Assembly: GCF_014203045.1 (NCBI RefSeq)
Contig: NZ_JACHIF010000012.1
Location: 1 to 64,000, forward strand
Source of the DNA: Prosthecobacter dejongeii
GTDB taxonomy: Bacteria > Verrucomicrobiota > Verrucomicrobiia > Verrucomicrobiales > Verrucomicrobiaceae
Direction: 5' to 3'
DNA: 64,000 nucleotides
Under the pieces are notes generated by a model. That model worked only from the letters and a program-made list of their open reading frames with translations, had not been told where the DNA came from and did not search any database. The position numbers and the translations under genes are program-made. This document shows positions 1 through 64,000 of the stretch, piece after piece (the first letter of the stretch is position 1; every line of letters starts with the position of its first letter).

Positions 1-3000
1 TCAAAGGCGTCCACCAAGGCGGCGACATTCGGTGCGGTCTGCGGTGCCAGTAACCCGGCTTGCGCATCCCCCACATGCAGCACTTGCAGCGTGAAGGAAA
101 CGGGCACCGTCGCAGCGCCACGCCCTGGAGAGCCGATATCGGTGGCGCCCGGTGCCTGGAAGGCCTGATAGAGCCCCACCTCTGCCGCTACATAACGAGG
201 GGACTGCAAGCCTGAAGGAACATCCCACACCAGAGCATCCGTCGTCGCTCCACCGCCAGAAACGCCTGCGTGACCACCCAGCGCCCCGCTACCATCTGGC
301 CGCAAGAAGCTCTGAGCGGCATAGCTGAAGTAGAACAACTCGCGCCCGGTATTATCAAACAAAGCGATCCCATCATTCTGCCCAAGACCAGGGGCACCCA
401 CGGTTTGAATCACCTGAACGGTCGGCTCTAGCCCCCACCAGGTGCGGAAGGCAGCCGGATCTGCCGTGGTGATGATGATAGACTCACCTGCAGCGATGCT
501 GGTGCCATTTGGGAAGGCCCAGGCCTGGCCCTCGACATACAAACGGCTTTCATCATCCCACGTGAAACCACTGAGATCCAAAACGCTCGTTCCATAATTG
601 GTTAGCTCCCAGTAATCCGCAGCGCCTAAAGCATCCGATGGGCTGGAGTGAATCTCGGTGATGAAGAGCGTCGGAGGTGCAATGTCGCCGTCATCCTGAA
701 TGGAGGCGATTGTTGTCGCCAATGAAACTCCCGGTGCAGTGCCAGCCATGAGCACCTGCTGCGTACCATCCGCCAGAGCATCATTCACCGCTGCCACATC
801 GAAGGTCACGGAAGATTGTCCCGCAGGGATGACCACAGACACGGGCACCGTAGCCTCCGTGGTATCTCCGGAGACCAACTGCACCGTCAAGTCAGCTTCC
901 GCATTCCCGTAACGCTGAAGAGTGCCCACAGCGGCAGCCGCACCTGCACCTTCGCTGAAAGAAGCTGGAGCCACCTGCAACAGCAGCAAAGTCGCTGGAT
1001 CTATGCCAGAGCCAAAAGACCCACCAGGGGAGCCGACATCGGTGCCAGTGGAGGCACCGACGCTGCCATTCACACCATTACTTGCGGCCATGTAACGTGG
1101 CAAACCACGGCCTGAATTTGGATCCCAGACAAGAGCCTCCGTCGCCAAGCCCCCTGCGGAAGCCCCTGCATGCCCACCCAGAGATGGCAACCCATTGGAG
1201 CGGGTGAATCCACCTGCAGCATAGCTGAAGTAAAAAACTTCTGCACCGGTGTTGTCATAAAGAACAACACCATCGTTCACGCCCAAACCAGGAGAACCCA
1301 CAGACTGTAGAACGCGTGCAGTCGGGGGCAATCCCCACCAAGCTCTGAACACCTCTGGAGCCGCTGCTGTAAAGACCACGGACTCACCCGGTGCGAGGGA
1401 GGTACCTTCTGGCAAAGCCCAGGCCAAGGCCGCAGCGCGGTTACGTCCAGAATCATGCCAAGTATAGCCATCCAACACCTTGGCAGTAGAACCAAAGTTT
1501 GTTAGCTCCCAATAATCGCCCACACCCGCCGGGGCGGTGGCAGAGGGGTTCGAATGCAACTCCGTCAGCACAAGCTCAGATGGAGCCACCAACGTGATGT
1601 TCACCATCTGTGCAGCCACAGAGCCTTTGTCATCTGTCGCCACTGCACGGATGACGTGCACGCCAGGCGTGCCACCTGACCACAGGAACTGATAAGAGCC
1701 TGAAGTCGGGGCAAATTCCTGCAACTCTGTCTCCCCGTCGAAAAACTCCACCTTCACCACAGAACCATCCAAGTCTCCAGCCGTTGCGGAGATAAGAATA
1801 GGCGTAGCACTGCGGAATACTTGGTTAGCCTTCGGTGTGTGTAGAGTCAGAGAGGGGGCCTGATTCGTCAACGGTGCACCTGGCACCCACAGCGGCTGCC
1901 AACCCACAACTGGGAGACCATCGCCATCCACCGGACCTCTGACTTCACCTGTGAGTGAATCCACAGAGCTCGCGACTGCGGCTCCTGTGCCTTCGTCCAG
2001 ACCAAAACGGCCCACTAGCCCTGCGGCTGAAACGACCGAAGAATCCTTGGTCGCAGCGATGTCTTCAGGACTGCGGGCATAGTCCCAAACACGGACTTCA
2101 TCGATCGCCCCGAAGAACGACCCTGCACGCTGCCCTGCGGTGTTAAGTGCCGCACCTATCGCAAACCGATGATTGCTGTCGTAACGAGGCATCACGCCCG
2201 GAAGTGTGGTCCGGGCAGCCACCTGCACACCATCCAGGAAGAGTTTCCATTCGCCTTTCTCACCATCGTAAGTCACTGCGGCATGGTACCAGCGTCCGTC
2301 CTGGATAGGTTCATGCGTGCCGAAGATGGGGAAATTTGCGCCCCCAGCGACCACACCTGATGTGGGGAAAGCCTCAAAGTCTGCCGCCAAAAAGCCATCT
2401 TGAGTCACGCCTACCAAATAGTTGGTATCCGTATTATTGTTGTCGGATTCACCTCGACCTTTGGCAAACAGGGGCTGCACTGTGATGCCACCCGAGCCTG
2501 AGCCCGCCGTAGCCCCGAGGCCCTCTTTACGGAACCAGGCCTCAAGAGTCATCCCTTTGGTCGGAGGGCCACCGACCCCCAACTGCGGGGAAGGATTCGT
2601 GGCGACATGCTCCACCAGACCATCAAAAAACAGAGCGGTCTGAAGGGGTGGGTTCAGCGGATCTGTGCGCACTACCGCTGTCACAGGCGTACTGGTCGGG
2701 GCCAATCCATCATTGTCCGTCGCACGTGCCACGTAAATGTAGCGTCCACCATCCAGGCCGGTCTCTTCAATCGTGTAAGGTTCTGTGGTATCAATGCCAA
2801 TGAAAGCTCCATTTCGGAAGAACTCCACCTGAGCCACATTGCCGTTAAAGTCAGAGGCATCAGCAGTCACCGTGAAGGACGCCGGGCTGGTGAAAATCTG
2901 TCCCTCCGTCGGCGAAGTGACAAGGATATCAGGCAGAATCGGGGCGGAGAAAAAGACAAAGCTAAACATGTCTTCCCCCGCCGTTGCGCCGTTCTCCAGC

Positions 3001-4097
3001 ACTGGCAGTGCGGTGGCACTGACGATATCGCGGCTTTCAATGATCCATCGAGCATTGACTGGATCCCACTGGAAGGAGACGATGTTATCCGAGTTGTTCG
3101 TTGCACCACCTTCGGCGCTGATGATCAGAGTCCCCGTATCTGGACTGCCCCCTGGGATCTTCAAAAACCATTGACCCGTCGGTCCCTTCGTAACACTGAA
3201 ATCACCGCCTGCCACATCCGTCGTTGCATCGCTGTTCACGCGGCCCAGAGCCTGCAATCTTTCCGTTCCCACCTTGCTCACAGGGAAATAAACGAAGGTC
3301 ACTGGATCCTGCTCTGTGCCTGTGCCGTTGGAGCCATTGTCACGCACACCGATGCGCCATGTGCCATCCGCTTGTGCCGCTGAAGCCGCATAATTGTCCT
3401 CATTCTTCGCATGGTTCACCAGCAATACCCCATTGGCGGGAGTGGCTGTGGGGTCGGCTGAACGGAGATCAAGCAACGTCACCCCGGATCCGATATCAAT
3501 CAGGTTCGAGCCTAAAGCCAACGAGGGACTGCCGTTAAAACGATCTAAAGGCAAGCCATTGCCACGATCTGAAATCCAGCCCGTGCCGCCTAACCAAAGA
3601 TCATACGGGAAATAACCAAACGACAAGTTCACATTCACCTCAGAGCCCTGTGCTGCTCTGGCAGTGGCAAAAAAGTAAGCGACGGGCGGGTCCACGCCAC
3701 CGGCCGTGGCCACCGAAGTCGTCGCATAAAACTGCCCGATGGTATCACCAAAGGCATTGTTGTTACGACCATTTTCCGCCACGGAAGAAATCAATGCACC
3801 CGAGGTAAAGTCATTCTCATTGAGAAAGCTGATCCCAAAATCAGCCCGGCTGGAAGCGAAAGGCACGGGCTCCCAACGCAGGGTGCCACCTGGCCCACGA
3901 AACATCGTGATGGATGTCGAAGTATTCAGGTTATCATTCTGGCGAACAATCAAGGTGCCAAACTGAGTGGAAGGCGGCGGCAACTCCATTTGTGCCCGGA
4001 GAGACACTGGCAACAGGGCCACGAGGGCTAACAAAGCCAGCCAGCAGGCCAGCCGCACAGGATTGTTAGCGGCGATCGAAATTCGGGGGGAGCTCAT
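1..4097 (-). CDS. Large exported multidomain protein (Ig-like, LamG, two lamin-tail domains, Calx-beta, start of a phosphoesterase-like domain), 3' end missing
   Basis: The frame stays open from the ATG at 4097 to the window edge, giving about 1365 residues with no stop. A GGAGG ribosome site about ten bases upstream supports the start, and a signal peptide follows (hydrophobic to about residue 35). In order I read a beta-rich N-terminal region, a bacterial Ig-like domain (about 380-475), a LamG/concanavalin-like domain (about 483-690), a second Ig-like domain (745-836), a lamin-tail domain (838-1015), a Calx-beta domain (1037-1136, SFSEGAG start) and a second lamin-tail domain (1140-1322). 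The last visible residues, LQVLHVGDAQAG, resemble the start of large exported calcineurin-like phosphoesterase/5'-nucleotidase domains; this last call is inference from about 30 residues. It is probably a surface or secreted protein, possibly with phosphatase activity beyond the window. Confidence 0.8.
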   Translation of the reverse strand, partial: MSSPRISIAANNPVRLACWLALLALVALLPVSLRAQMELPPPSTQFGTLIVRQNDNLNTSTSITMFRGPGGTLRWEPVPFASSRADFGISFLNENDFTSGALISSVAENGRNNNAFGDTIGQFYATTSVATAGGVDPPVAYFFATARAAQGSEVNVNLSFGYFPYDLWLGGTGWISDRGNGLPLDRFNGSPSLALGSNLIDIGSGVTLLDLRSADPTATPANGVLLVNHAKNEDNYAASAAQADGTWRIGVRDNGSNGTGTEQDPVTFVYFPVSKVGTERLQALGRVNSDATTDVAGGDFSVTKGPTGQWFLKIPGGSPDTGTLIISAEGGATNNSDNIVSFQWDPVNARWIIESRDIVSATALPVLENGATAGEDMFSFVFFSAPILPDILVTSPTEGQIFTSPASFTVTADASDFNGNVAQVEFFRNGAFIGIDTTEPYTIEETGLDGGRYIYVARATDNDGLAPTSTPVTAVVRTDPLNPPLQTALFFDGLVEHVATNPSPQLGVGGPPTKGMTLEAWFRKEGLGATAGSGSGGITVQPLFAKGRGESDNNNTDTNYLVGVTQDGFLAADFEAFPTSGVVAGGANFPIFGTHEPIQDGRWYHAAVTYDGEKGEWKLFLDGVQVAARTTLPGVMPRYDSNHRFAIGAALNTAGQRAGSFFGAIDEVRVWDYARSPEDIAATKDSSVVSAAGLVGRFGLDEGTGAAVASSVDSLTGEVRGPVDGDGLPVVGWQPLWVPGAPLTNQAPSLTLHTPKANQVFRSATPILISATAGDLDGSVVKVEFFDGETELQEFAPTSGSYQFLWSGGTPGVHVIRAVATDDKGSVAAQMVNITLVAPSELVLTELHSNPSATAPAGVGDYWELTNFGSTAKVLDGYTWHDSGRNRAAALAWALPEGTSLAPGESVVFTAAAPEVFRAWWGLPPTARVLQSVGSPGLGVNDGVVLYDNTGAEVFYFSYAAGGFTRSNGLPSLGGHAGASAGGLATEALVWDPNSGRGLPRYMAASNGVNGSVGASTGTDVGSPGGSFGSGIDPATLLLLQVAPASFSEGAGAAAAVGTLQRYGNAEADLTVQLVSGDTTEATVPVSVVIPAGQSSVTFDVAAVNDALADGTQQVLMAGTAPGVSLATTIASIQDDGDIAPPTLFITEIHSSPSDALGAADYWELTNYGTSVLDLSGFTWDDESRLYVEGQAWAFPNGTSIAAGESIIITTADPAAFRTWWGLEPTVQVIQTVGAPGLGQNDGIALFDNTGRELFYFSYAAQSFLRPDGSGALGGHAGVSGGGATTDALVWDVPSGLQSPRYVAAEVGLYQAFQAPGATDIGSPGRGAATVPVSFTLQVLHVGDAQAGLLAPQTAPNVAALVDAF

Positions 4098-4162
4098 AGT
4101 AACGAGCCTCCATAAAAAGCACCCTGCTAACCTTTAGCGACGTGATTAGCGTGACAAAATCG

Positions 4163-4176
4163 ACGTTCTGGAACGT
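4163..4176. promoter_or_regulatory. Small palindrome upstream of the lamin-tail protein gene
   Basis: ACGTTC-TG-GAACGT is a perfect 6-bp inverted repeat about 66 bases upstream of the start at 4097, in the only sizeable gap between two same-strand genes here. It could be an operator for a dimeric regulator. No partner regulator is evident in the window. Confidence 0.25.
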
Positions 4177-4274
4177 GACGAATTTTTCACACTTCATGTT
4201 AATCCAGTTTGGTAAGCTACCGCTAAAGCCGCCTAATCACACAAACTTTCCCGTCACACTCACCTTCGACCCCG

Positions 4275-5177
4275 CTAAAATCTCCACAAGAAACTGGTAT
4301 GCAGCGTGAAGTCAGGACTGGCCCGAGTCAGGCCCCCACCCACGCCTAAACGAAGAGACAAATGCTTTGGCAGGCCCACCATGGTGGTCAGCAAAATCTC
4401 ATGGGAGCTGCCGTAACTGCGAAAGTCTCCGATGGCTTCCACCCCTAGAGAAAGATCATGATGGATCTCACATCTCAATCCCGCTGCATAGCCAAACCCA
4501 GGGCCGCCCCCCTGACCGGAAACAAAACTGACGAGGTTCACCACAGCACGTGTGCGTTCTGTGATGTCACTTTCTAAAATGAGGCGGGAGTAAAAACCAC
4601 TCTCCCCATGCCGATGAATGCCACCATGGGACCCATGGTCATGCCCTCCGCCCCCATGACTATGCGGGGCCACAGGGCCGCCGGCATCGGGGCCGGAACC
4701 AGGTGAATGAGAATGCGCACCCACACTGCCTGTGTGGGAATCGTCGGGCCGTTCAGCAAATTCATATCCCGCCCATAGTCCGGCCCTAAAGTTTGTGGGC
4801 CCGGTGGGAGGTATCAGAGAAATAACAAACTGAGGTGTGATGCCGGTGTAATTCCAGTCACCACTTTCATCTGAAAAACCCGCCGATAATCCAAAGGCGA
4901 GTGATGAGGCAAGGCCGATGAAAAAACCTGGCTCCGTGGAGAAAGAATCCGTGTCTCCATCCCGCTGCCATTCATAGCCTGCAATGGCGACCCCACTCAA
5001 TGGAGCGGGAATGGCACTGTCCTGTACAAGGATAAAGTCCCGTCCATGATGGCCTAGGACATTCCCAGGAACCAGACATGTAAGAGCAAAAAGAGAGGAA
5101 ATGACGAAGGCCCTGAATCCAAGGCTGAGCCTTAGAAATTTGGGGTCCATGCAGACTTCTACACAGATGTTCTTCAT
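4275..5177 (-). CDS. Probable outer-membrane beta-barrel protein with a histidine-rich segment
   Basis: About 300 residues. I chose the ATG at 5177 because AAGGA lies eight bases upstream; an ATG at 5195 and a GTG at 5201 are also in frame. A signal peptide is followed by a mature region beginning near GHHGRDF. Alternating hydrophobic beta-strand segments and a C-terminal aromatic ending (LWRF) are typical of outer-membrane barrels. A loop in the middle is packed with His, Gly and Asp (HSHSPG, HSHGGGGHDHGSHGG, HRHGE), which suggests metal binding. It follows the repeat protein gene by about 37 bp and is probably the last gene of the cytochrome/copper-chaperone operon. No family assignment is certain; a metal-binding porin or sensor of the copper or zinc state is a guess from the histidines and context. 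Confidence 0.7.
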   Translation of the reverse strand: MKNICVEVCMDPKFLRLSLGFRAFVISSLFALTCLVPGNVLGHHGRDFILVQDSAIPAPLSGVAIAGYEWQRDGDTDSFSTEPGFFIGLASSLAFGLSAGFSDESGDWNYTGITPQFVISLIPPTGPTNFRAGLWAGYEFAERPDDSHTGSVGAHSHSPGSGPDAGGPVAPHSHGGGGHDHGSHGGIHRHGESGFYSRLILESDITERTRAVVNLVSFVSGQGGGPGFGYAAGLRCEIHHDLSLGVEAIGDFRSYGSSHEILLTTMVGLPKHLSLRLGVGGGLTRASPDFTLHTSFLWRF

Positions 5178-5214
5178 GGATGGTTCCTTCGTCATTTCCA
5201 CAGTTAGTTAGGTA

Positions 5215-8200
5215 TTATTCAATGTTTTGCACAGCTTCCAACCAAACGCCGCCCGAGAGAATGGGCGATGTCTTGACCGTGGTGAGCGGACTGAGAGTAG
5301 GCATCTGGGGCAGCAGGAAGAATCCGTAGCCTTTTAAGCTTTCACCATCGTCAACAATCATGCCCTGGAAACTGACTGGGCGTTTCAGCGGCTTGTTGGG
5401 CGTGACGGTGGTGTCCGTATCTGTCAACTCCAAGGTCCCTTTGAAAGAACCACTGGTTCCTGGTACAAATTTACCAGGTGCACCCGCGACGACGGTGAGC
5501 TTGATTTTAGCTGGGTTGGGTTCGGTGATCTTGGTCGTTTTCAGACCTATCTCGAGGGTGTCCAGATCCAGCCTCGTGGTTGGGTCTGGAGCGCCGCCAT
5601 CTGTGAAGCTGATCTTGGCATTGCCCGGTCCTGCCTGGGCACCCAGGGCTAACTCATCGCTTGCAGGTGTGATGTACTTACGACCAACGACTTCCAGCTC
5701 AAGCGGGCCAAAACCCTGGGCATAGGCTCGGTCTTTGGCCACCGCACCTTTGAACCATGAGAACTCTGACATGGCCAGATTTCCCGAGGTCGCGCTGTTT
5801 TCACCCACAGTCACAGGAGCTTCGATGCTGAAGGCCCCCAGGAGGGAACCCATGCCTTTGTAAAGCACGCCGAAGACCGTCAAATGACCATGCTGCTCCA
5901 GCGGCCCACCAAAGGTCAACTTGGTGTTATCTGCCAAGACGACCACCCCTGTGGCGGCTCCTGTTGGGGCGAGCTTGAAGGCTCCGATGCTGGACCCTTG
6001 TGGCAAGGACACATCATCCAGGTTCGTTTCATCCTGCAACAGAGCCAGGGTATAGTCGCCTGCATAGGCACCGGCTGGGCTGAGCGGCTGGCGTGCAATG
6101 AAGGGCAGCACTGTGCTACCGTCTGTGACCTCGCCATAGACAGCCTTAGCAGCCGAATCTACTCGCAGGGAAACCTGAAGCGCCGCTTGGCCTGGACGTG
6201 GCAGGTTAAGACTCGTTGCAGGCGCAGCAAGCGAAGTATCCAGCAGGGCAGCGACCTTGTGTGCCTTGCTCCCCAGAGTGATTGTTCCCGTCAAGCCCCC
6301 CGTCGCAGTGACCTGAAATTTGACGGCTCCACCGAGGAGGCCATTGATGGACGCATCACGGCCCAATGGACCTGTGAAGCTGCCATGGATGCCCGTCGGC
6401 AATGCCGTGATGGCAAAGGTATCTGTCACGGGTTCACTCTTACCTGCCCTGTTGGCAGCCACGACCTCAACGGTCACGGATGTGGCAACCACCTGTGGGC
6501 GGCCACTGATGGTGCGACTCTTGTTATCAAAGCTCAGTCCGCGCGGCAGCCCTTTCACCGTCAGGGAAACGGGGTTATTCGTAGCCCCGAGTGTGAGCTG
6601 GAAAGGCTGGCCGATGATGAGATCAGGAATATCAAAATCATTCACCACAGGCGCAGCAATGACCGCGACGGTTGCAGGAACACTGTGGACCCAGCCCGCA
6701 GCATTGCGTACTTCCACTGTGTAATTGCCAGCATCGCTCAAGGCCGTTTCCTCAATCACGAGCGTAGTTGCGGCACCGTCTTCGACGGGCTTGCCGTTGC
6801 GTTTCCACTGGTAGGAAAGATTGGGACCGATGGCTTTGACACTCAGCGTGGTTGTTTTACCAGCGACCAATTCTACCGACTTCGGCTGCTGGGTAATCAC
6901 AGGTGCGATCACAGCGGGGATACCTGTCGTCCATGCAAAGTTAAAACCTTGGCGCAGACTGTTATTTGCAGGAGCATTGCTACCCACGGCGATGGTGTAG
7001 TAGCCAGGTGTCAGGGTGTAGGACCGAGTGATCGTTCCTGCCGTGGAATTGTCATAATGATCGAAGTAAGTGATGTCTTCAGCCCAAGCGACGTTGCCAC
7101 GGTTGTTGTAGGTATGACTATCGGTGCCGTCATTGTCCCAGCCGCGCCAGAGGGTAAAGCTGGGGAACATGCTGCTCGTATCTGCCAGACGGTTCGGCTC
7201 TTGCGTGCTCGGCCAGGCGACGTTGGCATCACGGCTCACCGTGAGGTTCAGGGTCAGGTTATCCTTCACATGCACGGCTACCCAGCGTGAAGTATGCGTC
7301 CAGCCCACAGGTGCGTCTCCATTCGCTTCGTTAAAAAGCGCATTGTCTTCCCAACTCCAGGCCCCCACATGATTGGAGAAACTGCCACTGTCCCCACGAC
7401 CCACGCTGATGACATGCGCGTAGCCGATACCACCTTCGGCAGGATCGCCCGCGAGGATGTTAGCGGCTGAGGTGGTTTTGTAAGTGGCTTTGTAACCTTG
7501 GCGCAGGGCATTGTTAGCCGGGGCATTGCTGCCCAGCGCGAGGCTGTACTCTCCCGCTGGCAGACGCCACGTGCGAGTGATTTTGTCAGCGGTGGAGTTA
7601 TCTACATGATCCACATAACGGATATCCTCTGCCCAAAGCACATTGCCGCGATTATTGTAGGTATGCAGGTCTGCGCCATCGTTGTCCCAGCCACGATAAA
7701 GCGTGAGGCTGGGGAACATGCTGCTCGTATCCGCCTTACGGTCAGGGGCCGCTAGGCTTGGCCATGGCACCGTCGCATCGCGCTCTACGGTCAGGGAGAA
7801 ATACACGTCCTCTTCCAGTTTCAGAGCCAGCCAGTTGCTGGTGTGCGTCCAGCCCACTGGTGGCTGACCGGGAGAAAAGAGCGCATTGTCTTCCCAGCTC
7901 CAGGCCCCGACATGGCTGCTAAAGCTGCCTGTTTCACCTGCCCCAGCAAGGACCGTAAAGGTGTAACCGATGCCTTCATCTCCTACCACAGGATCAATCT
8001 TGGCTTGTGAACTCGTGCTGTAGCTCACTTTGTAACCCTGGTTGTTTGGATTCGTCGCCGGGGCATTGCTACCGATAACAATGCTGTATTCACCAGCGGG
8101 CAGCAAATAACTGCGGGTGATCGTTGTCTCCGTGCTGTTGTCAAAATGGTCGTGATAAGTGATGTCCTCTGCCCAAGCGACATTACCCCGATTGTTATAG

Positions 8201-9876
8201 GTGTGATTGTCAGAGCCATCGTTATCCCAGCCTTTGTAAAGCGTGAAGCTAGGGAACAGGGAGCTGGTATCCGCCAGCCGCTCAGGTTCTTCGGTGGTCG
8301 GATCTGGCACTGTGGCATCACGCTCAACCGTGATGGTGAACACAGTCTGGGTTTCAAGACGAAGCGCTATCCAGTTGGAGGTGTGCGTCCAGCCGACGGG
8401 CTCCGTGCCCTGACCGTCATTGCCAAACAAAGCATTGTCTTCCCAACTCCATGCGCCGACGAGGCCGGAAACGCTCCCGCTTTCATTTTTGCCTGCGAGG
8501 ATGGTGTGCGCATAACCCACCCCACCTGTGCCGATGTAATCCGGCTCTGGATAAGTATTCGGCACCGGGTCTACAGCGCCAGAAGGCTGCGAACTAAAAG
8601 TGATGCTGTAACCCTGCCGATTCGTATTCGTTGCAGGTGCGTTGCTGCCGAGCGCGAAGGTATAATCCCCGGCTGGCAAGAACCAAGTACGGGTGATGGT
8701 TTCTTCCGTGGAGTTATCCACATGATCGGCATACTGGAGGTCTTCTGCCCAATCAATATTCCCCCGGTTGTTGTAGCTGTGGTGATCGCCACCATCGTTA
8801 TCCCAGCCGCGATAAAGCGTGAGAGAAGGAAACATGGATGCCGTATCTGCACGGCGATAAGGCAACTCTGAGCTTGGCCAAGGCACGTTAGCATCCCTCG
8901 TCATGGTGACGGTCAAGATCGTGTCTTTTTGCAGACGAACGGCAGCCCAGTTGGAGGTATGTGTCCAGCCCACGGGTGGCTCTCCAGCCTCGGCATCAAA
9001 GAGGGCGTTGTCTTCCCAACTCCACGCACCCACGTGACCATTGAAACTCACGGAGCTTTTCGACCCGAGGTCGATCTGGTGCTGATAGCCGATGCCTCCT
9101 GCTGCTGGATCTCCAGCGACATAAGAGCTCGAGACCGAAATGGTCCCGACAAGCCCGTAGGAAGTCGCATCCGGTGTTGGCGACTGGCCCGCGTAATGGG
9201 CGCCGCCCACAAAGATGGAGAAATCACCCGCAGGCAGGAAAAACGACTTGGTAACGGTGCCATCAGCATTGCCATCTCCGACCACTCCAGGAACATCCCC
9301 GAACAGGCTGGAATCACCATCCACGGCATAGCCTTTAAACACAAACGTGCTCAGACCATCCGCTGCATCGAAGTTAAAAACAGGTCCCGTCTGGTTGTCG
9401 CCGCCAACCCGCCAGTCTGCCAGAGACTGGAACACCCCCTCCTTCGCCACTCCACCGAGAGTCGCGAGATAAGCCTGGCTGATGGCAGAGCCATCATGGT
9501 CTGCACTGCCGGGCGCATTGGTGATGGGGGCAAGGTGAGCTAGGCCCTGGAAGACTGAGAAGCCAGGTTTGATGCTGCCATCCTTGGTGCCACCATTAGT
9601 AGAGCCGCTGAAGGTGATAGTAACATAGCCTGGAGCCGAAAGATTGAAGCGAAAGGCGCGCAGCTTATGACTGTCACCAAAGTCGGCATCCGTCCCATCT
9701 GCCCAACCAAAATTGCTGGTCACGGCTTGATCTGAAATCGTGATAGGGGCCGCATTCGGCAACACCGTGCCGAAGTCGCGGCCGGAATAACCGATGTGCG
9801 CTGACGCGGTCACGGTGCCCACGAGGAGCGCCGCGCCCGACAAGAGCTGGTTAAAGAAATAGCGTTTATTTTTCAT
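5215..9876 (-). CDS. Giant exported protein with four tandem ~170-residue repeats, Ig, putative-Ig and a shared C-terminal module
   Basis: 1553 residues from the ATG at 9876; the frame is open further upstream but would run into the next gene, and a signal peptide (to about residue 26) follows this ATG. Residues 30-250 form a diverged N-terminal region. Four highly similar repeats follow at about 261-430, 451-623, 635-803 and 816-985. Each carries GAWSWEDNALF, PVGWTHTS.W, ADTSSMFPS.TL, GWDNDG...HTYNNRGN, WAEDI.Y and LPAG.Y..A.GSNAPA. Then come an Ig-like domain (about 988-1075), a putative-Ig domain (1080-1160) and a ~390-residue C-terminal module (1160-1553) that also occurs in the genes at 9950 and 25593. 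The repeats faintly resemble pre-peptidase C-terminal-type beta-sandwiches. The function is unknown. The protein is surface or secreted and sits 73 bp downstream of the di-heme cytochrome gene. Confidence 0.85.
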   Translation of the reverse strand: MKNKRYFFNQLLSGAALLVGTVTASAHIGYSGRDFGTVLPNAAPITISDQAVTSNFGWADGTDADFGDSHKLRAFRFNLSAPGYVTITFSGSTNGGTKDGSIKPGFSVFQGLAHLAPITNAPGSADHDGSAISQAYLATLGGVAKEGVFQSLADWRVGGDNQTGPVFNFDAADGLSTFVFKGYAVDGDSSLFGDVPGVVGDGNADGTVTKSFFLPAGDFSIFVGGAHYAGQSPTPDATSYGLVGTISVSSSYVAGDPAAGGIGYQHQIDLGSKSSVSFNGHVGAWSWEDNALFDAEAGEPPVGWTHTSNWAAVRLQKDTILTVTMTRDANVPWPSSELPYRRADTASMFPSLTLYRGWDNDGGDHHSYNNRGNIDWAEDLQYADHVDNSTEETITRTWFLPAGDYTFALGSNAPATNTNRQGYSITFSSQPSGAVDPVPNTYPEPDYIGTGGVGYAHTILAGKNESGSVSGLVGAWSWEDNALFGNDGQGTEPVGWTHTSNWIALRLETQTVFTITVERDATVPDPTTEEPERLADTSSLFPSFTLYKGWDNDGSDNHTYNNRGNVAWAEDITYHDHFDNSTETTITRSYLLPAGEYSIVIGSNAPATNPNNQGYKVSYSTSSQAKIDPVVGDEGIGYTFTVLAGAGETGSFSSHVGAWSWEDNALFSPGQPPVGWTHTSNWLALKLEEDVYFSLTVERDATVPWPSLAAPDRKADTSSMFPSLTLYRGWDNDGADLHTYNNRGNVLWAEDIRYVDHVDNSTADKITRTWRLPAGEYSLALGSNAPANNALRQGYKATYKTTSAANILAGDPAEGGIGYAHVISVGRGDSGSFSNHVGAWSWEDNALFNEANGDAPVGWTHTSRWVAVHVKDNLTLNLTVSRDANVAWPSTQEPNRLADTSSMFPSFTLWRGWDNDGTDSHTYNNRGNVAWAEDITYFDHYDNSTAGTITRSYTLTPGYYTIAVGSNAPANNSLRQGFNFAWTTGIPAVIAPVITQQPKSVELVAGKTTTLSVKAIGPNLSYQWKRNGKPVEDGAATTLVIEETALSDAGNYTVEVRNAAGWVHSVPATVAVIAAPVVNDFDIPDLIIGQPFQLTLGATNNPVSLTVKGLPRGLSFDNKSRTISGRPQVVATSVTVEVVAANRAGKSEPVTDTFAITALPTGIHGSFTGPLGRDASINGLLGGAVKFQVTATGGLTGTITLGSKAHKVAALLDTSLAAPATSLNLPRPGQAALQVSLRVDSAAKAVYGEVTDGSTVLPFIARQPLSPAGAYAGDYTLALLQDETNLDDVSLPQGSSIGAFKLAPTGAATGVVVLADNTKLTFGGPLEQHGHLTVFGVLYKGMGSLLGAFSIEAPVTVGENSATSGNLAMSEFSWFKGAVAKDRAYAQGFGPLELEVVGRKYITPASDELALGAQAGPGNAKISFTDGGAPDPTTRLDLDTLEIGLKTTKITEPNPAKIKLTVVAGAPGKFVPGTSGSFKGTLELTDTDTTVTPNKPLKRPVSFQGMIVDDGESLKGYGFFLLPQMPTLSPLTTVKTSPILSGGVWLEAVQNIE
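6922..9096 (-). repeat. Fourfold tandem coding repeat (about 500 bp units)
   Basis: Four units within one gene at roughly 8587-9096, 8008-8526, 7468-7974 and 6922-7431. They encode near-identical blocks such as AWSWEDNALF and GSNAPA, separated by short variable linkers. The similarity implies recent duplication or ongoing homogenisation. The spacing of about 550 bp makes this stretch prone to unequal recombination and to assembly errors. Confidence 0.85.
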
Positions 9877-9949
9877 GTGAGTTATGAGGACTCTAGGGTC
9901 TATGGATCTCAGTGAGGTCTGGGTTACGTGTTTATTTTCCGCTAGTGAA

Positions 9950-12900
9950 TCATGGGGAAGCAGCCTCAAGAAGGACGCTTCCGGAAAGTTGGGGGCTGGT
10001 GGTGGCGGTGGTCTTCGGCTCTGCCGTTGGCATCTGGGCCAGGATGAAAAAGCCATAGCCTTTGACCGAAGTGCCATCGTCCACAAAACTGCCACTGAAG
10101 GTAGCTGCGCGTTTCAATAGCTTGTTAGACGGCAGGCTAGTATCCACATCCGAAAGACTGAAGCTTCCTTTGAACACGCCCGTTCCTCCTGCTGTGAAGG
10201 CGGTTCCCTTTCCGGGTGTCACGGTGAGTTTAACCAGACCTGGGTTACTCGCTGGGAACACCAACTTAGCTGGACTGCCTGGCTGGATCTCCAGGGCCTC
10301 CAGGTTCAGCCGCGTCGCAGCATCTGGTGCTCCGCCTCGGGCAAAAACGAGGCGTGCATTGCCCGCGCCCGCTTCCAGATTCATCGCAATCTGAGTGGTG
10401 GAGGGGATGGTGTAAATCCCGCCGATGACGCCTAGATTCAATGGACCAAAAGTCTGCGGATACAGCCGTGAAAAACGCGCCTGAGTTTGTTTAAACCAAG
10501 ACACCTCACTGCCCACTGCGAGCCTGTGCATGACATCGGCACCCAATTTTAAAAGTCCCTGTGCGGAACCTGTCTTGGCATAGAGAAGGCTGTGGAAGGG
10601 TAGATGTCCTCCCTCAGCGATAGGCGCCGCGAAGGTCATCTTTGTGCCATCGGCCAGGAAAATCACCCCCGAGGCCGCCCCCTTTGTGGAAACCTTAAAG
10701 GCCCCGTGGCTATGACCTTGGGGAATGTGCGGCTGCCCCTGATCCCCCTCGCTCAGATTCAATGCCAGGGTGTAATTGCCCGTGTAACGGCTGAGTTCTA
10801 CGTCCGGCAGACGTGCAGCTAAAGGTAAGGTAGTTCCCTCCTCCTCGACCTCTCCCGTCACCATGCGGCTTTCACGACCCAGACTGAGTGTGACTTTAAG
10901 GTCGGATTTCCCTTTGCGCTTCACGAACAATTCGTGGGTGGGATCTTCATCCGGCAGCACCTTCAAAGCTCCCTTCAAGGCATATGTCACCAGGCCCAAG
11001 CTCAGCGAACCTGAATAAGCACCTGTTTTGGCAACGGTGAGTTTTAGCCGACCTCCCAAAAGGCCGTTCATCCCCAAGTTTCGTGGCAAAATACCGTCAT
11101 AGGTGCCGATTAACTGAGCTGGGAAAGGCTCCACCGTCAGCTCCTGCGAAACCTGTGGCCCCGTGCCAGCAGCATTCGTTGCCGTGGCCTTAACGAGGTA
11201 TCTTTTGCTCACCGTGGGGCGTCCGCTGATGACCCCAGTACTAGCATCGTATTTCAGACCAGGCGGCAATCCAGTGATGGTAAAACGAGTGGGCTGCTGA
11301 GTAGCACTCACTGTTTCAAAATAGTCTTGTCCAATGATGGCCGATGCAAGATCCAAAGGATTCATCACGGGTTTTAACTGCACACTCAAAGTGGCTTCCT
11401 CGCTGGTATCGCTGCCCGCACCATTACTGACGACCACATTGTAAGTGCCAATGTCCGCTGCACTCACTCCATTCAGAACTAAAGTACGTGTGGTTGCACC
11501 ACCCACAGGGGCAGTGCCACGATGCCATTGGTAAGTCAGTCCACTGCCGGTTGCTGTGACGGTGAACGTGGCGCTTTGTCCCTCTTTCACCGTGATAGAC
11601 AGCGGGTGTGCTGTGATCAATGGGGCTGGATAGACCTCCAGCTTCACCACCCGACTGGTACGGTTACCGGAGGCATTCTGCACCTGGACGCTGTAGTTGC
11701 CAGCATCAGCCGTCGTCACCGCAGTGAGGGTGAGCGTCGCTTCTTTCCCCGTGGGGATTGGCTGCGTGCCCTTATACCACTGGTAGTTAAGTCCCAGCCC
11801 TTCAGCCTGGACAGTCAGGCTCACATTTGCGCCAGGAGGAACCGCACGGTCCACAGGCTCTTGGGTGATCGTTGGTAAACCATCCTTCAGACCAGGATTG
11901 GGGTCATCACCATTGAGGAAACCGTCTTCATCTTCATCCACACTCAGGCGTGGGCCCGCTCCTGGCAATGTCCCCAAAAAGGAAACTGAATCACTGCCCT
12001 CCAGCAAGGACAGTAGCGCACTTCTGGTTAGGCTGCCTTCGCTCGCCTTTTCACTGCGGTAGGTTTTAGGCCCTGGACTGAACTGGTAAACTTTTTCCAG
12101 CCCCCCCACTTTACCGCGTACGATCAGGTCACAGTCCGCAGGATCCACCGCAGCGCGAGCTTCGAGCAGATTCAACACCGTTGTGACGCTGGTTTGGTTC
12201 CGATTCGAAACGTTCACCGTCGTGCTCATGCCCACCGCAGGTGCCACCCCGGTATCAAAGCACTGCAAAAATGCCGTGACGTGCCTCAGCTCAGCCAAAT
12301 CCAGATTGTCCAAAACGTAGGGGTGCACGATGGGAAGGACAAAGCCACTGCCATCATGCAGCATGCCGAAGCCACTCAGGGATTCCGCGCCTGCTCGGGG
12401 ATTATAAAACATGCGCTGATACAGCGTGCGCAGTGGCGGCGTCTTCAGAGGTTGGCTCGCGCCCACTTCCTGGGGTAGGTCAATGTTATTGTCGGTTCCT
12501 TTTGGGAGAAGATGGCAAACGGCACAGTGCGACTTCGTGTGATTGTTGTACAAATCGCGACCCATCACCGGATTGCCGTTGCCAAAGGCAGTCGGCAAAC
12601 TGCGGTCGTTATTGCGATTCGGATTGGGGTGATTGACGATGCTTTCTAAATACTTAGTTAGGTCCGCCATGTCTTCTTCATCAATCTGCTGCCCTCCCAT
12701 CAAGAGATCGAAAGTCGGATTGAATGCGGCAATGGTCGCCCGGTCACCCCGCCAGTGGAAAGGGGCTCCTCCCTGCATGCCACGGAGGGTCTGGGTCGTC
12801 ATCGGCCCTTTCATCGGGTGCATCACGCGCGGACGCGGTGCATTGTCATGCACGGAAAGATTCGCCCCTAGCACCGTCATCATCTGCCCACCCGGATCTC

Positions 12901-14284
12901 CCAGATCCCACGCCAGTCCATCTCGATCCGCATCAAAATGGCAGGTGCCACAGGACACCGTCCCATTGCCAGACAAACGCGCATCAAACAAGTATCCCTG
13001 CCCTGCTTTGACGGCGGCGGGCATCGGGTTGAATGCAGCGATGGGCAGCTCATTCACCACGGCGAGAGTCGCCGTCGAAACCACGCTAATGGTGTGCGAG
13101 AGTTTATTCAGAACAAACAATCTCTGGCCGGCTTCATCCAAGGCCAGACCGCGGGGCCCTCGCATTGCTGCGGAGGAAGTGTCTGCACCGATACGCAAAT
13201 CCACCCGTGACTGCACGGATGCATCTTCCGCATTCACTTTGGCAATGCGATCCGAGGCAAAGGCCGCGATCCACAAAACGCTGCCATCGCCGCTAAAAAC
13301 CAACGCCGCTGGTTGAGCCAAAGCCGTCGCCTGCGCGGCAGCATTGGGCAGCGTCTGGTAGTCAATGCCTGGATTGAGATCAAAAGCCATCACCACGCCC
13401 GTTCCTGCAGCAATACGGGTCACCCGATTCTCGGCGAAATGACCTCGGAGATTGGGCTCAAATCGCACCAAATTCAGGGCCTCCGTATTGCCCACCCAGA
13501 GATCTCCAGACCCTGGGCGAAAAGCCAGATCAAACAGCGTCGTGCCTACACCCGAAGCATAACCAAGGATGCTGTGAGTCACCGCATCAATCTCCACCAC
13601 ATCATGGTCCAGAGTGAAATGACTGACACGAGGATCATTTGCGGGAACGATCAGAGCCGTCTGTGGCGGTGCCGGAAGATTCGGGTTTTGAGGGACAGGC
13701 TGGGCCGGAGCCGCACCTTTAGGCAAGATGGTTGTGCCATTGCCCGAATCTAAAAAAGCAGCATACACTTTGCTGCCGTCCGCACTCGTGGTCAGTGCCC
13801 GCGGATACAGCCCCTCCAAAGGAACCGTCGCCACCAGTTGACGCGTGGTCACATCAAAGATGCGCATGCTGTTGTTTCGGGCGCAGGTGACGAAGGCCTT
13901 ACCTTGAGCGAAGACCACATCCGCAGGTTCATCCGCCGCGCTCAGAGTCGCCAGCACCGCCCCCTGAGTCAGCGAGATGACGGAGACGCTGTCACTCAAT
14001 TCATTGACCACCCACACTTCATCATTCGTGCGTGCCCGCACCGAAACGGGCTCCAACCCCGTGGGAATCTCCGCCACACGCACAGGCACACCGGCGCCCG
14101 TCACATCAAAAACACTCAACCGAGCATTGATAGAATCCACCGCCAGCAGCCGCGTGCCGTCAGGCGTCAGACAGATCGGATGCGTATGGCGTGCCTCAGC
14201 ATGCTCAAAAGCCGCCTGGGTAAACGCCGGCATCCACACACAGAAAGCCAGAGAAAGGAGAGAGCGAAGGAAAGGAAATTTCAT
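9950..14284 (-). CDS. Exported beta-propeller / di-heme cytochrome c (peroxidase-like) / Ig-domain protein
   Basis: 1444 residues with a signal peptide. Residues about 25-420 form a YVTN/YncE-like beta-propeller with repeated LAVDS, VAEIP and VWVVNEL blades. Two haem motifs follow: CGTCH at C445/C448/H449 and CAVCH at C587/C590/H591. Their spacing resembles that of MauG/CcpA-type di-haem peroxidases. After an Asp-rich calcium-type segment (DEDEDGFLNGDD, about 785) come two Ig-like domains (about 801-975), a putative-Ig domain and the shared C-terminal module (from about 1055). The layout recalls surface-associated di-haem peroxidases such as the copper-responsive one of Methylococcus, by family knowledge only. 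It starts in a 4-bp ATGA overlap with the HMA gene, and SCO and three cytochromes lie just upstream, so it probably belongs to an extracytoplasmic electron-transfer operon. The substrate is unknown. Confidence 0.85.
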   Translation of the reverse strand: MKFPFLRSLLSLAFCVWMPAFTQAAFEHAEARHTHPICLTPDGTRLLAVDSINARLSVFDVTGAGVPVRVAEIPTGLEPVSVRARTNDEVWVVNELSDSVSVISLTQGAVLATLSAADEPADVVFAQGKAFVTCARNNSMRIFDVTTRQLVATVPLEGLYPRALTTSADGSKVYAAFLDSGNGTTILPKGAAPAQPVPQNPNLPAPPQTALIVPANDPRVSHFTLDHDVVEIDAVTHSILGYASGVGTTLFDLAFRPGSGDLWVGNTEALNLVRFEPNLRGHFAENRVTRIAAGTGVVMAFDLNPGIDYQTLPNAAAQATALAQPAALVFSGDGSVLWIAAFASDRIAKVNAEDASVQSRVDLRIGADTSSAAMRGPRGLALDEAGQRLFVLNKLSHTISVVSTATLAVVNELPIAAFNPMPAAVKAGQGYLFDARLSGNGTVSCGTCHFDADRDGLAWDLGDPGGQMMTVLGANLSVHDNAPRPRVMHPMKGPMTTQTLRGMQGGAPFHWRGDRATIAAFNPTFDLLMGGQQIDEEDMADLTKYLESIVNHPNPNRNNDRSLPTAFGNGNPVMGRDLYNNHTKSHCAVCHLLPKGTDNNIDLPQEVGASQPLKTPPLRTLYQRMFYNPRAGAESLSGFGMLHDGSGFVLPIVHPYVLDNLDLAELRHVTAFLQCFDTGVAPAVGMSTTVNVSNRNQTSVTTVLNLLEARAAVDPADCDLIVRGKVGGLEKVYQFSPGPKTYRSEKASEGSLTRSALLSLLEGSDSVSFLGTLPGAGPRLSVDEDEDGFLNGDDPNPGLKDGLPTITQEPVDRAVPPGANVSLTVQAEGLGLNYQWYKGTQPIPTGKEATLTLTAVTTADAGNYSVQVQNASGNRTSRVVKLEVYPAPLITAHPLSITVKEGQSATFTVTATGSGLTYQWHRGTAPVGGATTRTLVLNGVSAADIGTYNVVVSNGAGSDTSEEATLSVQLKPVMNPLDLASAIIGQDYFETVSATQQPTRFTITGLPPGLKYDASTGVISGRPTVSKRYLVKATATNAAGTGPQVSQELTVEPFPAQLIGTYDGILPRNLGMNGLLGGRLKLTVAKTGAYSGSLSLGLVTYALKGALKVLPDEDPTHELFVKRKGKSDLKVTLSLGRESRMVTGEVEEEGTTLPLAARLPDVELSRYTGNYTLALNLSEGDQGQPHIPQGHSHGAFKVSTKGAASGVIFLADGTKMTFAAPIAEGGHLPFHSLLYAKTGSAQGLLKLGADVMHRLAVGSEVSWFKQTQARFSRLYPQTFGPLNLGVIGGIYTIPSTTQIAMNLEAGAGNARLVFARGGAPDAATRLNLEALEIQPGSPAKLVFPASNPGLVKLTVTPGKGTAFTAGGTGVFKGSFSLSDVDTSLPSNKLLKRAATFSGSFVDDGTSVKGYGFFILAQMPTAEPKTTATTSPQLSGSVLLEAASP

Positions 14285-14610
14285 GGGCGGACAGGGGGCA
14301 TCTTGGTTGGGCTGACCAGATTCAGCGTGCGGACATCGAAGCTTTTAGCCTTGTCCCCCAAGGCCCTCACCGCATCCTCACGCGTGAGTTGATCTGTTGT
14401 GGCAATGAGAGTGAGCTTCGGCAACTGCCCTTCAGGTGCCATTTTGATCTTCACCTCCTTCACGCCTTTGATCGTCATCAGTGATGACTTCACATGCGCG
14501 GAGCACGCACTGCAGAATAGACCCGCCACCTCGCCTTGATAAACAAAGCTCGGCTCTGCCGCTAAACATGGGCCAGCTAACCAAAGGGTAGATAAAAGCA
14601 GATATTTCAT
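14281..14610 (-). CDS. Exported heavy-metal-associated (HMA) domain protein, probable copper chaperone
   Basis: 109 residues from the ATG at 14610, which gives a clean signal peptide (cleavage near CLAAEP). A frame extension upstream would overlap the SCO gene. The single domain has the HMA pattern, with a CSAC metal-binding pair (C33, C36) in GLFCSACSAHV followed by the IKGVKEVKI strand. Most HMA proteins are cytoplasmic, so this secreted form likely hands copper over in the periplasm. It sits four bases after the SCO1-like gene and overlaps the di-haem protein start by ATGA, so the three are probably translated together. Confidence 0.8.
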   Translation of the reverse strand: MKYLLLSTLWLAGPCLAAEPSFVYQGEVAGLFCSACSAHVKSSLMTIKGVKEVKIKMAPEGQLPKLTLIATTDQLTREDAVRALGDKAKSFDVRTLNLVSPTKMPPVRP

Positions 14611-14614
14611 AGGA

Positions 14615-15295
14615 TTATAGCTCCGGGTGATCAAGCAGCCGCTGCACATCTTGAGGAAGGTTTTCGCACATCAGCGCGGCGATCTCCGGCTGAGGATGGT
14701 AGACCGAGTAATACCGACGCACTTGTCCTTGGCGGTCGATTAGTACCATGCGCAAATCATGCTCATAGTGGTCCAATGGATTTACCCGCTCATCCTCTGG
14801 AATAGCCTTGGCGGGCTCCAGGTGGAGCTCTTGAGTCATAAAATTCCAGAGGCTTTTTTGCTCGCCGGTCACGAACCACCAGGGTGAATCAGGCTTGGCC
14901 CCCACTGCCTCAGCGTAGTTTGTCAAAAGCGCAGGTGTATCTCGATCCGGATGGATGGCGACAGATAGCAAATGAAAGTCTGCACGCTCACCAAACCTCT
15001 TCAACAAAAGCTGCATCTGTGCCGTGATCGCTGCACAGCCATGGGGACAGACTGTGTAGAGATAGGCACACACCACCACTTTTCCTTTAAGATCGGAAAA
15101 CTTCACGGAGCGTCCAGTTCTCTCGGTCGCGACCAAATCTGCTTGGACCTTGGTGAGTACAGGAAGAGACTTCAGAGGTAAAGACTGCTCAAACAACGCA
15201 TTTGCTCCCACGCAAAGACCCATCGCGAGGAGGATACCCCCAAGTATAAGCCCCCGGAAAGAGCGTTGATCAGAATGTGTAGCGCGCTGTTTCAT
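14615..15295 (-). CDS. SCO1/SenC family copper chaperone or thiol reductase
   Basis: 226 residues. I chose the ATG at 15295 because it lies just after the preceding stop codon and has GAGG immediately upstream; the longer frame overlaps the cytochrome gene. A membrane anchor at about residues 14-33 is followed by a thioredoxin-like SCO fold with the CxxxC motif TVCPHGC (C83, C87) and the distal copper-ligand histidine H179 in EHDLRMVLID. SCO proteins load CuA centres of cytochrome oxidases or other copper enzymes. No oxidase subunit is present in this window, so the client is unknown. It may be one of the neighbouring cytochrome-linked proteins or an oxidase elsewhere. Confidence 0.88.
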   Translation of the reverse strand: MKQRATHSDQRSFRGLILGGILLAMGLCVGANALFEQSLPLKSLPVLTKVQADLVATERTGRSVKFSDLKGKVVVCAYLYTVCPHGCAAITAQMQLLLKRFGERADFHLLSVAIHPDRDTPALLTNYAEAVGAKPDSPWWFVTGEQKSLWNFMTQELHLEPAKAIPEDERVNPLDHYEHDLRMVLIDRQGQVRRYYSVYHPQPEIAALMCENLPQDVQRLLDHPEL

Positions 15296-15299
15296 CACC

Positions 15300-15899
15300 T
15301 CAAAGATTGCCTGCCAATGGCCATGTTGAGCCAGAAGGGTAGCGCTTTTGGAGTTCATCTAGAGTCCAGGGTTTTTGCCTTTTCCCGTGCTCAGCACGGA
15401 TGGATGCCACCAACTGAGGAGAAACAGGCAGATGACGCCGCCCCCATATCTGGACGGTGTAAGCCGCCACATCCGCCACTTCGGCATCACTGAGCCAGTT
15501 CCCAAAACCCGGCATGATCGGGTGCCTCGCTTGCGTTCCCGGCAGCGGTCCCATGACCCCATAAAGCAACACCGCACTGATTTGCTCTGCACTACACGTG
15601 CGTAGCCAAATTGATTCCAGCAACGCGGGTCCTAATGCACTCTTCCCAAGACCACCCTCCCCATGGCACATCTGACAACTACGACGATAGATCAAACCGC
15701 CTTGTGTCAGATACTCACTTCTAGATGAAGAACCCGTTGGAGGTTTATTTTCCGGCGCCGGGGCTAGTCGGGCTAACACCGCGAAGGAGCTGCTCATAAA
15801 CATCACCACCAACAAACAACATAGGACCGACAAGCGCCCCCGACCTCCCGAGGGCTTGTGACCGTTAGCTAGATGCAAGCGAATGTAAGGAACAGACAT
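15300..15899 (-). CDS. Mono-haem c-type cytochrome, secreted or membrane-tethered
   Basis: 199 residues with a hydrophobic signal or anchor at about 22-42. One haem motif, CQMCHG (C75, C78, H79), has a likely methionine axial ligand in IMPGFG, the class I cytochrome arrangement. A basic C-terminal extension (KRQKPWTLDELQKRYPSG) follows. It lies five bases after the next cytochrome gene and four before the SCO start. It is probably an electron carrier for the exported di-haem protein of the same operon. Confidence 0.85.
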   Translation of the reverse strand: MSVPYIRLHLANGHKPSGGRGRLSVLCCLLVVMFMSSSFAVLARLAPAPENKPPTGSSSRSEYLTQGGLIYRRSCQMCHGEGGLGKSALGPALLESIWLRTCSAEQISAVLLYGVMGPLPGTQARHPIMPGFGNWLSDAEVADVAAYTVQIWGRRHLPVSPQLVASIRAEHGKRQKPWTLDELQKRYPSGSTWPLAGNL

Positions 15900-15904
15900 G
15901 GCCT

Positions 15905-16579
15905 CTATGGATTTCTGGCTTCTGCGGGAACCTTGAGCAATTCAGCCTCAGTCCACATCCCCACTCGGTCCTTATCTGCCTGCCGTACGGCTTGAATCTG
16001 TTCAGCTGTTACCGCAGAGGCAGCGTTACCCCAACTGTGGCGAATGTAAGTGAGCACAGCAGCGATTTTCTCATCCGGTAATGCTCCCTGAGGAGGCATC
16101 ACTGCCGCTGGAGTTGAAAAAGGCTGTCCATTGATATGAATTGGCCCCTGAAAACCATGAAGCAAAATGCGTATCAGTCTCTCCGGCGAAGGAGCTTTCA
16201 CCCAATCTGATCCCACCAACGGCGGAAACATGTTGGGCAGCCCCAGCCCTGTGGGCTGATGACACACCCCACAGATCGTTGTGTAGATGACTTGTCCTTC
16301 CTGATACAGCGGAGGTGCTACTGCAACCGCATTGGAGACAGGAACAACCGGTGCAGGTGCCGCAGTGGCTGCATCTGCACCAAGAACAGGCGCGCTCTCC
16401 GCTACAGCAGCACTTTCAAGCACGGGTTCTGCCTGCTTAGGACGAGAGTGCTCAAAAACCCCCATCACAAAAGCACCAACCCAGAACAAGACGAAACCGG
16501 CTAGTCCAAAACCAAAACCATAGGTCAATACATGAGTCAGCCATTTAGGCAGACCCGAAGAAGATGGATGCGATGCCAT
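15905..16579 (-). CDS. Membrane-anchored mono-haem cytochrome c
   Basis: 224 residues. A single N-terminal transmembrane helix (about 17-41) is followed by an Ala/Pro/Val-rich linker (45-90) and a cytochrome domain with CGVCHQPTGLGLP (C103, C106, H107). A second conserved stretch, VMPPQGALPDEKIAAVLTYI, supplies the methionine ligand. The domain is closely related to that of the next gene upstream (16583-17068), so the two arose by tandem duplication; only this copy carries a long linker and an anchor. It may relay electrons between the membrane and soluble partners. Confidence 0.87.
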   Translation of the reverse strand: MASHPSSSGLPKWLTHVLTYGFGFGLAGFVLFWVGAFVMGVFEHSRPKQAEPVLESAAVAESAPVLGADAATAAPAPVVPVSNAVAVAPPLYQEGQVIYTTICGVCHQPTGLGLPNMFPPLVGSDWVKAPSPERLIRILLHGFQGPIHINGQPFSTPAAVMPPQGALPDEKIAAVLTYIRHSWGNAASAVTAEQIQAVRQADKDRVGMWTEAELLKVPAEARNP

Positions 16580-16582
16580 GGT

Positions 16583-17068
16583 TCAGTTCACAGAAATTTT
16601 TTCCAATTCAGCCTGGGTCCACATGGTAGTGCGGGCTTTCTCTGCCTCACGGATGGCCTTCACTTCGGCTGCGGTGACGGCACCGGCTTTATTGCCAAAA
16701 TTGGATCGTACGTAGGTCAGTACATTGGCGATCTGGTCATCACTCAAGGTGCCCTGTGCTGGCATGATAGGCGCAGGTGAATTGAAAGGCTGGCCATTGA
16801 GTTGGATAGGCCCCGTGATGCCATGAAGTACAATGCGAATCAGGCGATCCGACTTAGCCGCAGTGACCCAGTCCGAATTAGCTAGGGGAGGAAACATGCC
16901 TGGCAGCCCCAAACCCGTAGGCTGATGACAAGCGAAACAGACCTGCATATACACCGTCTGACCAGCAGTGGCATCTTGTGCAGGGGAGGGAGATAAAAGG
17001 AGAGAACAAACCGCAATGATTGAGAAACGAATGAATGAAAGCATGGAATAAAAGATTGAATTAGACAC
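16583..17068 (-). CDS. Soluble exported mono-haem cytochrome c
   Basis: 161 residues from the GTG at 17068, which has AGGTGA about nine bases upstream; an ATG at 17044 is the alternative and also leaves a signal peptide. The haem motif is CFACHQPTGLGLP (C44, C47, H48) and the methionine segment is IMPAQGTLSDDQIANVLTYV. It is a near paralogue of the anchored cytochrome immediately downstream, without the linker. It is probably the first gene of the run 17068 to 9950, in which all intergenic gaps are a few bases. Confidence 0.85.
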   Translation of the reverse strand: MSNSIFYSMLSFIRFSIIAVCSLLLSPSPAQDATAGQTVYMQVCFACHQPTGLGLPGMFPPLANSDWVTAAKSDRLIRIVLHGITGPIQLNGQPFNSPAPIMPAQGTLSDDQIANVLTYVRSNFGNKAGAVTAAEVKAIREAEKARTTMWTQAELEKISVN

Positions 17069-17158
17069 CTGAAGGTCACCTGCCGGCTAAGCAGATGCCC
17101 CGCGTCAGTTGGGCAAAGAGTGAAAGTCAGGATGCAGGAGTCATGTCCCGCGCACTGC

Positions 17159-17542
17159 TTACCCCAACCTCGGAGGTGGCAAAGGCGGCGCAGAAGCCAC
17201 CCCATTCCACACTTGGTCTAACCAGGGATATTTGATCGTCGGCAGCTTGGGTCGCCACCAATGGATCTGGCAGACAGACAGCATCTCCAATTTCTTTTTC
17301 TGGGCGCTGCCACTGTCCTGTTCCTGTTTTTTTTCCTCCTTTTGCCCTGCCGAAACTGCCTGGCAGAGCGGGCATGGATGCGCCCCATCAAAAGTATCAC
17401 TCAGCCCCTCCACCACGGATCCCTTTTCTATCGAGTATGTCAAAGCCATACCAATCCAAGCCACTGACTGCAAAGCGCCCCAAGGTAGCCCGATGGAGAC
17501 CATCAGGGCGACCACGATGAGGAGGCGAGCCACGTGTTTCAT
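17159..17542 (-). CDS. Small exported or membrane protein with a CPLC motif (paralogue A)
   Basis: 127 residues. An N-terminal hydrophobic helix (about 5-35) is followed by TYSIEKGSVVEGLSDTFDGAHPCPLC and a charged Lys/Gln/Glu stretch. It is clearly homologous to the gene at 17922-18320, sharing the helix, GSVV.GLSDTFDG.H and CPLC, but the C-terminal halves have diverged. The CPxC pair after a His recalls small DUF2946-type proteins, which often neighbour copper genes; that link is inference. It lies about 90 bp upstream of the cytochrome operon on the same strand. Confidence 0.65.
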   Translation of the reverse strand: MKHVARLLIVVALMVSIGLPWGALQSVAWIGMALTYSIEKGSVVEGLSDTFDGAHPCPLCQAVSAGQKEEKKQEQDSGSAQKKKLEMLSVCQIHWWRPKLPTIKYPWLDQVWNGVASAPPLPPPRLG

Positions 17543-17921
17543 GAATGGAGAGAAAATTCGAGAATTGTTTACGTCACTAAAACAGGGGTTGACCGCGCTT
17601 TTCAGAGCTTCTGAAGAAAACTTTCAAGGGCGATTAGATCCACCCGATGGCCCCTGCCTGGAAACGGCCAGACAGGGACCTCCCGGAACATGGAAACTAG
17701 CGGAAACCATGCTCTGTTCTCCGGGAAAGGAGCACGCCCAGGGGCGCGAAAAGAGACAATGGAGTGACCAAAAAACGGCCTAACTTTAAGGATGGCCTGA
17801 GAGTGAGAGACAAAGGGCACAGCCTATCGAGCAGCCCCAAAGTAATCTCCCCAATCACTCATTCATCACTGTGCGATGCGTGGCATCATCACGGAGATGA
17901 TGTCATCTTCAGGCGGGTGAG
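17543..17921. other. 379-bp gap between two paralogous genes
   Basis: I see no convincing gene. There is one small inverted repeat, CATCATC-acgga-GATGATG, at 17884-17902, just downstream of the stop at 17922, without a T-run. It could be a weak transcript end. The remainder may hold the promoter of the 17542 gene, but I cannot point to clear boxes. Confidence 0.4.
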
Positions 17922-18320
17922 TTAGGCCAAAACCCCGCTTCGTGGCGGTGGCGATTCAGGCGTGAAAGGGCGTGCATGGCCGGTCTGGGATATCGTGATC
18001 CATTCAATTCCCGGCAACTTCTGAAAAACAAACTTCGGGATGGAGGCAACGGCGAGATGCAGCTTCAACTCCTTCACCATCTTCGTGGGAACCGAGTCAT
18101 CGTTGGGCTGAGGATCTTTGGTCCCCTCTTTAACCATGTGGCAGAGAGGACAGGCATGCTCACCATCAAACGTATCGCTCAGTCCCTGAACGACGGAACC
18201 CGTTTTCACCGAATAAGTGACCGCCATACCCACCCAAGCCGCTGACTGCATGACAGCCCAATGCAGCCCGATGGAAATCATCAGGGCAGCAACGAGCAAG
18301 ATGCGCGAGGCGGCTTTCAT
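17922..18320 (-). CDS. Small exported or membrane protein with a CPLC motif (paralogue B)
   Basis: 132 residues. It has the same layout as paralogue A: a hydrophobic N-terminal helix, then QSAAWVGMAVTYS, GSVVQGLSDTFDGEH and ACPLCHMV, then a charged stretch and a Pro-rich tail. The two Cys, the preceding His and the following His could bind a metal or form a disulfide. I do not recognise a named family. The tandem pair most likely arose by duplication with rapid change after the CPLC motif. Confidence 0.65.
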   Translation of the reverse strand: MKAASRILLVAALMISIGLHWAVMQSAAWVGMAVTYSVKTGSVVQGLSDTFDGEHACPLCHMVKEGTKDPQPNDDSVPTKMVKELKLHLAVASIPKFVFQKLPGIEWITISQTGHARPFTPESPPPRSGVLA

Positions 18321-18442
18321 CTGCGTTCAATGAAGCAGCTACAGGGCAAGGAGCAATCTCTTTTAGCCCAATTGATCTCGCTTTATTTGCAAATGGCCCC
18401 GACCCATCAGCTGAGCGACATCTCTCCTAAAGTTAAAAGGAG

Positions 18443-18514
<72 letters not shown>

Positions 18515-18524
18515 ATGTGATTTG

Positions 18525-18599
18525 TGGCTCCTGAGGTAGGGTTCGAACCTACGACCTAGTGGTTAACAGCCACCCGCTCTACCGCTGAGCTACTCAGGA
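18525..18599 (-). tRNA. tRNA-Asn (anticodon GTT)
   Basis: The acceptor TCCTGAG pairs with CTCAGGA. The D-stem is GCTC/GAGC, the anticodon loop CTGTTAA sits on a GGTGG/CCACT stem, and the T-arm is GTAGG-TTCGAAC-CCTAC. The 3' CCA is encoded. It lies ten bases upstream of tRNA-Met, so the two are probably one transcript. Confidence 0.93.
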
Positions 18600-18700
18600 G
18601 TGTCATTCCGTTCTTTTGAAACGGGCCAATATAGTGCACCGCCGAATTCCATCTGGCAAGTGATTGTTTTCGCGTTTTCAGCTTCTAAGGGCCTAAAAAG

Positions 18701-19546
18701 TCACTGAACTGGCCTTTGAACACCTCTGCGGGCAGCGATTAAACCATGCTTGGGCGCAAAAATGAAAGCGACGGTGAAAAACAAGGCCTGCGCCAGCACG
18801 ATGCAGGCCCCCGTGGAGCCATTGATGAAAAAACTCACGTAAACTCCCAGGCAACTGGCCAGGACGGACGAGGCTGCCGCTAGCATTAACATGCGGTCAA
18901 ACCGATCTGTCAGCAGCCGGGCTGTGCAACCAGGCGTCACTAGCATCGCCACCACGAGAATGATGCCCACGGCCTGCATGGAGGCCACAATGGTGGCAGC
19001 CAGGAGCGATAAAAAAACATAGTAAATGACCCGCGTGTTCAAGCCGATGGCGTTGGCATGGGTGGGATCAAAACAAAAAAGCAGCAGATCCCGGCGCAGT
19101 AGCAGCAGGATCACCAAAGTCACTCCGGCAGTGATGAGGGTCTGGATCATGTCCGCTCGCTCAATACCGAGCACATTGCCGAACAAGATGTGGTTCAAAT
19201 GCAGCTCTGACTGGACTTTGGAAAACATCACCAGTCCCAAAGCAAACAGCCCTGTGAAAACAATGCCCATGACGGTGTCTTCCTTGATCCGGCTGTGGGC
19301 TTTGATCCAACCCGTCGCGGTGGCGCAAAGCAAGCCCGATGCAAATGCCCCCACCGGTAACGGCAGCCCGACTAAATACGCGACCACCACCCCCGGTAGC
19401 ACGGCATGAGAGATGGCATCCCCCATGAGCGACCAACCTTTGAGGACCAAGTAACAGGATAACACCGCACAAACAGCCCCGACGAGCGCTGCCACCAGCA
19501 GCGCCTCGTTCATAAAGCTGTAGAGAAAAGGCTCGTACCAATTCAT
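18701..19546 (-). CDS. mntD: Metal ABC transporter permease (ABC-3 family), second permease
   Basis: 281 residues with about eight hydrophobic helices and the ABC-3 signatures [23 protein letters not shown] and AMLVTPGCTARLLTDR. It is the last gene of the five-gene mnt operon and overlaps the preceding permease by four bases (ATGA). Together the two permeases form the heterodimeric channel. The symbol follows the metal inferred from the regulator and binding protein; zinc or iron transporters of this family look similar. Confidence 0.88.
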   Translation of the reverse strand: MNWYEPFLYSFMNEALLVAALVGAVCAVLSCYLVLKGWSLMGDAISHAVLPGVVVAYLVGLPLPVGAFASGLLCATATGWIKAHSRIKEDTVMGIVFTGLFALGLVMFSKVQSELHLNHILFGNVLGIERADMIQTLITAGVTLVILLLLRRDLLLFCFDPTHANAIGLNTRVIYYVFLSLLAATIVASMQAVGIILVVAMLVTPGCTARLLTDRFDRMLMLAAASSVLASCLGVYVSFFINGSTGACIVLAQALFFTVAFIFAPKHGLIAARRGVQRPVQ

Positions 19547-20397
19547 GACGATGAAGCTGCAAGATGACGCTGATGACGGGCAGCTAACAAACCGTGTTTA
19601 GGAGCCAGGACGAGAGCGATCAAAAACACTGCTGTTTGCAGAACCACGATGCACCCGCCGGTGGAGCCATTGAGAAAGTAGCTGACGTACGCCCCTAGCA
19701 CTCCGCACACTGCCCCTGTGCCGGTCGCAATCCAGAGCATGCGACCGAAGCGATCTGTGAGCAGATAAGCGGTAGCCCCGGGGGTTACCAGCATGGCCAC
19801 GACGAGGCAGGCCCCCACCGTCTGCAAAGCCGCGACTGCTGTGGCAGAAAGCAGGGACAGCAGCAGCAAATGTAGAAAGCGAGTGTTCAGGCCGATGCTC
19901 CGCGCATGCGTTTCATCAAAGCAGTACAGCATGAGGTCTTTCCACTTCAGCCCTAGAACCAAAATGGAGAGACCCGAGATCACCAGCACCTGAAGGATAT
20001 CTGGATCTGAGATGGCCAAAATATTGCCAAAGATGATGGTACGAAGGTTTAGATTGCTCGGGTAAAGAGTTAGCAGCAGCAGCCCCAGGGCAAAGAAAGT
20101 GGTGAAGACCACGCCAATGACCGCATCTTCCCGCAGGCGGGAATTGGCCTTCACCCAGCCCATGCCCAGGGCAGCTAGGACCCCGGCAAAAAAGGCTCCG
20201 ACCGAAAAGGGCAAGCCGATCAGCCAAGCCAACGAAACCCCCGGTACCACGGCATGCGAAAGAGCATCCCCCATGAGCGACCACCCTTTGAGGGTAACAA
20301 AGCAAGATAAAAAGGCGCAAACACCCCCGATGAGGCCACTGACGAGGATAGCCTTCACCATGTATTCATAGTGAAAGGGGGTGAGCCATTCGCTCAT
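19543..20397 (-). CDS. mntC: Metal ABC transporter permease (ABC-3 family), first permease
   Basis: 284 residues. It is a paralogue of the downstream permease, with [18 protein letters not shown] near the N-terminus, a matching GLNTRF segment and [19 protein letters not shown]. About eight membrane helices are visible. It overlaps both neighbours by four bases, so stoichiometric translational coupling with the ATPase is likely. Confidence 0.88.
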
Positions 20398-21302
20398 TCT
20401 CCCACCTCCTTAGCGCGTTCTCGGACGAGGTGCTCCCGGCCCTGTCGGTCGGTGTATTCCAGGTGCCCATCTTTCCCGAAGACCAGAGGACGTTCATCAT
20501 CCGTCAGGAGTTTCACAGTGCGACCATCGTGCTCCTGGATGGTGGACTGCTCGAAGTGGAACTGCCTCAGCACGCCACCAAAGGCATGCGTTAGATTTTG
20601 CTCGGTGAACACCAAATCCGTAGGCCCGTAGGCCAATACGGTGCGATTGATCAAGACGACTTGGTCACAAAACTCAGGCACGCTGCCGAGGTTATGCGTG
20701 GAAACCAAAATGATGTGCCCTTCTTCCCGCAGGGCTCGCAAGAGCTCGATGATCGCCGTCTCCGTCTGCACATCCACGCCGGTAAAGGGCTCGTCCAGCA
20801 TCATGATGCGCCCCTTTTGGGCCAAGGCGCGGGCGAGAAAGACGCGCTTTTTTTGCCCGCCAGAAAGCTCACCGATCTGCCGCTCTTTAAAAGCTTCCAT
20901 GCCCACGCGCTCCAGGCAATCCTGGACGATGCGTTTGTCCTCCGCCCGAGGGATCCGCATGAAATTCATGTGCCCATAACGGCCCATCATCACCACGTCC
21001 CAGACACTGACGGGAAAGCTCCAGTCCACCTCTTCACTCTGTGGCACGTAGGCCACCAGTTTGTTTCGGCGGGCAGCCAGCACGGTATCTCCGGCGATGC
21101 GCACCTGCCCTTTCGCGGGTTTTAAAAAACCCATGATGGCTTTAAACAAGGTGCTCTTCCCACTGCCGTTCACTCCCACCAGGGCGCAGATAGTCCCCGC
21201 CTTCAGGAGAAAGGAAGCATCTCTCAGCGCGATGTGTCCATTGGCATACGCCACAGTCACATCGGCAACTTCGACAGAGATGGGCGAGGAGGCAGGAGGC
21301 AT
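20394..21302 (-). CDS. mntB: Metal ABC transporter ATP-binding protein
   Basis: 302 residues. The Walker A is GVNGSGKST, the Q-loop lies in [11 protein letters not shown], the signature is LSGGQKKR, the Walker B is [12 protein letters not shown] and the H-loop histidine is in [19 protein letters not shown] is typical of manganese/zinc ATPases of this class. Past the usual ~250 residues there is a C-terminal extension of about 50 residues after LRQFHFEQ, probably a small regulatory or dimer segment. It drives import through the two coupled permeases. Confidence 0.92.
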
Positions 21303-21306
21303 GGGA

Positions 21307-22206
21307 TCAAGGGGCGGTAAATGCCTTCACCATCGTGTCGGCATTGTATTGCAGCAATTTCAGATACGTCGGCGCAGGGCCTTCGTCACCCGTCAATGAA
21401 TCCACATACAGCACGCCACCATACCGCGCGCCCGTTTCTTTGGCCACTTGGCGCATGGCTTTATCACTGACGGTGCTTTCCGAAAAAACGACGGGGATGC
21501 GCTGGGCCTTCACCGTATCCACCACCTTCTGCACTTGCTGCGGGGTGCCTTCCTCATCGGCATTGATGGGCCAGAGATAGAGTTCCTTCATGCCGTAGTT
21601 CCGGGTGAGATAAGAGAAGGCTCCTTCGCAACTAACGAGCCAACGTTGATCGGCAGGGATGGCTTCCAGCGCTTTCCGCACGGGTTCATCCACGGCCCGC
21701 AGTTTTTCGGTATAGGCAGCGGCATTTGCATTGTAGGTAGCCTCATGAACCGGGTCCATTTTCACCAGGGCCTGGCGGATGTTTTCCACATAGATCACGG
21801 CATTGGCGGGTGACATCCAGGAATGCGGGTTCGGCTTGCCAGTGTAGGGCCCTTCTCCGATGCCGATGGGCTCGATCCCCTGGGTCAGCACCACACTGGG
21901 GACATGCTTCACCTGCTGGAGGAATTTTTCAAACCACCGTTCCAGGCCCATGCCATTCCACAGCACCAGATCTGCCCGCTGCGCCTTCACCAGATCCAGG
22001 GGTGTAGGTTCGTAATCATGGATCTCAGCACCCGGCTTGGTGATGGACTCAACGATGGCCACATCTCCAGCCACATTTTGTGCGATGTCTTGGATGATGG
22101 TGAACGTAGTCAGGATCCTTTTACGGCCGTCGTTAGAAGGGGCCGAAGAGGGACCGCAAGAGACCAACAGCGTGGCTGTTAGGAGAAGAACAAGGCGATG
22201 TTTCAT
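21307..22206 (-). CDS. mntA: Manganese-type metal-binding lipoprotein of the ABC importer
   Basis: 299 residues with a lipoprotein signal ending in LVSC. It belongs to the cluster A-I family (PsaA/MntC/TroA). The four expected ligands can be placed: His in [11 protein letters not shown], His in NPHSWMSP, Glu in [10 protein letters not shown] and Asp in [10 protein letters not shown] His-His-Glu-Asp set is the manganese type; zinc-specific ZnuA proteins have a third histidine and a His-rich loop, which are absent here. [11 protein letters not shown] matches the family's late conserved segment. Confidence 0.9.
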
Positions 22207-22215
22207 AAAATCAGA

Positions 22216-23055
22216 TTAGAATCGAAAGCTCACACCCGAAAAGACGCCAAAATCGGGAGCGGGACGATTTAAGCCAATGCGCACCCCGGCATCGAAGACG
22301 CAATTATCCGTCACAGCAAGAGTCAGCCCGGCATCAAAAAGCGCGATGTAGTCTGCATCCTCTCCAGCGATGCCGACCAACTCCACATACATGCCTAACG
22401 TTTCCGTGAGGCTGATGCCCAAGGTGGCGGAGTGCAGCCACTCCAGATCCTGCCCCCCTGTTTCCACGTCCTGCGTGATGTCCACCTGCGCCATCAGCCC
22501 CAGGCTAAGGCGCTCTGTCAAAGAGATGGCGAGAGGCACAATCAGCCCTCCCTCCCACAGTTCGGAACTCATTTCCGCACCTGTGGGGAGGGTGACGTAA
22601 GGCATCAGTGCCAAGGCCGTCTGCCCTGAGTCATTGCCCCAGAGATTCTTTTTCAGGCGCACCGTCACATCTCCAAAGCCAGAGAATCGATCGGCACCTG
22701 CGGCTCCTTTCACGCGCACTTCTTCATAGCTGTTAAAAACCACCTGGAGATCCAGATCCGCCGCCAGCCCTGCTTTCACATTCATCTGCCCCAGGGCCCA
22801 GGACTCCACCCGCTCACCCTCGAAGGTATCTCGGCTGTAATCGAAGAAACTCATCTCCACCTGAAACATCCCTGCTGGCACTGTGTAGGCAGACTCCGTG
22901 GTATCTGGGCGATCCGTGCTCATGGGGCGGACTTCCGGCGTGGCCGAGGACAGAGCCACTGGGGTGCCTGCTAAACCACCGAGTGTGCTGAGCCAGACGA
23001 GGGATAAAACATGAAGATTGGCTGACATGATAAAGTTAGTCTCGGCTAAATTCAT
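22216..23055 (-). CDS. Outer-membrane beta-barrel protein, first gene of the manganese operon
   Basis: 279 residues from 23055 (GAG six bases upstream). An ATG at 23028 is the alternative and would place the second MntR box wholly upstream of the gene. A signal peptide is followed by STDRPDTTESAYTVPAGMFQVE, the typical start of the transporter-like barrel family near PF13557, and alternating beta strands end in GVSFRF. It lies ten bases before the binding-protein gene and behind two MntR-type boxes. I infer a manganese-responsive outer-membrane channel that feeds the ABC importer, analogous in role to rhizobial MnoP but of another family. Confidence 0.75.
   Translation of the reverse strand: MNLAETNFIMSANLHVLSLVWLSTLGGLAGTPVALSSATPEVRPMSTDRPDTTESAYTVPAGMFQVEMSFFDYSRDTFEGERVESWALGQMNVKAGLAADLDLQVVFNSYEEVRVKGAAGADRFSGFGDVTVRLKKNLWGNDSGQTALALMPYVTLPTGAEMSSELWEGGLIVPLAISLTERLSLGLMAQVDITQDVETGGQDLEWLHSATLGISLTETLGMYVELVGIAGEDADYIALFDAGLTLAVTDNCVFDAGVRIGLNRPAPDFGVFSGVSFRF
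23033..23052. promoter_or_regulatory. Second, imperfect MntR-type box
   Basis: AAGTTAG and CTAAATT lie six bases apart, with the same TTAG-N6-CTAA core as the strong box at 23078-23101 and one mismatch in seven-base arms. It overlaps the codons after the upstream start or, if translation starts at 23028, the leader. Binding here would block initiation of the transport operon. Confidence 0.55.
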
Positions 23056-23077
23056 CAGCTCAGCCTATAGCGCAAAT

Positions 23078-23101
23078 AAAACTTAGCCTGGACTAAGTTT
23101 T
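23078..23101. promoter_or_regulatory. MntR operator between the manganese operon and mntR
   Basis: A perfect inverted repeat with nine-base arms, AAAACTTAG and CTAAGTTTT, separated by CCTGGA. It lies 13 bases before the mntR frame and 22 bases before the barrel gene. Its size and symmetry resemble DtxR/MntR-family operators, including the ~22-bp MntR box of enterobacteria. It could repress both divergent transcripts when manganese is plentiful. Confidence 0.85.
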
Positions 23102-23114
23102 TGTTTTTTGGGGG

Positions 23115-23609
23115 ATGGAAATCCATTTTTCCTTCCTCCTGCCTGCTGCTATGGGTGCAGCGATGCCCGCCAAGCGCAAAGAACCCACCGCCCATGTCCA
23201 TTCCCCGGCCATTGAGGATTACCTGGAGCAGATTCACAATCTGATCGAAGGAAAGGGCTACGCGCGGGTGGTGGACATTGCCCAAAATCTCAGCATCTCT
23301 CAAGCCAGCGTGACCAACATGATCCAGAAACTGGATGCGGAAGGTTACTTGGTTTATGAACGCTATCGCGGGGTCATATTGACAGAAGAAGGACGCAAAA
23401 TAGGCCAGGAAATCGCCCGTCGTCATGAGGTGCTCACCCGTCTTCTCTCCACCTTCGGTCTGGATGCGGATACCGTACACCACGATGTGGAAGGTATGGA
23501 GCATCACATCAGTCGCCAGACCCTTGATGTGCTGACTTTGCTCATGGAAGAGTTGGAGGGGAATCCAGAGCTGCTGAAGAAGCTGAAGCGCAAAATGACC
23601 CGCCCATGA
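23115..23609 (+). CDS. mntR: Manganese-responsive transcriptional regulator, DtxR family
   Basis: Up to 164 residues. ATG codons at 23115, 23151 and 23163 are possible, and the conserved part begins at SPAIEDYLEQI. A winged helix spans about 33-95 (SQASVTNMIQKLD recognition helix, YERYRG wing) and is followed by the dimerisation helices. Numbered from 23115, D35, E38, H104, E126, E129 and H130 match the Bacillus MntR manganese ligands D8, E11, H77, E99, E102 and H103 at a constant offset. There is no SH3-like third domain, as in MntR. It is divergent from the uptake operon with the operator in between, so autoregulation is likely. Confidence 0.93.
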   Translation: MEIHFSFLLPAAMGAAMPAKRKEPTAHVHSPAIEDYLEQIHNLIEGKGYARVVDIAQNLSISQASVTNMIQKLDAEGYLVYERYRGVILTEEGRKIGQEIARRHEVLTRLLSTFGLDADTVHHDVEGMEHHISRQTLDVLTLLMEELEGNPELLKKLKRKMTRP

Positions 23610-23672
23610 CTCCAGCGGATTCGTGACGATTTAGAGCTTGGTCTTCAGCCCAGCCTTGTGCATGATACGGAC

Positions 23673-23951
23673 ATGAAGCTCCCCTTGCTCCTCCCCACCA
23701 TCGTCGCCATTGGCTTGGCAGTCACCAATCCCAACGAAGCTTCTTACCGCGAATACATCCGCCAAAAAGAAGGCCTCCCAGGCACCGTGGGTCTTGCCGT
23801 GGCAGATCTCGTTTCAGGCACCAAAAAGGGCGGCGTTCAGCGGGATAATTACCTCGTGGCCAGCAAGTTCTACATCGGTGGAGATGGCATCCTTCCGCGT
23901 GAAGACATCGCTTGGGGCGTGGCTGGCAAGTTCATCGAGATCAAGAAGTAG
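23673..23951 (+). CDS. Small exported protein, DUF4359-like
   Basis: 92 residues from the ATG at 23673, which starts a signal peptide (KLPLLLPTIVAIGLAV). The mature part begins NPNEASYREYIRQ and ends with NYLVASKFYIGG and GVAGKFIEI, resembling the DUF4359 pattern of a TNP..Y start and a late F...I strand. It is a short monocistronic gene 60 bp after mntR. The function is unknown. Confidence 0.6.
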   Translation: MKLPLLLPTIVAIGLAVTNPNEASYREYIRQKEGLPGTVGLAVADLVSGTKKGGVQRDNYLVASKFYIGGDGILPREDIAWGVAGKFIEIKK

Positions 23952-23996
23952 TCTCCCCGCACGCAAGAAGTGCCCTTCCGAGTGCGACAGGTATGG

Positions 23997-24797
23997 ATGC
24001 GCCCTTTTTTCGCCCTGCTGGCACTCGCCTTCTGCCCCCTCATACACGGGGAGGCACCGCCGCTCCAGCAATGGATTGACGAAGCCATCCAGGCAGGTGG
24101 AGGCATCGTCACCGTGCCGGAAGGGACGCATGTCCTGGACCAGGGGCTCATCCTCAACAAGGCCAAAAAACTGGCCCTCCGTGGAGTGAACAAGGAGCGC
24201 TGCATCCTGAAGCTGCGGCCCCAGCCAGCACCCTCCCAGCCCACGCACCTGATTACCCTCACAGGGGGTTGTGAAACCCTGGAAATCGCCAATCTCACCC
24301 TGGATGGAGCCTTGGAAAACAAAAGCCAAGTGGCCGAACTGATCCTGGTGGATGGCATGGCGGCACCGTCAGACGCACCCTTCAAGGACATCACTCTCCG
24401 CGACTGCCTGCTGCAAAACTTTTCAGGAAGTGGCGTTCTCTTCCACCGGACGGAAGGGGGAGTCATCGAACGCTGCAGCTTTCGAGATGGCGGCACGCAG
24501 GCGATCGGTTTCTGGAACTTCTCCAAGGGCTGCATCGCCCGTGGCAATCGCATCACCCGGGTCAGCAAAGCGTTTGATCTCCTCAACTCCAGTACCTGCC
24601 TGATCGAAGGCAACGAAGTGGGCGAATGCGAGATCGGTGTGAGCATCTTAAACGAGCACCCGGCCAGCGACAAAGAACGCCACATCCTCCGCAACAATGG
24701 TTTTTCCAACTCGTTCCTTTTTGTCCAACCCGGCGGCGGCACACCGCAGCCTTTGACCGAGGCCAATGACGGCCTCATCCCCTTCCCCAAAAATTGA
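23997..24797 (+). CDS. Exported right-handed beta-helix protein (pectate-lyase-like fold)
   Basis: 266 residues from the ATG at 23997, which begins a clear signal peptide (FFALLALAFCPLIHGEAPP). LQQWIDEAIQAGGGIVTVPEGTH is the standard N-cap of parallel beta-helix carbohydrate-active proteins. Repeated G.GVLF, IERCSF, GNRITRV and IEGNEV turns mark the coils. No catalytic set can be named, so the substrate is unknown. It overlaps nothing and ends just before the SGNH hydrolase gene, probably in the same transcript. Confidence 0.75.
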   Translation: MRPFFALLALAFCPLIHGEAPPLQQWIDEAIQAGGGIVTVPEGTHVLDQGLILNKAKKLALRGVNKERCILKLRPQPAPSQPTHLITLTGGCETLEIANLTLDGALENKSQVAELILVDGMAAPSDAPFKDITLRDCLLQNFSGSGVLFHRTEGGVIERCSFRDGGTQAIGFWNFSKGCIARGNRITRVSKAFDLLNSSTCLIEGNEVGECEIGVSILNEHPASDKERHILRNNGFSNSFLFVQPGGGTPQPLTEANDGLIPFPKN

Positions 24798-24825
24798 TTT
24801 CTCCCTCGCACCTTTCAGCCACCTC

Positions 24826-25512
24826 ATGAAGCCCGCCCTCCTCCTCAGCCTGCTCCTGGCCACGTCCTGCCTACTTGCGCAGGAATCCACACCGCGCCCA
24901 GACCCTCAACGTTTCGCCAAAGAAATCACTGCTTTTGCCGAGAAACCTGCTGACAAGGGCGGCATCGTCTTCACGGGCAGTTCCAGCATTCGTTTGTGGA
25001 AAACTCTCCAAAAGGACTTCCCAGGCCTGCCGGTCCTGAATCGTGGTTTTGGTGGCAGTGTGGCCAATGATCTCATCGTCCACTTCGATACCGTCGTCGC
25101 ACGGCATGAGCCAAAGCTGGTGGTCACCTATACGGGCAGCAATGACATCAATGCGAAACTGACCCCGCAGGAGGCCCTAGCTGACTACACACGTTTTCTT
25201 GACCTTGTGCACACACGGTTACCCCAGACCCGCGTGATCGTGACCTCGGTCAAAATTGGAGAAAAACGCCTCGCTCAGATGCCCCAAGTGCATGAGCTCA
25301 ACCGCCTGTTGCAAGCCTGGATCCAGGGCAAAGACTGGGTGCGGTATGTGGACACCACCAGCTACCTAGCCGATGAAAAAGGCCACCCCATTCGCAAATA
25401 CTATGTGAAGGATCTGCTGCATCTTAGCCCTGAAGGCTATGCCATGTGGACAAAACTCCTCACTCCCGTGTTGAAGGAAGAATGGGCGAAGGTGAACGAG
25501 AAGAAATCCTGA
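24826..25512 (+). CDS. Exported SGNH/GDSL-type hydrolase
   Basis: 228 residues from the ATG at 24826, which gives a signal peptide. SGNH blocks are present: block I FTGSSSIRLW (nucleophile Ser), block II NRGFGGS, block III TGSNDI and block V DLLHLSPEGY (Asp and His). This is the carbohydrate-esterase or lysophospholipase-like branch. It starts 28 bp after the beta-helix gene, which suggests a shared polysaccharide role. Confidence 0.85.
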   Translation: MKPALLLSLLLATSCLLAQESTPRPDPQRFAKEITAFAEKPADKGGIVFTGSSSIRLWKTLQKDFPGLPVLNRGFGGSVANDLIVHFDTVVARHEPKLVVTYTGSNDINAKLTPQEALADYTRFLDLVHTRLPQTRVIVTSVKIGEKRLAQMPQVHELNRLLQAWIQGKDWVRYVDTTSYLADEKGHPIRKYYVKDLLHLSPEGYAMWTKLLTPVLKEEWAKVNEKKS

Positions 25513-25530
25513 ATTCTTTGATAAAGCGAC

Positions 25531-25564
25531 GTCGGAGAGGCGAGATTTAGCTCGCCCCACCGAC
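25531..25564. repeat. REP-like hairpin between convergent genes
   Basis: Outer stem GTCGG/CCGAC, a 3x3 internal loop, then inner stem GGCGAG/CTCGCC around ATTTAG. It lies between the stop at 25512 (+) and the stop at 25593 (-). It may be a member of a dispersed repetitive extragenic palindrome family, a bidirectional terminator, or both. I found no second copy in this window. Confidence 0.5.
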
Positions 25565-25592
25565 TCCGCAAAACGCTACCCAATCCCGCCTT

Positions 25593-28500
25593 TTACGGCT
25601 GGCCAGGGGGAACCACCGTGATGGTGATGGTCTGACTCGAGATCCACGTAGGGGTGACGGAGTTCTTGGCTTCGACACGATAACTGCCGCTGTCCGACTC
25701 ACCCACTCCATTGATCACCAGGGTGCTATCTGTCGCCGAAGTGATCGCTTCGTTCCCCTTGAACCATTGATACTCATAGGGACCAGGGGCATTCGGTTGA
25801 GCGCTGAATTCAACAGAATCTCCCACCACAAAAACATTCGTATTGCCACTGAGGCCAATGGCGACGGAGGTGACGGGTGAGATCACTGAAAGCAGTACGA
25901 TGTTACTCAAAACTCCTGCTGGCGTGGTGGGGTTAGACACCAAGACTGTGTAGCTCGCGTTATCAGCGGCGGATGCCTTGCTGATGGCATAGCTGGCCAA
26001 GTTTGCTCCTGGAATATTCTCGCCATTTTTCTTCCATTGGAAGGAGAACGGTCCCGCACCCTGGGCACTGACAAAGAAAGTCACAGGTGTGTCCAGGGCT
26101 ACCGATTCCGTAGCGGGCGTGCGTGAGGCGTTCACATTCGCCACGGCGGTATCCACACTCAAAGGCACACCATTACTCTCCACACCAGCGGGCGTGAGCA
26201 CGTTTTTCACCAGCACGGTGTAAGTGCCAATGTCTTCCGCGTTGACGAAATCAATGCTGTAAGAGGCCGAGGTGCCGCCTTCCAAAATATCCTCGCCATC
26301 TTTGCGCCATTGATAGGTGTAAGGTCCTAGCCCACCGATGCTGGAGATGGTGAAGATCACATTGCCACCGATGTTGATAGACTCATTGTTCGGCGAACGC
26401 ACAGCGGTCACTTGGGTGATCGGGTTGGAGACGGTCATTTCATTGCCTGCCTCGCTGAGTTCACCAGTAGTGCTGATGGCACTGAAGACGCGCACCTTAT
26501 AGGTACCCACATCTCCAGTCGAGACGGGGTTGATCGTAAAGGTAGGAGTTGTGCCTGCGGCCGCCTCGATTTCCACGTCATTTTTATACCATTTGTAATT
26601 GAAGGGGCCCTCGCCTTTGGCGGCAGCCGTGAAGGTGACTGAACTGCCATTGGCCACCGGATTTGCCGCTGGAGCACGGGTAATGGTGACGGTGTTGACG
26701 GCGTCATTCACCAGCAGGTTAGCCTGGTCACTATAGACAGTCGAATAGACCGTTTTAAGCATCACGTCATACTTGGCTTGGGCAGCCTCGGTGACGGGGT
26801 TGATGGTGTAACTGGCGCTTGTGGCCCCGCTGATATTGGCCCCATTTTTCCGCCACTGATAAGTGAAGGGGGTGGAAGCTGGGGCCGCTGCGACGACGCT
26901 GAAAGTGACGGAAGCTCCTGGATTCACCGTCTGCGATTGCGGCTGCTGAGAGATGAGAACAGGAACGGGGTTGAGATTCACCCGACCTGACAAAATCGGC
27001 GAAGTTTTAAGCGTTGTGACCGGTGCTTCAGTGGAGGGAAGTTGAGCCAGGGTAAAGTGGCCAAACCCTCCAGAATCCGTCTGGGTAAAGAAGCTGCCGT
27101 CACTGAACGTGCGAGCAGGGATGGCGGGCACGACAAGACCATAATAACTGGCCACGCGAGGCGCCGTCGCAGGCGGATCATACAACTTAAAGGAACCTTT
27201 AAAGAGGCCAGTTGCACGGTCTCCGGTGAATGAAATGCCGCCGGCATTTGTGATGCCTGCAGGAATGAGCGGAATCTTACCCAGAGAAATCGCTACGACA
27301 TCAGGATTCGTGGCAGAGGCCTCCACGCCACCTTTGGCAAAGAGCAGGCCGGCATTTCGGTCCATCACAGGCACCCCCAAGAGTTGGGGCGAGTAGTCCT
27401 GAGGGATGTAGGTCCTGCCCAGCGCGTAAAGTGAGACAGGACCGAAACCCGCTTTGTAGCTTCGCTCCGTAGCCAGCGTTTGAGGCAAGCGAGTCCAAAG
27501 CATCTCACCCTCCACTCGGAAGCGATTCCCCAGATTGATATCCGCCTGAGTCAGAGGAGGAATGTACTGTAAAAAGGCCCGACCCACAAAAGCTCCCGTA
27601 TTTTTATAGAGAGATTGGTAGATCAAGAACTGCTGCTGGCCGCCGACAAAGGAACTGGAGGTCAGAGTGGTGCCATCTCCTAGACGACCCGTGATTTTCG
27701 CAATTCCATTGGAATCAAAAAAGGCGATGGCATAGCCGGTGCCCTGAGGCACAGACACATCATTTTCCAGATTGCTGGGAAGGTGAAACGCGATGTGATG
27801 CCGCCCCACGTAGGGAGAAGGACGACCGCCTTTGCTAAAGTTGTAGATGTTCCGATAAGCGGCAAAGAAGACCAAATTTTCCCCGTCTGAAATCGTCCCT
27901 GAAACATCTCCACTGTCGGTATAACCGCCAATGCCGATGGCACTGAGATTGATCTGAAGAGGGGTATTGCCCTTACGCACCGCCGTGGCTTGACCGGAGG
28001 TGCGTATACTGCCTGGATTCTGGTCCATCTTGCCTGTGAAGCTGAGGATGTCCTTCCCCATGCTCAACTTACCCGAGATGAGGCCGCCATCCGTCACGGT
28101 CATGTCAATACGGCCTCCCTGATTGCTATTCAAAGCGGGAGAGTTCCCGATCTGCCCCACAAACGTGCCCACCACCGATTCTGGGAGCGGGAAGACAAAG
28201 AATTCCACATTGCTGCGGGTGAGGCTGCCCTTTGGATTTTTGACCGTGATCGTCAGCTTAAATTCACCGGAGCGTGTGGGTTTCCCAGTGATGCGCCCGG
28301 TGCCAGCATCCAGCTTCAGGCCCGTAGGCAGCCCCGCTACGGCAAAGGAGGAGATGGTGGTATTCGAAGGGCCACCACCAGGGAGGGTGTAGTCGTACTC
28401 AATGCCCACATAAGCGGCAGTGGGGGTGATGGTGGCGGGCAGAGTGGGCACCGCGCCAGTGATGCCCACTTTCCAAAGGCCCGTGGTGGCATTCAGCGCA

Positions 28501-31500
28501 GGGTTGAGATCATCCTCCACATAACAGAAATAGTCGGCGGCATCGTTTAAGGTGATATTACGAATCGTCAGCGTGGCTGTGGTGGTGCCCGTGAAATGGC
28601 CGAGCTCTTCTGGGACATCAACTGGCTGTGCCTGCCCAACCTTCTGCATGCGCCAGCGGTACTTCATGGTCGGGCCTGAAACTTGAGCCTTCAGCGCCAC
28701 CGTCTTGGCGGGGAGGGAGATCATCAGGCGTGCGGTCTTGTCCACCACGATGACGCTGGCAGGGTTTGAGTCCACCTTGCCTGCGACGTTGGTCGCCCGT
28801 AAAACGTAGCTGCCCCCATCCGTGATTTTGACCGCAGGATTATTGAGTTTAGCCAGCTTTTGGTTTGCCACTGTCTTGCCCGATTGCAGCCAAGTAAAAG
28901 TGGGGGGCGGTGCTCCTGTGGCAGCCGTTTCCAGCACCAGAGGTTGACCGACCTCAAGGACCTTTGCCACGGGATGTGTGGTGATGGCAGGGAGAGCGCG
29001 CAAGTCCAGCCTCACCTCGGCACTGGTCAGAGTGGTGGTGCTATTTCCCACCAACACGCGGTAGAGCCCTGTTTGCTCTGTCTGCACACCGGTGAAACTG
29101 AGGGTCTTGGTGCTGGCACCAGGAACGGGCCCCCAAACCTCGCCGTCTTTTTTCTGCCATTGATACTCCAAAGCCGTGCCTGTGGCAGTGACGGTGAAGC
29201 TGGCCTTAGCCCCAGGCAGCACGGCCAGTGAAACTGGCTGGCGGGTGATGACCGGGGACTTGTGACCACGGACCACATTGACATTGAATTTTTGATCCAC
29301 CGGATGGTTATCCAGGTCGCGAGCGCGGAGGGTCACTTCGCTGCTACCCACGGCTAAACCTTCCAGACGCAAAGTACCGTCACTCTGCACGGTAGCGCGG
29401 ACCACACCTTCGTTGCTTTCGGGGGTGTCAATCACCTCAAACTTAAAGGGGATAACTTGACGTGCGGAGAGGATCTTCACCGTCTGGCTTTCATCCATTT
29501 CAGTGGGCGCTGTGGTGCCTGTGACATTCATGGGCACTTCTTCGAAGGGCACTTTACTGCCATCCAAAATCACGCGACGATCCAGGCTAGCCGCCGTCCC
29601 GCCATTCGTGTTGTAGTCCTTGTAAACGCCGATGGGCAAAGCGGCGATGCCATCTACCACGTTCATCCCATCTCCCGCCACACGGGCGAAGACCGTGAAG
29701 CCAGAGTTTTGATTGTCCAGCTCTCCCGGCGTCGTGGTGCTGTTATCCTTCAAGTTGAAGAAGAAGTCATGCGTGGCGCTGTCAGGATTCCCCCCCACCT
29801 TGGCATGGGCAATGGTTCCGCGAAGGTTAGAAATACCCGGTTCATTGAAGGAAGGTGGCCTTTTCAATAAGGATGAAAACACATTCGGTGACTGGATCGG
29901 GACATAAGCGCCTGTCTGCACGATGAAGTTAGGCACGGAACGATGAACGATGACGCCGTTATAGGCCCCTGTTTCCACATAACCCATGAAGTTTTCGACG
30001 GCCTCAGGCGTCAGGCTGGGGTAGAGCATCAAGTCCACATCGCCACGATTAGTCCGCAGCCTAACGGCAAGTTCAGTATCTGCATCGGCAAACTTATCAG
30101 CCAAATTGACTGAGAACTGCGCGCCCTGTCCCACAGTGATATCGGGAATGTCTTTGGCCACCGTCGGGTTGGCATCGGGGCGTGGGATCCGCAGCATGAG
30201 CGGCACCGTGGCCGAGCCTGTGATGTACGTTACCGTCATGGGGCAGGCGAAGACGCCGTGCTCCGTCGGGCTGCCACTGATGATGCCCGATTGATCGTTA
30301 AAGGTCAGTCCATCCGGCAGGTTGGTGACCGTCCAAGACACCCGCTCCAGGGGAGCTGAGACCTTCATTTCATAATTGAAGGGTTGGCCGATTTTGGCGG
30401 GATGATAAGTGCGACTGGTGAACCCACGGCGAGCAAAGGCTTTGGCCACGTTGCTGTCCGAAATGACGCCGGCAATATTGGACGGCTCGAGAGGATTGAT
30501 GGCGATGGCTTGTACCTTAAAGTCGTACTCCGTATCCCGAGTGAGATTGACCGTTTGGGTGCCATTGAAATAAGCCGTCACAGTAGCACGGGTGGAGTTG
30601 GCCAGCATGTCTTGGGCATCGAACCATGGGGCGCTATCGGCACCACCGGAGGGGCGCACTTTAATCTGGTAATAACTCTCCGACACGGAGCTGTCCTGCC
30701 AGACGAGGTCCACCGCTTCCGAGACGCCGGATGTCGTGGCTGTCAGTCCCTGTGGAGCCAGGAGGGTGCCCGTGAGATTGGTATAAACGTTGCTGTAATT
30801 CGATAGGTCTGCGGGATCGAATGGGACGGTGGAGGCAGCGACTGGCACCGCCCGCACCCGCCACTCCATGTAGCCGCCGGGCACTACCGGGACGGAGATT
30901 GAACTGCTGTTTTTGGAAAGAGATCGACTGTACCAAGTCGTGGAGCCCACGGGACGAAACTGAAGCTCATAGTAGTCTTCATTGGTCGAGTTATCTTTCC
31001 ATTGAAGGAGAATCGTCTGGCTATCAAGCTGAGTTCCCGTCAACTCGGTGGGCGTGGTCACACGTGGCACGATGTATTGATTGGTCGGGCCACCCGAAAT
31101 GACCGGGGGAGGATAGGCGGTGGGAGCGACTAAATTGGTGAGATTGAGCTGACTGGTTGTCGCTGCCGTACTCTCGGTGTCCAAGCGTGATGCACGCAAT
31201 CTAAAGTGGTAGGCGATACCGGGCACAAGTGCATGCTGAACCCTAACCTCAGTAAGATCCGTATCTGCTGTGCCCTCACGGTTATCAAACAAATGTAAGG
31301 AACCGAGGGTGGCATAAGCCGTATCAGCCTCGCTGGCTTTCTTGTAATAAATCTGGTGGCGACGCTCGCCGGTGCTCTTGTCCTTCCAGCTAAATTTCAA
31401 AACGCCATCGGACTCTTGAGTCACCCGAAAATTTTCGGGAGCAACGAGAGTGGCAGTTTTTTTTTGGCTCAGGTATTCCACCTGCGGACTGACACTGCCC

Positions 31501-31889
31501 TCCACAGCAGCCCCGTTGTATTTGTAGGCGACGACACGAAACTGCAGGAGGAAATTCTCCCCCACATCCAAGGCTACCACTTCGCCCGTTTGGTTGGCTT
31601 GGACGAATGTGAGAGTACTGAAGGGCCCTGTGTTCCCAGCACGGGCTTCGATGCGGAAGCCTGTCTCATCCAGAGAATTGTCATCCCAAAGGATCATGTA
31701 TTCGCGAGCGGTGACATCCAACACACTCGGCGTTTGTTGATTGATCAGCAGCGTCGTCTTGATCCGGACATTTGAAGGGGCCTTCGGTGCTACAGCCCCA
31801 GCGGGCAGGGCCACGCTGGCCGCTAAGGCGCACAGAGGCAAAACCCAAGCACGCGCACGAGAGACGTAGGATGAGAATGAAAAAGACAT
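25593..31889 (-). CDS. 2098-residue exported multidomain protein with embedded cyclophilin, fibronectin III, Ig domains and the shared module
   Basis: A signal peptide is followed by several fibronectin type III-like domains (about 35-480; repeated FRV, LQWKDNS and VRAVA strands) and putative-Ig domains. A cyclophilin domain spans about 607-763, with VIVHRSVPNFIVQTG, NLRGTIAHAK and DSATHDFFFNL preserving the usual Arg, Phe and Gln positions. After it come Ig-like domains, a putative-Ig domain, the ~400-residue module shared with the genes at 5215 and 9950 (about 26975-28186), and five C-terminal Ig-like domains. It is probably a surface adhesin or matrix protein. A prolyl isomerase inside such a protein may help its own folding outside the cell, or may be inactive. 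Confidence 0.85.
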   Translation of the reverse strand: MSFSFSSYVSRARAWVLPLCALAASVALPAGAVAPKAPSNVRIKTTLLINQQTPSVLDVTAREYMILWDDNSLDETGFRIEARAGNTGPFSTLTFVQANQTGEVVALDVGENFLLQFRVVAYKYNGAAVEGSVSPQVEYLSQKKTATLVAPENFRVTQESDGVLKFSWKDKSTGERRHQIYYKKASEADTAYATLGSLHLFDNREGTADTDLTEVRVQHALVPGIAYHFRLRASRLDTESTAATTSQLNLTNLVAPTAYPPPVISGGPTNQYIVPRVTTPTELTGTQLDSQTILLQWKDNSTNEDYYELQFRPVGSTTWYSRSLSKNSSSISVPVVPGGYMEWRVRAVPVAASTVPFDPADLSNYSNVYTNLTGTLLAPQGLTATTSGVSEAVDLVWQDSSVSESYYQIKVRPSGGADSAPWFDAQDMLANSTRATVTAYFNGTQTVNLTRDTEYDFKVQAIAINPLEPSNIAGVISDSNVAKAFARRGFTSRTYHPAKIGQPFNYEMKVSAPLERVSWTVTNLPDGLTFNDQSGIISGSPTEHGVFACPMTVTYITGSATVPLMLRIPRPDANPTVAKDIPDITVGQGAQFSVNLADKFADADTELAVRLRTNRGDVDLMLYPSLTPEAVENFMGYVETGAYNGVIVHRSVPNFIVQTGAYVPIQSPNVFSSLLKRPPSFNEPGISNLRGTIAHAKVGGNPDSATHDFFFNLKDNSTTTPGELDNQNSGFTVFARVAGDGMNVVDGIAALPIGVYKDYNTNGGTAASLDRRVILDGSKVPFEEVPMNVTGTTAPTEMDESQTVKILSARQVIPFKFEVIDTPESNEGVVRATVQSDGTLRLEGLAVGSSEVTLRARDLDNHPVDQKFNVNVVRGHKSPVITRQPVSLAVLPGAKASFTVTATGTALEYQWQKKDGEVWGPVPGASTKTLSFTGVQTEQTGLYRVLVGNSTTTLTSAEVRLDLRALPAITTHPVAKVLEVGQPLVLETAATGAPPPTFTWLQSGKTVANQKLAKLNNPAVKITDGGSYVLRATNVAGKVDSNPASVIVVDKTARLMISLPAKTVALKAQVSGPTMKYRWRMQKVGQAQPVDVPEELGHFTGTTTATLTIRNITLNDAADYFCYVEDDLNPALNATTGLWKVGITGAVPTLPATITPTAAYVGIEYDYTLPGGGPSNTTISSFAVAGLPTGLKLDAGTGRITGKPTRSGEFKLTITVKNPKGSLTRSNVEFFVFPLPESVVGTFVGQIGNSPALNSNQGGRIDMTVTDGGLISGKLSMGKDILSFTGKMDQNPGSIRTSGQATAVRKGNTPLQINLSAIGIGGYTDSGDVSGTISDGENLVFFAAYRNIYNFSKGGRPSPYVGRHHIAFHLPSNLENDVSVPQGTGYAIAFFDSNGIAKITGRLGDGTTLTSSSFVGGQQQFLIYQSLYKNTGAFVGRAFLQYIPPLTQADINLGNRFRVEGEMLWTRLPQTLATERSYKAGFGPVSLYALGRTYIPQDYSPQLLGVPVMDRNAGLLFAKGGVEASATNPDVVAISLGKIPLIPAGITNAGGISFTGDRATGLFKGSFKLYDPPATAPRVASYYGLVVPAIPARTFSDGSFFTQTDSGGFGHFTLAQLPSTEAPVTTLKTSPILSGRVNLNPVPVLISQQPQSQTVNPGASVTFSVVAAAPASTPFTYQWRKNGANISGATSASYTINPVTEAAQAKYDVMLKTVYSTVYSDQANLLVNDAVNTVTITRAPAANPVANGSSVTFTAAAKGEGPFNYKWYKNDVEIEAAAGTTPTFTINPVSTGDVGTYKVRVFSAISTTGELSEAGNEMTVSNPITQVTAVRSPNNESINIGGNVIFTISSIGGLGPYTYQWRKDGEDILEGGTSASYSIDFVNAEDIGTYTVLVKNVLTPAGVESNGVPLSVDTAVANVNASRTPATESVALDTPVTFFVSAQGAGPFSFQWKKNGENIPGANLASYAISKASAADNASYTVLVSNPTTPAGVLSNIVLLSVISPVTSVAIGLSGNTNVFVVGDSVEFSAQPNAPGPYEYQWFKGNEAITSATDSTLVINGVGESDSGSYRVEAKNSVTPTWISSQTITITVVPPGQP

Positions 31890-32059
31890 AAAAAGAAAGG
31901 CGCGGTTGGGGGAAACCTGAAAGGTCTATGTTTGAGACCCCGAAATCGTAACGTTTGTTCGAGTAAAATACCCTTTTTGTCATTACATCGTCAATCTTTT
32001 TGCGATTCAGTGTCAGCTTTTGCTCGCCCTGACTCCCCTCAAGTTTCAAAATCCGACCC

Positions 32060-33244
32060 ATGATGCGATTCCAGGTTTTCTTTTTATCCCTGAGTCTGAG
32101 TGCCACTCTCCAGGCGCAAGTGACTCCCCAGTTCCGCGAACAAGAAATCGACGACAAAGTGGGCATCGGCTACGGTCTGGCGCTGGCAGATGTGGATGGC
32201 GATGGTAAAACGGACATCCTTTTGGCAGATAAAGACATCATCGCCTGGTACCAAAACCCCACCTGGACGAAGCATGTCATCGCGGAAAAACTGACGGAAA
32301 AGGACCATGTCTGCATCGCCGCACGAGATACGGATGGCGATGGCAAAGCCGAAATCGCCGTGGGAGCCCAGTGGAACCCTGGCGATACGGAAACCAGCGG
32401 GGCCGTTTTTTACCTGCAACCGCCTGCGGACCGCACCCAACGGTGGAAACCCATCCAGCTCAGTCATGAGCCCACCACCCACCGAATGCGCTGGGTGAGA
32501 AACCGCGCAGGCCGCTATGACCTCATCGTGGCCCCGCTGCACGGCCGCGGGAATAAGAATGGTGCAGGCGTGGGAGTCCACATCCTGGCTTACCATAAAC
32601 CGGAGGATGTGACCCAGCCGTGGAACACGACGCTGGTGCATGACAGCATGCACATGACGCACAACTTTGAGGTGGTGCCCAGCCCTGCCAATGAGGCGGA
32701 ACCTCTGCTGCTGGGAGGCCGCGAAGGCATCGTGCGCCTGACTCCAGGAGATGCAGGCTGGAAAGCCCAGTGGGTGACCAAGCATGACACGCCGGAACTT
32801 CTCGGCGTGGGAGAGGTGCGCTGGGGTGCCTTTGCCGGTGGGCAACCTTACGTGGCGGCGATCGAGCCCATGCATGGCAACCAAGTCGTGATCTACACCC
32901 CACCGCCCGAGGGCCCGAAAGATGGCCTGTGGCAGCGCCAAGTGCTGGATGACACCCTGGTGGATGGTCATGCCCTAGCCTGCTATGATTATTTAGGTCT
33001 GAACAATCGCCAAATCGCTGTGGGCTGGCGTGCTCACCACAAGATTGGCACTCGGGTAGGCGTGAAACTTTTCTACACGACCAAGGAAGATGGCAGCGGC
33101 TGGCAGCAGCAGTTGGTGGATGACAACACCATGGCCTGCGAAGACCTCATGGGAGCCGATTTGGATGGAGACCGGGACACAGACCTCATCGCGGCAGGTC
33201 GAGGAACCAAGAATCTCAAGATTTACTGGAATTTACGGCAATAA
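32060..33244 (+). CDS. Exported FG-GAP/VCBS repeat protein
   Basis: 394 residues with a signal peptide (cleavage near LQAQ). Calcium-binding repeats of the integrin-like beta-propeller are visible: ADVDGDGKTDILLAD, DTDGDGKAEIAVG and ADLDGDRDTDLIAAG, with less regular blades between them. Such proteins are common in Planctomycetes and Verrucomicrobia and are thought to be secreted; their function is mostly unknown. It is divergent from the 2098-residue protein, with a 170-bp AT-rich promoter region in between. Confidence 0.82.
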   Translation: MMRFQVFFLSLSLSATLQAQVTPQFREQEIDDKVGIGYGLALADVDGDGKTDILLADKDIIAWYQNPTWTKHVIAEKLTEKDHVCIAARDTDGDGKAEIAVGAQWNPGDTETSGAVFYLQPPADRTQRWKPIQLSHEPTTHRMRWVRNRAGRYDLIVAPLHGRGNKNGAGVGVHILAYHKPEDVTQPWNTTLVHDSMHMTHNFEVVPSPANEAEPLLLGGREGIVRLTPGDAGWKAQWVTKHDTPELLGVGEVRWGAFAGGQPYVAAIEPMHGNQVVIYTPPPEGPKDGLWQRQVLDDTLVDGHALACYDYLGLNNRQIAVGWRAHHKIGTRVGVKLFYTTKEDGSGWQQQLVDDNTMACEDLMGADLDGDRDTDLIAAGRGTKNLKIYWNLRQ

Positions 33245-33319
33245 TCAGCAGAAAAAGATCTGCATCCACCTGGGAAGGGCCGTTGCAAAAGGACCTTTTT
33301 CGCTAAGGTGAACTCCGCT

Positions 33320-33916
33320 ATGAATATTGCACGACTCACCCTTGGGCTCATTCTGGGCAGTGTTCTCACTGCCTGCCAAGTACCTGTCTCCTTTGTCAGG
33401 CAGGAAGTCATTCGCAAACCGATCCTGGTCCAGCCAGTCAATTCCTCCAGCAGCCCGCTTTATGTTTGGCATGGCAGCGGCCAGCCGGGACCAGTGAGAG
33501 TGACGATCGACCTCAGCGAGCAGAAAGCCTACATCTTCCGCAACAGTGAAAATGTAGGCTGGAGCTATGTGGCCACGGGTCGCAGTGGTTACCGCACTCC
33601 GACCGGCACCTTTGTCATCTCTGAGAAGGTGGTGAACAAACGCTCCAACAAATACGGCAGCATCGTGGATGCGAACGGCAACGTGATCCGTGGCAATGCC
33701 ACCGCCGGCGTGCATAGCGCTGCGGGTGGCCGATTCCAGGGTGCTAAAATGCCCTACTGGATGCGCCTGACTAACAACGGTGTGGGCATGCATGCAGGGG
33801 CTATCCCAAATCCCGGCTCACCTGCATCTCACGGCTGTATTCGCCTGCCCTACACCATGGCCCAGCAGCTTTACGAGGTTGCCCCCAGTGGCACTCGTGT
33901 GACCATCGTCCCCTAG
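33320..33916 (+). CDS. L,D-transpeptidase lipoprotein (YkuD family)
   Basis: 198 residues from the ATG at 33320, preceded by AAGGTG at good distance. A lipoprotein signal ends in LTAC (C19). The YkuD domain begins at VRVTIDLSEQKAYIF and has the catalytic SHGCIRL motif (H171, C173, R175). Such enzymes make 3-3 crosslinks in peptidoglycan or attach proteins to it. A long insertion (about 105-145, NKRSNKYGSIVDANGN) precedes the active site. Confidence 0.9.
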   Translation: MNIARLTLGLILGSVLTACQVPVSFVRQEVIRKPILVQPVNSSSSPLYVWHGSGQPGPVRVTIDLSEQKAYIFRNSENVGWSYVATGRSGYRTPTGTFVISEKVVNKRSNKYGSIVDANGNVIRGNATAGVHSAAGGRFQGAKMPYWMRLTNNGVGMHAGAIPNPGSPASHGCIRLPYTMAQQLYEVAPSGTRVTIVP

Positions 33917-33928
33917 TCTGCTTCACGC

Positions 33929-34705
33929 TTGAGCATTCCCGACTGGCTGCAGCAGAACACGCTTTTCACGGCAGATCCGCAGATCTTCCTCATGGCTGCC
34001 GTGGCGGCCTTGTGCATCGGCTTATCCAAAAGTGGGCTTTCAGGCACGGCCACCCTGAATGTGGTGCTGATGGCGCAGGCCTTCGGGGCCAAAGCCTCCG
34101 TGGGGCTGGTGCTGCCCCTGCTCATCGTGGCAGATTTCATGGGCTTTTACCTGAACCGTCACGGTGGTAGCTGGCGGCGGGTTCTGCCCATGGCCCCACC
34201 GGCCATTGCGGGTGTCATCGCCGGGTACTTCCTCCTTGGGGAAATTGATAACGTCTCCGCCCGCACCGTCATCGGCTGGCTCATCATCGGCCTGCTGGGA
34301 TTCAAGCTGCTGCTGGATGCCAGCAAAGGCGCTCTTGAGATCCTCACCGGTCACCCTATTTTTTCCTGGGCCATGGGCCTATGCGCAGGCATCACCACCA
34401 TGCTGGCGAATGCCGCAGGGCCCGTGATGACCGTTTACCTCCTCTCCCAAAAGCTGGAGAAAAAGGAGCACCTGGGGGTCTTCAGCCGCTTTTTCCTCTT
34501 CATCAATCTCTTCAAAGTCCCCTTCTCTGCCGATCTGGGCATCATCAATCCGCGCTCGCTCATGACCAATCTCGTGCTGCTGCCAGGCGTGGTGCTGGGC
34601 ATCTTGCTCGGCTGGCAAATCCTCAAACGCATCCCGCAAAAGCCGTTCGAGTGGACCCTCTTTGTCCTCACGCTCGTGGCGGCGGTGTGGCTGATCCGGG
34701 GATGA
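33929..34705 (+). CDS. TSUP (TauE/SafE) family membrane permease
   Basis: 258 residues from a TTG start 12 bp after the L,D-transpeptidase stop; no ATG is available earlier in the frame. About eight membrane helices and the two-repeat TSUP layout are visible, with GLSKSGLSG in the first half and AGITTMLANAAGPVMTVYLL in the second. The family moves sulfite, sulfonates or other organosulfur anions. The substrate cannot be read from the sequence. Confidence 0.85.
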   Translation: MSIPDWLQQNTLFTADPQIFLMAAVAALCIGLSKSGLSGTATLNVVLMAQAFGAKASVGLVLPLLIVADFMGFYLNRHGGSWRRVLPMAPPAIAGVIAGYFLLGEIDNVSARTVIGWLIIGLLGFKLLLDASKGALEILTGHPIFSWAMGLCAGITTMLANAAGPVMTVYLLSQKLEKKEHLGVFSRFFLFINLFKVPFSADLGIINPRSLMTNLVLLPGVVLGILLGWQILKRIPQKPFEWTLFVLTLVAAVWLIRG

Positions 34706-34821
34706 GTGGAGGCGAGTGCTCGACCTGCCCAAGGCCCTCATCAGCGCACTAAAATCGTCTGAGATCTGAGGGAAGTTGACCCATCCACGCATTTGTGATG
34801 CTATTTCCCTTTCTCCATCCC

Positions 34822-36063
34822 ATGATCCTTCGCAGCCTCTTTGTATCCCTCGCCCTCGCCGCCTCCCTGGTCCGCGCTGAAAATCTCCTCCCTGCCAATG
34901 CCCGCGTGGCTGTGATTGGCGATAGCATCACGGAGCAGAAACTCTACTCCAAGTACATCGAGGCCTACCTCCTCGCCTGCACGGGCCGCCAGGATATCAC
35001 CGTATTTCAGTTTGGCTGGAGTGGTGAGCGGGCTGGCGGTTTTGCCGCTCGTTTGAAAAACGACCTCAGCGTCTTCAACCCCACCGTGGCCACCACCTGC
35101 TATGGCATGAATGACGGCAGCTACGTGGCCTACACCGACGCCATCGGTGCCGAGTATGAAAAGAACATGCGCCTGGTGCTGGATGGTCTCAAGGAAATGG
35201 GCGTGAAGAACATCGCCGTCGGTTCCCCAGGCGCGGTGGATACCAAGTTTTTCACCCGCTTTGAGCCTGCCATCTACAATGACAACCTCGCCCACCTGCG
35301 CGACATCGCCAAAAAGCTGGCGGGGGAATACGGCCAGAGCTTTGCCAACGTCCACGACACCATGATCGCCGCCATGGCCAAGGCCAAACCGGCGCTGGGA
35401 GAAAACTACGATGTCTGCGGAGCGGATGGATTTCATCCCGGCCCCAACGGCCACCTGCTCATGGCGGAAGCCTTTCTCAAAGGCCTGAAGATGGAGGGCA
35501 ACATCGGCACCATCACCCTGAATCTTAGCGGCGAATCCACCGCCAGCACCGGCCACAAAATCACCTCTAGCCAGGCCGGCAGCGTGACGCTGGAAAGCAC
35601 CACCTGGCCCTTCTGCTTTGACGCCGATCCCAAGGCCTCCTGGAGCACCCGCAGCATCCTGCCTTTCACCACTTTCAATCAGGATCTCAACCGCTACACG
35701 CTGGTGGTCAAAGGCCTCACCAAAGACAAGGCCAAAGTCACCTGGGGCGCAGCGAGCCAAGAGTTCACCAAAGCCCAACTGGAAACCGGCATCAACCTCG
35801 CCGCCGAGTTCCCCACCACCCCCTTCGACGCCGCTTTTGCCGATCTCCTGGGAGCCATCGGCAGCAAACAATCCTTTGAAACCACGATGATCAAAAACCT
35901 CATCACCCACTTCCGCAGCCTGGGCAAAGAAGCCGAAGGCGACCCCGAATTCTCCGCCGCCCTCAACGTGCTGAAAAAGAAAAGCATGGCCAAACAGCAG
36001 CAGTACGACGCCAACGTCCGCAAGCGCCTGAAAGCCGTGATGCACACGATCACGGTGGAGTAG
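34822..36063 (+). CDS. Exported SGNH/GDSL hydrolase with a C-terminal extension
   Basis: 413 residues from the ATG at 34822, which begins the signal peptide; ATG and GTG codons slightly upstream are possible. SGNH blocks: IGDSITEQ (block I), FGWSGERAGGF (block II), CYGMNDGSY (block III) and ADGFHPGPNGH (block V). After the hydrolase core (about 20-235) comes a beta-rich then helical extension of about 180 residues. The family includes rhamnogalacturonan acetylesterase-like enzymes of this phylum; the substrate is not clear. Confidence 0.85.
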   Translation: MILRSLFVSLALAASLVRAENLLPANARVAVIGDSITEQKLYSKYIEAYLLACTGRQDITVFQFGWSGERAGGFAARLKNDLSVFNPTVATTCYGMNDGSYVAYTDAIGAEYEKNMRLVLDGLKEMGVKNIAVGSPGAVDTKFFTRFEPAIYNDNLAHLRDIAKKLAGEYGQSFANVHDTMIAAMAKAKPALGENYDVCGADGFHPGPNGHLLMAEAFLKGLKMEGNIGTITLNLSGESTASTGHKITSSQAGSVTLESTTWPFCFDADPKASWSTRSILPFTTFNQDLNRYTLVVKGLTKDKAKVTWGAASQEFTKAQLETGINLAAEFPTTPFDAAFADLLGAIGSKQSFETTMIKNLITHFRSLGKEAEGDPEFSAALNVLKKKSMAKQQQYDANVRKRLKAVMHTITVE

Positions 36064-36089
36064 GACGGAGTCCAAAAGTGCCAATCTTC

Positions 36090-36122
36090 TTAAACCCTGG
36101 GTTCCGTGAGCCCAGGGTTTAA
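36090..36122. terminator. Bidirectional terminator hairpin between convergent genes
   Basis: A perfect 12-bp stem, TTAAACCCTGGG with CCCAGGGTTTAA, around a nine-base loop. It lies between the stop at 36063 (+) and the stop at 36127 (-). There is no strong T-run on either side, but the placement and perfect pairing fit a shared transcript end. Confidence 0.75.
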
Positions 36123-36126
36123 GGCT

Positions 36127-37284
36127 TCAATTCTCTCGGACCTTGAGGCCTGAAACCTCTAACCACTCTTTTAATTGTGCGATAACCGCCTGCCGATGGC
36201 TGAACAAAAGGAAGTGATCGGCCTTAGGGACAATATTTAATGTCACTTGCCCGCGGTTTGCTTTCATCAAAGTAGCTCCATCTCTCACAGACTGCACAGG
36301 CACGCGGTCATCTTCAGCTCCCGTGATGATATGGATAGACTTGTCCTGCCAGTTCTTGATGAAGAGCGGATTGATGAGGGAACGCACTTCAAACACGGGC
36401 GAAATGAAAGTGAGGGAGACAAATTTTTCGCCCATGTCACGCCCTACATGCCCCAGTCCCTTACCTCCATTGGAGAGGCCCATGAGATGCATCTTCCGAA
36501 CATCAAGCCTCACAACTTTTTCGGCGTCGGCCAGAGCCGCATCCACCACATTAGAGGAATCTGCTGCAGTCCAGTCTCCCATCCCGTAACTGGGGCAGAT
36601 CAGGACGAACCCGAGTTCATCCGCTATTTGTGAGAGTAACCAAGGATAAGCTTTAAAATTGCCCCCGCTCCCATGCAGAAAAACCAATACGGGTGCTGGC
36701 ACATCTCGCTTGAGATCAGGCGGCACATACAGAAAGGAATGCCCCTGGCCGGACTGACTGAACCAAATATCTGAATAGGCATGTGGCATGACCGAACCCA
36801 GCGCATGAAAATCCGCATCGGCTTCGAGTTCTCGATAGATTTGTGACGTCCAGCCAGAGATCTTCCGCGATTGCTGAAAAGTGAAATAATGATCAATCAA
36901 AGGCACCACTTTGAAGCCTAACAAAAATTGATCCAACTCAGGCAACAAGTTACCCAATGCCTGCCGCTGAAACCCCCACTTCTCTTTTGTATAGCGATGC
37001 TGAATACGCGCGCCTTCCGGCAAATGGCCATCTGGAGCGAGCATGACCAGCCAGACCGTCAGCCCTGCCCAGCACAGACAGCCCAGCCCACCCGCCCACT
37101 GTGGCCAAAGCCGATCAATCTCTATACCGATGAACACTAGCAGCGGTGACAATCCAATCATCACCCCCGCAATCCCAAAAAGCACGCTTTCAAACGACTG
37201 CCCAACGAAGAGCAGCAGCAACGACAAAGGCGTGACGAGGAGCGCCAGCATCAGGCTGGCCATGCGTGCTAGAACAAAAAACAT
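36127..37284 (-). CDS. Membrane-anchored alpha/beta hydrolase
   Basis: 385 residues. Three hydrophobic helices (about 8-28, 33-55 and 64-84) tether a catalytic domain from about 170. The oxyanion segment is VFLHGSGGN, the nucleophile elbow is GLSNGG (S271), the acid is in GAEDDRVP (D325 or D326) and the His is in KADHFLLF (H357). This is similar to dienelactone-hydrolase or esterase D-like families. The substrate is unknown. It stands alone between a terminator and the cytochrome-SHD1 gene. Confidence 0.82.
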   Translation of the reverse strand: MFFVLARMASLMLALLVTPLSLLLLFVGQSFESVLFGIAGVMIGLSPLLVFIGIEIDRLWPQWAGGLGCLCWAGLTVWLVMLAPDGHLPEGARIQHRYTKEKWGFQRQALGNLLPELDQFLLGFKVVPLIDHYFTFQQSRKISGWTSQIYRELEADADFHALGSVMPHAYSDIWFSQSGQGHSFLYVPPDLKRDVPAPVLVFLHGSGGNFKAYPWLLSQIADELGFVLICPSYGMGDWTAADSSNVVDAALADAEKVVRLDVRKMHLMGLSNGGKGLGHVGRDMGEKFVSLTFISPVFEVRSLINPLFIKNWQDKSIHIITGAEDDRVPVQSVRDGATLMKANRGQVTLNIVPKADHFLLFSHRQAVIAQLKEWLEVSGLKVREN

Positions 37285-37337
37285 CTAGCCTTAACATACC
37301 GTAAATTTTGCCTCAACCAAGTGAGGCTCTATCCCCC

Positions 37338-37895
37338 TCACGGAGCCGCGCATTCTTTGGCCAGTTGCTGGCTGGCGGCATCGAGTTTGCTCATGGGGTA
37401 GGGCACTTCTTGGGCATTGATGGGCATGCGCAGATACACGGTGTCGCCTTCCAGTTTCACGAAGCCTGCTTTGATCTTTTTGCCTTCAAAGTTGGTCCAG
37501 GTGAGGATGGGCGGCAGCTTTTTCTGGACAGGGGCCATCGTCGGCTTGGGCGCATCTTTGTCCAGCAGGGCACCTTCCGTGATCCATTCTCGCAGAGTCT
37601 CGATCTCTTTGCTCGAAAGATTGTCCTTCGGGGGCATGTGGGCTTCATGCTCGGGATCGGCCACGACTTTGAAGATGTGGCTCTCTGCCGGGTTACCTGG
37701 GACGATGCCCCCTTTGGGATTGATATCCAGCTTCAGGGTGGCGAGGTCATCGAAGACGTAACCGGCCTTTTTCTTCCCAGTTTTGTCACTGTGGCACTCG
37801 TAGCAGTGCTTTTCAAAAATGGGGGCGATGTCTTTTTTGAAGTCGGCAGCGGCCGCTGCGGAGGCGGTGAGAAGGAAAGCAGGCAGAAATTTCAT
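37338..37895 (-). CDS. Planctomycete-type cytochrome c fused to an SHD1-like domain
   Basis: 185 residues from the ATG at 37895 (37907 is possible). A signal peptide is followed by DFKKDIAPIFEKHCYECHS (C31, C34, H35), the PSCyt1 cytochrome signature, and PESHIF, MPPKD and LREWI segments typical of the domain. The C-terminus, WTNFEGKKIKAGFVKLEGD with a later PMSKLDAASQQL, has the SLA1-homology (SHD1) pattern found in planctomycete and verrucomicrobial exported proteins. The fusion suggests an exported protein-binding cytochrome. It is divergent from the XerC/D gene. Confidence 0.78.
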   Translation of the reverse strand: MKFLPAFLLTASAAAAADFKKDIAPIFEKHCYECHSDKTGKKKAGYVFDDLATLKLDINPKGGIVPGNPAESHIFKVVADPEHEAHMPPKDNLSSKEIETLREWITEGALLDKDAPKPTMAPVQKKLPPILTWTNFEGKKIKAGFVKLEGDTVYLRMPINAQEVPYPMSKLDAASQQLAKECAAP

Positions 37896-37963
37896 GCAGG
37901 GGGTCATGCAATCAAACGCAGGAGATGACAGGTCCTTAGCTTTGCGTGAGACTTGGCCCACCC

Positions 37964-38857
37964 ATGCTCGATGCCATTGACAGTTTTATTCTCCATCTGG
38001 CCACCGAACGCGGGCTGTCCACGAACTATCAACTGCTGGTGCGACGGGTGCTGGAGGCCCTGGCTTCCTGGCTGAAGCAGGAACGGCAGATCGAAGACGC
38101 AGCCGCTGTGACCACGCCGCACCTGACAGACTACCTCGCCCGGCGAAAAAAGGATGGGCTGGCGGCCTCCAGCGCGCGGGTGGAACTGGTGGCCGTGAAA
38201 ATTTTCTTTCGCTGGCTGGCGGCTCGGGGCAAACGGGCGGGTGACCCTGCGGAACCCATCCTACCTCCACGCATGGAAAAGCACCTGCCAGGGACGATGA
38301 ATGAGCAGGATGCGAGGACACTGGTGGAATCCATCACAGGCAACGATCCCCTAGACCGCCGAGATCGCGCCATTTTGGAACTTTTTTATGCCAGCGGTCT
38401 GAGGCTTTCCGAGCTCATCACCGCTCGGTTGGAAAACCTGAGCCTGGAGGAGGGCTGGATCCGCGTGACCGGCAAAGGGGCAAAAACTCGCCTTTCTCCA
38501 GTGGGAGGAGCCGCGCGGGAGGCCCTGGAAGCCTACCTCACCCACTCACGCCCTCTTTTGGTGAAAACCAAAAAGACCCAGAGCCACATTTTCCTCTCCC
38601 AACTCGGCGGCCCCCTGACCCGGGAGCGGGTGTGGCAGATCGTCAAAAAACGGGCTGAGCAAGCTGGCCTAGGCACTCACATTCACCCCCATCTGCTGCG
38701 CCACTCCTTTGCCACCCATCTGCTCAACAACGGGGCCGATTTACGGGTAATCCAGGAGATGCTGGGCCATGCCGACATCGCCACCACCCAAATTTATACC
38801 CACGTGGATCAAAAGCGGCTGAAGCAGGTGCATCGGCAATTTCATCCGAGGGCCTGA
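37964..38857 (+). CDS. Tyrosine site-specific recombinase of the XerC/XerD type
   Basis: 297 residues from the ATG at 37964. The N-terminal SAM-like core-binding domain spans about 1-90 and the catalytic domain about 105-297. The active-site set is complete: R147 (SGLRLSEL), K171 (TGKGAK), H243 and R246 (HPHLLRHSF), H269 (LGHADI) and Y278 (TQIYTHV). Its length and motifs fit a housekeeping XerC/D resolving chromosome dimers at dif rather than a phage integrase. No integrase-linked genes are nearby. Which of XerC or XerD it is cannot be settled here. Confidence 0.9.
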   Translation: MLDAIDSFILHLATERGLSTNYQLLVRRVLEALASWLKQERQIEDAAAVTTPHLTDYLARRKKDGLAASSARVELVAVKIFFRWLAARGKRAGDPAEPILPPRMEKHLPGTMNEQDARTLVESITGNDPLDRRDRAILELFYASGLRLSELITARLENLSLEEGWIRVTGKGAKTRLSPVGGAAREALEAYLTHSRPLLVKTKKTQSHIFLSQLGGPLTRERVWQIVKKRAEQAGLGTHIHPHLLRHSFATHLLNNGADLRVIQEMLGHADIATTQIYTHVDQKRLKQVHRQFHPRA

Positions 38858-38859
38858 AA

Positions 38860-38886
38860 AAAAGATTCTTTCTCTGAAAATCTTTT
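38860..38886 (+). terminator. Possible terminator of the recombinase gene
   Basis: AAAAGATT and AATCTTTT can pair around an 11-base loop starting three bases after the recombinase stop codon. The stem is A/T-rich, so it is a weak candidate. Confidence 0.35.
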
Positions 38887-38990
38887 GAACGCATCACAAT
38901 AGGCAGGAATCAAATTCAACATACGGTCTGCTGACTCTCAGCTCTTCACGTGTGTGATCTGATTGAAGGCCAACTTTCCTAGTTACTGCA

Positions 38991-39036
38991 CTGCACCCCC
39001 GCTTGGTCTTGGTCGATTTTACAAGCGGAGGTGCAG
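38991..39036. other. Strong stem-loop in the 415-bp intergenic region (candidate small RNA or recombination-site element)
   Basis: Two 15-base arms, CTGCACCCCCGCTTG and CAAGCGGAGGTGCAG, pair with one mismatch around a 16-base loop. A run of seven T follows at about 39053-39059. The surrounding 38887-39212 holds no gene I can support, only a 10-bp palindrome ACTCATGAGT at 39127-39136 and a short CCGTG/CACGG repeat near 39156-39173. It could be part of a non-coding RNA, an orphan repeat, or a site used by the adjacent recombinase. Nothing here decides between these. Confidence 0.5.
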
Positions 39037-39212
39037 AAGCAGAACCGGAAAATTTTTTTGAGGTGTACATTAGGGCTGTAACCAGTCCAGCCAGGCCGCC
39101 TGTTTCCTAGCGACCCAAAAGTGCGGACTCATGAGTGTGCGGGTGTGAAAATGTCCCGTGCCATGAGACACGGTCAGACTTTGCTCAGGACACGAAATGT
39201 TAGAGATCGCGA

Positions 39213-39241
39213 TTGACGTCTCTGGATTTGCCTCTTATTAA
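39213..39241 (+). promoter_or_regulatory. Promoter of the TetR-RND operon
   Basis: A -35 box TTGACG and a -10 box TATTAA are separated by 17 bases, directly before the TetR gene. The -10 box runs into the operator palindrome at 39238-39266, so repressor binding would exclude RNA polymerase. Confidence 0.75.
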
Positions 39242-39266
39242 ACGCCTGTTTTAAACAGCCGTTTAA
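39238..39266. promoter_or_regulatory. TetR operator, autoregulatory
   Basis: A 29-base near-perfect palindrome with outer arms TTAAACG/CGTTTAA and inner arms CTGTTT/AAACAG; only one pair and the central base fail to match. It overlaps the -10 box and ends six bases before the TetR start codon. Size and position are typical of TetR-family operators. Confidence 0.85.
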
Positions 39267-39272
39267 CTTCCG

Positions 39273-40025
39273 ATGCCTAAGTCTCGCCAGACTCCCCCGC
39301 CTTCTGCTGCTGCCCGCGAGCGTGATCCTGACGCACGGAAAGAGCGCATCATGGCGGCGGCGGGCGAAGTCTTTGCCCGCACGGGATTTGCCGATGGCAG
39401 CGTGCGTGAAATAAGCCAGATCGCTCAGGTGAATGTGGCCTCCATCAATTACTACTTTGGCAGCAAAGAGGGCCTGTATCGGGAAGTACTGCTCGCTGCT
39501 CATGCTCACGCGCTGGAGCAGCAAGTGCTGCCGGAACTTTCCAAAAATCCTGAACTGGCCCTGCGCGAGTGGATCCATTTTTGCCTGCGCTTTGTGCTGA
39601 TGAAACGCAAGGCTCACCCTGTGCTGGGCCGCCTGATGGCCCATGAAATGCATCAACCCACAGCAGCGCTGGGCGAGCTGGTGAGACTGGTCATCAAACC
39701 CCGATTCGCCGACCTCATCGGCCTTGTCACGGCCGTTGCTGATCCCTCACGCACTCAAAGCGATTGCGAAATGGCAGCGCATCAGATCATCGCCATGTGC
39801 GTGCACTTCGACCACAGCCGGGAAGTGGTGGGGCTACTGGGATTTCCCGCGCCCGAGACGGAGGCTGACTTTGCCCGCCTGGCCGATAGCATCGCCGACA
39901 TGGCCCTGTACGGCCTAACGGGAAGCAAGTCCAAAACGCTTGCCACAGCCAACCCAGCCTCCGGCAAATCTGCCTCGCTGAAGACACGCACCCCCCTTTC
40001 CAAAAAGACTCCCCCCACTGCATGA
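39273..40025 (+). CDS. TetR family repressor of the downstream RND efflux operon
   Basis: 250 residues. A Pro/Arg-rich N-terminus is followed by the TetR DNA-binding domain (about 20-70: RIMAAAGEVFARTGF, VREISQIAQVNVASINYYFGSKEGLY). The C-terminal ligand domain resembles the CerR/DUF1956 group (HPVLGRLMAHEMHQPT). A Lys/Thr/Ser-rich tail of about 35 residues after GLTGSKSK is unusual. The stop overlaps the adaptor start (ATGA), so repressor and pump are made from one message under a self-controlled promoter. Confidence 0.9.
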   Translation: MPKSRQTPPPSAAARERDPDARKERIMAAAGEVFARTGFADGSVREISQIAQVNVASINYYFGSKEGLYREVLLAAHAHALEQQVLPELSKNPELALREWIHFCLRFVLMKRKAHPVLGRLMAHEMHQPTAALGELVRLVIKPRFADLIGLVTAVADPSRTQSDCEMAAHQIIAMCVHFDHSREVVGLLGFPAPETEADFARLADSIADMALYGLTGSKSKTLATANPASGKSASLKTRTPLSKKTPPTA

Positions 40026-41113
40026 AAAGGACCTCCCTCATCCTCCTGATGGCCGCCGCTTATTGCGTGGTGGCCTGCCAAAAGGCCGCTCCAGATCCTG
40101 CGGCGTCTCCTGCGCCTGAAGCCGTGCCTCCGCCGATCCAAGGCAGCACGGTCAAGGCTACCGAGCGCAGTTTCCCGCGCTTTTTGCGAGTGACGGGCCA
40201 GTTGGCTGGGCAGCATGATGCCGTGGTGGCAGCCGACTCCACCGGGCGCGTGATGACAGCCCCTGTCGAGCGTGGGTCCATCGTGAAACCTGGCGATGTC
40301 TTGGCCACCCTGGATGATCGCCAAGCCAAACTGACGCTGGCGGAAGCCCATGCCTCCGCCGAGCTGGCCAAGTCCCGCCTAGCTCTGGCTAAAAACGAGC
40401 AGGAACGCAACAAACCTCTGGCGGAGAAAAAAGCCGTGGCCGATGCCGATTACCAAAAACTGCTGACCGAAGTCTCCGCCCGCGAGGCTGAACTCGCGGC
40501 TGCCATCTCCCGCCAGGAGCAAGCGCAAAAGACCCTGGATGACTGCGTGATCCGTGCCGTGGCTGGCGGTGTGGTGGCCGAGCGCATGGTGGACCCAGGC
40601 GAATACGTGCGCATGGATTCCGCGGTGGCGCGTGTGGTGGATCAATCCACGATGCGTCTGGTTTTGAATGTGCCTGAAACGGAGGTAGGCGGGCTGGAGA
40701 TTGGTCAAACGGTGGAGTTCACCACGGCTGCCTTTGCCGGTCAGACTTTTAAAGGTCAACTCAAGTTCCTCGGAGCAGCCATGCGCGAGGCTTCGCGTGA
40801 TCTCGTCATTGAGGCGACTGTAGACAATGCGGATGGCAAGCTGCGCGCGGGTTTCTTCTGCGATGCCCGCATCCAGATGCGTGAGGAAAAAGCCGTGGCT
40901 GTGCCCGAAGATGCGCTACGCATCGAGGGCTCACGCCGGAAGGTTTTTGTCGTGACGCCGGAAGCCAACACGCTGTCTGAGCGGCTGGTGGAAGTGGGTG
41001 ATACTCGCGAAGGTTTCACCGAGATCCGCAAGGGCGTGGTGAAGGACGAAACCGTTCTGGTGAAACCCCCAGCCGAAGCCACCGATGGCCTGCCCTTCCA
41101 GCCGAAGGCATGA
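40022..41113 (+). CDS. RND efflux periplasmic adaptor (membrane fusion protein), lipoprotein
   Basis: 363 residues. A lipoprotein signal ends in VVAC. The lipoyl halves (VTAPVERGSIVKPGDVLATLDD and VIRAVAGGVVAERMVDPGEYV) flank an Ala/Glu/Lys-rich coiled coil (about 105-175). Beta-barrel and membrane-proximal domains follow (VPETEVGGLEIGQ, VPEDALRIEG). It bridges the inner-membrane pump encoded next and the outer-membrane channel of the same operon. Confidence 0.9.
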   Translation: MKRTSLILLMAAAYCVVACQKAAPDPAASPAPEAVPPPIQGSTVKATERSFPRFLRVTGQLAGQHDAVVAADSTGRVMTAPVERGSIVKPGDVLATLDDRQAKLTLAEAHASAELAKSRLALAKNEQERNKPLAEKKAVADADYQKLLTEVSAREAELAAAISRQEQAQKTLDDCVIRAVAGGVVAERMVDPGEYVRMDSAVARVVDQSTMRLVLNVPETEVGGLEIGQTVEFTTAAFAGQTFKGQLKFLGAAMREASRDLVIEATVDNADGKLRAGFFCDARIQMREEKAVAVPEDALRIEGSRRKVFVVTPEANTLSERLVEVGDTREGFTEIRKGVVKDETVLVKPPAEATDGLPFQPKA

Positions 41114-41147
41114 GAGAGTCTTTGAACTTTAGCACCTCCTCCCCCCC

Positions 41148-44100
41148 ATGCAATGGCTCGCCGCAATCTCTGTTAAACGCCCGGTCTTCGCCAGCGTCAT
41201 CATCCTCGTCTTCGTGGTCGTGGGTGTGCTGGGTTACACGAAACTGCCGGTGGACCGGTTCCCCAAAATTGACTTCCCCACTGTCAGTATCGTCACGCGT
41301 CAAGATGGCGCGACGCCGAAGGAAATCGAAACCGAAATCACCGACAAGATCGAAGAAGCGGTCAACACCGTCGCCGGCATTGACGAGCTGCGTTCCATTT
41401 CCAGCGAAGGCATCTCTCAAGTGCTCGTGACCTTTGTTCTGGAAAAGAACATTGATGTGGCCGCTCAAGAGGTGCGTGACCGCATCGCTCGCGTGATTCC
41501 AGAATTACCGGAGGATGTGGACGCACCCATCATCGAGAAGCTGGACCCAGACGCTGCGCCCATTTTAAACATCGCCCTGGTTGCCAATAAGCCCGTGCGT
41601 GAGATCACTGAGTATTCAGACAAGATCCTGCGCCGTCAGTTGGAAAGTGTGCCTGGTGTGGGCCAGATCACCCTGCTAGGTGGACGCCTTCGGCAGATCA
41701 ATGTTTGGTTAGACCCCATGCGGCTGCGGTCCTATAACCTGACCGCGACCGATATACAGCGAGCCCTGCGGGCGCAGAACGTACAGATCCCCGCTGGCAC
41801 CGTGAAAAACGCCGCGAGCGAGGCCGGCTTCCGCGTGCTGGGGAAGGCCCGCAGCATGGATGAAATCAATATGCTGGTGGTCACTGAAAACAGTGGCGGC
41901 CTGGTGCGCCTGCGCGATGTCGCCCGGGTGGAAGACGGCGCGGAAGAACAACTCACCGTGGCCCGCAACAACGGTGTGCCTTCTGTGGTCCTCTCCATCC
42001 GCAAGCAGAGTGGCACCAACACCGTGGCCGTGGTGGATGCGGTGAACGAAAAGCTGGCCGATGTGAAAAAGTTGCTGCCGGAGGGCTACAATGTCGAGGT
42101 CGTCCGAGATACCTCCACTGTCATCCGCACCAGCGTTCATGCCGTGAAAGAGCACTTGGTTCTTGGCGCACTTTTTGCCGCCGTCGTCGTGCTGGTCTTC
42201 TTGGGAAACTCACGTGCCACGCTCATCTCCGCGCTCGCCATTCCCACGTCCATCATCGCCGCCTTTGGCATCATGTGGGCCCAGGGGGTGACGCTGAACG
42301 TCATCAGCCTCGTCGCTCTGGCCCTGGCGGTAGGCATCGTGATTGATGACGCCATCATCGTGGTGGAAAACATCTTCCGCCACATGGAGGACAAAGGTGA
42401 AGACTCGTACACGGCCTCCATCGAAGGGCCCAAGGAGATTGGCCTTGCCGTCATGGCCACCACCTTGTCCCTGCTGGCCGTGTTTGTCCCTGTGGCCTTC
42501 CTCAGCGGTATCGTCGGTATGTTTTTGAAGAGCTTCGGCCTCACCATGGCTTTTGCCATCGCCGTCTCACTTTTGGTTAGCTTCACGCTCACCCCTTCGC
42601 TTTCTGCCCGCATGTTCAAGAACGGTCACGGCACCCGCTTTGACAGGTGGCTGGAGCATCTGGTGAACATTTTCTACAAGCCAGTGGAGGTGGTGTACAT
42701 GGGGCTACTGCGTTTTTCCATGCGCCACCGCTGGGTCGTCGTGCTGGCCTGCATCGGCATCCTGGCCTGCATGCCCATCCTGATGAAAACCGTGCAGAAG
42801 AGCTTCCTGCCCCCTGTGGAGGAAGCTGAGTTCGTGGTAAACATCCGCACGCCTGAAGGCACGAGCCTAGCCGCGACGGACCTGATGGTGGAGCGTTTTG
42901 CCCGCGAGGTGCGTAAGCTCCCCGGTGTGGATGGCACCCTGCTCACCATCGGTGACAATGACCAGCGCACGCCCAATCTGGCCGGCATCTTCGTCCGCCT
43001 CAATGATCCCGCTCTGCGGCAGGACCAGCAAACGCTCATGGATCGCGTGCGTCAGGAGATCGTGCCGAACTTCCCCAAAGAATGGCGCATCAGCGTGCTG
43101 GCTGTGCCGCCTTTCAATACCGGCACCTCTAGCGCTAACGTACAGTATTTCATCGCAGGCCCAGATCTGGATGTGCTCACCCGCGCCACTCAGCAAGTCA
43201 TGGAAGAAGTGAAAGATCTGCCGGGCCTTCGTGACCTAGACAGTTCCCTCATCGCAGGCAAACCCGAAATCTCTGGCACGGTCAACCGTAATAAAGCCGG
43301 GGAGATGGGGGCCAGCATCGCCGATATTTCCAGCACCTTAAGACTGCTCGTGGGTGGAGTGGACGTCTCCACCTATGATGACAGTGGCGAGCAATATGAC
43401 ATCCACCTGCAGGCTGAGGAAACTTATCGCAACACCAGCGAGACTCTCAACCTACTCACCGTGCCTTCCCTCAAAGCAGGCCCGGTGGCCATCTCGAACC
43501 TGCTCACGCTGGATGATACGGACAGCCCTTCGCAGATCAATCGCCTCAACCGCCGCCGCCAAGTCACCATCACCGCGAACAATGCCCCCGGCGTGGGGGA
43601 GACGGAGATCATGGATGGCATCTCCGCTGCCGTGAATCGCCTGAATCTTCCGGCTGACTACGCCAGCGGCAGCACGGGCAGGTCGAAGGAAATCGCCAAG
43701 GCTAGCAAAGCTTTTGGTGTCGCGTTCCTGATGGCTTTTATTTTTATGTACCTCATTCTCGCTGCACAGTTTGAGAGCTGGATTCACCCTTTCACCATCC
43801 TGTTAGCCCTGCCCCTCACGCTGCCCTTCGCCATCTTGTCACTCATTTTGTTCGGCCAGTCCGTGAATATTTTCTCCATGCTCGGCATCCTCGTGCTCTT
43901 CGGCATGGTGAAGAAAAATGGCATTCTCCAAATTGACCATACTAACCAATTGCGTGAAAAAGGCATGGATCGCCTAGAGGCCATCCTTCTGGCCAATAAA
44001 GAACGTCTCCGCCCCATCTTGATGACCACCCTGGCCTTCGTCGCAGGCATGGTGCCAATGATGACCGCAACCGGCGTGGGCGCAGCCTATAACAACGCCA

Positions 44101-44279
44101 CTGCCGGCGTCATCCTCGGTGGTCAGAGCCTCTCCCTGCTGCTCACCCTGCTGGCCACGCCGGTCATCTACTCCCTCTTTGATGACATGATCCACTTCCG
44201 CGAAAACCGCCGAAAAAAACGTGAGGCTAAAGCAGCAGCGAAGTCCGCCGCCCCTAATCCAGGGACTGCCTCCCTTTAA
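41148..44279 (+). CDS. RND multidrug efflux pump, HAE-1 family inner-membrane transporter
   Basis: 1043 residues, the normal length, with twelve membrane helices and two large periplasmic loops. The proton-relay Asp pair lies in GIVIDDAIIVVENI and the essential Lys in GMVKKNGILQIDH. N-terminal PVFASVIILVFVVVGVLGY and VDRFPKIDFPTVSIVT are typical of MexF/AcrB-like pumps. The substrate range is unknown. The C-terminus has a Lys/Arg/Ala-rich tail. It lies 34 bp after the adaptor. Confidence 0.94.
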   Translation: MQWLAAISVKRPVFASVIILVFVVVGVLGYTKLPVDRFPKIDFPTVSIVTRQDGATPKEIETEITDKIEEAVNTVAGIDELRSISSEGISQVLVTFVLEKNIDVAAQEVRDRIARVIPELPEDVDAPIIEKLDPDAAPILNIALVANKPVREITEYSDKILRRQLESVPGVGQITLLGGRLRQINVWLDPMRLRSYNLTATDIQRALRAQNVQIPAGTVKNAASEAGFRVLGKARSMDEINMLVVTENSGGLVRLRDVARVEDGAEEQLTVARNNGVPSVVLSIRKQSGTNTVAVVDAVNEKLADVKKLLPEGYNVEVVRDTSTVIRTSVHAVKEHLVLGALFAAVVVLVFLGNSRATLISALAIPTSIIAAFGIMWAQGVTLNVISLVALALAVGIVIDDAIIVVENIFRHMEDKGEDSYTASIEGPKEIGLAVMATTLSLLAVFVPVAFLSGIVGMFLKSFGLTMAFAIAVSLLVSFTLTPSLSARMFKNGHGTRFDRWLEHLVNIFYKPVEVVYMGLLRFSMRHRWVVVLACIGILACMPILMKTVQKSFLPPVEEAEFVVNIRTPEGTSLAATDLMVERFAREVRKLPGVDGTLLTIGDNDQRTPNLAGIFVRLNDPALRQDQQTLMDRVRQEIVPNFPKEWRISVLAVPPFNTGTSSANVQYFIAGPDLDVLTRATQQVMEEVKDLPGLRDLDSSLIAGKPEISGTVNRNKAGEMGASIADISSTLRLLVGGVDVSTYDDSGEQYDIHLQAEETYRNTSETLNLLTVPSLKAGPVAISNLLTLDDTDSPSQINRLNRRRQVTITANNAPGVGETEIMDGISAAVNRLNLPADYASGSTGRSKEIAKASKAFGVAFLMAFIFMYLILAAQFESWIHPFTILLALPLTLPFAILSLILFGQSVNIFSMLGILVLFGMVKKNGILQIDHTNQLREKGMDRLEAILLANKERLRPILMTTLAFVAGMVPMMTATGVGAAYNNATAGVILGGQSLSLLLTLLATPVIYSLFDDMIHFRENRRKKREAKAAAKSAAPNPGTASL

Positions 44280-44296
44280 TTTTCACTCCCAGCGCC

Positions 44297-45694
44297 ATGC
44301 TCCAACGCTCCACGCTTTTCATCGCCGCCCTGGCCCTTAGCGCCTGCACCGTCGGGCCCGACCACACCCCGCCGGACCTCACGGACATCACCCCTGCCAA
44401 GTGGCGCTGGCAGACTGCCGCGCCTCGCGACGATGCCCCGCGTGGCGAGTGGTGGAAGATCTTCCGCGAGCCTGAGCTGGACCGACTGGAGGCCCTGGCC
44501 CTGCAAACCAGCCCCACTCTGCGAGCTGCTGCTGCGCGCGTGGATCAGGCCCGCGCCGCCGCACGCATCAGCACCTCCTCATGGCTGCCGGATGTGCGTC
44601 TCAAGGGCGATGGCAAACGCGAACAGACTTCCGGCAACCTCCCTACCCCCATCCCGGTGGACATTCCACGCGGTCGAGTGAATAGCTTCAGCACCCTCCT
44701 GGACCTGAGTTACGAGATCGACTTCTGGGGCAAGATCCGTCGTGAGGTGGAAAGCGCACGCGCTACGGCCGACTCCACCTCCGCAAGCTATCACAATGCC
44801 ATCCTCACGCTCACGGGCGATGTCGCTGCGCAATACTTTTTGTTACGCGCTGCCGATGCCGAACTGAGCGCTCTCCGCCGCACCATTGCCCTGCGTGACA
44901 AGTTTAAAAACCTGTTGAACGACAAGTTCAAGGCCGGAGCCATCCCCGAGACCGACTACGCCCGCGCCGTCACCGAGGTAGCCACCGCCAAGGCCGAATT
45001 GGCCGACGTGAAACGCCAGCGCCAGGAGGCCAGCGACACCCTGGCCCTCCTCTGCGGCCAGCCTGCCAGCAGCTTCACCGTGCGGGAAAACCCCATTGGA
45101 GCGAAGGCCCCGCCTCTAGTCCCCGCTGGCCTTCCTGCCTCCGTGCTGGAGCGCCGTCCAGACATCGCTGCGGCAGAGCGTATCGTCGCCGCTCGCAACG
45201 CCGATGTCGGCGTGGCCATCTCCGCCTACTTCCCCGCCGTGAAGCTCACTGGCACCGCCGGTTACCTCAGCAATGAAGTGGATACGCTGCTAGGAGCCGA
45301 CAGCCGTGTTTGGAGCCTCGGCCCCAGCATCAGCCTGCCCATCAGCGGCCTCACCGTCATCAAGTTCAACGTCCGCCGTCAGAAGGCCGCCCGGGAAGAA
45401 GCCATCGCCAATTACCGCCAAGCCGTGCTCAGCGCCATCCGCGATGTCGAGACCAGCCTCGCCCAGACCCGCTACCTGCGCGAGCAAGCTGGCGCCATCA
45501 GCGAAGCCCTCGCCGCCTCCACCAAGGCCACCGGCCTCGTCCAGGAATCCTACGAGCGCGGCACCCTCAGCTACTTCGAGTACCTGGACGCCGAACGCAC
45601 CCGCCTCCAAACCGAACGCCAAACCGCCCAAATCTCCGCCCAACGCCACATCTCCACCGTCCGCCTCATCAAGGCCTTGGGGGGCGGCTGGTGA
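44297..45694 (+). CDS. TolC-like outer-membrane efflux lipoprotein (NodT family)
   Basis: 465 residues. The lipoprotein signal ends in ALSAC, followed by TVGPDHTPP, the NodT-family start. Two OEP repeats are visible: LDRLEALALQTSPTLRAAAARVDQARA and, later, LERRPDIAAAERIVAARNADVGVAISAYFP. The beta-barrel segments include LLDLSYEIDFWGKIRREVE. It completes the tripartite pump 17 bp after the transporter gene. Confidence 0.93.
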   Translation: MLQRSTLFIAALALSACTVGPDHTPPDLTDITPAKWRWQTAAPRDDAPRGEWWKIFREPELDRLEALALQTSPTLRAAAARVDQARAAARISTSSWLPDVRLKGDGKREQTSGNLPTPIPVDIPRGRVNSFSTLLDLSYEIDFWGKIRREVESARATADSTSASYHNAILTLTGDVAAQYFLLRAADAELSALRRTIALRDKFKNLLNDKFKAGAIPETDYARAVTEVATAKAELADVKRQRQEASDTLALLCGQPASSFTVRENPIGAKAPPLVPAGLPASVLERRPDIAAAERIVAARNADVGVAISAYFPAVKLTGTAGYLSNEVDTLLGADSRVWSLGPSISLPISGLTVIKFNVRRQKAAREEAIANYRQAVLSAIRDVETSLAQTRYLREQAGAISEALAASTKATGLVQESYERGTLSYFEYLDAERTRLQTERQTAQISAQRHISTVRLIKALGGGW

Positions 45695-45703
45695 GGCCGT
45701 AAA

Positions 45704-46012
45704 TCAGAAGGGCGACATTCTTGGGAAATTTTGCTTTAAAGCGAGGAGGGCCATGTAGGTCATCCAAACAAATCCTGCCCAACCAAGCCACCGTTCCAGG
45801 GGCTTGGTGCACAGCACCCCCAGGAGCAATCCCGGCACAGCCAGCCAAAAAACGGTGATTAAGTTCAATATCGAATCGGCTTCTAGGCCACGTCCACAAA
45901 CGATCATGGGATTCATCGACACAGCCAGGATCAGGCATGACAGCCAAGGTCCGGCGATTGCAAAAAAATCAATCCACCCCTGCGCGGTTTCTGAGATGCG
46001 GAGGATTTTCAT
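45704..46012 (-). CDS. Small membrane protein of unknown function
   Basis: 102 residues with three hydrophobic helices (about 14-33, 48-67 and 75-93), a charged N-terminus and a short basic C-terminus. GGAGA lies about 11 bases before the ATG. I recognise no family. It is convergent with the efflux operon, its stop lying nine bases from that of the outer-membrane gene. It could be a chance frame, but length and hydropathy favour a real gene. Confidence 0.55.
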   Translation of the reverse strand: MKILRISETAQGWIDFFAIAGPWLSCLILAVSMNPMIVCGRGLEADSILNLITVFWLAVPGLLLGVLCTKPLERWLGWAGFVWMTYMALLALKQNFPRMSPF

Positions 46013-46196
46013 AGCACGATTCGGTCTCCATTTTATCTGAAAAGCCCCGCAAGTGGAAGCGGCGAATTTGTTTGCAGACTACCTCGTGGCTTTCTTCCCA
46101 ATGAGTCTCCTCATGAATCACAAAGACATGGACGTCTTTTCCCCAACCCCGGCATTTGCCAGGGAGGCCTTTCGCCTCTAATCTCGGGAACAAGAC

Positions 46197-47120
46197 ATGG
46201 ATTGCCGACAGGAAGAGATCGTTCAGAGCCTCATGACCTCATACAAGGAGGTCGGCGGGATCAACCACGTGGATTGCGGGGCTTTGCCGTCCAAACAGGC
46301 GATCGCGACGCTCTGTGAAGATCTGCTGCAGGTGCTGTTCCCGGGTTTTTACTCGGTGGATGCGGTCTCCTCCCATGATCTGGAGCTGATGACGCATGAG
46401 CTGGTGGCCAGCACGCGGGAGCGGCTGCGCACGGAGATCCGCCGCAGTCTGCGCCTGCGCGACCAGACGGGCAATCACCATGAGGAGGCGATGAAGCTGG
46501 TCTGTGATTTCATGGTGAAGCTGCCCGAGGTGCGGCGGCTATTACAAACAGATGTGCAGGCCGCCTATGAAGGCGACCCTGCGGCGCGGAGCTATGAGGA
46601 GATCATCCTGGCCTACCCAGGCCTAGAGGCCATCGCCATCCAGCGCACGGCGCACCAGCTCTATAGCATGGGCGTGCCGCTGATCCCGCGCATGATGACG
46701 GAGTGGGCGCATGGCCGCACGGGCATTGACATCCACCCTGGGGCCCAGATTGGCAGCCACTTTTTCATTGATCACGGCACGGGTGTGGTGATCGGCGAGA
46801 CGTGCAGCATCGGCACCCGCGTGAAGCTTTACCAAGGCGTGGGCCTCGTGGCGCGCTCCCTGGCCCAAGGGCAGGCGCTGGCTGGGAAGAAACGCCACCC
46901 CACCATCGGCGATAACGTCACCATCTACGCAGGGGCGACCATTGTGGGGGGCGATACGGTGGTGGGGTCCCGCAGCACCATCGGTGCGAACGTTTTCCTG
47001 ATGGAAAGCGTGGCCGAGGACATGATCTACGCCCTGGGTGACCAGGAGCACCGCATCCGCGACCGCAAGAACACGCCATTGACCAAAGTGCCTAAAACGG
47101 CCGATTCTGATAAGGCCTGA
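46197..47120 (+). CDS. cysE: Serine O-acetyltransferase
   Basis: 307 residues. An N-terminal helical domain (about 1-165) ends in AIQRTAHQLY...VPLIPRMMTEWAHGRTGIDIHPGAQIG, followed by a left-handed beta-helix of hexapeptide repeats (HPGAQIG, VVIGET, NVTIYA, TIVGGDTVVG). His residues in IDIHP and FFIDHGTG match the acetyl-CoA/serine site of the EpsC-type enzyme. It makes O-acetylserine, the precursor of cysteine. The C-terminus (HRIRDRKNTPLTKV) departs from the classic inhibitory tail. It overlaps the next gene by one base (TGATG). Confidence 0.9.
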   Translation: MDCRQEEIVQSLMTSYKEVGGINHVDCGALPSKQAIATLCEDLLQVLFPGFYSVDAVSSHDLELMTHELVASTRERLRTEIRRSLRLRDQTGNHHEEAMKLVCDFMVKLPEVRRLLQTDVQAAYEGDPAARSYEEIILAYPGLEAIAIQRTAHQLYSMGVPLIPRMMTEWAHGRTGIDIHPGAQIGSHFFIDHGTGVVIGETCSIGTRVKLYQGVGLVARSLAQGQALAGKKRHPTIGDNVTIYAGATIVGGDTVVGSRSTIGANVFLMESVAEDMIYALGDQEHRIRDRKNTPLTKVPKTADSDKA

Positions 47121-47785
47121 TGCCCCCGTCCATGCTGAATCTTTCCCAGCTCGTTCTCGACTTTCAAGCCGGCATCCGCGGCAGCCTCGCAGAGCGCGCC
47201 CTGGACCGCCCGCTGTATGCGGAACCCGCCCCTGAGGCCCTGGCTGCCCCAGCGAAGGAAGAAAACGGCAATGTGCGGGATGCTGAGTTGACGGAACTGT
47301 GCCAGCAGTTGCTGCACAGCATCGATCTCGCAGGGGCTGCCAAGCTAGTCTCTGTCCAGTGGAACAGCCGCCTGCGCAGCACCGCCGGGTATGCGAGCTT
47401 TCCCGCCTGGAAGATCGAGCTGAACCCGAAGCTGCAGGAATTTGAAGGTCAAGTGGACCGCACGATGCGCCATGAACTGGCCCATCTGGTGGCCTATCAC
47501 CGGGCCGGGCGGCGGCGCATCGAGCCGCACGGTGCCGAGTGGCAGCAGGCCTGTGCGGACCTGGGCATCCCAGGTGAAAGTGCCCGCCATCGCCTGCCTC
47601 TGCCCCGCCGAGAGGTAAAACGAAACTACGCCTATGCCTGCGCTCACTGTGGCCTCACCGTGCAGCGGGTGCGTAAATTCAGCCGCTACACGGCCTGCCG
47701 TGAGTGCTGCGGCAAGTACAACGGCGGCCAGTATGATGCGAAGTATCGCTTTGTGCTGATCCAGGATCTGCGCAGCAAGGAGTGA
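47120..47785 (+). CDS. SprT-like zinc metalloprotease
   Basis: 221 residues. The SprT active site is MRHELAHLVAYH (H118, E119, H122), with a third ligand in EPHGAEW (H137). A C-terminal zinc ribbon pairs CAHC with CRECC (about 173-198). The first 50 residues are an Ala/Glu-rich leader of low complexity. The family includes Spartan-like proteases acting on DNA-protein crosslinks in eukaryotes; the bacterial role is poorly known. It is translationally coupled to cysE. Confidence 0.85.
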   Translation: MPPSMLNLSQLVLDFQAGIRGSLAERALDRPLYAEPAPEALAAPAKEENGNVRDAELTELCQQLLHSIDLAGAAKLVSVQWNSRLRSTAGYASFPAWKIELNPKLQEFEGQVDRTMRHELAHLVAYHRAGRRRIEPHGAEWQQACADLGIPGESARHRLPLPRREVKRNYAYACAHCGLTVQRVRKFSRYTACRECCGKYNGGQYDAKYRFVLIQDLRSKE

Positions 47786-47789
47786 CTGC

Positions 47790-48320
47790 CTACTCGCGCC
47801 ACACCCGGCCCTGACCTGTGCGGAAGGAACGCTCGAGACTGGCGTGCAGGGAATTCAGCCTTTCCTCGCTTGGCAGGACAAACTCCACGGTGTGCGCATG
47901 GGTGGAGATGGGGTAACTTTTCACCACCTTGGGCGTGGTCAAAGTGGGGGAGACGCGTGAGGCGGCGTCCTTCATCAGCTCGCGCGCTTTATCAATGGCC
48001 TGCTGCCCAGCCCCGATGACACCACCACCCTCCAGGCGCACAGGCTCGAGGTAGTAAAAGCGCACGGTCATGTTGGAGTTCATGGTGAGATTTACCTCCA
48101 CCACACGGGCCGTGCCATCGGCCACGTACTCGTGTTTGGACAGTGCTAGGATCTGGGTGCAGCGCACGAGGTAACTGCCCCCCGCCAGCTTGCCATCCCA
48201 CAGCCCGTCTCGGGTAACCTCCTCTTGGTTAGGACTGGCGGGAGTGGCCGGGGCGCTGCTTTGAGCGATGGCGGTGGCGCTGCCTAACAAAGACAAGAGG
48301 GCGAAAAAGAGGATTTTCAT
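47790..48320 (-). CDS. Exported protein of unknown function
   Basis: 176 residues from the ATG at 48320, which starts a signal peptide (KILFFALLSLLGSATAIAQ). The frame is open upstream but has no leader features there. The mature part has TRDGLWDGKLAGGSYLVRCTQILALSKHEYVADG and GGGVIGAGQQAIDKARELMKDA, a small alpha/beta domain I do not recognise. It is convergent with the SprT-like gene, four bases apart. The 211 bp to the next gene probably hold both divergent promoters. Confidence 0.65.
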   Translation of the reverse strand: MKILFFALLSLLGSATAIAQSSAPATPASPNQEEVTRDGLWDGKLAGGSYLVRCTQILALSKHEYVADGTARVVEVNLTMNSNMTVRFYYLEPVRLEGGGVIGAGQQAIDKARELMKDAASRVSPTLTTPKVVKSYPISTHAHTVEFVLPSEERLNSLHASLERSFRTGQGRVWRE

Positions 48321-48531
48321 GGGCGTGGGAAGTCTGAAGGCAATCCGCCCAAATGTAAACCCACCTGTGAGAGATCGTTTTTGAAGCCTCCACATCCATG
48401 GTTCATTAGTCCATTTCGAATCCTGAAAACCCGTGATCGTGGGAATCAGAACATCCCAAACCCATAGCAGGATTGTCCATTTATATTTTTCACTGGGTGG
48501 CGTATAACTCAGGAATACACGACCTAACCTT

Positions 48532-49911
48532 ATGTTTAAATTTTCTGGCGATGGCTCCATCACCACCTGCGATGGTGTGACAAGGCGCGACTTTTTACAA
48601 GTCGGCATGCTCGGTGCCCTGGGGCTGACGCTGCCCAGTTTTCAGGCCCTCAAGGCAGCGGGAAAGGTGGACTCAAAAAAGAGCCAGCGCGCCTGCATCA
48701 TGATCTTTAACCTAGGTGCTCCCAGCCAACTGGACCTTTGGGACATGAAACCGGATGCACCCAGTGAGATCCGAGGCCCGTTCAAACCCATCCGGACGAA
48801 CAACGATGCCTTTCAGGTCTCGGAGATCTTGCCCATGCATGCGAAGATCGCGGATAAGTTCAGCCTTGTGCGTTCCTGTTACCACAACGCGGCAGCGGTA
48901 CATGACACGGGCCATCAGATGATGCAGACTGGCCGCCTCTTTACGGGTGGTGTGAATACTCCACACGTGGGCTGCGCAGCGGAGTTTTTGTTAGGCCGCC
49001 GTTCCGACCTTCCCGCTCATGTCATTTTACCAGAGAGCATGGGGCCCACAGGCGGCAACATGCCGCATGGCCAGGATGCAGGCTTTTTGGGCAAGGCTTA
49101 CGATCCTTTTGTCCTCAATTCCGACCCCTCCACGGCTGATTTCAAAGTCCCTGACTTGCTCCCCCCAAAAGAGATCGGCGAGGTGCGCCTGGAGCGGCGC
49201 CGACAGATGCGAGATCTGGTGGATAGCTCGGTAAAAAACTTCGAGTCTAGCGAACAAGCCAAGCTGATGGATTCGAACTTCGCCTCAGCCTACCGCATCA
49301 TGACCAGTTCACAGGCACGTGAGGCCTTTGATCTGACGAAGGAGCCCATGAAGGTGCGCGAACGCTACGGCCTGAATCGTTTTGGCCAGAGCTGTCTGCT
49401 CGCCCGCCGCCTCGTTGAACGCGGCGTGCGCATGGTGACGGTGAATACCTTCATCACGGTCTTTGGTGAGATCACCTGGGACATCCACGGCAGCAAGCCC
49501 TTCACCAGCATCGAAGGCATGCGCGACATCGTGGCCCCCATGTATGATCAGGGCTACACGGCACTGATTGAGGATCTTTTCCAACGCGGCATGCTGGATG
49601 ACACGATGGTGACCTGCCTGGCTGAATTTGGCCGCACGCCAAAAGTCAATCCAGCAGGTGGTCGCGACCATTGGCCAAACTGCTGGACCGTCAACTTCGC
49701 CGGCGGTGGGGTCAAAGGCGGCCAGGTCATCGGCAAGAGCGACGAGATCGGCGCTTACCCTGCCGAGCGTCCCGTGGACCCCGGTGAGATCGTCGCCACG
49801 ATCTACGAGAGCCTTGGCATTGACCTCCACACGGAACTCCCCGGCCCCCAAGGCAGGCCGTATCCCGTCGTGGACTTCGGCAAGCAGAGCATCAAGGAGC
49901 TGTTCGCCTAA
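48532..49911 (+). CDS. DUF1501 family Tat-exported protein
   Basis: 459 residues. The twin-arginine signal TRRDFLQVGMLGALGLTLP is at about 17-36. The DUF1501 (sulfatase-like alkaline phosphatase superfamily) features follow: GAPSQLDLWDMKPDAP, HDTGHQMMQTGR, AEFGRTPKVN and GGRDHWPNCWTVNFAGGG, with metal-binding Asp and His residues as in that superfamily. Such proteins are paired with PSD1 cytochrome proteins in Planctomycetes and Verrucomicrobia and are suspected to act on complex polysaccharides. That role is inference; no substrate has been shown for this family here. Confidence 0.88.
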   Translation: MFKFSGDGSITTCDGVTRRDFLQVGMLGALGLTLPSFQALKAAGKVDSKKSQRACIMIFNLGAPSQLDLWDMKPDAPSEIRGPFKPIRTNNDAFQVSEILPMHAKIADKFSLVRSCYHNAAAVHDTGHQMMQTGRLFTGGVNTPHVGCAAEFLLGRRSDLPAHVILPESMGPTGGNMPHGQDAGFLGKAYDPFVLNSDPSTADFKVPDLLPPKEIGEVRLERRRQMRDLVDSSVKNFESSEQAKLMDSNFASAYRIMTSSQAREAFDLTKEPMKVRERYGLNRFGQSCLLARRLVERGVRMVTVNTFITVFGEITWDIHGSKPFTSIEGMRDIVAPMYDQGYTALIEDLFQRGMLDDTMVTCLAEFGRTPKVNPAGGRDHWPNCWTVNFAGGGVKGGQVIGKSDEIGAYPAERPVDPGEIVATIYESLGIDLHTELPGPQGRPYPVVDFGKQSIKELFA

Positions 49912-49955
49912 CCCAAGGAACGCCCTCATTCATTCCCGTCTCCGACTGTTCCGTT

Positions 49956-52160
49956 ATGCTTTTGAAGCGCCTATTATTTTTGTCACTGCTCGCCCCAGGC
50001 GGACAGTTGATCTGCCAGGCCGAAGCGCCCAGCTTTCGCAATGAAGTTCAGCCCATTTTGACCCGTTTTGGCTGTAACATGGGAGCTTGCCATGGTGCAG
50101 CAGCGGGTCAGGGGGGATTTCGGCTTTCCCTCCGTGGTTTTGATGATGAAGGCGATTACCTCTCCGTCACACACTCGGCCATGGGCCGACGCATCAATGG
50201 GGATGATCCCGCGCGCAGCCTGCTGCTTTTGAAGGCAATCAAAACTGTGCCTCACAAGGGCGACAAGCGCTTTGAGATGGACTCCGAGGCCTACCAAACT
50301 TTGGTAAATTGGATTGCCCATGGGGCACCCGGCCCGAAAAAAGAAGATGCGCGTTTGGTCTCTCTTGAGGTCTCGCCAAAGCAGGTTCTCAGCAAACCGG
50401 GCAGCCAGCAGCAGCTCAAGGTGCTGGCCAAATTCAGCGATGGCCGCAGCGAGGACGTGACCCGCTGGGCGAAGTTCAATGCGGTGAACGCCAGCGTGGC
50501 CACCGTGGATGATCAGGGACTGGTGAAAGTCACAGGCTCCGGTGAAGGCACCGTCAGTGCGTGGTACCTTAGCCGACTGGACATCGCCATCGTCAGTGTC
50601 CCGCAGGAAGGTGCAGCGGATGAGACACTCTTCGCCCAGCTTAAGCAGCGGAATTTTGTGGATGAGCTGGTGTTGGAAAAACTACGCGCATTGAACATCC
50701 CACCGTCTCAGCGGTGCACGGATGGCGAATTCATCCGCCGCGCCCACCTGGACACCATTGGTGTGCTGCCCACCGCCGAAGAGACTCGCGCTTTTCTGGC
50801 GGATACCCAGCCTAACAAAAGAGATCGTCTGATCGAATCCCTGCTCAAGCGCCCAGAGTTCGTGGATTATTGGTCACACCGCTGGAGTGATCTGCTGCTG
50901 GTGAACAGTGACAAACTCACGCCCGAAGGCATGTGGGCCTACTACCACTGGATCCGCAGCCGTGTGGCCGCGAATACCCCTTGGGATGTCATGGTCAAAA
51001 GCCTGCTCACCGCCACGGGCAGCACGCTGGAAAATGGCGCAGGCAATTTCTTCCTGCTGCATGACGAGCCGACCCGCCTTTCCGAAACCGTCTCCGTTGC
51101 CTTCCTTGGCACGGCCATGAACTGCGCCAAATGTCATAACCACCCCTTGGAAAAATGGACGAATGACGAATACTTCGCCTTTGCCAATCTCTTCTCCCGC
51201 GTCCGCACCAAGAATGGAGCCACGGCCGATGAACGTGTGGTCTTCAGTGCCACCGAAGGGGATCTGGTGCAGCCTCTCACCGGCAAACCCCAACCGCCGA
51301 GAGCCCTAGAAGTGACGCATTCCGTCTCCATGACCGCGCCCGAAGATCGCCGGGTGCCCATGGCCGCTTGGCTGACATCCCCGGACAACCGACTTTTCAA
51401 ACGGACCATCACCAACCGCGTCTGGGCAAACTTCTTCGGTGTCGGCTTGGTCGAATCTGTGGATGACATCCGCATCACGAATCCTGCCAGCAACGAAAAG
51501 CTCCTGGATGCTGCCTGTGACCACTTGGTTAATCACAAGTTTGATCTCAAGTCCCTGATGCGAGTCATCCTGCAAAGCGAGACCTATCAGCGCAGCAGCG
51601 AGACGATCTATCAAAATGAAAAGGACACCCGCTATTACAGCCACTTCTACCCTCGTCGTCTGAAAGCTGAAATCTTGCTGGATTCAGTCGCTCAGGTCAC
51701 AGCGGTGCCTACGACCTTTAACATTGATCGGCGCAATGCAAACAAAGGCACCAAGGACACTTACCCCATGGGCTTCCGCGCCTTGCAGCTTCCGGATTCC
51801 AACATCGCAAGCTACTTCCTGAAAAGCTTTGGCCGTGCTGATCGCGTCGCCACATGCGAATGCGAACGCACGAACGAACCCAGCATGGCCCAGGCCCTGC
51901 ACATCGCCAATGGCGACACCTTGAATGACAAACTCGCCACCAAGGACAACCGAGTGGATCAGCTCCTTAATTCCAAGCAACCTAACGAAAAACTGGTTCA
52001 GGACGCCTACCTCATTGCCTTAGCACGTCAGCCCACGGCTGCGGAGAAAACCAAGGCCACGGAACTCCTCGCTACCGCGCCTCCCACCGACCGCCGCGCC
52101 ACTCTCGAAGATCTGTTCTGGAGCCTCATGAGTTCGAAGGAGTTTTTGTTCAATCATTGA
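49956..52160 (+). CDS. PSD1-type protein (cytochrome-like head, bacterial Ig, DUF1549, DUF1553)
   Basis: 734 residues with a signal peptide. The haem-like motif near the start is GCNMGACHG (C40, C45, H46), a CX4CH spacing. A group 2 bacterial Ig domain (about 130-215) is followed by DUF1549 (about 230-430) with a normal CAKCH motif at C390/C393/H394 in NCAKCHNHPLEKW, then DUF1553 (about 450-730, RVWANFFGVGLV, YPMGFRALQLPDS). It is 44 bp after the DUF1501 gene and transcribed with it. Its last 11 bases overlap the end of the toxin gene on the other strand. Confidence 0.9.
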   Translation: MLLKRLLFLSLLAPGGQLICQAEAPSFRNEVQPILTRFGCNMGACHGAAAGQGGFRLSLRGFDDEGDYLSVTHSAMGRRINGDDPARSLLLLKAIKTVPHKGDKRFEMDSEAYQTLVNWIAHGAPGPKKEDARLVSLEVSPKQVLSKPGSQQQLKVLAKFSDGRSEDVTRWAKFNAVNASVATVDDQGLVKVTGSGEGTVSAWYLSRLDIAIVSVPQEGAADETLFAQLKQRNFVDELVLEKLRALNIPPSQRCTDGEFIRRAHLDTIGVLPTAEETRAFLADTQPNKRDRLIESLLKRPEFVDYWSHRWSDLLLVNSDKLTPEGMWAYYHWIRSRVAANTPWDVMVKSLLTATGSTLENGAGNFFLLHDEPTRLSETVSVAFLGTAMNCAKCHNHPLEKWTNDEYFAFANLFSRVRTKNGATADERVVFSATEGDLVQPLTGKPQPPRALEVTHSVSMTAPEDRRVPMAAWLTSPDNRLFKRTITNRVWANFFGVGLVESVDDIRITNPASNEKLLDAACDHLVNHKFDLKSLMRVILQSETYQRSSETIYQNEKDTRYYSHFYPRRLKAEILLDSVAQVTAVPTTFNIDRRNANKGTKDTYPMGFRALQLPDSNIASYFLKSFGRADRVATCECERTNEPSMAQALHIANGDTLNDKLATKDNRVDQLLNSKQPNEKLVQDAYLIALARQPTAAEKTKATELLATAPPTDRRATLEDLFWSLMSSKEFLFNH

Positions 52161-52482
52161 GTGATGCCCCTGCTCCTAGAATTCGCTCTTCCAGTCGCTC
52201 CTTCAAATCCGTTGGATTTCTCGCCGTATGCCAGACCAAAACCACGACCACCCATTCCTCATGAATGCGGAAGTAAACCGCATAAGAGAAGGGCTTGATC
52301 AGGATACGCCTGAACTGACGATAGACGGGTCTGTGAATAAGAGCATCCCGCAAAATCTCCGGAAGATAGCTGTAAAACGACGCGAGGAAACGGTCTCCAA
52401 GAGTTTTGCCACCGCAGTGATCATACCACTCCGCCCCTTGTTCGATGTCCTCCAAGACCTCAGGAAGAATGCGCAACTTCAT
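52150..52482 (-). CDS. RelE/ParE-type toxin
   Basis: 110 residues. The N-terminus, LRILPEVLEDIEQGAEWYD, and the later RFLASFYSYLPEIL, PVYRQFRRILIKPFSYAVYF and VVVVLVWHTARNP strands give the RelE/ParE superfamily fold and its conserved Arg and aromatic positions. It is coupled to the antitoxin at one shared base. Toxins of this kind act on mRNA or gyrase. The C-terminus after ARNP is longer than in most members. Confidence 0.82.
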   Translation of the reverse strand: MKLRILPEVLEDIEQGAEWYDHCGGKTLGDRFLASFYSYLPEILRDALIHRPVYRQFRRILIKPFSYAVYFRIHEEWVVVVLVWHTARNPTDLKERLEERILGAGASLND

Positions 52483-52706
52483 CAGCCGCGCTTCGCATTT
52501 ATCCGAGCCTGGAATTCTTCCAAAGTGAGCGCGCTCAAAGGATCTTTTTCAAAACGTTCCCAACGGGCATTCAGCTCTCGCTTCTCAGCATCCAAAACTT
52601 CCAGTTCTGATTCAACATCCACCATGGATTCCCAAATTTCATCCACGAGCAAAAGCTTTTCGCGCATTGGAAGTGCACGCACCTGTGAGAATTCAGCCAG
52701 AGTCAT
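52482..52706 (-). CDS. Antitoxin of the RelE/ParE pair
   Basis: 74 residues, helical: LPMREKLLLVDEIWESM at the N-terminus, then a charged coil, ELNARWERFEKDPLSALTLEEFQARI. The pattern fits the small addiction-module antitoxin family that partners ParE/RelE (PF09720-like). Its stop overlaps the toxin start. Its ATG at 52706 overlaps the ATG of the opposite-strand gene at 52705 within the four bases CATG. Confidence 0.8.
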   Translation of the reverse strand: MTLAEFSQVRALPMREKLLLVDEIWESMVDVESELEVLDAEKRELNARWERFEKDPLSALTLEEFQARINAKRG

Positions 52707-55700
52707 GGCTCAACATCTCTCCTTTCGCTTCCATTTTCAACTGCTGCTTTCAACGCTGGTTTTTGCCTTTTTAGCTTCAGCTTTTTCTCAGGAATCCATC
52801 TCCTATGAAAAGCAAATCCTGCCGATCTGGGATGCTTACTGCATGGACTGCCATGGCGCAGATGACCCCGATGGCGGCTTTGCCTTGGACACCTTTGCGT
52901 CCCTGATGAAGGGTGGTGAGGAAGGAGTTTCCGTCGTGGCTGGAAAAGCAGAAGAAAGCCTGCTGGTGAAGTTTCTAGAAGGCCGCTCCGGCCGAGGTGG
53001 CAAGAATGAATTCATGCCTCCGGGCAAACGCGACAAACTGAAGGCGGAAGATATCTCCCTCATCAAAGCCTGGATCAATGGGGGAGCCAAAGGACCCATC
53101 TTGGCGGAGCAACCCGCGGCACCACGTGAAGTCATCACGCCTAAAATTGCACCCAAGGTGACTCCAAAGAGATCCATTCAAGCAGTGGCTTTTTCGGATG
53201 CGGTGAAGCTCATCGCCGTAGGCCGATATGGTGAGGTGGAACTGGTGAATCCGGTCACCAAAGTGGTGGTTCGAAAATTGGCAGGCTTTAAAGGACGGGT
53301 AAATGCCCTCACCTTTTCAGCCGATGGAGCGACCCTTTATGCCGCAGGTGGTGAGGCCGGAATCTCCGGGGAGGTGCGCGCGTGGAAAACAGCCGACGGC
53401 ACCGCTTTACAGACTTTCACGGGCCACACAGATGCCTGCTATTCGCTCGCTTTATCTCCTGATGGCAAAGTGTTGGTGACGGGAGGCTACGACCAAAAAA
53501 TCCGACTTTGGGATGTAACCAATGGGGCTGAAATCAAGCTCCTCAAAGGTCACAATGGCAGTGTCAATGGCCTGGCTTTTCGACCAGACGGCAAGGTGCT
53601 CGCCAGCGCCAGCGCAGACCGTACGGTGAAGCTCTGGAGCATGCCCGATGGCGCTCGCCTGGATACCCTTTCCCAACCCTTGAAGGAACAGACGGCTGTT
53701 CTTTTCAGCGCCGATGGCGGGCAGCTTTATGGCGTCGGCATGGATAGCCGCATTCGTGTTTGGAAGATCAGTCCCACGGCCAAGGAAGGCAGCAACAGCA
53801 TCACCACTTCACGCTATGCCCATGAAGGCGGCATCCTTGGACTCGCCCTGTCCCGTGATGGAAAGACCCTGGCCACCAGCGCCACAGACCGCTCCATGAA
53901 GGTCTGGGATGCCGCCAGCCTCACTGAAAAGAAGGTGCTGGAAAAACAGTCCGACTGGTCTCCCGCACTGGCCTTTGCAGAGAAAGGGCTACTCTTCAGC
54001 GGTCGGGCCGATGGCAGCCTGGGCGTGTATGACAGCGTCACGGGTCAACCCATCGTGATGGCAAAGCCTGCCGCCAAACCAAAGATGGTCGTCAAATCTG
54101 AGCTGACCCGCATCCTGATGCCTGCGCTGCAAAGCGGCGGCACAGTGACCCTGAACGTGCAGGGCAAGAACCTCGAATCGAACCCACAAGTTCTGTTTAA
54201 TCATCCAGAGATTACGGGAGTCATCCTGGCAGATTCCCTCAAGCCCACAGATTTGCAAATCCGCGCCACAGCCCCTGCCACGCTCCCGCGCGGAGCTTAT
54301 GAAATGTGGCTTAAGACGACGCATGGCGAGACGGCGAAAATGAAGGTGTATGCCGATGACCTTTCCCCTATTTCGACGAATGCCACGACGTTTCAAAACG
54401 GGCCTATGAAGGTGAGCCGACTCCCCTCTAGTCTTTGGGGAACGCTGGTAGAAACTGGCCAGCAAGATGTCTATCAAATCCGTGTCAAAGCGGGGGAAGA
54501 ACTTGTCTTTGATCTCGCCGTTCAGCAGATCGGCAGCACGGCCAAATCACCGCGCTTAGAAATTCTGGATACCTCTCTCAATGTGCTCGCTCTGAACCGT
54601 GGGCTGGACCCCGGCAGCGATCCTTTCATCGCCTGGAAAGCACCGCAGGATGGCGACTATCTCATTCGCGTCAGCAACACCACCTTGGATGGCAGTGCAG
54701 GCCACCTTTATCATCTCACCATGGGGGCTCTGCCCTATGTCACAGGCTGGCAGCCACTGACCGTGGCGTTAAATCAAGAGACCCCTGTGCGGCTGATTGG
54801 ACATCACTTGGATCAAGTGCCTGAGATCAAGGTGAAAGGCGAAGCCTTGGGATCACTCAACGTGCCCATGCCTACACAGGGCGTGCGTTTGCGAGTCATG
54901 CCGAGTGTGCAGGTGAAGGCACTGCCGCAGGCTGAAGAGACAGAACCGAATGACGAATTCGCCAAGGCTCAAACTATAAGCGCCCCTGGTATCATGAACG
55001 GTCGGCTGCTCTCCAAGAACCAGCTTGGTGACACCGATCACTTTGTCTTTGACGCAAAAAAGGGCCAGTCATGGATCATTGAGACCTTCGCTGCCATGGC
55101 AGGTTCTCCTGCCGACACGAAGATCGAAGTGCTGGACGCCAAAGGCCAACCCGTGCCACGCATGCTGATGCAGGCCGTGCGCGACAGCTACAACAACTTC
55201 CGCAGCGTGGATGCTAACAACCCAGACATCCGCCTACAAAACTGGGAGGAAATGGAACTCAACGAATACGTCTATTTCAACGGCGATATCATGAAGACCT
55301 TCCGTATGCCGCGCGGGCCAGACAGTGGTTTTTTGTTTTACGCGACCGAGGGCAAGCGCCGTTCCTACTTTGACACCAGCACCACCAGCCATGCACTGGA
55401 TGAAGCTTGTTATACCGTCATCCCCCACCCTCTTGGCACCGCCTTGGTCCCAAATGGCCTGCCGGTCTTCACCCTGAATTATAGCAACGATGATGAAGGC
55501 AGCCGCACGCTGGGGCGGGATTCGCGCCTCACTTTCACAGCACCCGCAGATGGGCGCTACATCATCCGTGTGACCGATACACGAAGTTTGTTAGGCGAAC
55601 GTTTTGTGTATTCACTGATCATTCGCCAACCCGCACCTGATTTCACCCTGACGGTGGATACGAACAAGGTCACGGCCATCCCCGCCCGCTCCTCCATCGG

Positions 55701-56370
55701 TTTTGCCGTCAAGGCAGACCGCCAGGATGGTTTTGAAGGCCCCATCCGAGTGGACATCGCTAATGTGCCAGAGGGTTACTACGCCTCGTCACCCGTGCTT
55801 ATTGAAGAAGGTCACACCCTGGCCACAGGCAGTCTGCATGCTCTACCCACGGCCAAGGCCGATGCGGACTGGAGCAAAGTCACGGTGACTGCCACGGCAG
55901 ACATCGCGGGAAAAGCCGTGTCTCACAACATACCCAACTTTGGCAAACTCACCCTGGGGCCCGCGCCGAAATTCGTTGTTTACCTGGAGCCCGAAGTGGA
56001 TGGCAAGCCCGTGAAGCGGGAAGACATTCAGACAGCCCAGCCTTTGGAGCTCACCCTTGTTCCTGGCCAGACGGTGAAAGCCTGGATTCGAGTGGAGAGA
56101 AACAGCTTTGACGACCTCATCAACTTCGATGTCCACAATCTACCGCATGGCGTCATCATTGACGACATCGGCCTTAACGGCGTGCAGGTGCGGGCGAAGG
56201 AAAACGAGCGTCCCATCTTCTTTCGCTGTTCCAACTGGGTGGCGGATCAGGATCGTCTCTGCCACGTGGCCATGGCCTCCGCCCGCGCAGAACAGGACAG
56301 TGCAGGCGTGGTGACTAGCTTTCCTATTTTGCTAAAAATTCGCAAACCTGCGGGTGTGGCCGCGCGCTAA
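52705..56370 (+). CDS. Exported cytochrome c / WD40 / PPC-domain protein
   Basis: 1221 residues from the ATG at 52705; the open frame upstream is antisense to the toxin-antitoxin pair and is not part of the gene. A signal peptide leads to CMDCHG (C46, C49, H50) of the planctomycete cytochrome type. Seven WD40-like blades follow (about 155-450; VRAWKTADG, IRLWDVTNG, VKLWSMPDG, IRVWKIS, MKVWDAAS). Then come at least two pre-peptidase C-terminal (PPC) beta-sandwich domains (ETGQQDVYQIRVKAGEELVFD, LGDTDHFVFDAKKGQSW) and further beta domains. It belongs with the DUF1501 and PSD1 genes as the third classic member of the set. Confidence 0.88.
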   Translation: MAQHLSFRFHFQLLLSTLVFAFLASAFSQESISYEKQILPIWDAYCMDCHGADDPDGGFALDTFASLMKGGEEGVSVVAGKAEESLLVKFLEGRSGRGGKNEFMPPGKRDKLKAEDISLIKAWINGGAKGPILAEQPAAPREVITPKIAPKVTPKRSIQAVAFSDAVKLIAVGRYGEVELVNPVTKVVVRKLAGFKGRVNALTFSADGATLYAAGGEAGISGEVRAWKTADGTALQTFTGHTDACYSLALSPDGKVLVTGGYDQKIRLWDVTNGAEIKLLKGHNGSVNGLAFRPDGKVLASASADRTVKLWSMPDGARLDTLSQPLKEQTAVLFSADGGQLYGVGMDSRIRVWKISPTAKEGSNSITTSRYAHEGGILGLALSRDGKTLATSATDRSMKVWDAASLTEKKVLEKQSDWSPALAFAEKGLLFSGRADGSLGVYDSVTGQPIVMAKPAAKPKMVVKSELTRILMPALQSGGTVTLNVQGKNLESNPQVLFNHPEITGVILADSLKPTDLQIRATAPATLPRGAYEMWLKTTHGETAKMKVYADDLSPISTNATTFQNGPMKVSRLPSSLWGTLVETGQQDVYQIRVKAGEELVFDLAVQQIGSTAKSPRLEILDTSLNVLALNRGLDPGSDPFIAWKAPQDGDYLIRVSNTTLDGSAGHLYHLTMGALPYVTGWQPLTVALNQETPVRLIGHHLDQVPEIKVKGEALGSLNVPMPTQGVRLRVMPSVQVKALPQAEETEPNDEFAKAQTISAPGIMNGRLLSKNQLGDTDHFVFDAKKGQSWIIETFAAMAGSPADTKIEVLDAKGQPVPRMLMQAVRDSYNNFRSVDANNPDIRLQNWEEMELNEYVYFNGDIMKTFRMPRGPDSGFLFYATEGKRRSYFDTSTTSHALDEACYTVIPHPLGTALVPNGLPVFTLNYSNDDEGSRTLGRDSRLTFTAPADGRYIIRVTDTRSLLGERFVYSLIIRQPAPDFTLTVDTNKVTAIPARSSIGFAVKADRQDGFEGPIRVDIANVPEGYYASSPVLIEEGHTLATGSLHALPTAKADADWSKVTVTATADIAGKAVSHNIPNFGKLTLGPAPKFVVYLEPEVDGKPVKREDIQTAQPLELTLVPGQTVKAWIRVERNSFDDLINFDVHNLPHGVIIDDIGLNGVQVRAKENERPIFFRCSNWVADQDRLCHVAMASARAEQDSAGVVTSFPILLKIRKPAGVAAR

Positions 56371-56418
56371 AGGTTTTCCTCGAAATGAAGGCTCAGGTGA
56401 TCACGTTCATGCTCTGCC

Positions 56419-58131
56419 ATGAAGTTTGCCCTGAGTCTTTCTCTCTTCTTATCCACGCTGTCGCTACACGCTGAGCTGCGCCTGCCCGCCATCATTGGCG
56501 ACAACATGGTGCTGCAGCAAAAGCAGACCAACCCCATCTGGGGCTGGGACACACCAGGAACCGAGGTCACCGTTAAATTCGCGGGCCAAACCAAGACGGC
56601 AAAGGCTGATGACAAGGGCAAGTGGACCGTGAAGCTGGACGGTGTGCCTGCGAATGCCAAACCCGCGAGCCTTTCCATCCAAGGCACCACGGCCAAAGAA
56701 CTGAAAAACGTCTTGGTAGGAGAGGTCTGGATCTGCTCTGGCCAGTCCAACATGGGCTTCACGGTGGACCGTACCTGGACGGCAGATTTGGACATGGCCC
56801 AGGCCAAATATCCCCTCATCCGCCTCATCTCCGTTCCCCAGGTGGGGACCCAGGAGATTCAGGATGACTTCAAGGGCCAGTGGGAGGAGTGCTCACCCAC
56901 AACGGTGGGTAGCTTCAGCGCGGTGGGTTATCATTATGGCCGCGTGCTGCATGAGATGCTAGGTGTGCCCGTGGGTTTGATTGACAATGCCTGGGGTGGC
57001 AGCGCCGCCGAGGCCTGGGTGAAACGTGATCTGCTGGAAAAAGACGCTCGTTTTAAAGACATCATCGAACGCTGGCAAAAGACCGAGTCCACCTTCACTC
57101 AGGAAGGCTTCGACAAACAAGTGGCTGATCATCAGGCCAAAGCACAGGCTTGGGCCGCAGCTCGCAAGGAAGCCATTAAAGCAGGCAAACCGCTGCCACC
57201 CCCGCTCTCCCGTCCACCGCAAAATCCGATGAAGGGCCAACACCGCCCAGGCAATCTCTATGCAGGTGTTTTGCACCCGACCATCGGCTACGGCATCAAG
57301 GGTGTGATTTGGTACCAGGGCGAAAGCAATGCGAGCCGCGCCAAGGAATACCGCGATCTTTTCCCCTTCATGATCCAGCATTGGCGCAATGAGTGGAAAC
57401 AAGGTGACTTCCCCTTTTACTGGGTGCAACTGGCCGATTTCAAAGCCTACGTAACCGCCCCTGGAGACAGTGAGTGGGCTGAACTGCGCGAGGCGCAGAC
57501 ACTGACGATGAGCAAGCTGCCAAACACGGGTGAATGCGTGATTACTGACCTGGGCGAGGCCAATGACATCCACCCCAAAAACAAACGCGACGTGGCTGAA
57601 CGCCTCGCCCGCTGGGCCCTGGTGAAGGACTATGGATTCAAGCTCCCCTACCGCAGCCCCACCTTCAAGAACGTCAAGTTTGAAGACGGTAGCGCCATCC
57701 TCACCTTTGACCATGCCGAGTCTGGCCTGCGCGTGGTGGATGTGGATGAAGTGCGCGGTTTTGCCATCTGCGGTGAAGACCGCCAATGGGTGGCGGCGGA
57801 TGCGGTGATCCTGCCTGACAACAAACAAAGCCCCCGCACTCCACGGGGCAACCAGATTGCCGTGAGTAGCAAACAAGTGGCCAAGCCTGTGGCCGTGCGT
57901 TTTGCCTGGGCGGACAATCCCGTGGCCAATGTGTATTCCGCTGAAGGCCTGCCTGTAAACCCCTTCCGCACCGATGACTTCCCCATGATCACGGATCCGG
58001 CGAACCCCAACAGCACCGCCGCTCAGGCTGCAAAACGCATGGAAGAAGTACGCCTCCGCTCGGAAGCCACGAAAAAGAAGTTAGAAGCAACTAAAAAGCA
58101 GGTCGAGGCCCTCAAGAAAAAGACTCTCTGA
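56419..58131 (+). CDS. Sialate O-acetylesterase family protein
   Basis: 570 residues with a signal peptide. The SGNH core starts after an N-terminal beta domain (IIGDNMVLQQ). The nucleophile block is WICSGQSNM (S110), followed by DNAWGGSAAEAW, WYQGESNA and the acid/base block NDIHPKNK. It removes acetyl groups from sialic acid-like or other acetylated sugars in the family at large. The tail after residue 535 is a charged coiled coil (KKKLEATKKQVEALKKK), an odd ending. It lies 48 bp after the WD40-cytochrome gene and is probably co-transcribed. Confidence 0.9.
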   Translation: MKFALSLSLFLSTLSLHAELRLPAIIGDNMVLQQKQTNPIWGWDTPGTEVTVKFAGQTKTAKADDKGKWTVKLDGVPANAKPASLSIQGTTAKELKNVLVGEVWICSGQSNMGFTVDRTWTADLDMAQAKYPLIRLISVPQVGTQEIQDDFKGQWEECSPTTVGSFSAVGYHYGRVLHEMLGVPVGLIDNAWGGSAAEAWVKRDLLEKDARFKDIIERWQKTESTFTQEGFDKQVADHQAKAQAWAAARKEAIKAGKPLPPPLSRPPQNPMKGQHRPGNLYAGVLHPTIGYGIKGVIWYQGESNASRAKEYRDLFPFMIQHWRNEWKQGDFPFYWVQLADFKAYVTAPGDSEWAELREAQTLTMSKLPNTGECVITDLGEANDIHPKNKRDVAERLARWALVKDYGFKLPYRSPTFKNVKFEDGSAILTFDHAESGLRVVDVDEVRGFAICGEDRQWVAADAVILPDNKQSPRTPRGNQIAVSSKQVAKPVAVRFAWADNPVANVYSAEGLPVNPFRTDDFPMITDPANPNSTAAQAAKRMEEVRLRSEATKKKLEATKKQVEALKKKTL

Positions 58132-58178
58132 GAGGTTTCGTTTGCGTGCTGGCGTTCGTGTTTCACTCTCGCAGTCAT

Positions 58179-58682
58179 ATGTCTCGTCTTGCTCACCTCT
58201 TTCTGCTGGGTTTGACTGTTGCCCTCACGGCCTGCAGTTCTTCCACCAGCCCACGCCAGCAGCAGCTCATGGATTATCGGCGCATGGAGATCGCTGCCGA
58301 GACTCCTGGCGACTACTACATCGCCCGGCGCTTTCACATCGAGCGCACGCACATCTGGGGTTACGTGCGCAAGCCGGGGCAGCCCTGGCATGAGGCCAAG
58401 CTGGTCATGATGAATGAGAAGATCACGCGCCAGCCAGACCGCTACCCTGAGCTCCCGCAGGGGGATGGCCCTGCCTTTGGCAGCGACCACAATCGTGAAT
58501 ATCGTCTCTGGGGCTATTTCTCTGGACGCCGGGTGTATGACCCGAACAGCAACCTGTCCCTACCCGAATTTGTGCTCCAGCGTTACGAGGTGAAAAACAC
58601 CTCTCCCGGCTGGCTCTTCCACCCGGGTGAACGCTTCAATGGCAAGCAGCTTCTGCGCGGCGAGCCAGGCTCAACGCCCTAA
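58179..58682 (+). CDS. Lipoprotein of unknown function
   Basis: 167 residues from the ATG at 58179. The lipobox is ALTAC. The mature part is rich in aromatic and basic residues (YYIARRFHIERTHIWGYVRKPGQPW, REYRLWGYFSGRRVYDP), suggesting a small beta domain. It is not a family I can name. Its last 12 bases overlap the end of bioF on the other strand. Confidence 0.72.
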   Translation: MSRLAHLFLLGLTVALTACSSSTSPRQQQLMDYRRMEIAAETPGDYYIARRFHIERTHIWGYVRKPGQPWHEAKLVMMNEKITRQPDRYPELPQGDGPAFGSDHNREYRLWGYFSGRRVYDPNSNLSLPEFVLQRYEVKNTSPGWLFHPGERFNGKQLLRGEPGSTP

Positions 58683-59813
58683 TTTTTTAAGCTGCTGGAT
58701 CAACTGAGCCACCTGCTCCGGCTGGTGGCCTGCGGAAAGCGTGATGCGCAGCCGGGCACTGCCCCTAGCCACGGTGGGGTAACGGATGGCGGGCACCATC
58801 AGCCCCGCTGCCCGGAGATGTGCACTTGCCGCCATGGCTGTGGTTTCATCTCCCAGGATCAGCGGCAGGATCGCGCTGGAGGAGGTGTGATCCAGCCCGA
58901 GCGCGGAGCGCACTTCGTCCGCATGTGCATGAAGCACGCTGCGCAGGCGATCCCCCTCGGCACTGCGAATAAGCTCCAGAGCACGGAGTGCGGCATGGGC
59001 CACGGCTGGCAAGGCGGCGGTGGTGTAGATAAAACTGCGGGCACGATTGATCAGCAGATCAATCACCTGCCGAGAAGCAGCTAAATAACCGCCACTGAGG
59101 CCTAGGGCTTTACTGAGCGTGCCCATTTGTAATTCGATGCGCCCTTCCAAACCTAAAGCAGCGGCGAGCCCCCTGCCCTGTGGGCCGAGAACACCGACGG
59201 CGTGCGCTTCATCCACCAGCAACCACGCGCCGTAGCGATCTTTCAGCTCCACGATTTCACGCAGCGGGGCAGCATCCCCATCCATGCTGAAGATGGACTC
59301 CGTGATGATGAGCACCCTGCCCGTGGCGGTTTGCAGAAGGCGCTCCAGCTTGCCCAGATGATTGTGAGGGAAAATGCGCAAAGTGGCCCCGCTGAGACGC
59401 GCCGCATCCACCAAACAGGCATGGCTCAGCTTATCCATGAGGATGGTATCGCCAGGGCCTAACAAGGCAGGTAGAGTACCCATGGGCACCGCGAAACCAC
59501 TGGAGAAAGTCAGCGCGGCTTCCGCCCCTTTGAAATCCGCCAGTGCGGCCTCCAGATCCGCATGGGGCCGCAGGCTGCCACAGACAAGACGTGATGCGCC
59601 TGAGCCGGCACCATAAAGCTCTACCCCCTCTTGCAAGGCCGCCTTCAGCTCCGAAGAAGCAGCGAGCCCAAGGTAGTCATTGGACGAGAAATTGAGAAGC
59701 TCCCGCCCCTCATGCGCTAGCACGGCACCTTGCGGTGAATCCAGCGTCCGCAGCTCCCGCCACAGCCCTTCTCCACGGAGCTGATCCAGTTGTGGCTGGA
59801 TCTCCCAACTCAC
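58671..59813 (-). CDS. bioF: 8-amino-7-oxononanoate synthase
   Basis: 380 residues, normal length for the alpha-oxoamine synthase family. PLP is bound at K235 in GTLSKALGLSGG, with DEAHAVGVLG (Asp201) supporting the ring; FSSNDYLGLA and GSGASRLVCG are family landmarks. It condenses pimeloyl-CoA or pimeloyl-ACP with alanine in biotin synthesis. No other bio gene is in the window. It starts in an ATGA overlap with a TPR protein gene. A related synthase (glycine C-acetyltransferase) is less likely given the length and motifs. Confidence 0.88.
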   Translation of the reverse strand: MSWEIQPQLDQLRGEGLWRELRTLDSPQGAVLAHEGRELLNFSSNDYLGLAASSELKAALQEGVELYGAGSGASRLVCGSLRPHADLEAALADFKGAEAALTFSSGFAVPMGTLPALLGPGDTILMDKLSHACLVDAARLSGATLRIFPHNHLGKLERLLQTATGRVLIITESIFSMDGDAAPLREIVELKDRYGAWLLVDEAHAVGVLGPQGRGLAAALGLEGRIELQMGTLSKALGLSGGYLAASRQVIDLLINRARSFIYTTAALPAVAHAALRALELIRSAEGDRLRSVLHAHADEVRSALGLDHTSSSAILPLILGDETTAMAASAHLRAAGLMVPAIRYPTVARGSARLRITLSAGHQPEQVAQLIQQLKKLGR

Positions 59814-60604
59814 TCCTTCAGCCTCCGCTCCACGATCTCATCCTTTTCCACTCCGAGAGCCACAGCTTTTTCATAGTGGCGCTTGGCCAGTTCAATCGCT
59901 GGGGGTTTCTGGTCCAGGTAAAGCAGGGCCAGATTAAAATGGGCGATGCCATACTGAGGGTTCAGCTCGATGGCGCGCTGGAGTTCATTTTGTGCGGCAT
60001 CAATCCAGCCGAGATTTTTGGCCGCAATCGCCAAGTAGTTGTGCGCTCGGGCATCCGCGGGCTCTTCATGAATAGCCCGGGTGAAACAAGAAATGGCGCG
60101 GTAGGTATCGCCATTCGAGGAATAGATGAGGCCCAAGGCGCTCCAAGACTGCGCAAGGTTAGGATTGATGAGGACCGATTTCTCAAAGCATTCCAAGGCC
60201 TCCTTGGTCTTGCCCGCCTGCTGCTCCACAGCACCCAGATTGGCCCAGGCCAGGGCATTGCGCTCATCCAGCTTCAGCATCTCTTCATACGCCGCGCGGG
60301 CCTCCTCCCACTTTTGTTCGCCAAAGGCCGTGGCGGCACGCTGGGCAAGAACCGTGGTATTATCGGGCAAACCGCCCGTCTTTCCAGGAGGCACCAAAGT
60401 CATCGCGGGTGCCGTGGCAGACGGTGCGGGTGACGCGGGGGGCACCACTACTGGCGGCGTAGGCGCAGTCACTGCCGCAGGAGCAGGCTTTGGAGGCAAA
60501 GTTGTGGGGACCGTCGGTTCCTGGGCCATCAGGCTTAATGCAGCACTCGATAGCAAGAAAAGACAACGGATGGGGTGGAGGGCAGGCACGGGTGAAAGAT
60601 TCAT
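59810..60604 (-). CDS. Exported TPR protein
   Basis: 264 residues from the ATG at 60604, which begins a signal peptide ending near SLMAQEP. A Pro/Ala/Thr-rich linker (about 25-70) precedes five tetratricopeptide repeats (for example WEEARAAYEEMLKLDERNALAWANLG and CFEKSVLINPNLAQSWSALG). It is probably a periplasmic scaffold or assembly factor. The stop overlaps bioF (ATGA), so the two are read together even though their roles seem unrelated. Confidence 0.83.
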   Translation of the reverse strand: MNLSPVPALHPIRCLFLLSSAALSLMAQEPTVPTTLPPKPAPAAVTAPTPPVVVPPASPAPSATAPAMTLVPPGKTGGLPDNTTVLAQRAATAFGEQKWEEARAAYEEMLKLDERNALAWANLGAVEQQAGKTKEALECFEKSVLINPNLAQSWSALGLIYSSNGDTYRAISCFTRAIHEEPADARAHNYLAIAAKNLGWIDAAQNELQRAIELNPQYGIAHFNLALLYLDQKPPAIELAKRHYEKAVALGVEKDEIVERRLKE

Positions 60605-60716
60605 GCAAAACGTCACAGGTGCAAAGAATCCATGCACCGGATGTGCCAGATGCCGAAGATTCCTGGCGAAAGAAGGGCCAGGAAATCTTCTTGCGTCTCG
60701 CGCTGTTAGGATTGAG

Positions 60717-60730
60717 TGTTCAGGCGAACA
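60717..60730 (+). promoter_or_regulatory. LexA box
   Basis: TGTTC-AGGC-GAACA is a perfect inverted repeat nine bases before the lexA start codon. TGTTC-N4-GAACA is the motif reported for Verrucomicrobia LexA (from memory). It implies negative autoregulation. The divergent TPR gene starts 113 bases away and could share control. Confidence 0.88.
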
Positions 60731-60739
60731 AACATTCCT

Positions 60740-61369
60740 ATGTTCGACCTAAACACAAAACTCACCGACCGCCAGCGCGAACTGCTGGACTATCTGCGCC
60801 AGTACCAGCGCGAAAACGGTGTCATGCCCAGCACGCGTGACATCCAGCGGCACTTTGGTTTTTCCAGCCAGACTGCGGCGATGAGTCACCTCCGGGCCTT
60901 GGAGAAAAAGGGTGTCATCCAGCGCCACTCTCACAAAGCCCGCGCTGTGGTGTTTCCCGAAGATCTGGAACGGGCCGAGATCATGGACATCCCTCTTTAC
61001 GGGATGATTCCTGCCGGCTATGCCAGCCCCCAGGAACAGCAGGCGGATGGCTCCATTGCAGTGGATGTAAATACGCTGGGCCTAGGTCGCAATGCCAAAG
61101 CCTTCGCTCTGAAAGTGCGTGGAGAATCCATGATCGGGGCCAACATCTGCGATGGCGACATGGTGATCTTAGAAGCCAAAGAACCCCGCCCGCGCGACAT
61201 CGTGGCGGCGCTCATTGATGGTGAAACCACTCTGAAGCGTTTCCTCATCAAAGACGGGCGGCCGTATCTCCAAGCGGAGAACCCTGACTTTCCAGACCTC
61301 ATTCCTGCCAATGAACTGCTGATCCAGGGCGTGATGCAGGCGCTTATCCGGCAGGTGGGTCGGGACTGA
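60740..61369 (+). CDS. lexA: LexA repressor of the SOS response
   Basis: 209 residues from the ATG at 60740; a GTG upstream at 60716 would place the operator inside the gene. The winged helix (about 1-70: LTDRQRELLDYLRQYQ, STRDIQRHFGFSSQTAAMSHL) is followed by the self-cleavage site A92-G93 in IPAGYAS and the peptidase dyad S130 (RGESMIG) and K166 (ETTLKRF). RecA-stimulated cleavage at Ala-Gly relieves repression of DNA-damage genes. Confidence 0.96.
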   Translation: MFDLNTKLTDRQRELLDYLRQYQRENGVMPSTRDIQRHFGFSSQTAAMSHLRALEKKGVIQRHSHKARAVVFPEDLERAEIMDIPLYGMIPAGYASPQEQQADGSIAVDVNTLGLGRNAKAFALKVRGESMIGANICDGDMVILEAKEPRPRDIVAALIDGETTLKRFLIKDGRPYLQAENPDFPDLIPANELLIQGVMQALIRQVGRD

Positions 61370-61374
61370 TCCCA

Positions 61375-62007
61375 TCACCGTGCCCAGCCACCACGTCCGG
61401 CAGCCCGTGCCTCCGCCTCCAGGGCACGCAGATAGCGTCCATACTCGGCGGCGCTGCGGCCACCGGGCAGCGTGGTGCCCGTCGTGTGGATGCGGGCCAG
61501 TCCCTCGCGCACCAGCTTGGCGGAGAGATCCTCCCCATCGGGAAACACCACGAAGGCATAATGGCGGCCACTGTCGAAGACGCCTTGCCACTTCGTGTAA
61601 ACTGTAAACGAGCGCTCCTCCAACCACTGTTGCGTAAAGGCCTGCGCTTGCTGCCCTAGAGCCACAGTTCGCGCCTCACTGAGACCGCCAAAATACTGCC
61701 CCTGCTCTCGCAGACGATCGCCATTGTAGGCATGCCGTCGTTTTTCTGCACAGTCCGCAAAGTACAGTCTCCATTCGTGCACCTTGCCGCGATAGGTCAT
61801 CTTAAAACTATCGCCATCGTTGTTCCGGTCCTCGATCAAGCGCGCGTCATACATCACTTCAAAGACCTTTGCCGCCTTGCCCGACCTCGCCTCTGGGATG
61901 GAAGGCGGTGCCTTCTTGGTCTCGTTCCAAATTTGGGTACCAAAAGCCAGCAGAATGAGCAGGCCCAGCCAGGAAAATGGGCGTGAACGACGACGGCGGC
62001 GACGCAT
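61375..62007 (-). CDS. Membrane-anchored thermonuclease-like (SNase) protein
   Basis: 210 residues from the ATG at 62007. A run of six Arg precedes one membrane helix (about 12-25). The SNase-like domain includes DGDSFKMTYRGKVHEWRLYFADCAE, with the Arg and Asp/Glu positions of the staphylococcal nuclease site, then ALGQQAQAFTQQWL and LVREGLARI. The second catalytic Arg may lie in the SGRHYAFV region but is not certain, so activity is likely but unproven. It is convergent with lexA, five bases apart. Confidence 0.8.
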   Translation of the reverse strand: MRRRRRRSRPFSWLGLLILLAFGTQIWNETKKAPPSIPEARSGKAAKVFEVMYDARLIEDRNNDGDSFKMTYRGKVHEWRLYFADCAEKRRHAYNGDRLREQGQYFGGLSEARTVALGQQAQAFTQQWLEERSFTVYTKWQGVFDSGRHYAFVVFPDGEDLSAKLVREGLARIHTTGTTLPGGRSAAEYGRYLRALEAEARAAGRGGWAR

Positions 62008-62045
62008 GCTAGTCACGTGAGGGAATACGAAAGCAGAGCCGCCCC

Positions 62046-62633
62046 TTAACGGCCTAACAAACGACGCACCTGCTCCTCCGTGTAGGCAGGATCACGCTTT
62101 TGTTCTTCGAGCTCCACAAACTTGGGTCGGTCATTCTTTTGCTGACTGCGCAGAGCATCCCGAGCGGAGCCTGTTTTGAAGACATCCTCCGATCCCGAAA
62201 ACATCTGCTGATCTTCTCGCGCTTTTTGAGAGCCTAACGAACTTTGTTTGGTGGTGAAACTGTCATCCGCCACGGATGACATCTTCCCCGCTTGGGCGAA
62301 GGATTGACGCCCCATGTTACTCTTGCTGCTGGCCCCGGAAAAGTAGCCTGTCTTGAAGTCTTTGGTATTCGTGTAGCCCTTGCTGCCAGAGAAAGGATTG
62401 GACTTGTAGCTTTTGCGGCCCAACCAACCGCCTGTGTCCTTGCCATGGGTGATGGTGGACTGCATGGCCTTGTCATAGATGCTGCGGTCATTCTGGTCCT
62501 GCATCCGCTTGCGTGAAGAAGCGATGCGGTCAGACATGCGCTGAGACATGACTGGAGGCGCAGCTTCCTGCTTCGCTGAAGAGCAGGCAGCAAGCAAAGC
62601 CGTGAGGAAAAGGAGACAGAGACGAAGCGTCAT
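62046..62633 (-). CDS. Lipoprotein, Ser/Lys/Gln-rich, unknown function
   Basis: 195 residues with lipobox LLAAC. The mature part is of low complexity and probably disordered: SDRIASSRKRMQDQNDRS, GYTNTKDFKTGYFSGASS and KMSSVADDSFTTKQSS, ending in a short helix, YTEEQVRRLLGR. No family is recognised. It starts in an ATGA overlap with the large TPR-like gene upstream, so the two are co-translated. Confidence 0.72.
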   Translation of the reverse strand: MTLRLCLLFLTALLAACSSAKQEAAPPVMSQRMSDRIASSRKRMQDQNDRSIYDKAMQSTITHGKDTGGWLGRKSYKSNPFSGSKGYTNTKDFKTGYFSGASSKSNMGRQSFAQAGKMSSVADDSFTTKQSSLGSQKAREDQQMFSGSEDVFKTGSARDALRSQQKNDRPKFVELEEQKRDPAYTEEQVRRLLGR

Positions 62634-64000
62634 GGCAGGGGTGTGGGGGGTGGTAGGCCCTGCGCACGGCGGCTGAGAAAAAGCACTTCCTTCTCCACGC
62701 CTGCGGGCAGGTGGAACTTCGGCAGCTCCGCCTCTATTGATGCCAGTTTACCCCAGGCTTGGTAAAGCTCAAAAATCAAATTGGCGGAATCATTCACTAA
62801 CGACCAATGATTCTTCATGAGATAAATCTCTGCCCGCTCAGGCTCCTGATGGCGAATGAGGAAGCGCACCCACGCGGCACTGAGGTCCAGTTGCAGGCTC
62901 TGCGTATTATCCAGTTTTTTGAGGGCTTCTTGGTAAAGTTCCCGCGCTAGTCCAGGCTCTCCCACGTCTTCAAAAGCCTGCGCCCATTCCACAGGTTGGG
63001 CACCTCCAGGAACACTGCGGCGAATGACTTCAGCAAAGAACTCCTGCACGATCGCACGATCTCCCATGGCGTGTGCCACCTTCACCATCAAAGGAAGTTT
63101 CCGCCCATCCAGTCGCAGCGTGGGCAGCTCTTGCAACACTTGACAAGCATCCCACGCCCAGCGTGCTCGACCTTCTTTTAGCAGGGCCTCCGCACCCAGT
63201 TCCAGACACACGCGGTCTCCCTCACCAGCCGCCGCCCAGCCAAAAGCGATGTCATCCCCAGCCTTATCTGGCAAGGCCTTTGCTAATGCGCACAAAGCCA
63301 GCGCGGCCAGTGGGCGATCCAGCCCGGCGCGTGCCTCGGCACGCAGCAGTTGAATCCAGTTCTTCTGATTCCCCCCCTCAGCTTGTTCCCCCATCCAGTC
63401 CGCCAGTTGCTTCAAAGTATCCCGGTCACGACTGCGCACACGGAAGAGCGAGGCCACCTGGGCACGGCCACGCTCGGGCGTCCACGAAGGTTCATGGGCT
63501 AAAAGTTTCAGCAGCTCCAACCGCAGGTAAAAACGATCATTGTTTTCCTGCACCCGCCGCTCGCCTTGCGTGAGCAAATTCAGTGCCTCTGTGGCGCGAC
63601 CGTTTTTGCGCAAGAGCTCTGCCAGATGCGCCATGGCATCCAGCGATTTTCTTTCCACTGCGACGGCCATCAACTCATTGAATTCCTCCCAGCCTCCTTG
63701 ACTCGCGAGGAGGCTCGCCCGCAGCTTCAGCACCTCTTTTCCCAAAGCACCAGAGGACTCTGTCAGCGGCACAAGACGCAGTGACTCGAGTGCCGCCTTC
63801 TCACGCCCCATCTTTTGCAGCAGACGGGCCTGGTGCAGGCAGCTTTCCGCATCGGCCAGGATACCACTTTCCGCATTGGTGGAAAAAGCCAGATGCAGGC
63901 GATCCCAGGCGGCGAGCGCTTCTTTGTCCTGGCCTAACCGCTCATGCAACAAGGCTAACTCGCGCAGGTAAGGCACTTCTGGTGGGATGCGCCCTTGCAA
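62630..64000 (-). CDS. TPR/helical-repeat protein, 5' end beyond the window
   Basis: At least 456 residues remain and the frame is open at the window edge, so the true start lies outside. Helical repeats run throughout: YLRELALLHERLGQDKEALAAWDRL, CLHQARLLQKMGREKAALESL, LLRKNGRATEALNLLTQGERRV and LARELYQEALKKLDNTQSLQLDLS. They are divergent TPR-like units, perhaps 12 or more. Proteins of this sort in the phylum are often large periplasmic scaffolds. No enzymatic motif is visible. Confidence 0.75.
   Translation of the reverse strand: MQGRIPPEVPYLRELALLHERLGQDKEALAAWDRLHLAFSTNAESGILADAESCLHQARLLQKMGREKAALESLRLVPLTESSGALGKEVLKLRASLLASQGGWEEFNELMAVAVERKSLDAMAHLAELLRKNGRATEALNLLTQGERRVQENNDRFYLRLELLKLLAHEPSWTPERGRAQVASLFRVRSRDRDTLKQLADWMGEQAEGGNQKNWIQLLRAEARAGLDRPLAALALCALAKALPDKAGDDIAFGWAAAGEGDRVCLELGAEALLKEGRARWAWDACQVLQELPTLRLDGRKLPLMVKVAHAMGDRAIVQEFFAEVIRRSVPGGAQPVEWAQAFEDVGEPGLARELYQEALKKLDNTQSLQLDLSAAWVRFLIRHQEPERAEIYLMKNHWSLVNDSANLIFELYQAWGKLASIEAELPKFHLPAGVEKEVLFLSRRAQGLPPPTPLP

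Follow-up and report, generated by a model that had tools for sequence, protein, structure and literature searches.

Analysis of a 64,000-nucleotide stretch of the Prosthecobacter dejongeii genome (contig NZ_JACHIF010000012.1, positions 1 to 64,000, hereafter the window) revealed a unit of genes that is best explained as a system of the CorA-CorB (MopE-SACCP) type for acquiring copper at the surface of a verrucomicrobium that is not a methanotroph, a reading to which a probability of about 0.7 is given. The unit probably serves to catch copper outside the cell when the metal is scarce. The features of the unit are shown in Table 1.

The initial annotation had placed six open reading frames on the minus strand, running from 17068 to 9950, and these were found as described, as was their close packing, with successive spacings of 3 bp, 5 bp, ~4 bp and ~4 bp followed by a 4-bp overlap. 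The identities of the genes also held: three one-haem cytochromes c, a SCO1/SenC protein, an exported HMA protein and a 1444-aa propeller/di-haem/Ig protein, with no oxidase close by, the three COX1 genes of the genome being on other contigs. The six-gene unit is thus real, and its end point was set too early, since it runs one gene further, into a gene for a 1553-aa CorA-like copper(I)-binding protein that had been missed together with the His-rich barrel-like protein after it. The CorB-like and CorA-like genes are 73 bp apart in the window, and the unit probably starts with one or two genes for small HxCPLC proteins.

Table 1. Genes of the copper unit and domains of the CorA-like protein, with positions in the window
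Feature	Position	Strand	Basis
CPLC2, small one-TM HxCPLC protein, usual first gene	17922..18320	-	family alignment across loci, position
CPLC1, second copy of small HxCPLC membrane protein	17159..17542	-	family alignment, position
cytA, exported one-haem cytochrome c	16583..17068	-	PF00034 E=6e-14, one CxxCH
cytB, membrane-anchored one-haem cytochrome c	15905..16579	-	PF13442 E=5e-9, N-terminal hydrophobic segment
cytC, third one-haem cytochrome c	15300..15899	-	PF13442 E=2e-10
SCO1/SenC copper chaperone, CxxxC (CPHGC)	14615..15295	-	PF02630 E=1e-16
Exported HMA (heavy-metal-associated) protein, CxxC (CSAC)	14281..14610	-	PF00403 E=8e-6, over cut-off
CorB-like protein, 1444 aa	9950..14284	-	domain scans, predicted model, profile and structural matches
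CorA/MopE-like copper protein, 1553 aa	5215..9876	-	PF18252 E=1.2e-12
CorA N-domain	9148..9804	-	H27 and H70 invariant in 19/19
CorA domain 1	8569..9117	-	predicted copper ligands W304, H306, H366
CorA domain 2	7996..8532	-	predicted copper ligands W496, H498, H558
CorA domain 3	7462..7983	-	predicted copper ligands W676, H678, H738
CorA domain 4	6919..7449	-	predicted copper ligands W859, H861, H921
Barrel-like outer-membrane protein, His-rich loop, predicted mature start HHGRDF	4275..5201	-	conserved partner adjoining CorA/CorB

The CorA-like protein contained a signal peptide, an N-domain, four CorA domains in tandem, an Ig domain, a He_PIG domain and a C-terminal module in common with the CorB-like protein. 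As a whole it belongs to the Pfam family Cu_bind_CorA (PF18252; 48.3 bits against a cut-off of 27), and domain 1 by itself scored slightly under the cut-off (24.5 bits), while 36 of 40 CorA domains from relatives matched PF18252 at E<=0.1, out of 24,736. Domains 2 to 4 were 59-63% identical to domain 1, each with Trp-Thr-His and a distal His. A profile built from 40 CorA-domain sequences and searched against the PDB at E<=1 recovered CorA (E=2.4e-4) and MopE (8.6e-4) only, both aligned at GWTH. The AlphaFold model of domain 1 (pLDDT 88) was compared using Foldseek, in which the top three ranks were all CorA (4bz4, E 8e-7) and MopE (2vov) took rank 11; the top ranks thus point to the CorA fold. 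The model has a TM score of 0.49 and ~15% identity to solved CorA, and the copper site therefore rests on the conserved ligands and not on the structure.

These ligands are Kyn62 (formed from Trp), His64 and His114 in CorA (PMC3912023) and Kyn130, His132 and His203 in MopE (PMC3423442). Counterparts of the three CorA ligands (Trp, His and His) were kept in 85/85, 85/85 and 84/85 domains, respectively, with a His-to-His spacing of 60 here, compared with 50 in CorA and 71 in MopE. Four Cu(I) sites are accordingly predicted on one chain, and the protein is exported and probably surface-anchored. Export signals were judged by inspection, and signal-peptide cleavage sites were placed by eye according to the A-x-A rule.

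The N-domain is fused to the CorA domains in some genera and is a separate gene in others. Its predicted first mature residue is His (H27), and no relatives of it were found in the PDB or Pfam. H27/H70, like the HHG start of the barrel-like protein, could hold Cu(II), and from its sequence the N-domain may carry a Cu(II) site of the histidine-brace type. The C-terminal module (~360 residues) occurs at ~25 places in the genome, e.g. 5230-6318, 9953-11044 and 26973-28103, and the copy closest to that of the CorB-like protein is the one on the CorA-like protein (44%), which is consistent with a common surface anchor for the two. Large surface-type proteins of the genome were observed to carry this module, which is likely an anchor or export module.

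The CorB-like protein consists of a signal peptide, a lactonase/YVTN propeller (to ~415), a di-haem domain, two Ig domains, a He_PIG domain and the C-terminal module. Its di-haem domain, of the bCCP/MauG type, has CxxCH at 445 and 587, and the match to CCP_MauG was weak but over the cut-off. The predicted model (pLDDT 91) showed the propeller followed by the di-haem domain, and the nearest solved parts were hydrazine synthase beta and gamma, BthA and bacterial cytochrome c peroxidases. Relatives of the di-haem domain were BthA and hydrazine synthase gamma, with sub-threshold matches to the MbnH and MauG models, and the motif GLxWDLGD after the first haem site is common to the CorB-like protein and hydrazine synthase gamma. 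Set beside CorB and SACCP by their descriptions, the 1444-aa protein is best read as a protein of that kind, a MauG-like partner, because the next gene encodes a CorA-like copper protein. The initial annotation had likened it to the copper-responsive surface cytochrome c peroxidase of methanotrophs, and this likeness proved stronger than could be known then, since CorA/MopE, the copper-binding partner of that peroxidase, is the next gene.

A signature, HxY, was found at residues 654-656 of the CorB-like protein, lying 63-65 residues past the second haem motif in CorA-paired CorBs. Among all CorBs with enough flank in the best 80 of 212 loci, CorA was present within 600 bp in 52 of 53 proteins with HxY (it was lacking in L102) and beside none of the 23 homologues without it. 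The association corresponds to one clade split in the CorB tree; it may thus reflect a single event, and its use as independent repeated evidence was rejected. An axial Tyr ligates a six-coordinate haem in BthA and likewise in MauG (Tyr294) (PMC6405878), and because of this the Tyr of HxY is guessed, by analogy, to be an axial haem ligand in CorB. Unpaired propeller/di-haem proteins of Planctomycetota and Acidobacteriota (L123, L125, L126, L128-L143 and L146-L149), ~40% identical to CorB, were observed to have GLAWDLGD, as hydrazine synthase gamma does, but neither CorA nor HxY.

For the distribution of the system, a PF18252 search over relatives was too insensitive, as it missed even the host, and our own profiles were used instead. 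The CorA profile had matches in 28 of 96 relatives (11 of 27 genera), and among 145 genomes sampled evenly from the phylum it matched the host only. When 84,980 species were scanned, 212 CorB relatives were recovered; among the best 80 are Prosthecobacter, Haloferula, Roseibacillus, Cerasicoccus and Akkermansiaceae as well as, at a greater distance, Planctomycetota and Acidobacteriota. A search of a plasmid collection returned distant propeller proteins only. The usual order in Verrucomicrobiota, conserved in Verrucomicrobiales, is CPLC, an optional set of cytochrome(s), SCO and HMA, then CorB, CorA and the barrel. The initial annotation had named the absence of a conserved gene order in relatives as grounds against its proposal; the order recurs, and the six-gene cluster is therefore not due to chance. 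Many loci keep CorB-CorA without any cytochrome. In L092 three cytochrome genes stand first, before those of CorB, CorA and the barrel, and SCO and HMA come last; the accessory genes thus accompany the CorA-CorB pair even where their order has changed. Outside the nearest kin of the window, CorA is often a single domain of 240-310 aa, with a PEP-CTERM-like sorting signal at its end where scanned, and CorB lacks the Ig tail. Across loci, the number of GWxH motifs per CorA protein ranged from 1 to 5.

CorB-CorA-CorB triplets, in which two different propeller/di-haem enzymes flank one CorA, were observed in L110, L111, L112 and L114, and L109 is also triplet-like, though there CorA and one of the CorBs are encoded on the opposite strand. 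Perhaps the triplets stand for two oxidation steps.

The three cytochromes each matched PF00034 or PF13442 above the cut-off with one CxxCH apiece, and the SCO protein had both the profile match and CxxxC; its start at 15295 was preferred over 15358 on account of the ribosome-binding site. The genome has three SCO genes. Since one of them, at C3, lies ~6 kb from cox1, and the COX1 genes are on contigs other than that of the window, the SCO of the operon is probably not the main oxidase chaperone. The CPLC family has one TM, the motifs Q..AW..M...YS and TFDG.H.C.LC (also TFDG.HPC.LC) and a proline-rich (PPP) tail, with no Pfam or NCBIfam model; it was seen to head most CorB-CorA units and to occur in the loci of ~45 relatives, and it is a candidate copper carrier or assembly factor. 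The barrel-like protein starts with HHG..DF after the predicted signal peptide in most loci. It matched no family over the cut-off and is a candidate outer-membrane copper importer, judged from its sequence. No convincing dyad or k-mer was found as a shared operator upstream of the unit, and copper control is therefore unsupported by the sequence.

The pair was compared with known systems. In CorA-CorB of Methylomicrobium album BG8 and M. alcaliphilum, too, the gene for a small exported protein with a Trp-x-His...His Cu(I) site is accompanied by one for a MauG/bCCP-like di-haem protein, and the single-domain CorA of several relatives (e.g. L085, L097 and L120) is close to that CorA in size and arrangement. 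Unlike the M. album system, the present host is without particulate methane monooxygenase, the CorA-like protein has four copper domains, the N-domain and surface modules, the CorB-like protein is fused to Ig and C-terminal modules, and the cytochrome/SCO/HMA genes, CPLC and the His-rich barrel are added. The pMMO to which the copper system of methanotrophs is linked was not found: PF02461 (pmoA/amoA) was absent from the host and 95 relatives. The same search was positive in five verrucomicrobial genomes outside this set, all five belonging to a single family, and four of the five probably fall within the 145-genome draw, without a CorA match (G102 is named there and the rest were deduced). 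MopE-SACCP of Methylococcus capsulatus Bath is also a surface Cu(I) kynurenine-site protein with a surface di-haem peroxidase, and there too the copper protein is longer and modular; identity to MopE is ~14% over the domain, and host, copper-domain number and CorB fusion differ as they do from the M. album pair. The methanobactin-associated MbnP-MbnH pair, which has been called somewhat similar to MopE-SACCP (PMC3621798), follows the same logic, with a di-haem MauG-like enzyme beside a partner with a conserved Trp. However, the CorA-like proteins match no MbnP model and CorB has only a sub-threshold match to the MbnH model (20.5 of 362.9 bits), and identity with this pair was rejected.

Gene content, gene order, ligands, predicted fold and export signals were established by sequence or model, and from them we infer kynurenine formation, copper binding, the direction of copper flow and copper control. 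CorB, fed with H2O2 or O2, would turn the copper-ligand Trp in every CorA domain into kynurenine by oxidation; this would complete a tight Cu(I) site in each domain and give four sites per CorA. The cytochromes would link CorB to the electron pool, supplying or taking electrons. A further possible role, held in common with SCO, is the reduction of Cu(II) to Cu(I) and the upkeep of reduced thiol or metal sites. CorA would then gather scarce extracellular copper and pass it to the barrel protein for import, and the copper would go on to periplasmic HMA and SCO, for oxidases or other cuproenzymes. Expression would be expected to rise under copper scarcity. In Methylomicrobium album the genes for CorB and CorA are transcribed together and repressed by copper (PMC3912023). 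The oxidation of Trp to kynurenine by CorB/SACCP is a proposal in methanotrophs too, made because of the likeness to MauG (PMC3912023; PMC3621798), and CorB is not always essential, since M. alcaliphilum grew faster when corB was mutated (PMC3912023). A fuller version is offered tentatively, at somewhat under even odds: Verrucomicrobiales would have a general surface system that scavenges copper independently of methane. One CorA chain would bear as many as four kynurenine Cu(I) sites made by the peroxidase and, at its N-terminal His, a Cu(II) site (H27/H70), to which the HHG start of the partner barrel would be a second counterpart; the system's own cytochromes would supply electrons, and a new copper importer of the barrel type would empty it.

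The same chemistry could serve the opposite physiology, with the four Cu(I) sites of each CorA acting as a sink in a surface sponge against excess copper. Several GWxH motifs on one protein would suit sequestration, any importer among the genes of the operon is a candidate only, and copper-detoxification loci also carry HMA and SCO. This alternative is nevertheless considered unlikely: none of CopA ATPase, CusCBA and CopCD is among the genes of the operon, and known CorA/MopE are copper-repressed and not induced, with some mutants failing when copper is needed (PMC3912023, PMC11784148). A slightly smaller chance is given to CorB being a surface peroxidase or metal redox enzyme that removes H2O2 or cycles Cu(II)/Cu(I) and loads an unmodified CorA. 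The bCCP fold and the nearby c-type cytochromes, which could donate electrons, agree with such a role, as do the suggestion that surface cytochromes are cupric reductases (PMC3423442) and the continued growth of the M. alcaliphilum corB mutant on methane (PMC3912023). However, an unmodified CorA does not sit well with a kynurenine-site Trp that is invariant in all 85 domains, nor with the sharing of HxY by CorA-paired CorBs and its absence from unpaired ones, HxY lying in a region that might hold an axial Tyr like that of MauG and BthA.

The initial annotation had proposed copper-linked extracellular electron transfer or oxidation. Oxidation stands as the most likely chemistry, in the form of the presumed conversion of Trp to kynurenine in CorA, while a conduit for extracellular electron transfer is held to be very improbable. 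Such a conduit would fit an operon that encodes three cytochromes c together with a di-haem surface protein, and M. capsulatus is reported to have surface cytochromes and to perform extracellular electron transfer (PMC6281684). Yet multihaem conduits were lacking, the cytochromes here being all one-haem and absent from many CorB-CorA loci, and the copper proteins are accounted for by the CorA domains. A hydrazine-synthase-like enzyme forming N-N bonds was raised because hydrazine synthase beta and gamma are the nearest solved counterparts of the propeller and the di-haem domain (Foldseek top match 5c2v_B, TMt 0.78; profile matches of 2e-18 to HZS beta and 6e-12 to gamma). It was the least probable of the readings considered, and the identity was rejected, as no HZS alpha subunit over the cut-off was found in the genome, HZS model scores were far under the cut-off (e.g. 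45 of 1250 bits) and the gene partner is a different one, CorA.

In the papers found, the CorA/MopE copper system is discussed as a methanotroph trait feeding particulate methane monooxygenase. The unit had initially been called undescribed; the CorA-CorB pair is known in gammaproteobacterial methanotrophs, and what holds of that description is that the present form and host did not appear in the papers found. The accessible portions of papers linking MopE, copper and Verrucomicrobia did not report the system, and no literature on Prosthecobacter, copper and cytochrome c peroxidase was found, many subscription papers being outside the search. New here are the non-methanotroph host, the multi-site CorA, the cytochrome/SCO/HMA module and two uncharacterised conserved partners (CPLC and the barrel), and novelty is claimed for the operon and its variant form and not for the domain, because Pfam may already flag single proteins. 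A conserved CorA-CorB operon without the methane enzyme suggests that surface kynurenine-copper chemistry serves a broader need and that copper-catching of this type is more widely spread than thought. The range of 1 to 5 motifs per chain, the triplets, and the paired and unpaired CorBs offer natural experiments on whether CorB/SACCP makes kynurenine. CPLC and the HHG barrel are candidates for the import machinery of aerobic hosts with no need of methane.

In the surrounding window, positions 18701-23609 contained a Zn/Mn-type ABC uptake operon (SBP, ATPase and two permeases), a barrel protein and a divergent DtxR/MntR-like regulator. This transporter and regulator were rejected as part of the copper system because two tRNA genes, tRNA-Met and tRNA-Asn (18442-18599), intervene and the transporter does not adjoin the unit in relatives. 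A large Ig/lamin-tail-like surface protein at 3-4097 is cut by the contig start (base 1 of the window is base 1 of the contig). Positions 25593-31889 encode a 2098-aa Ig/fibronectin-like protein with the common C-terminal module and, by sequence reading, an apparent cyclophilin-type PPIase domain.
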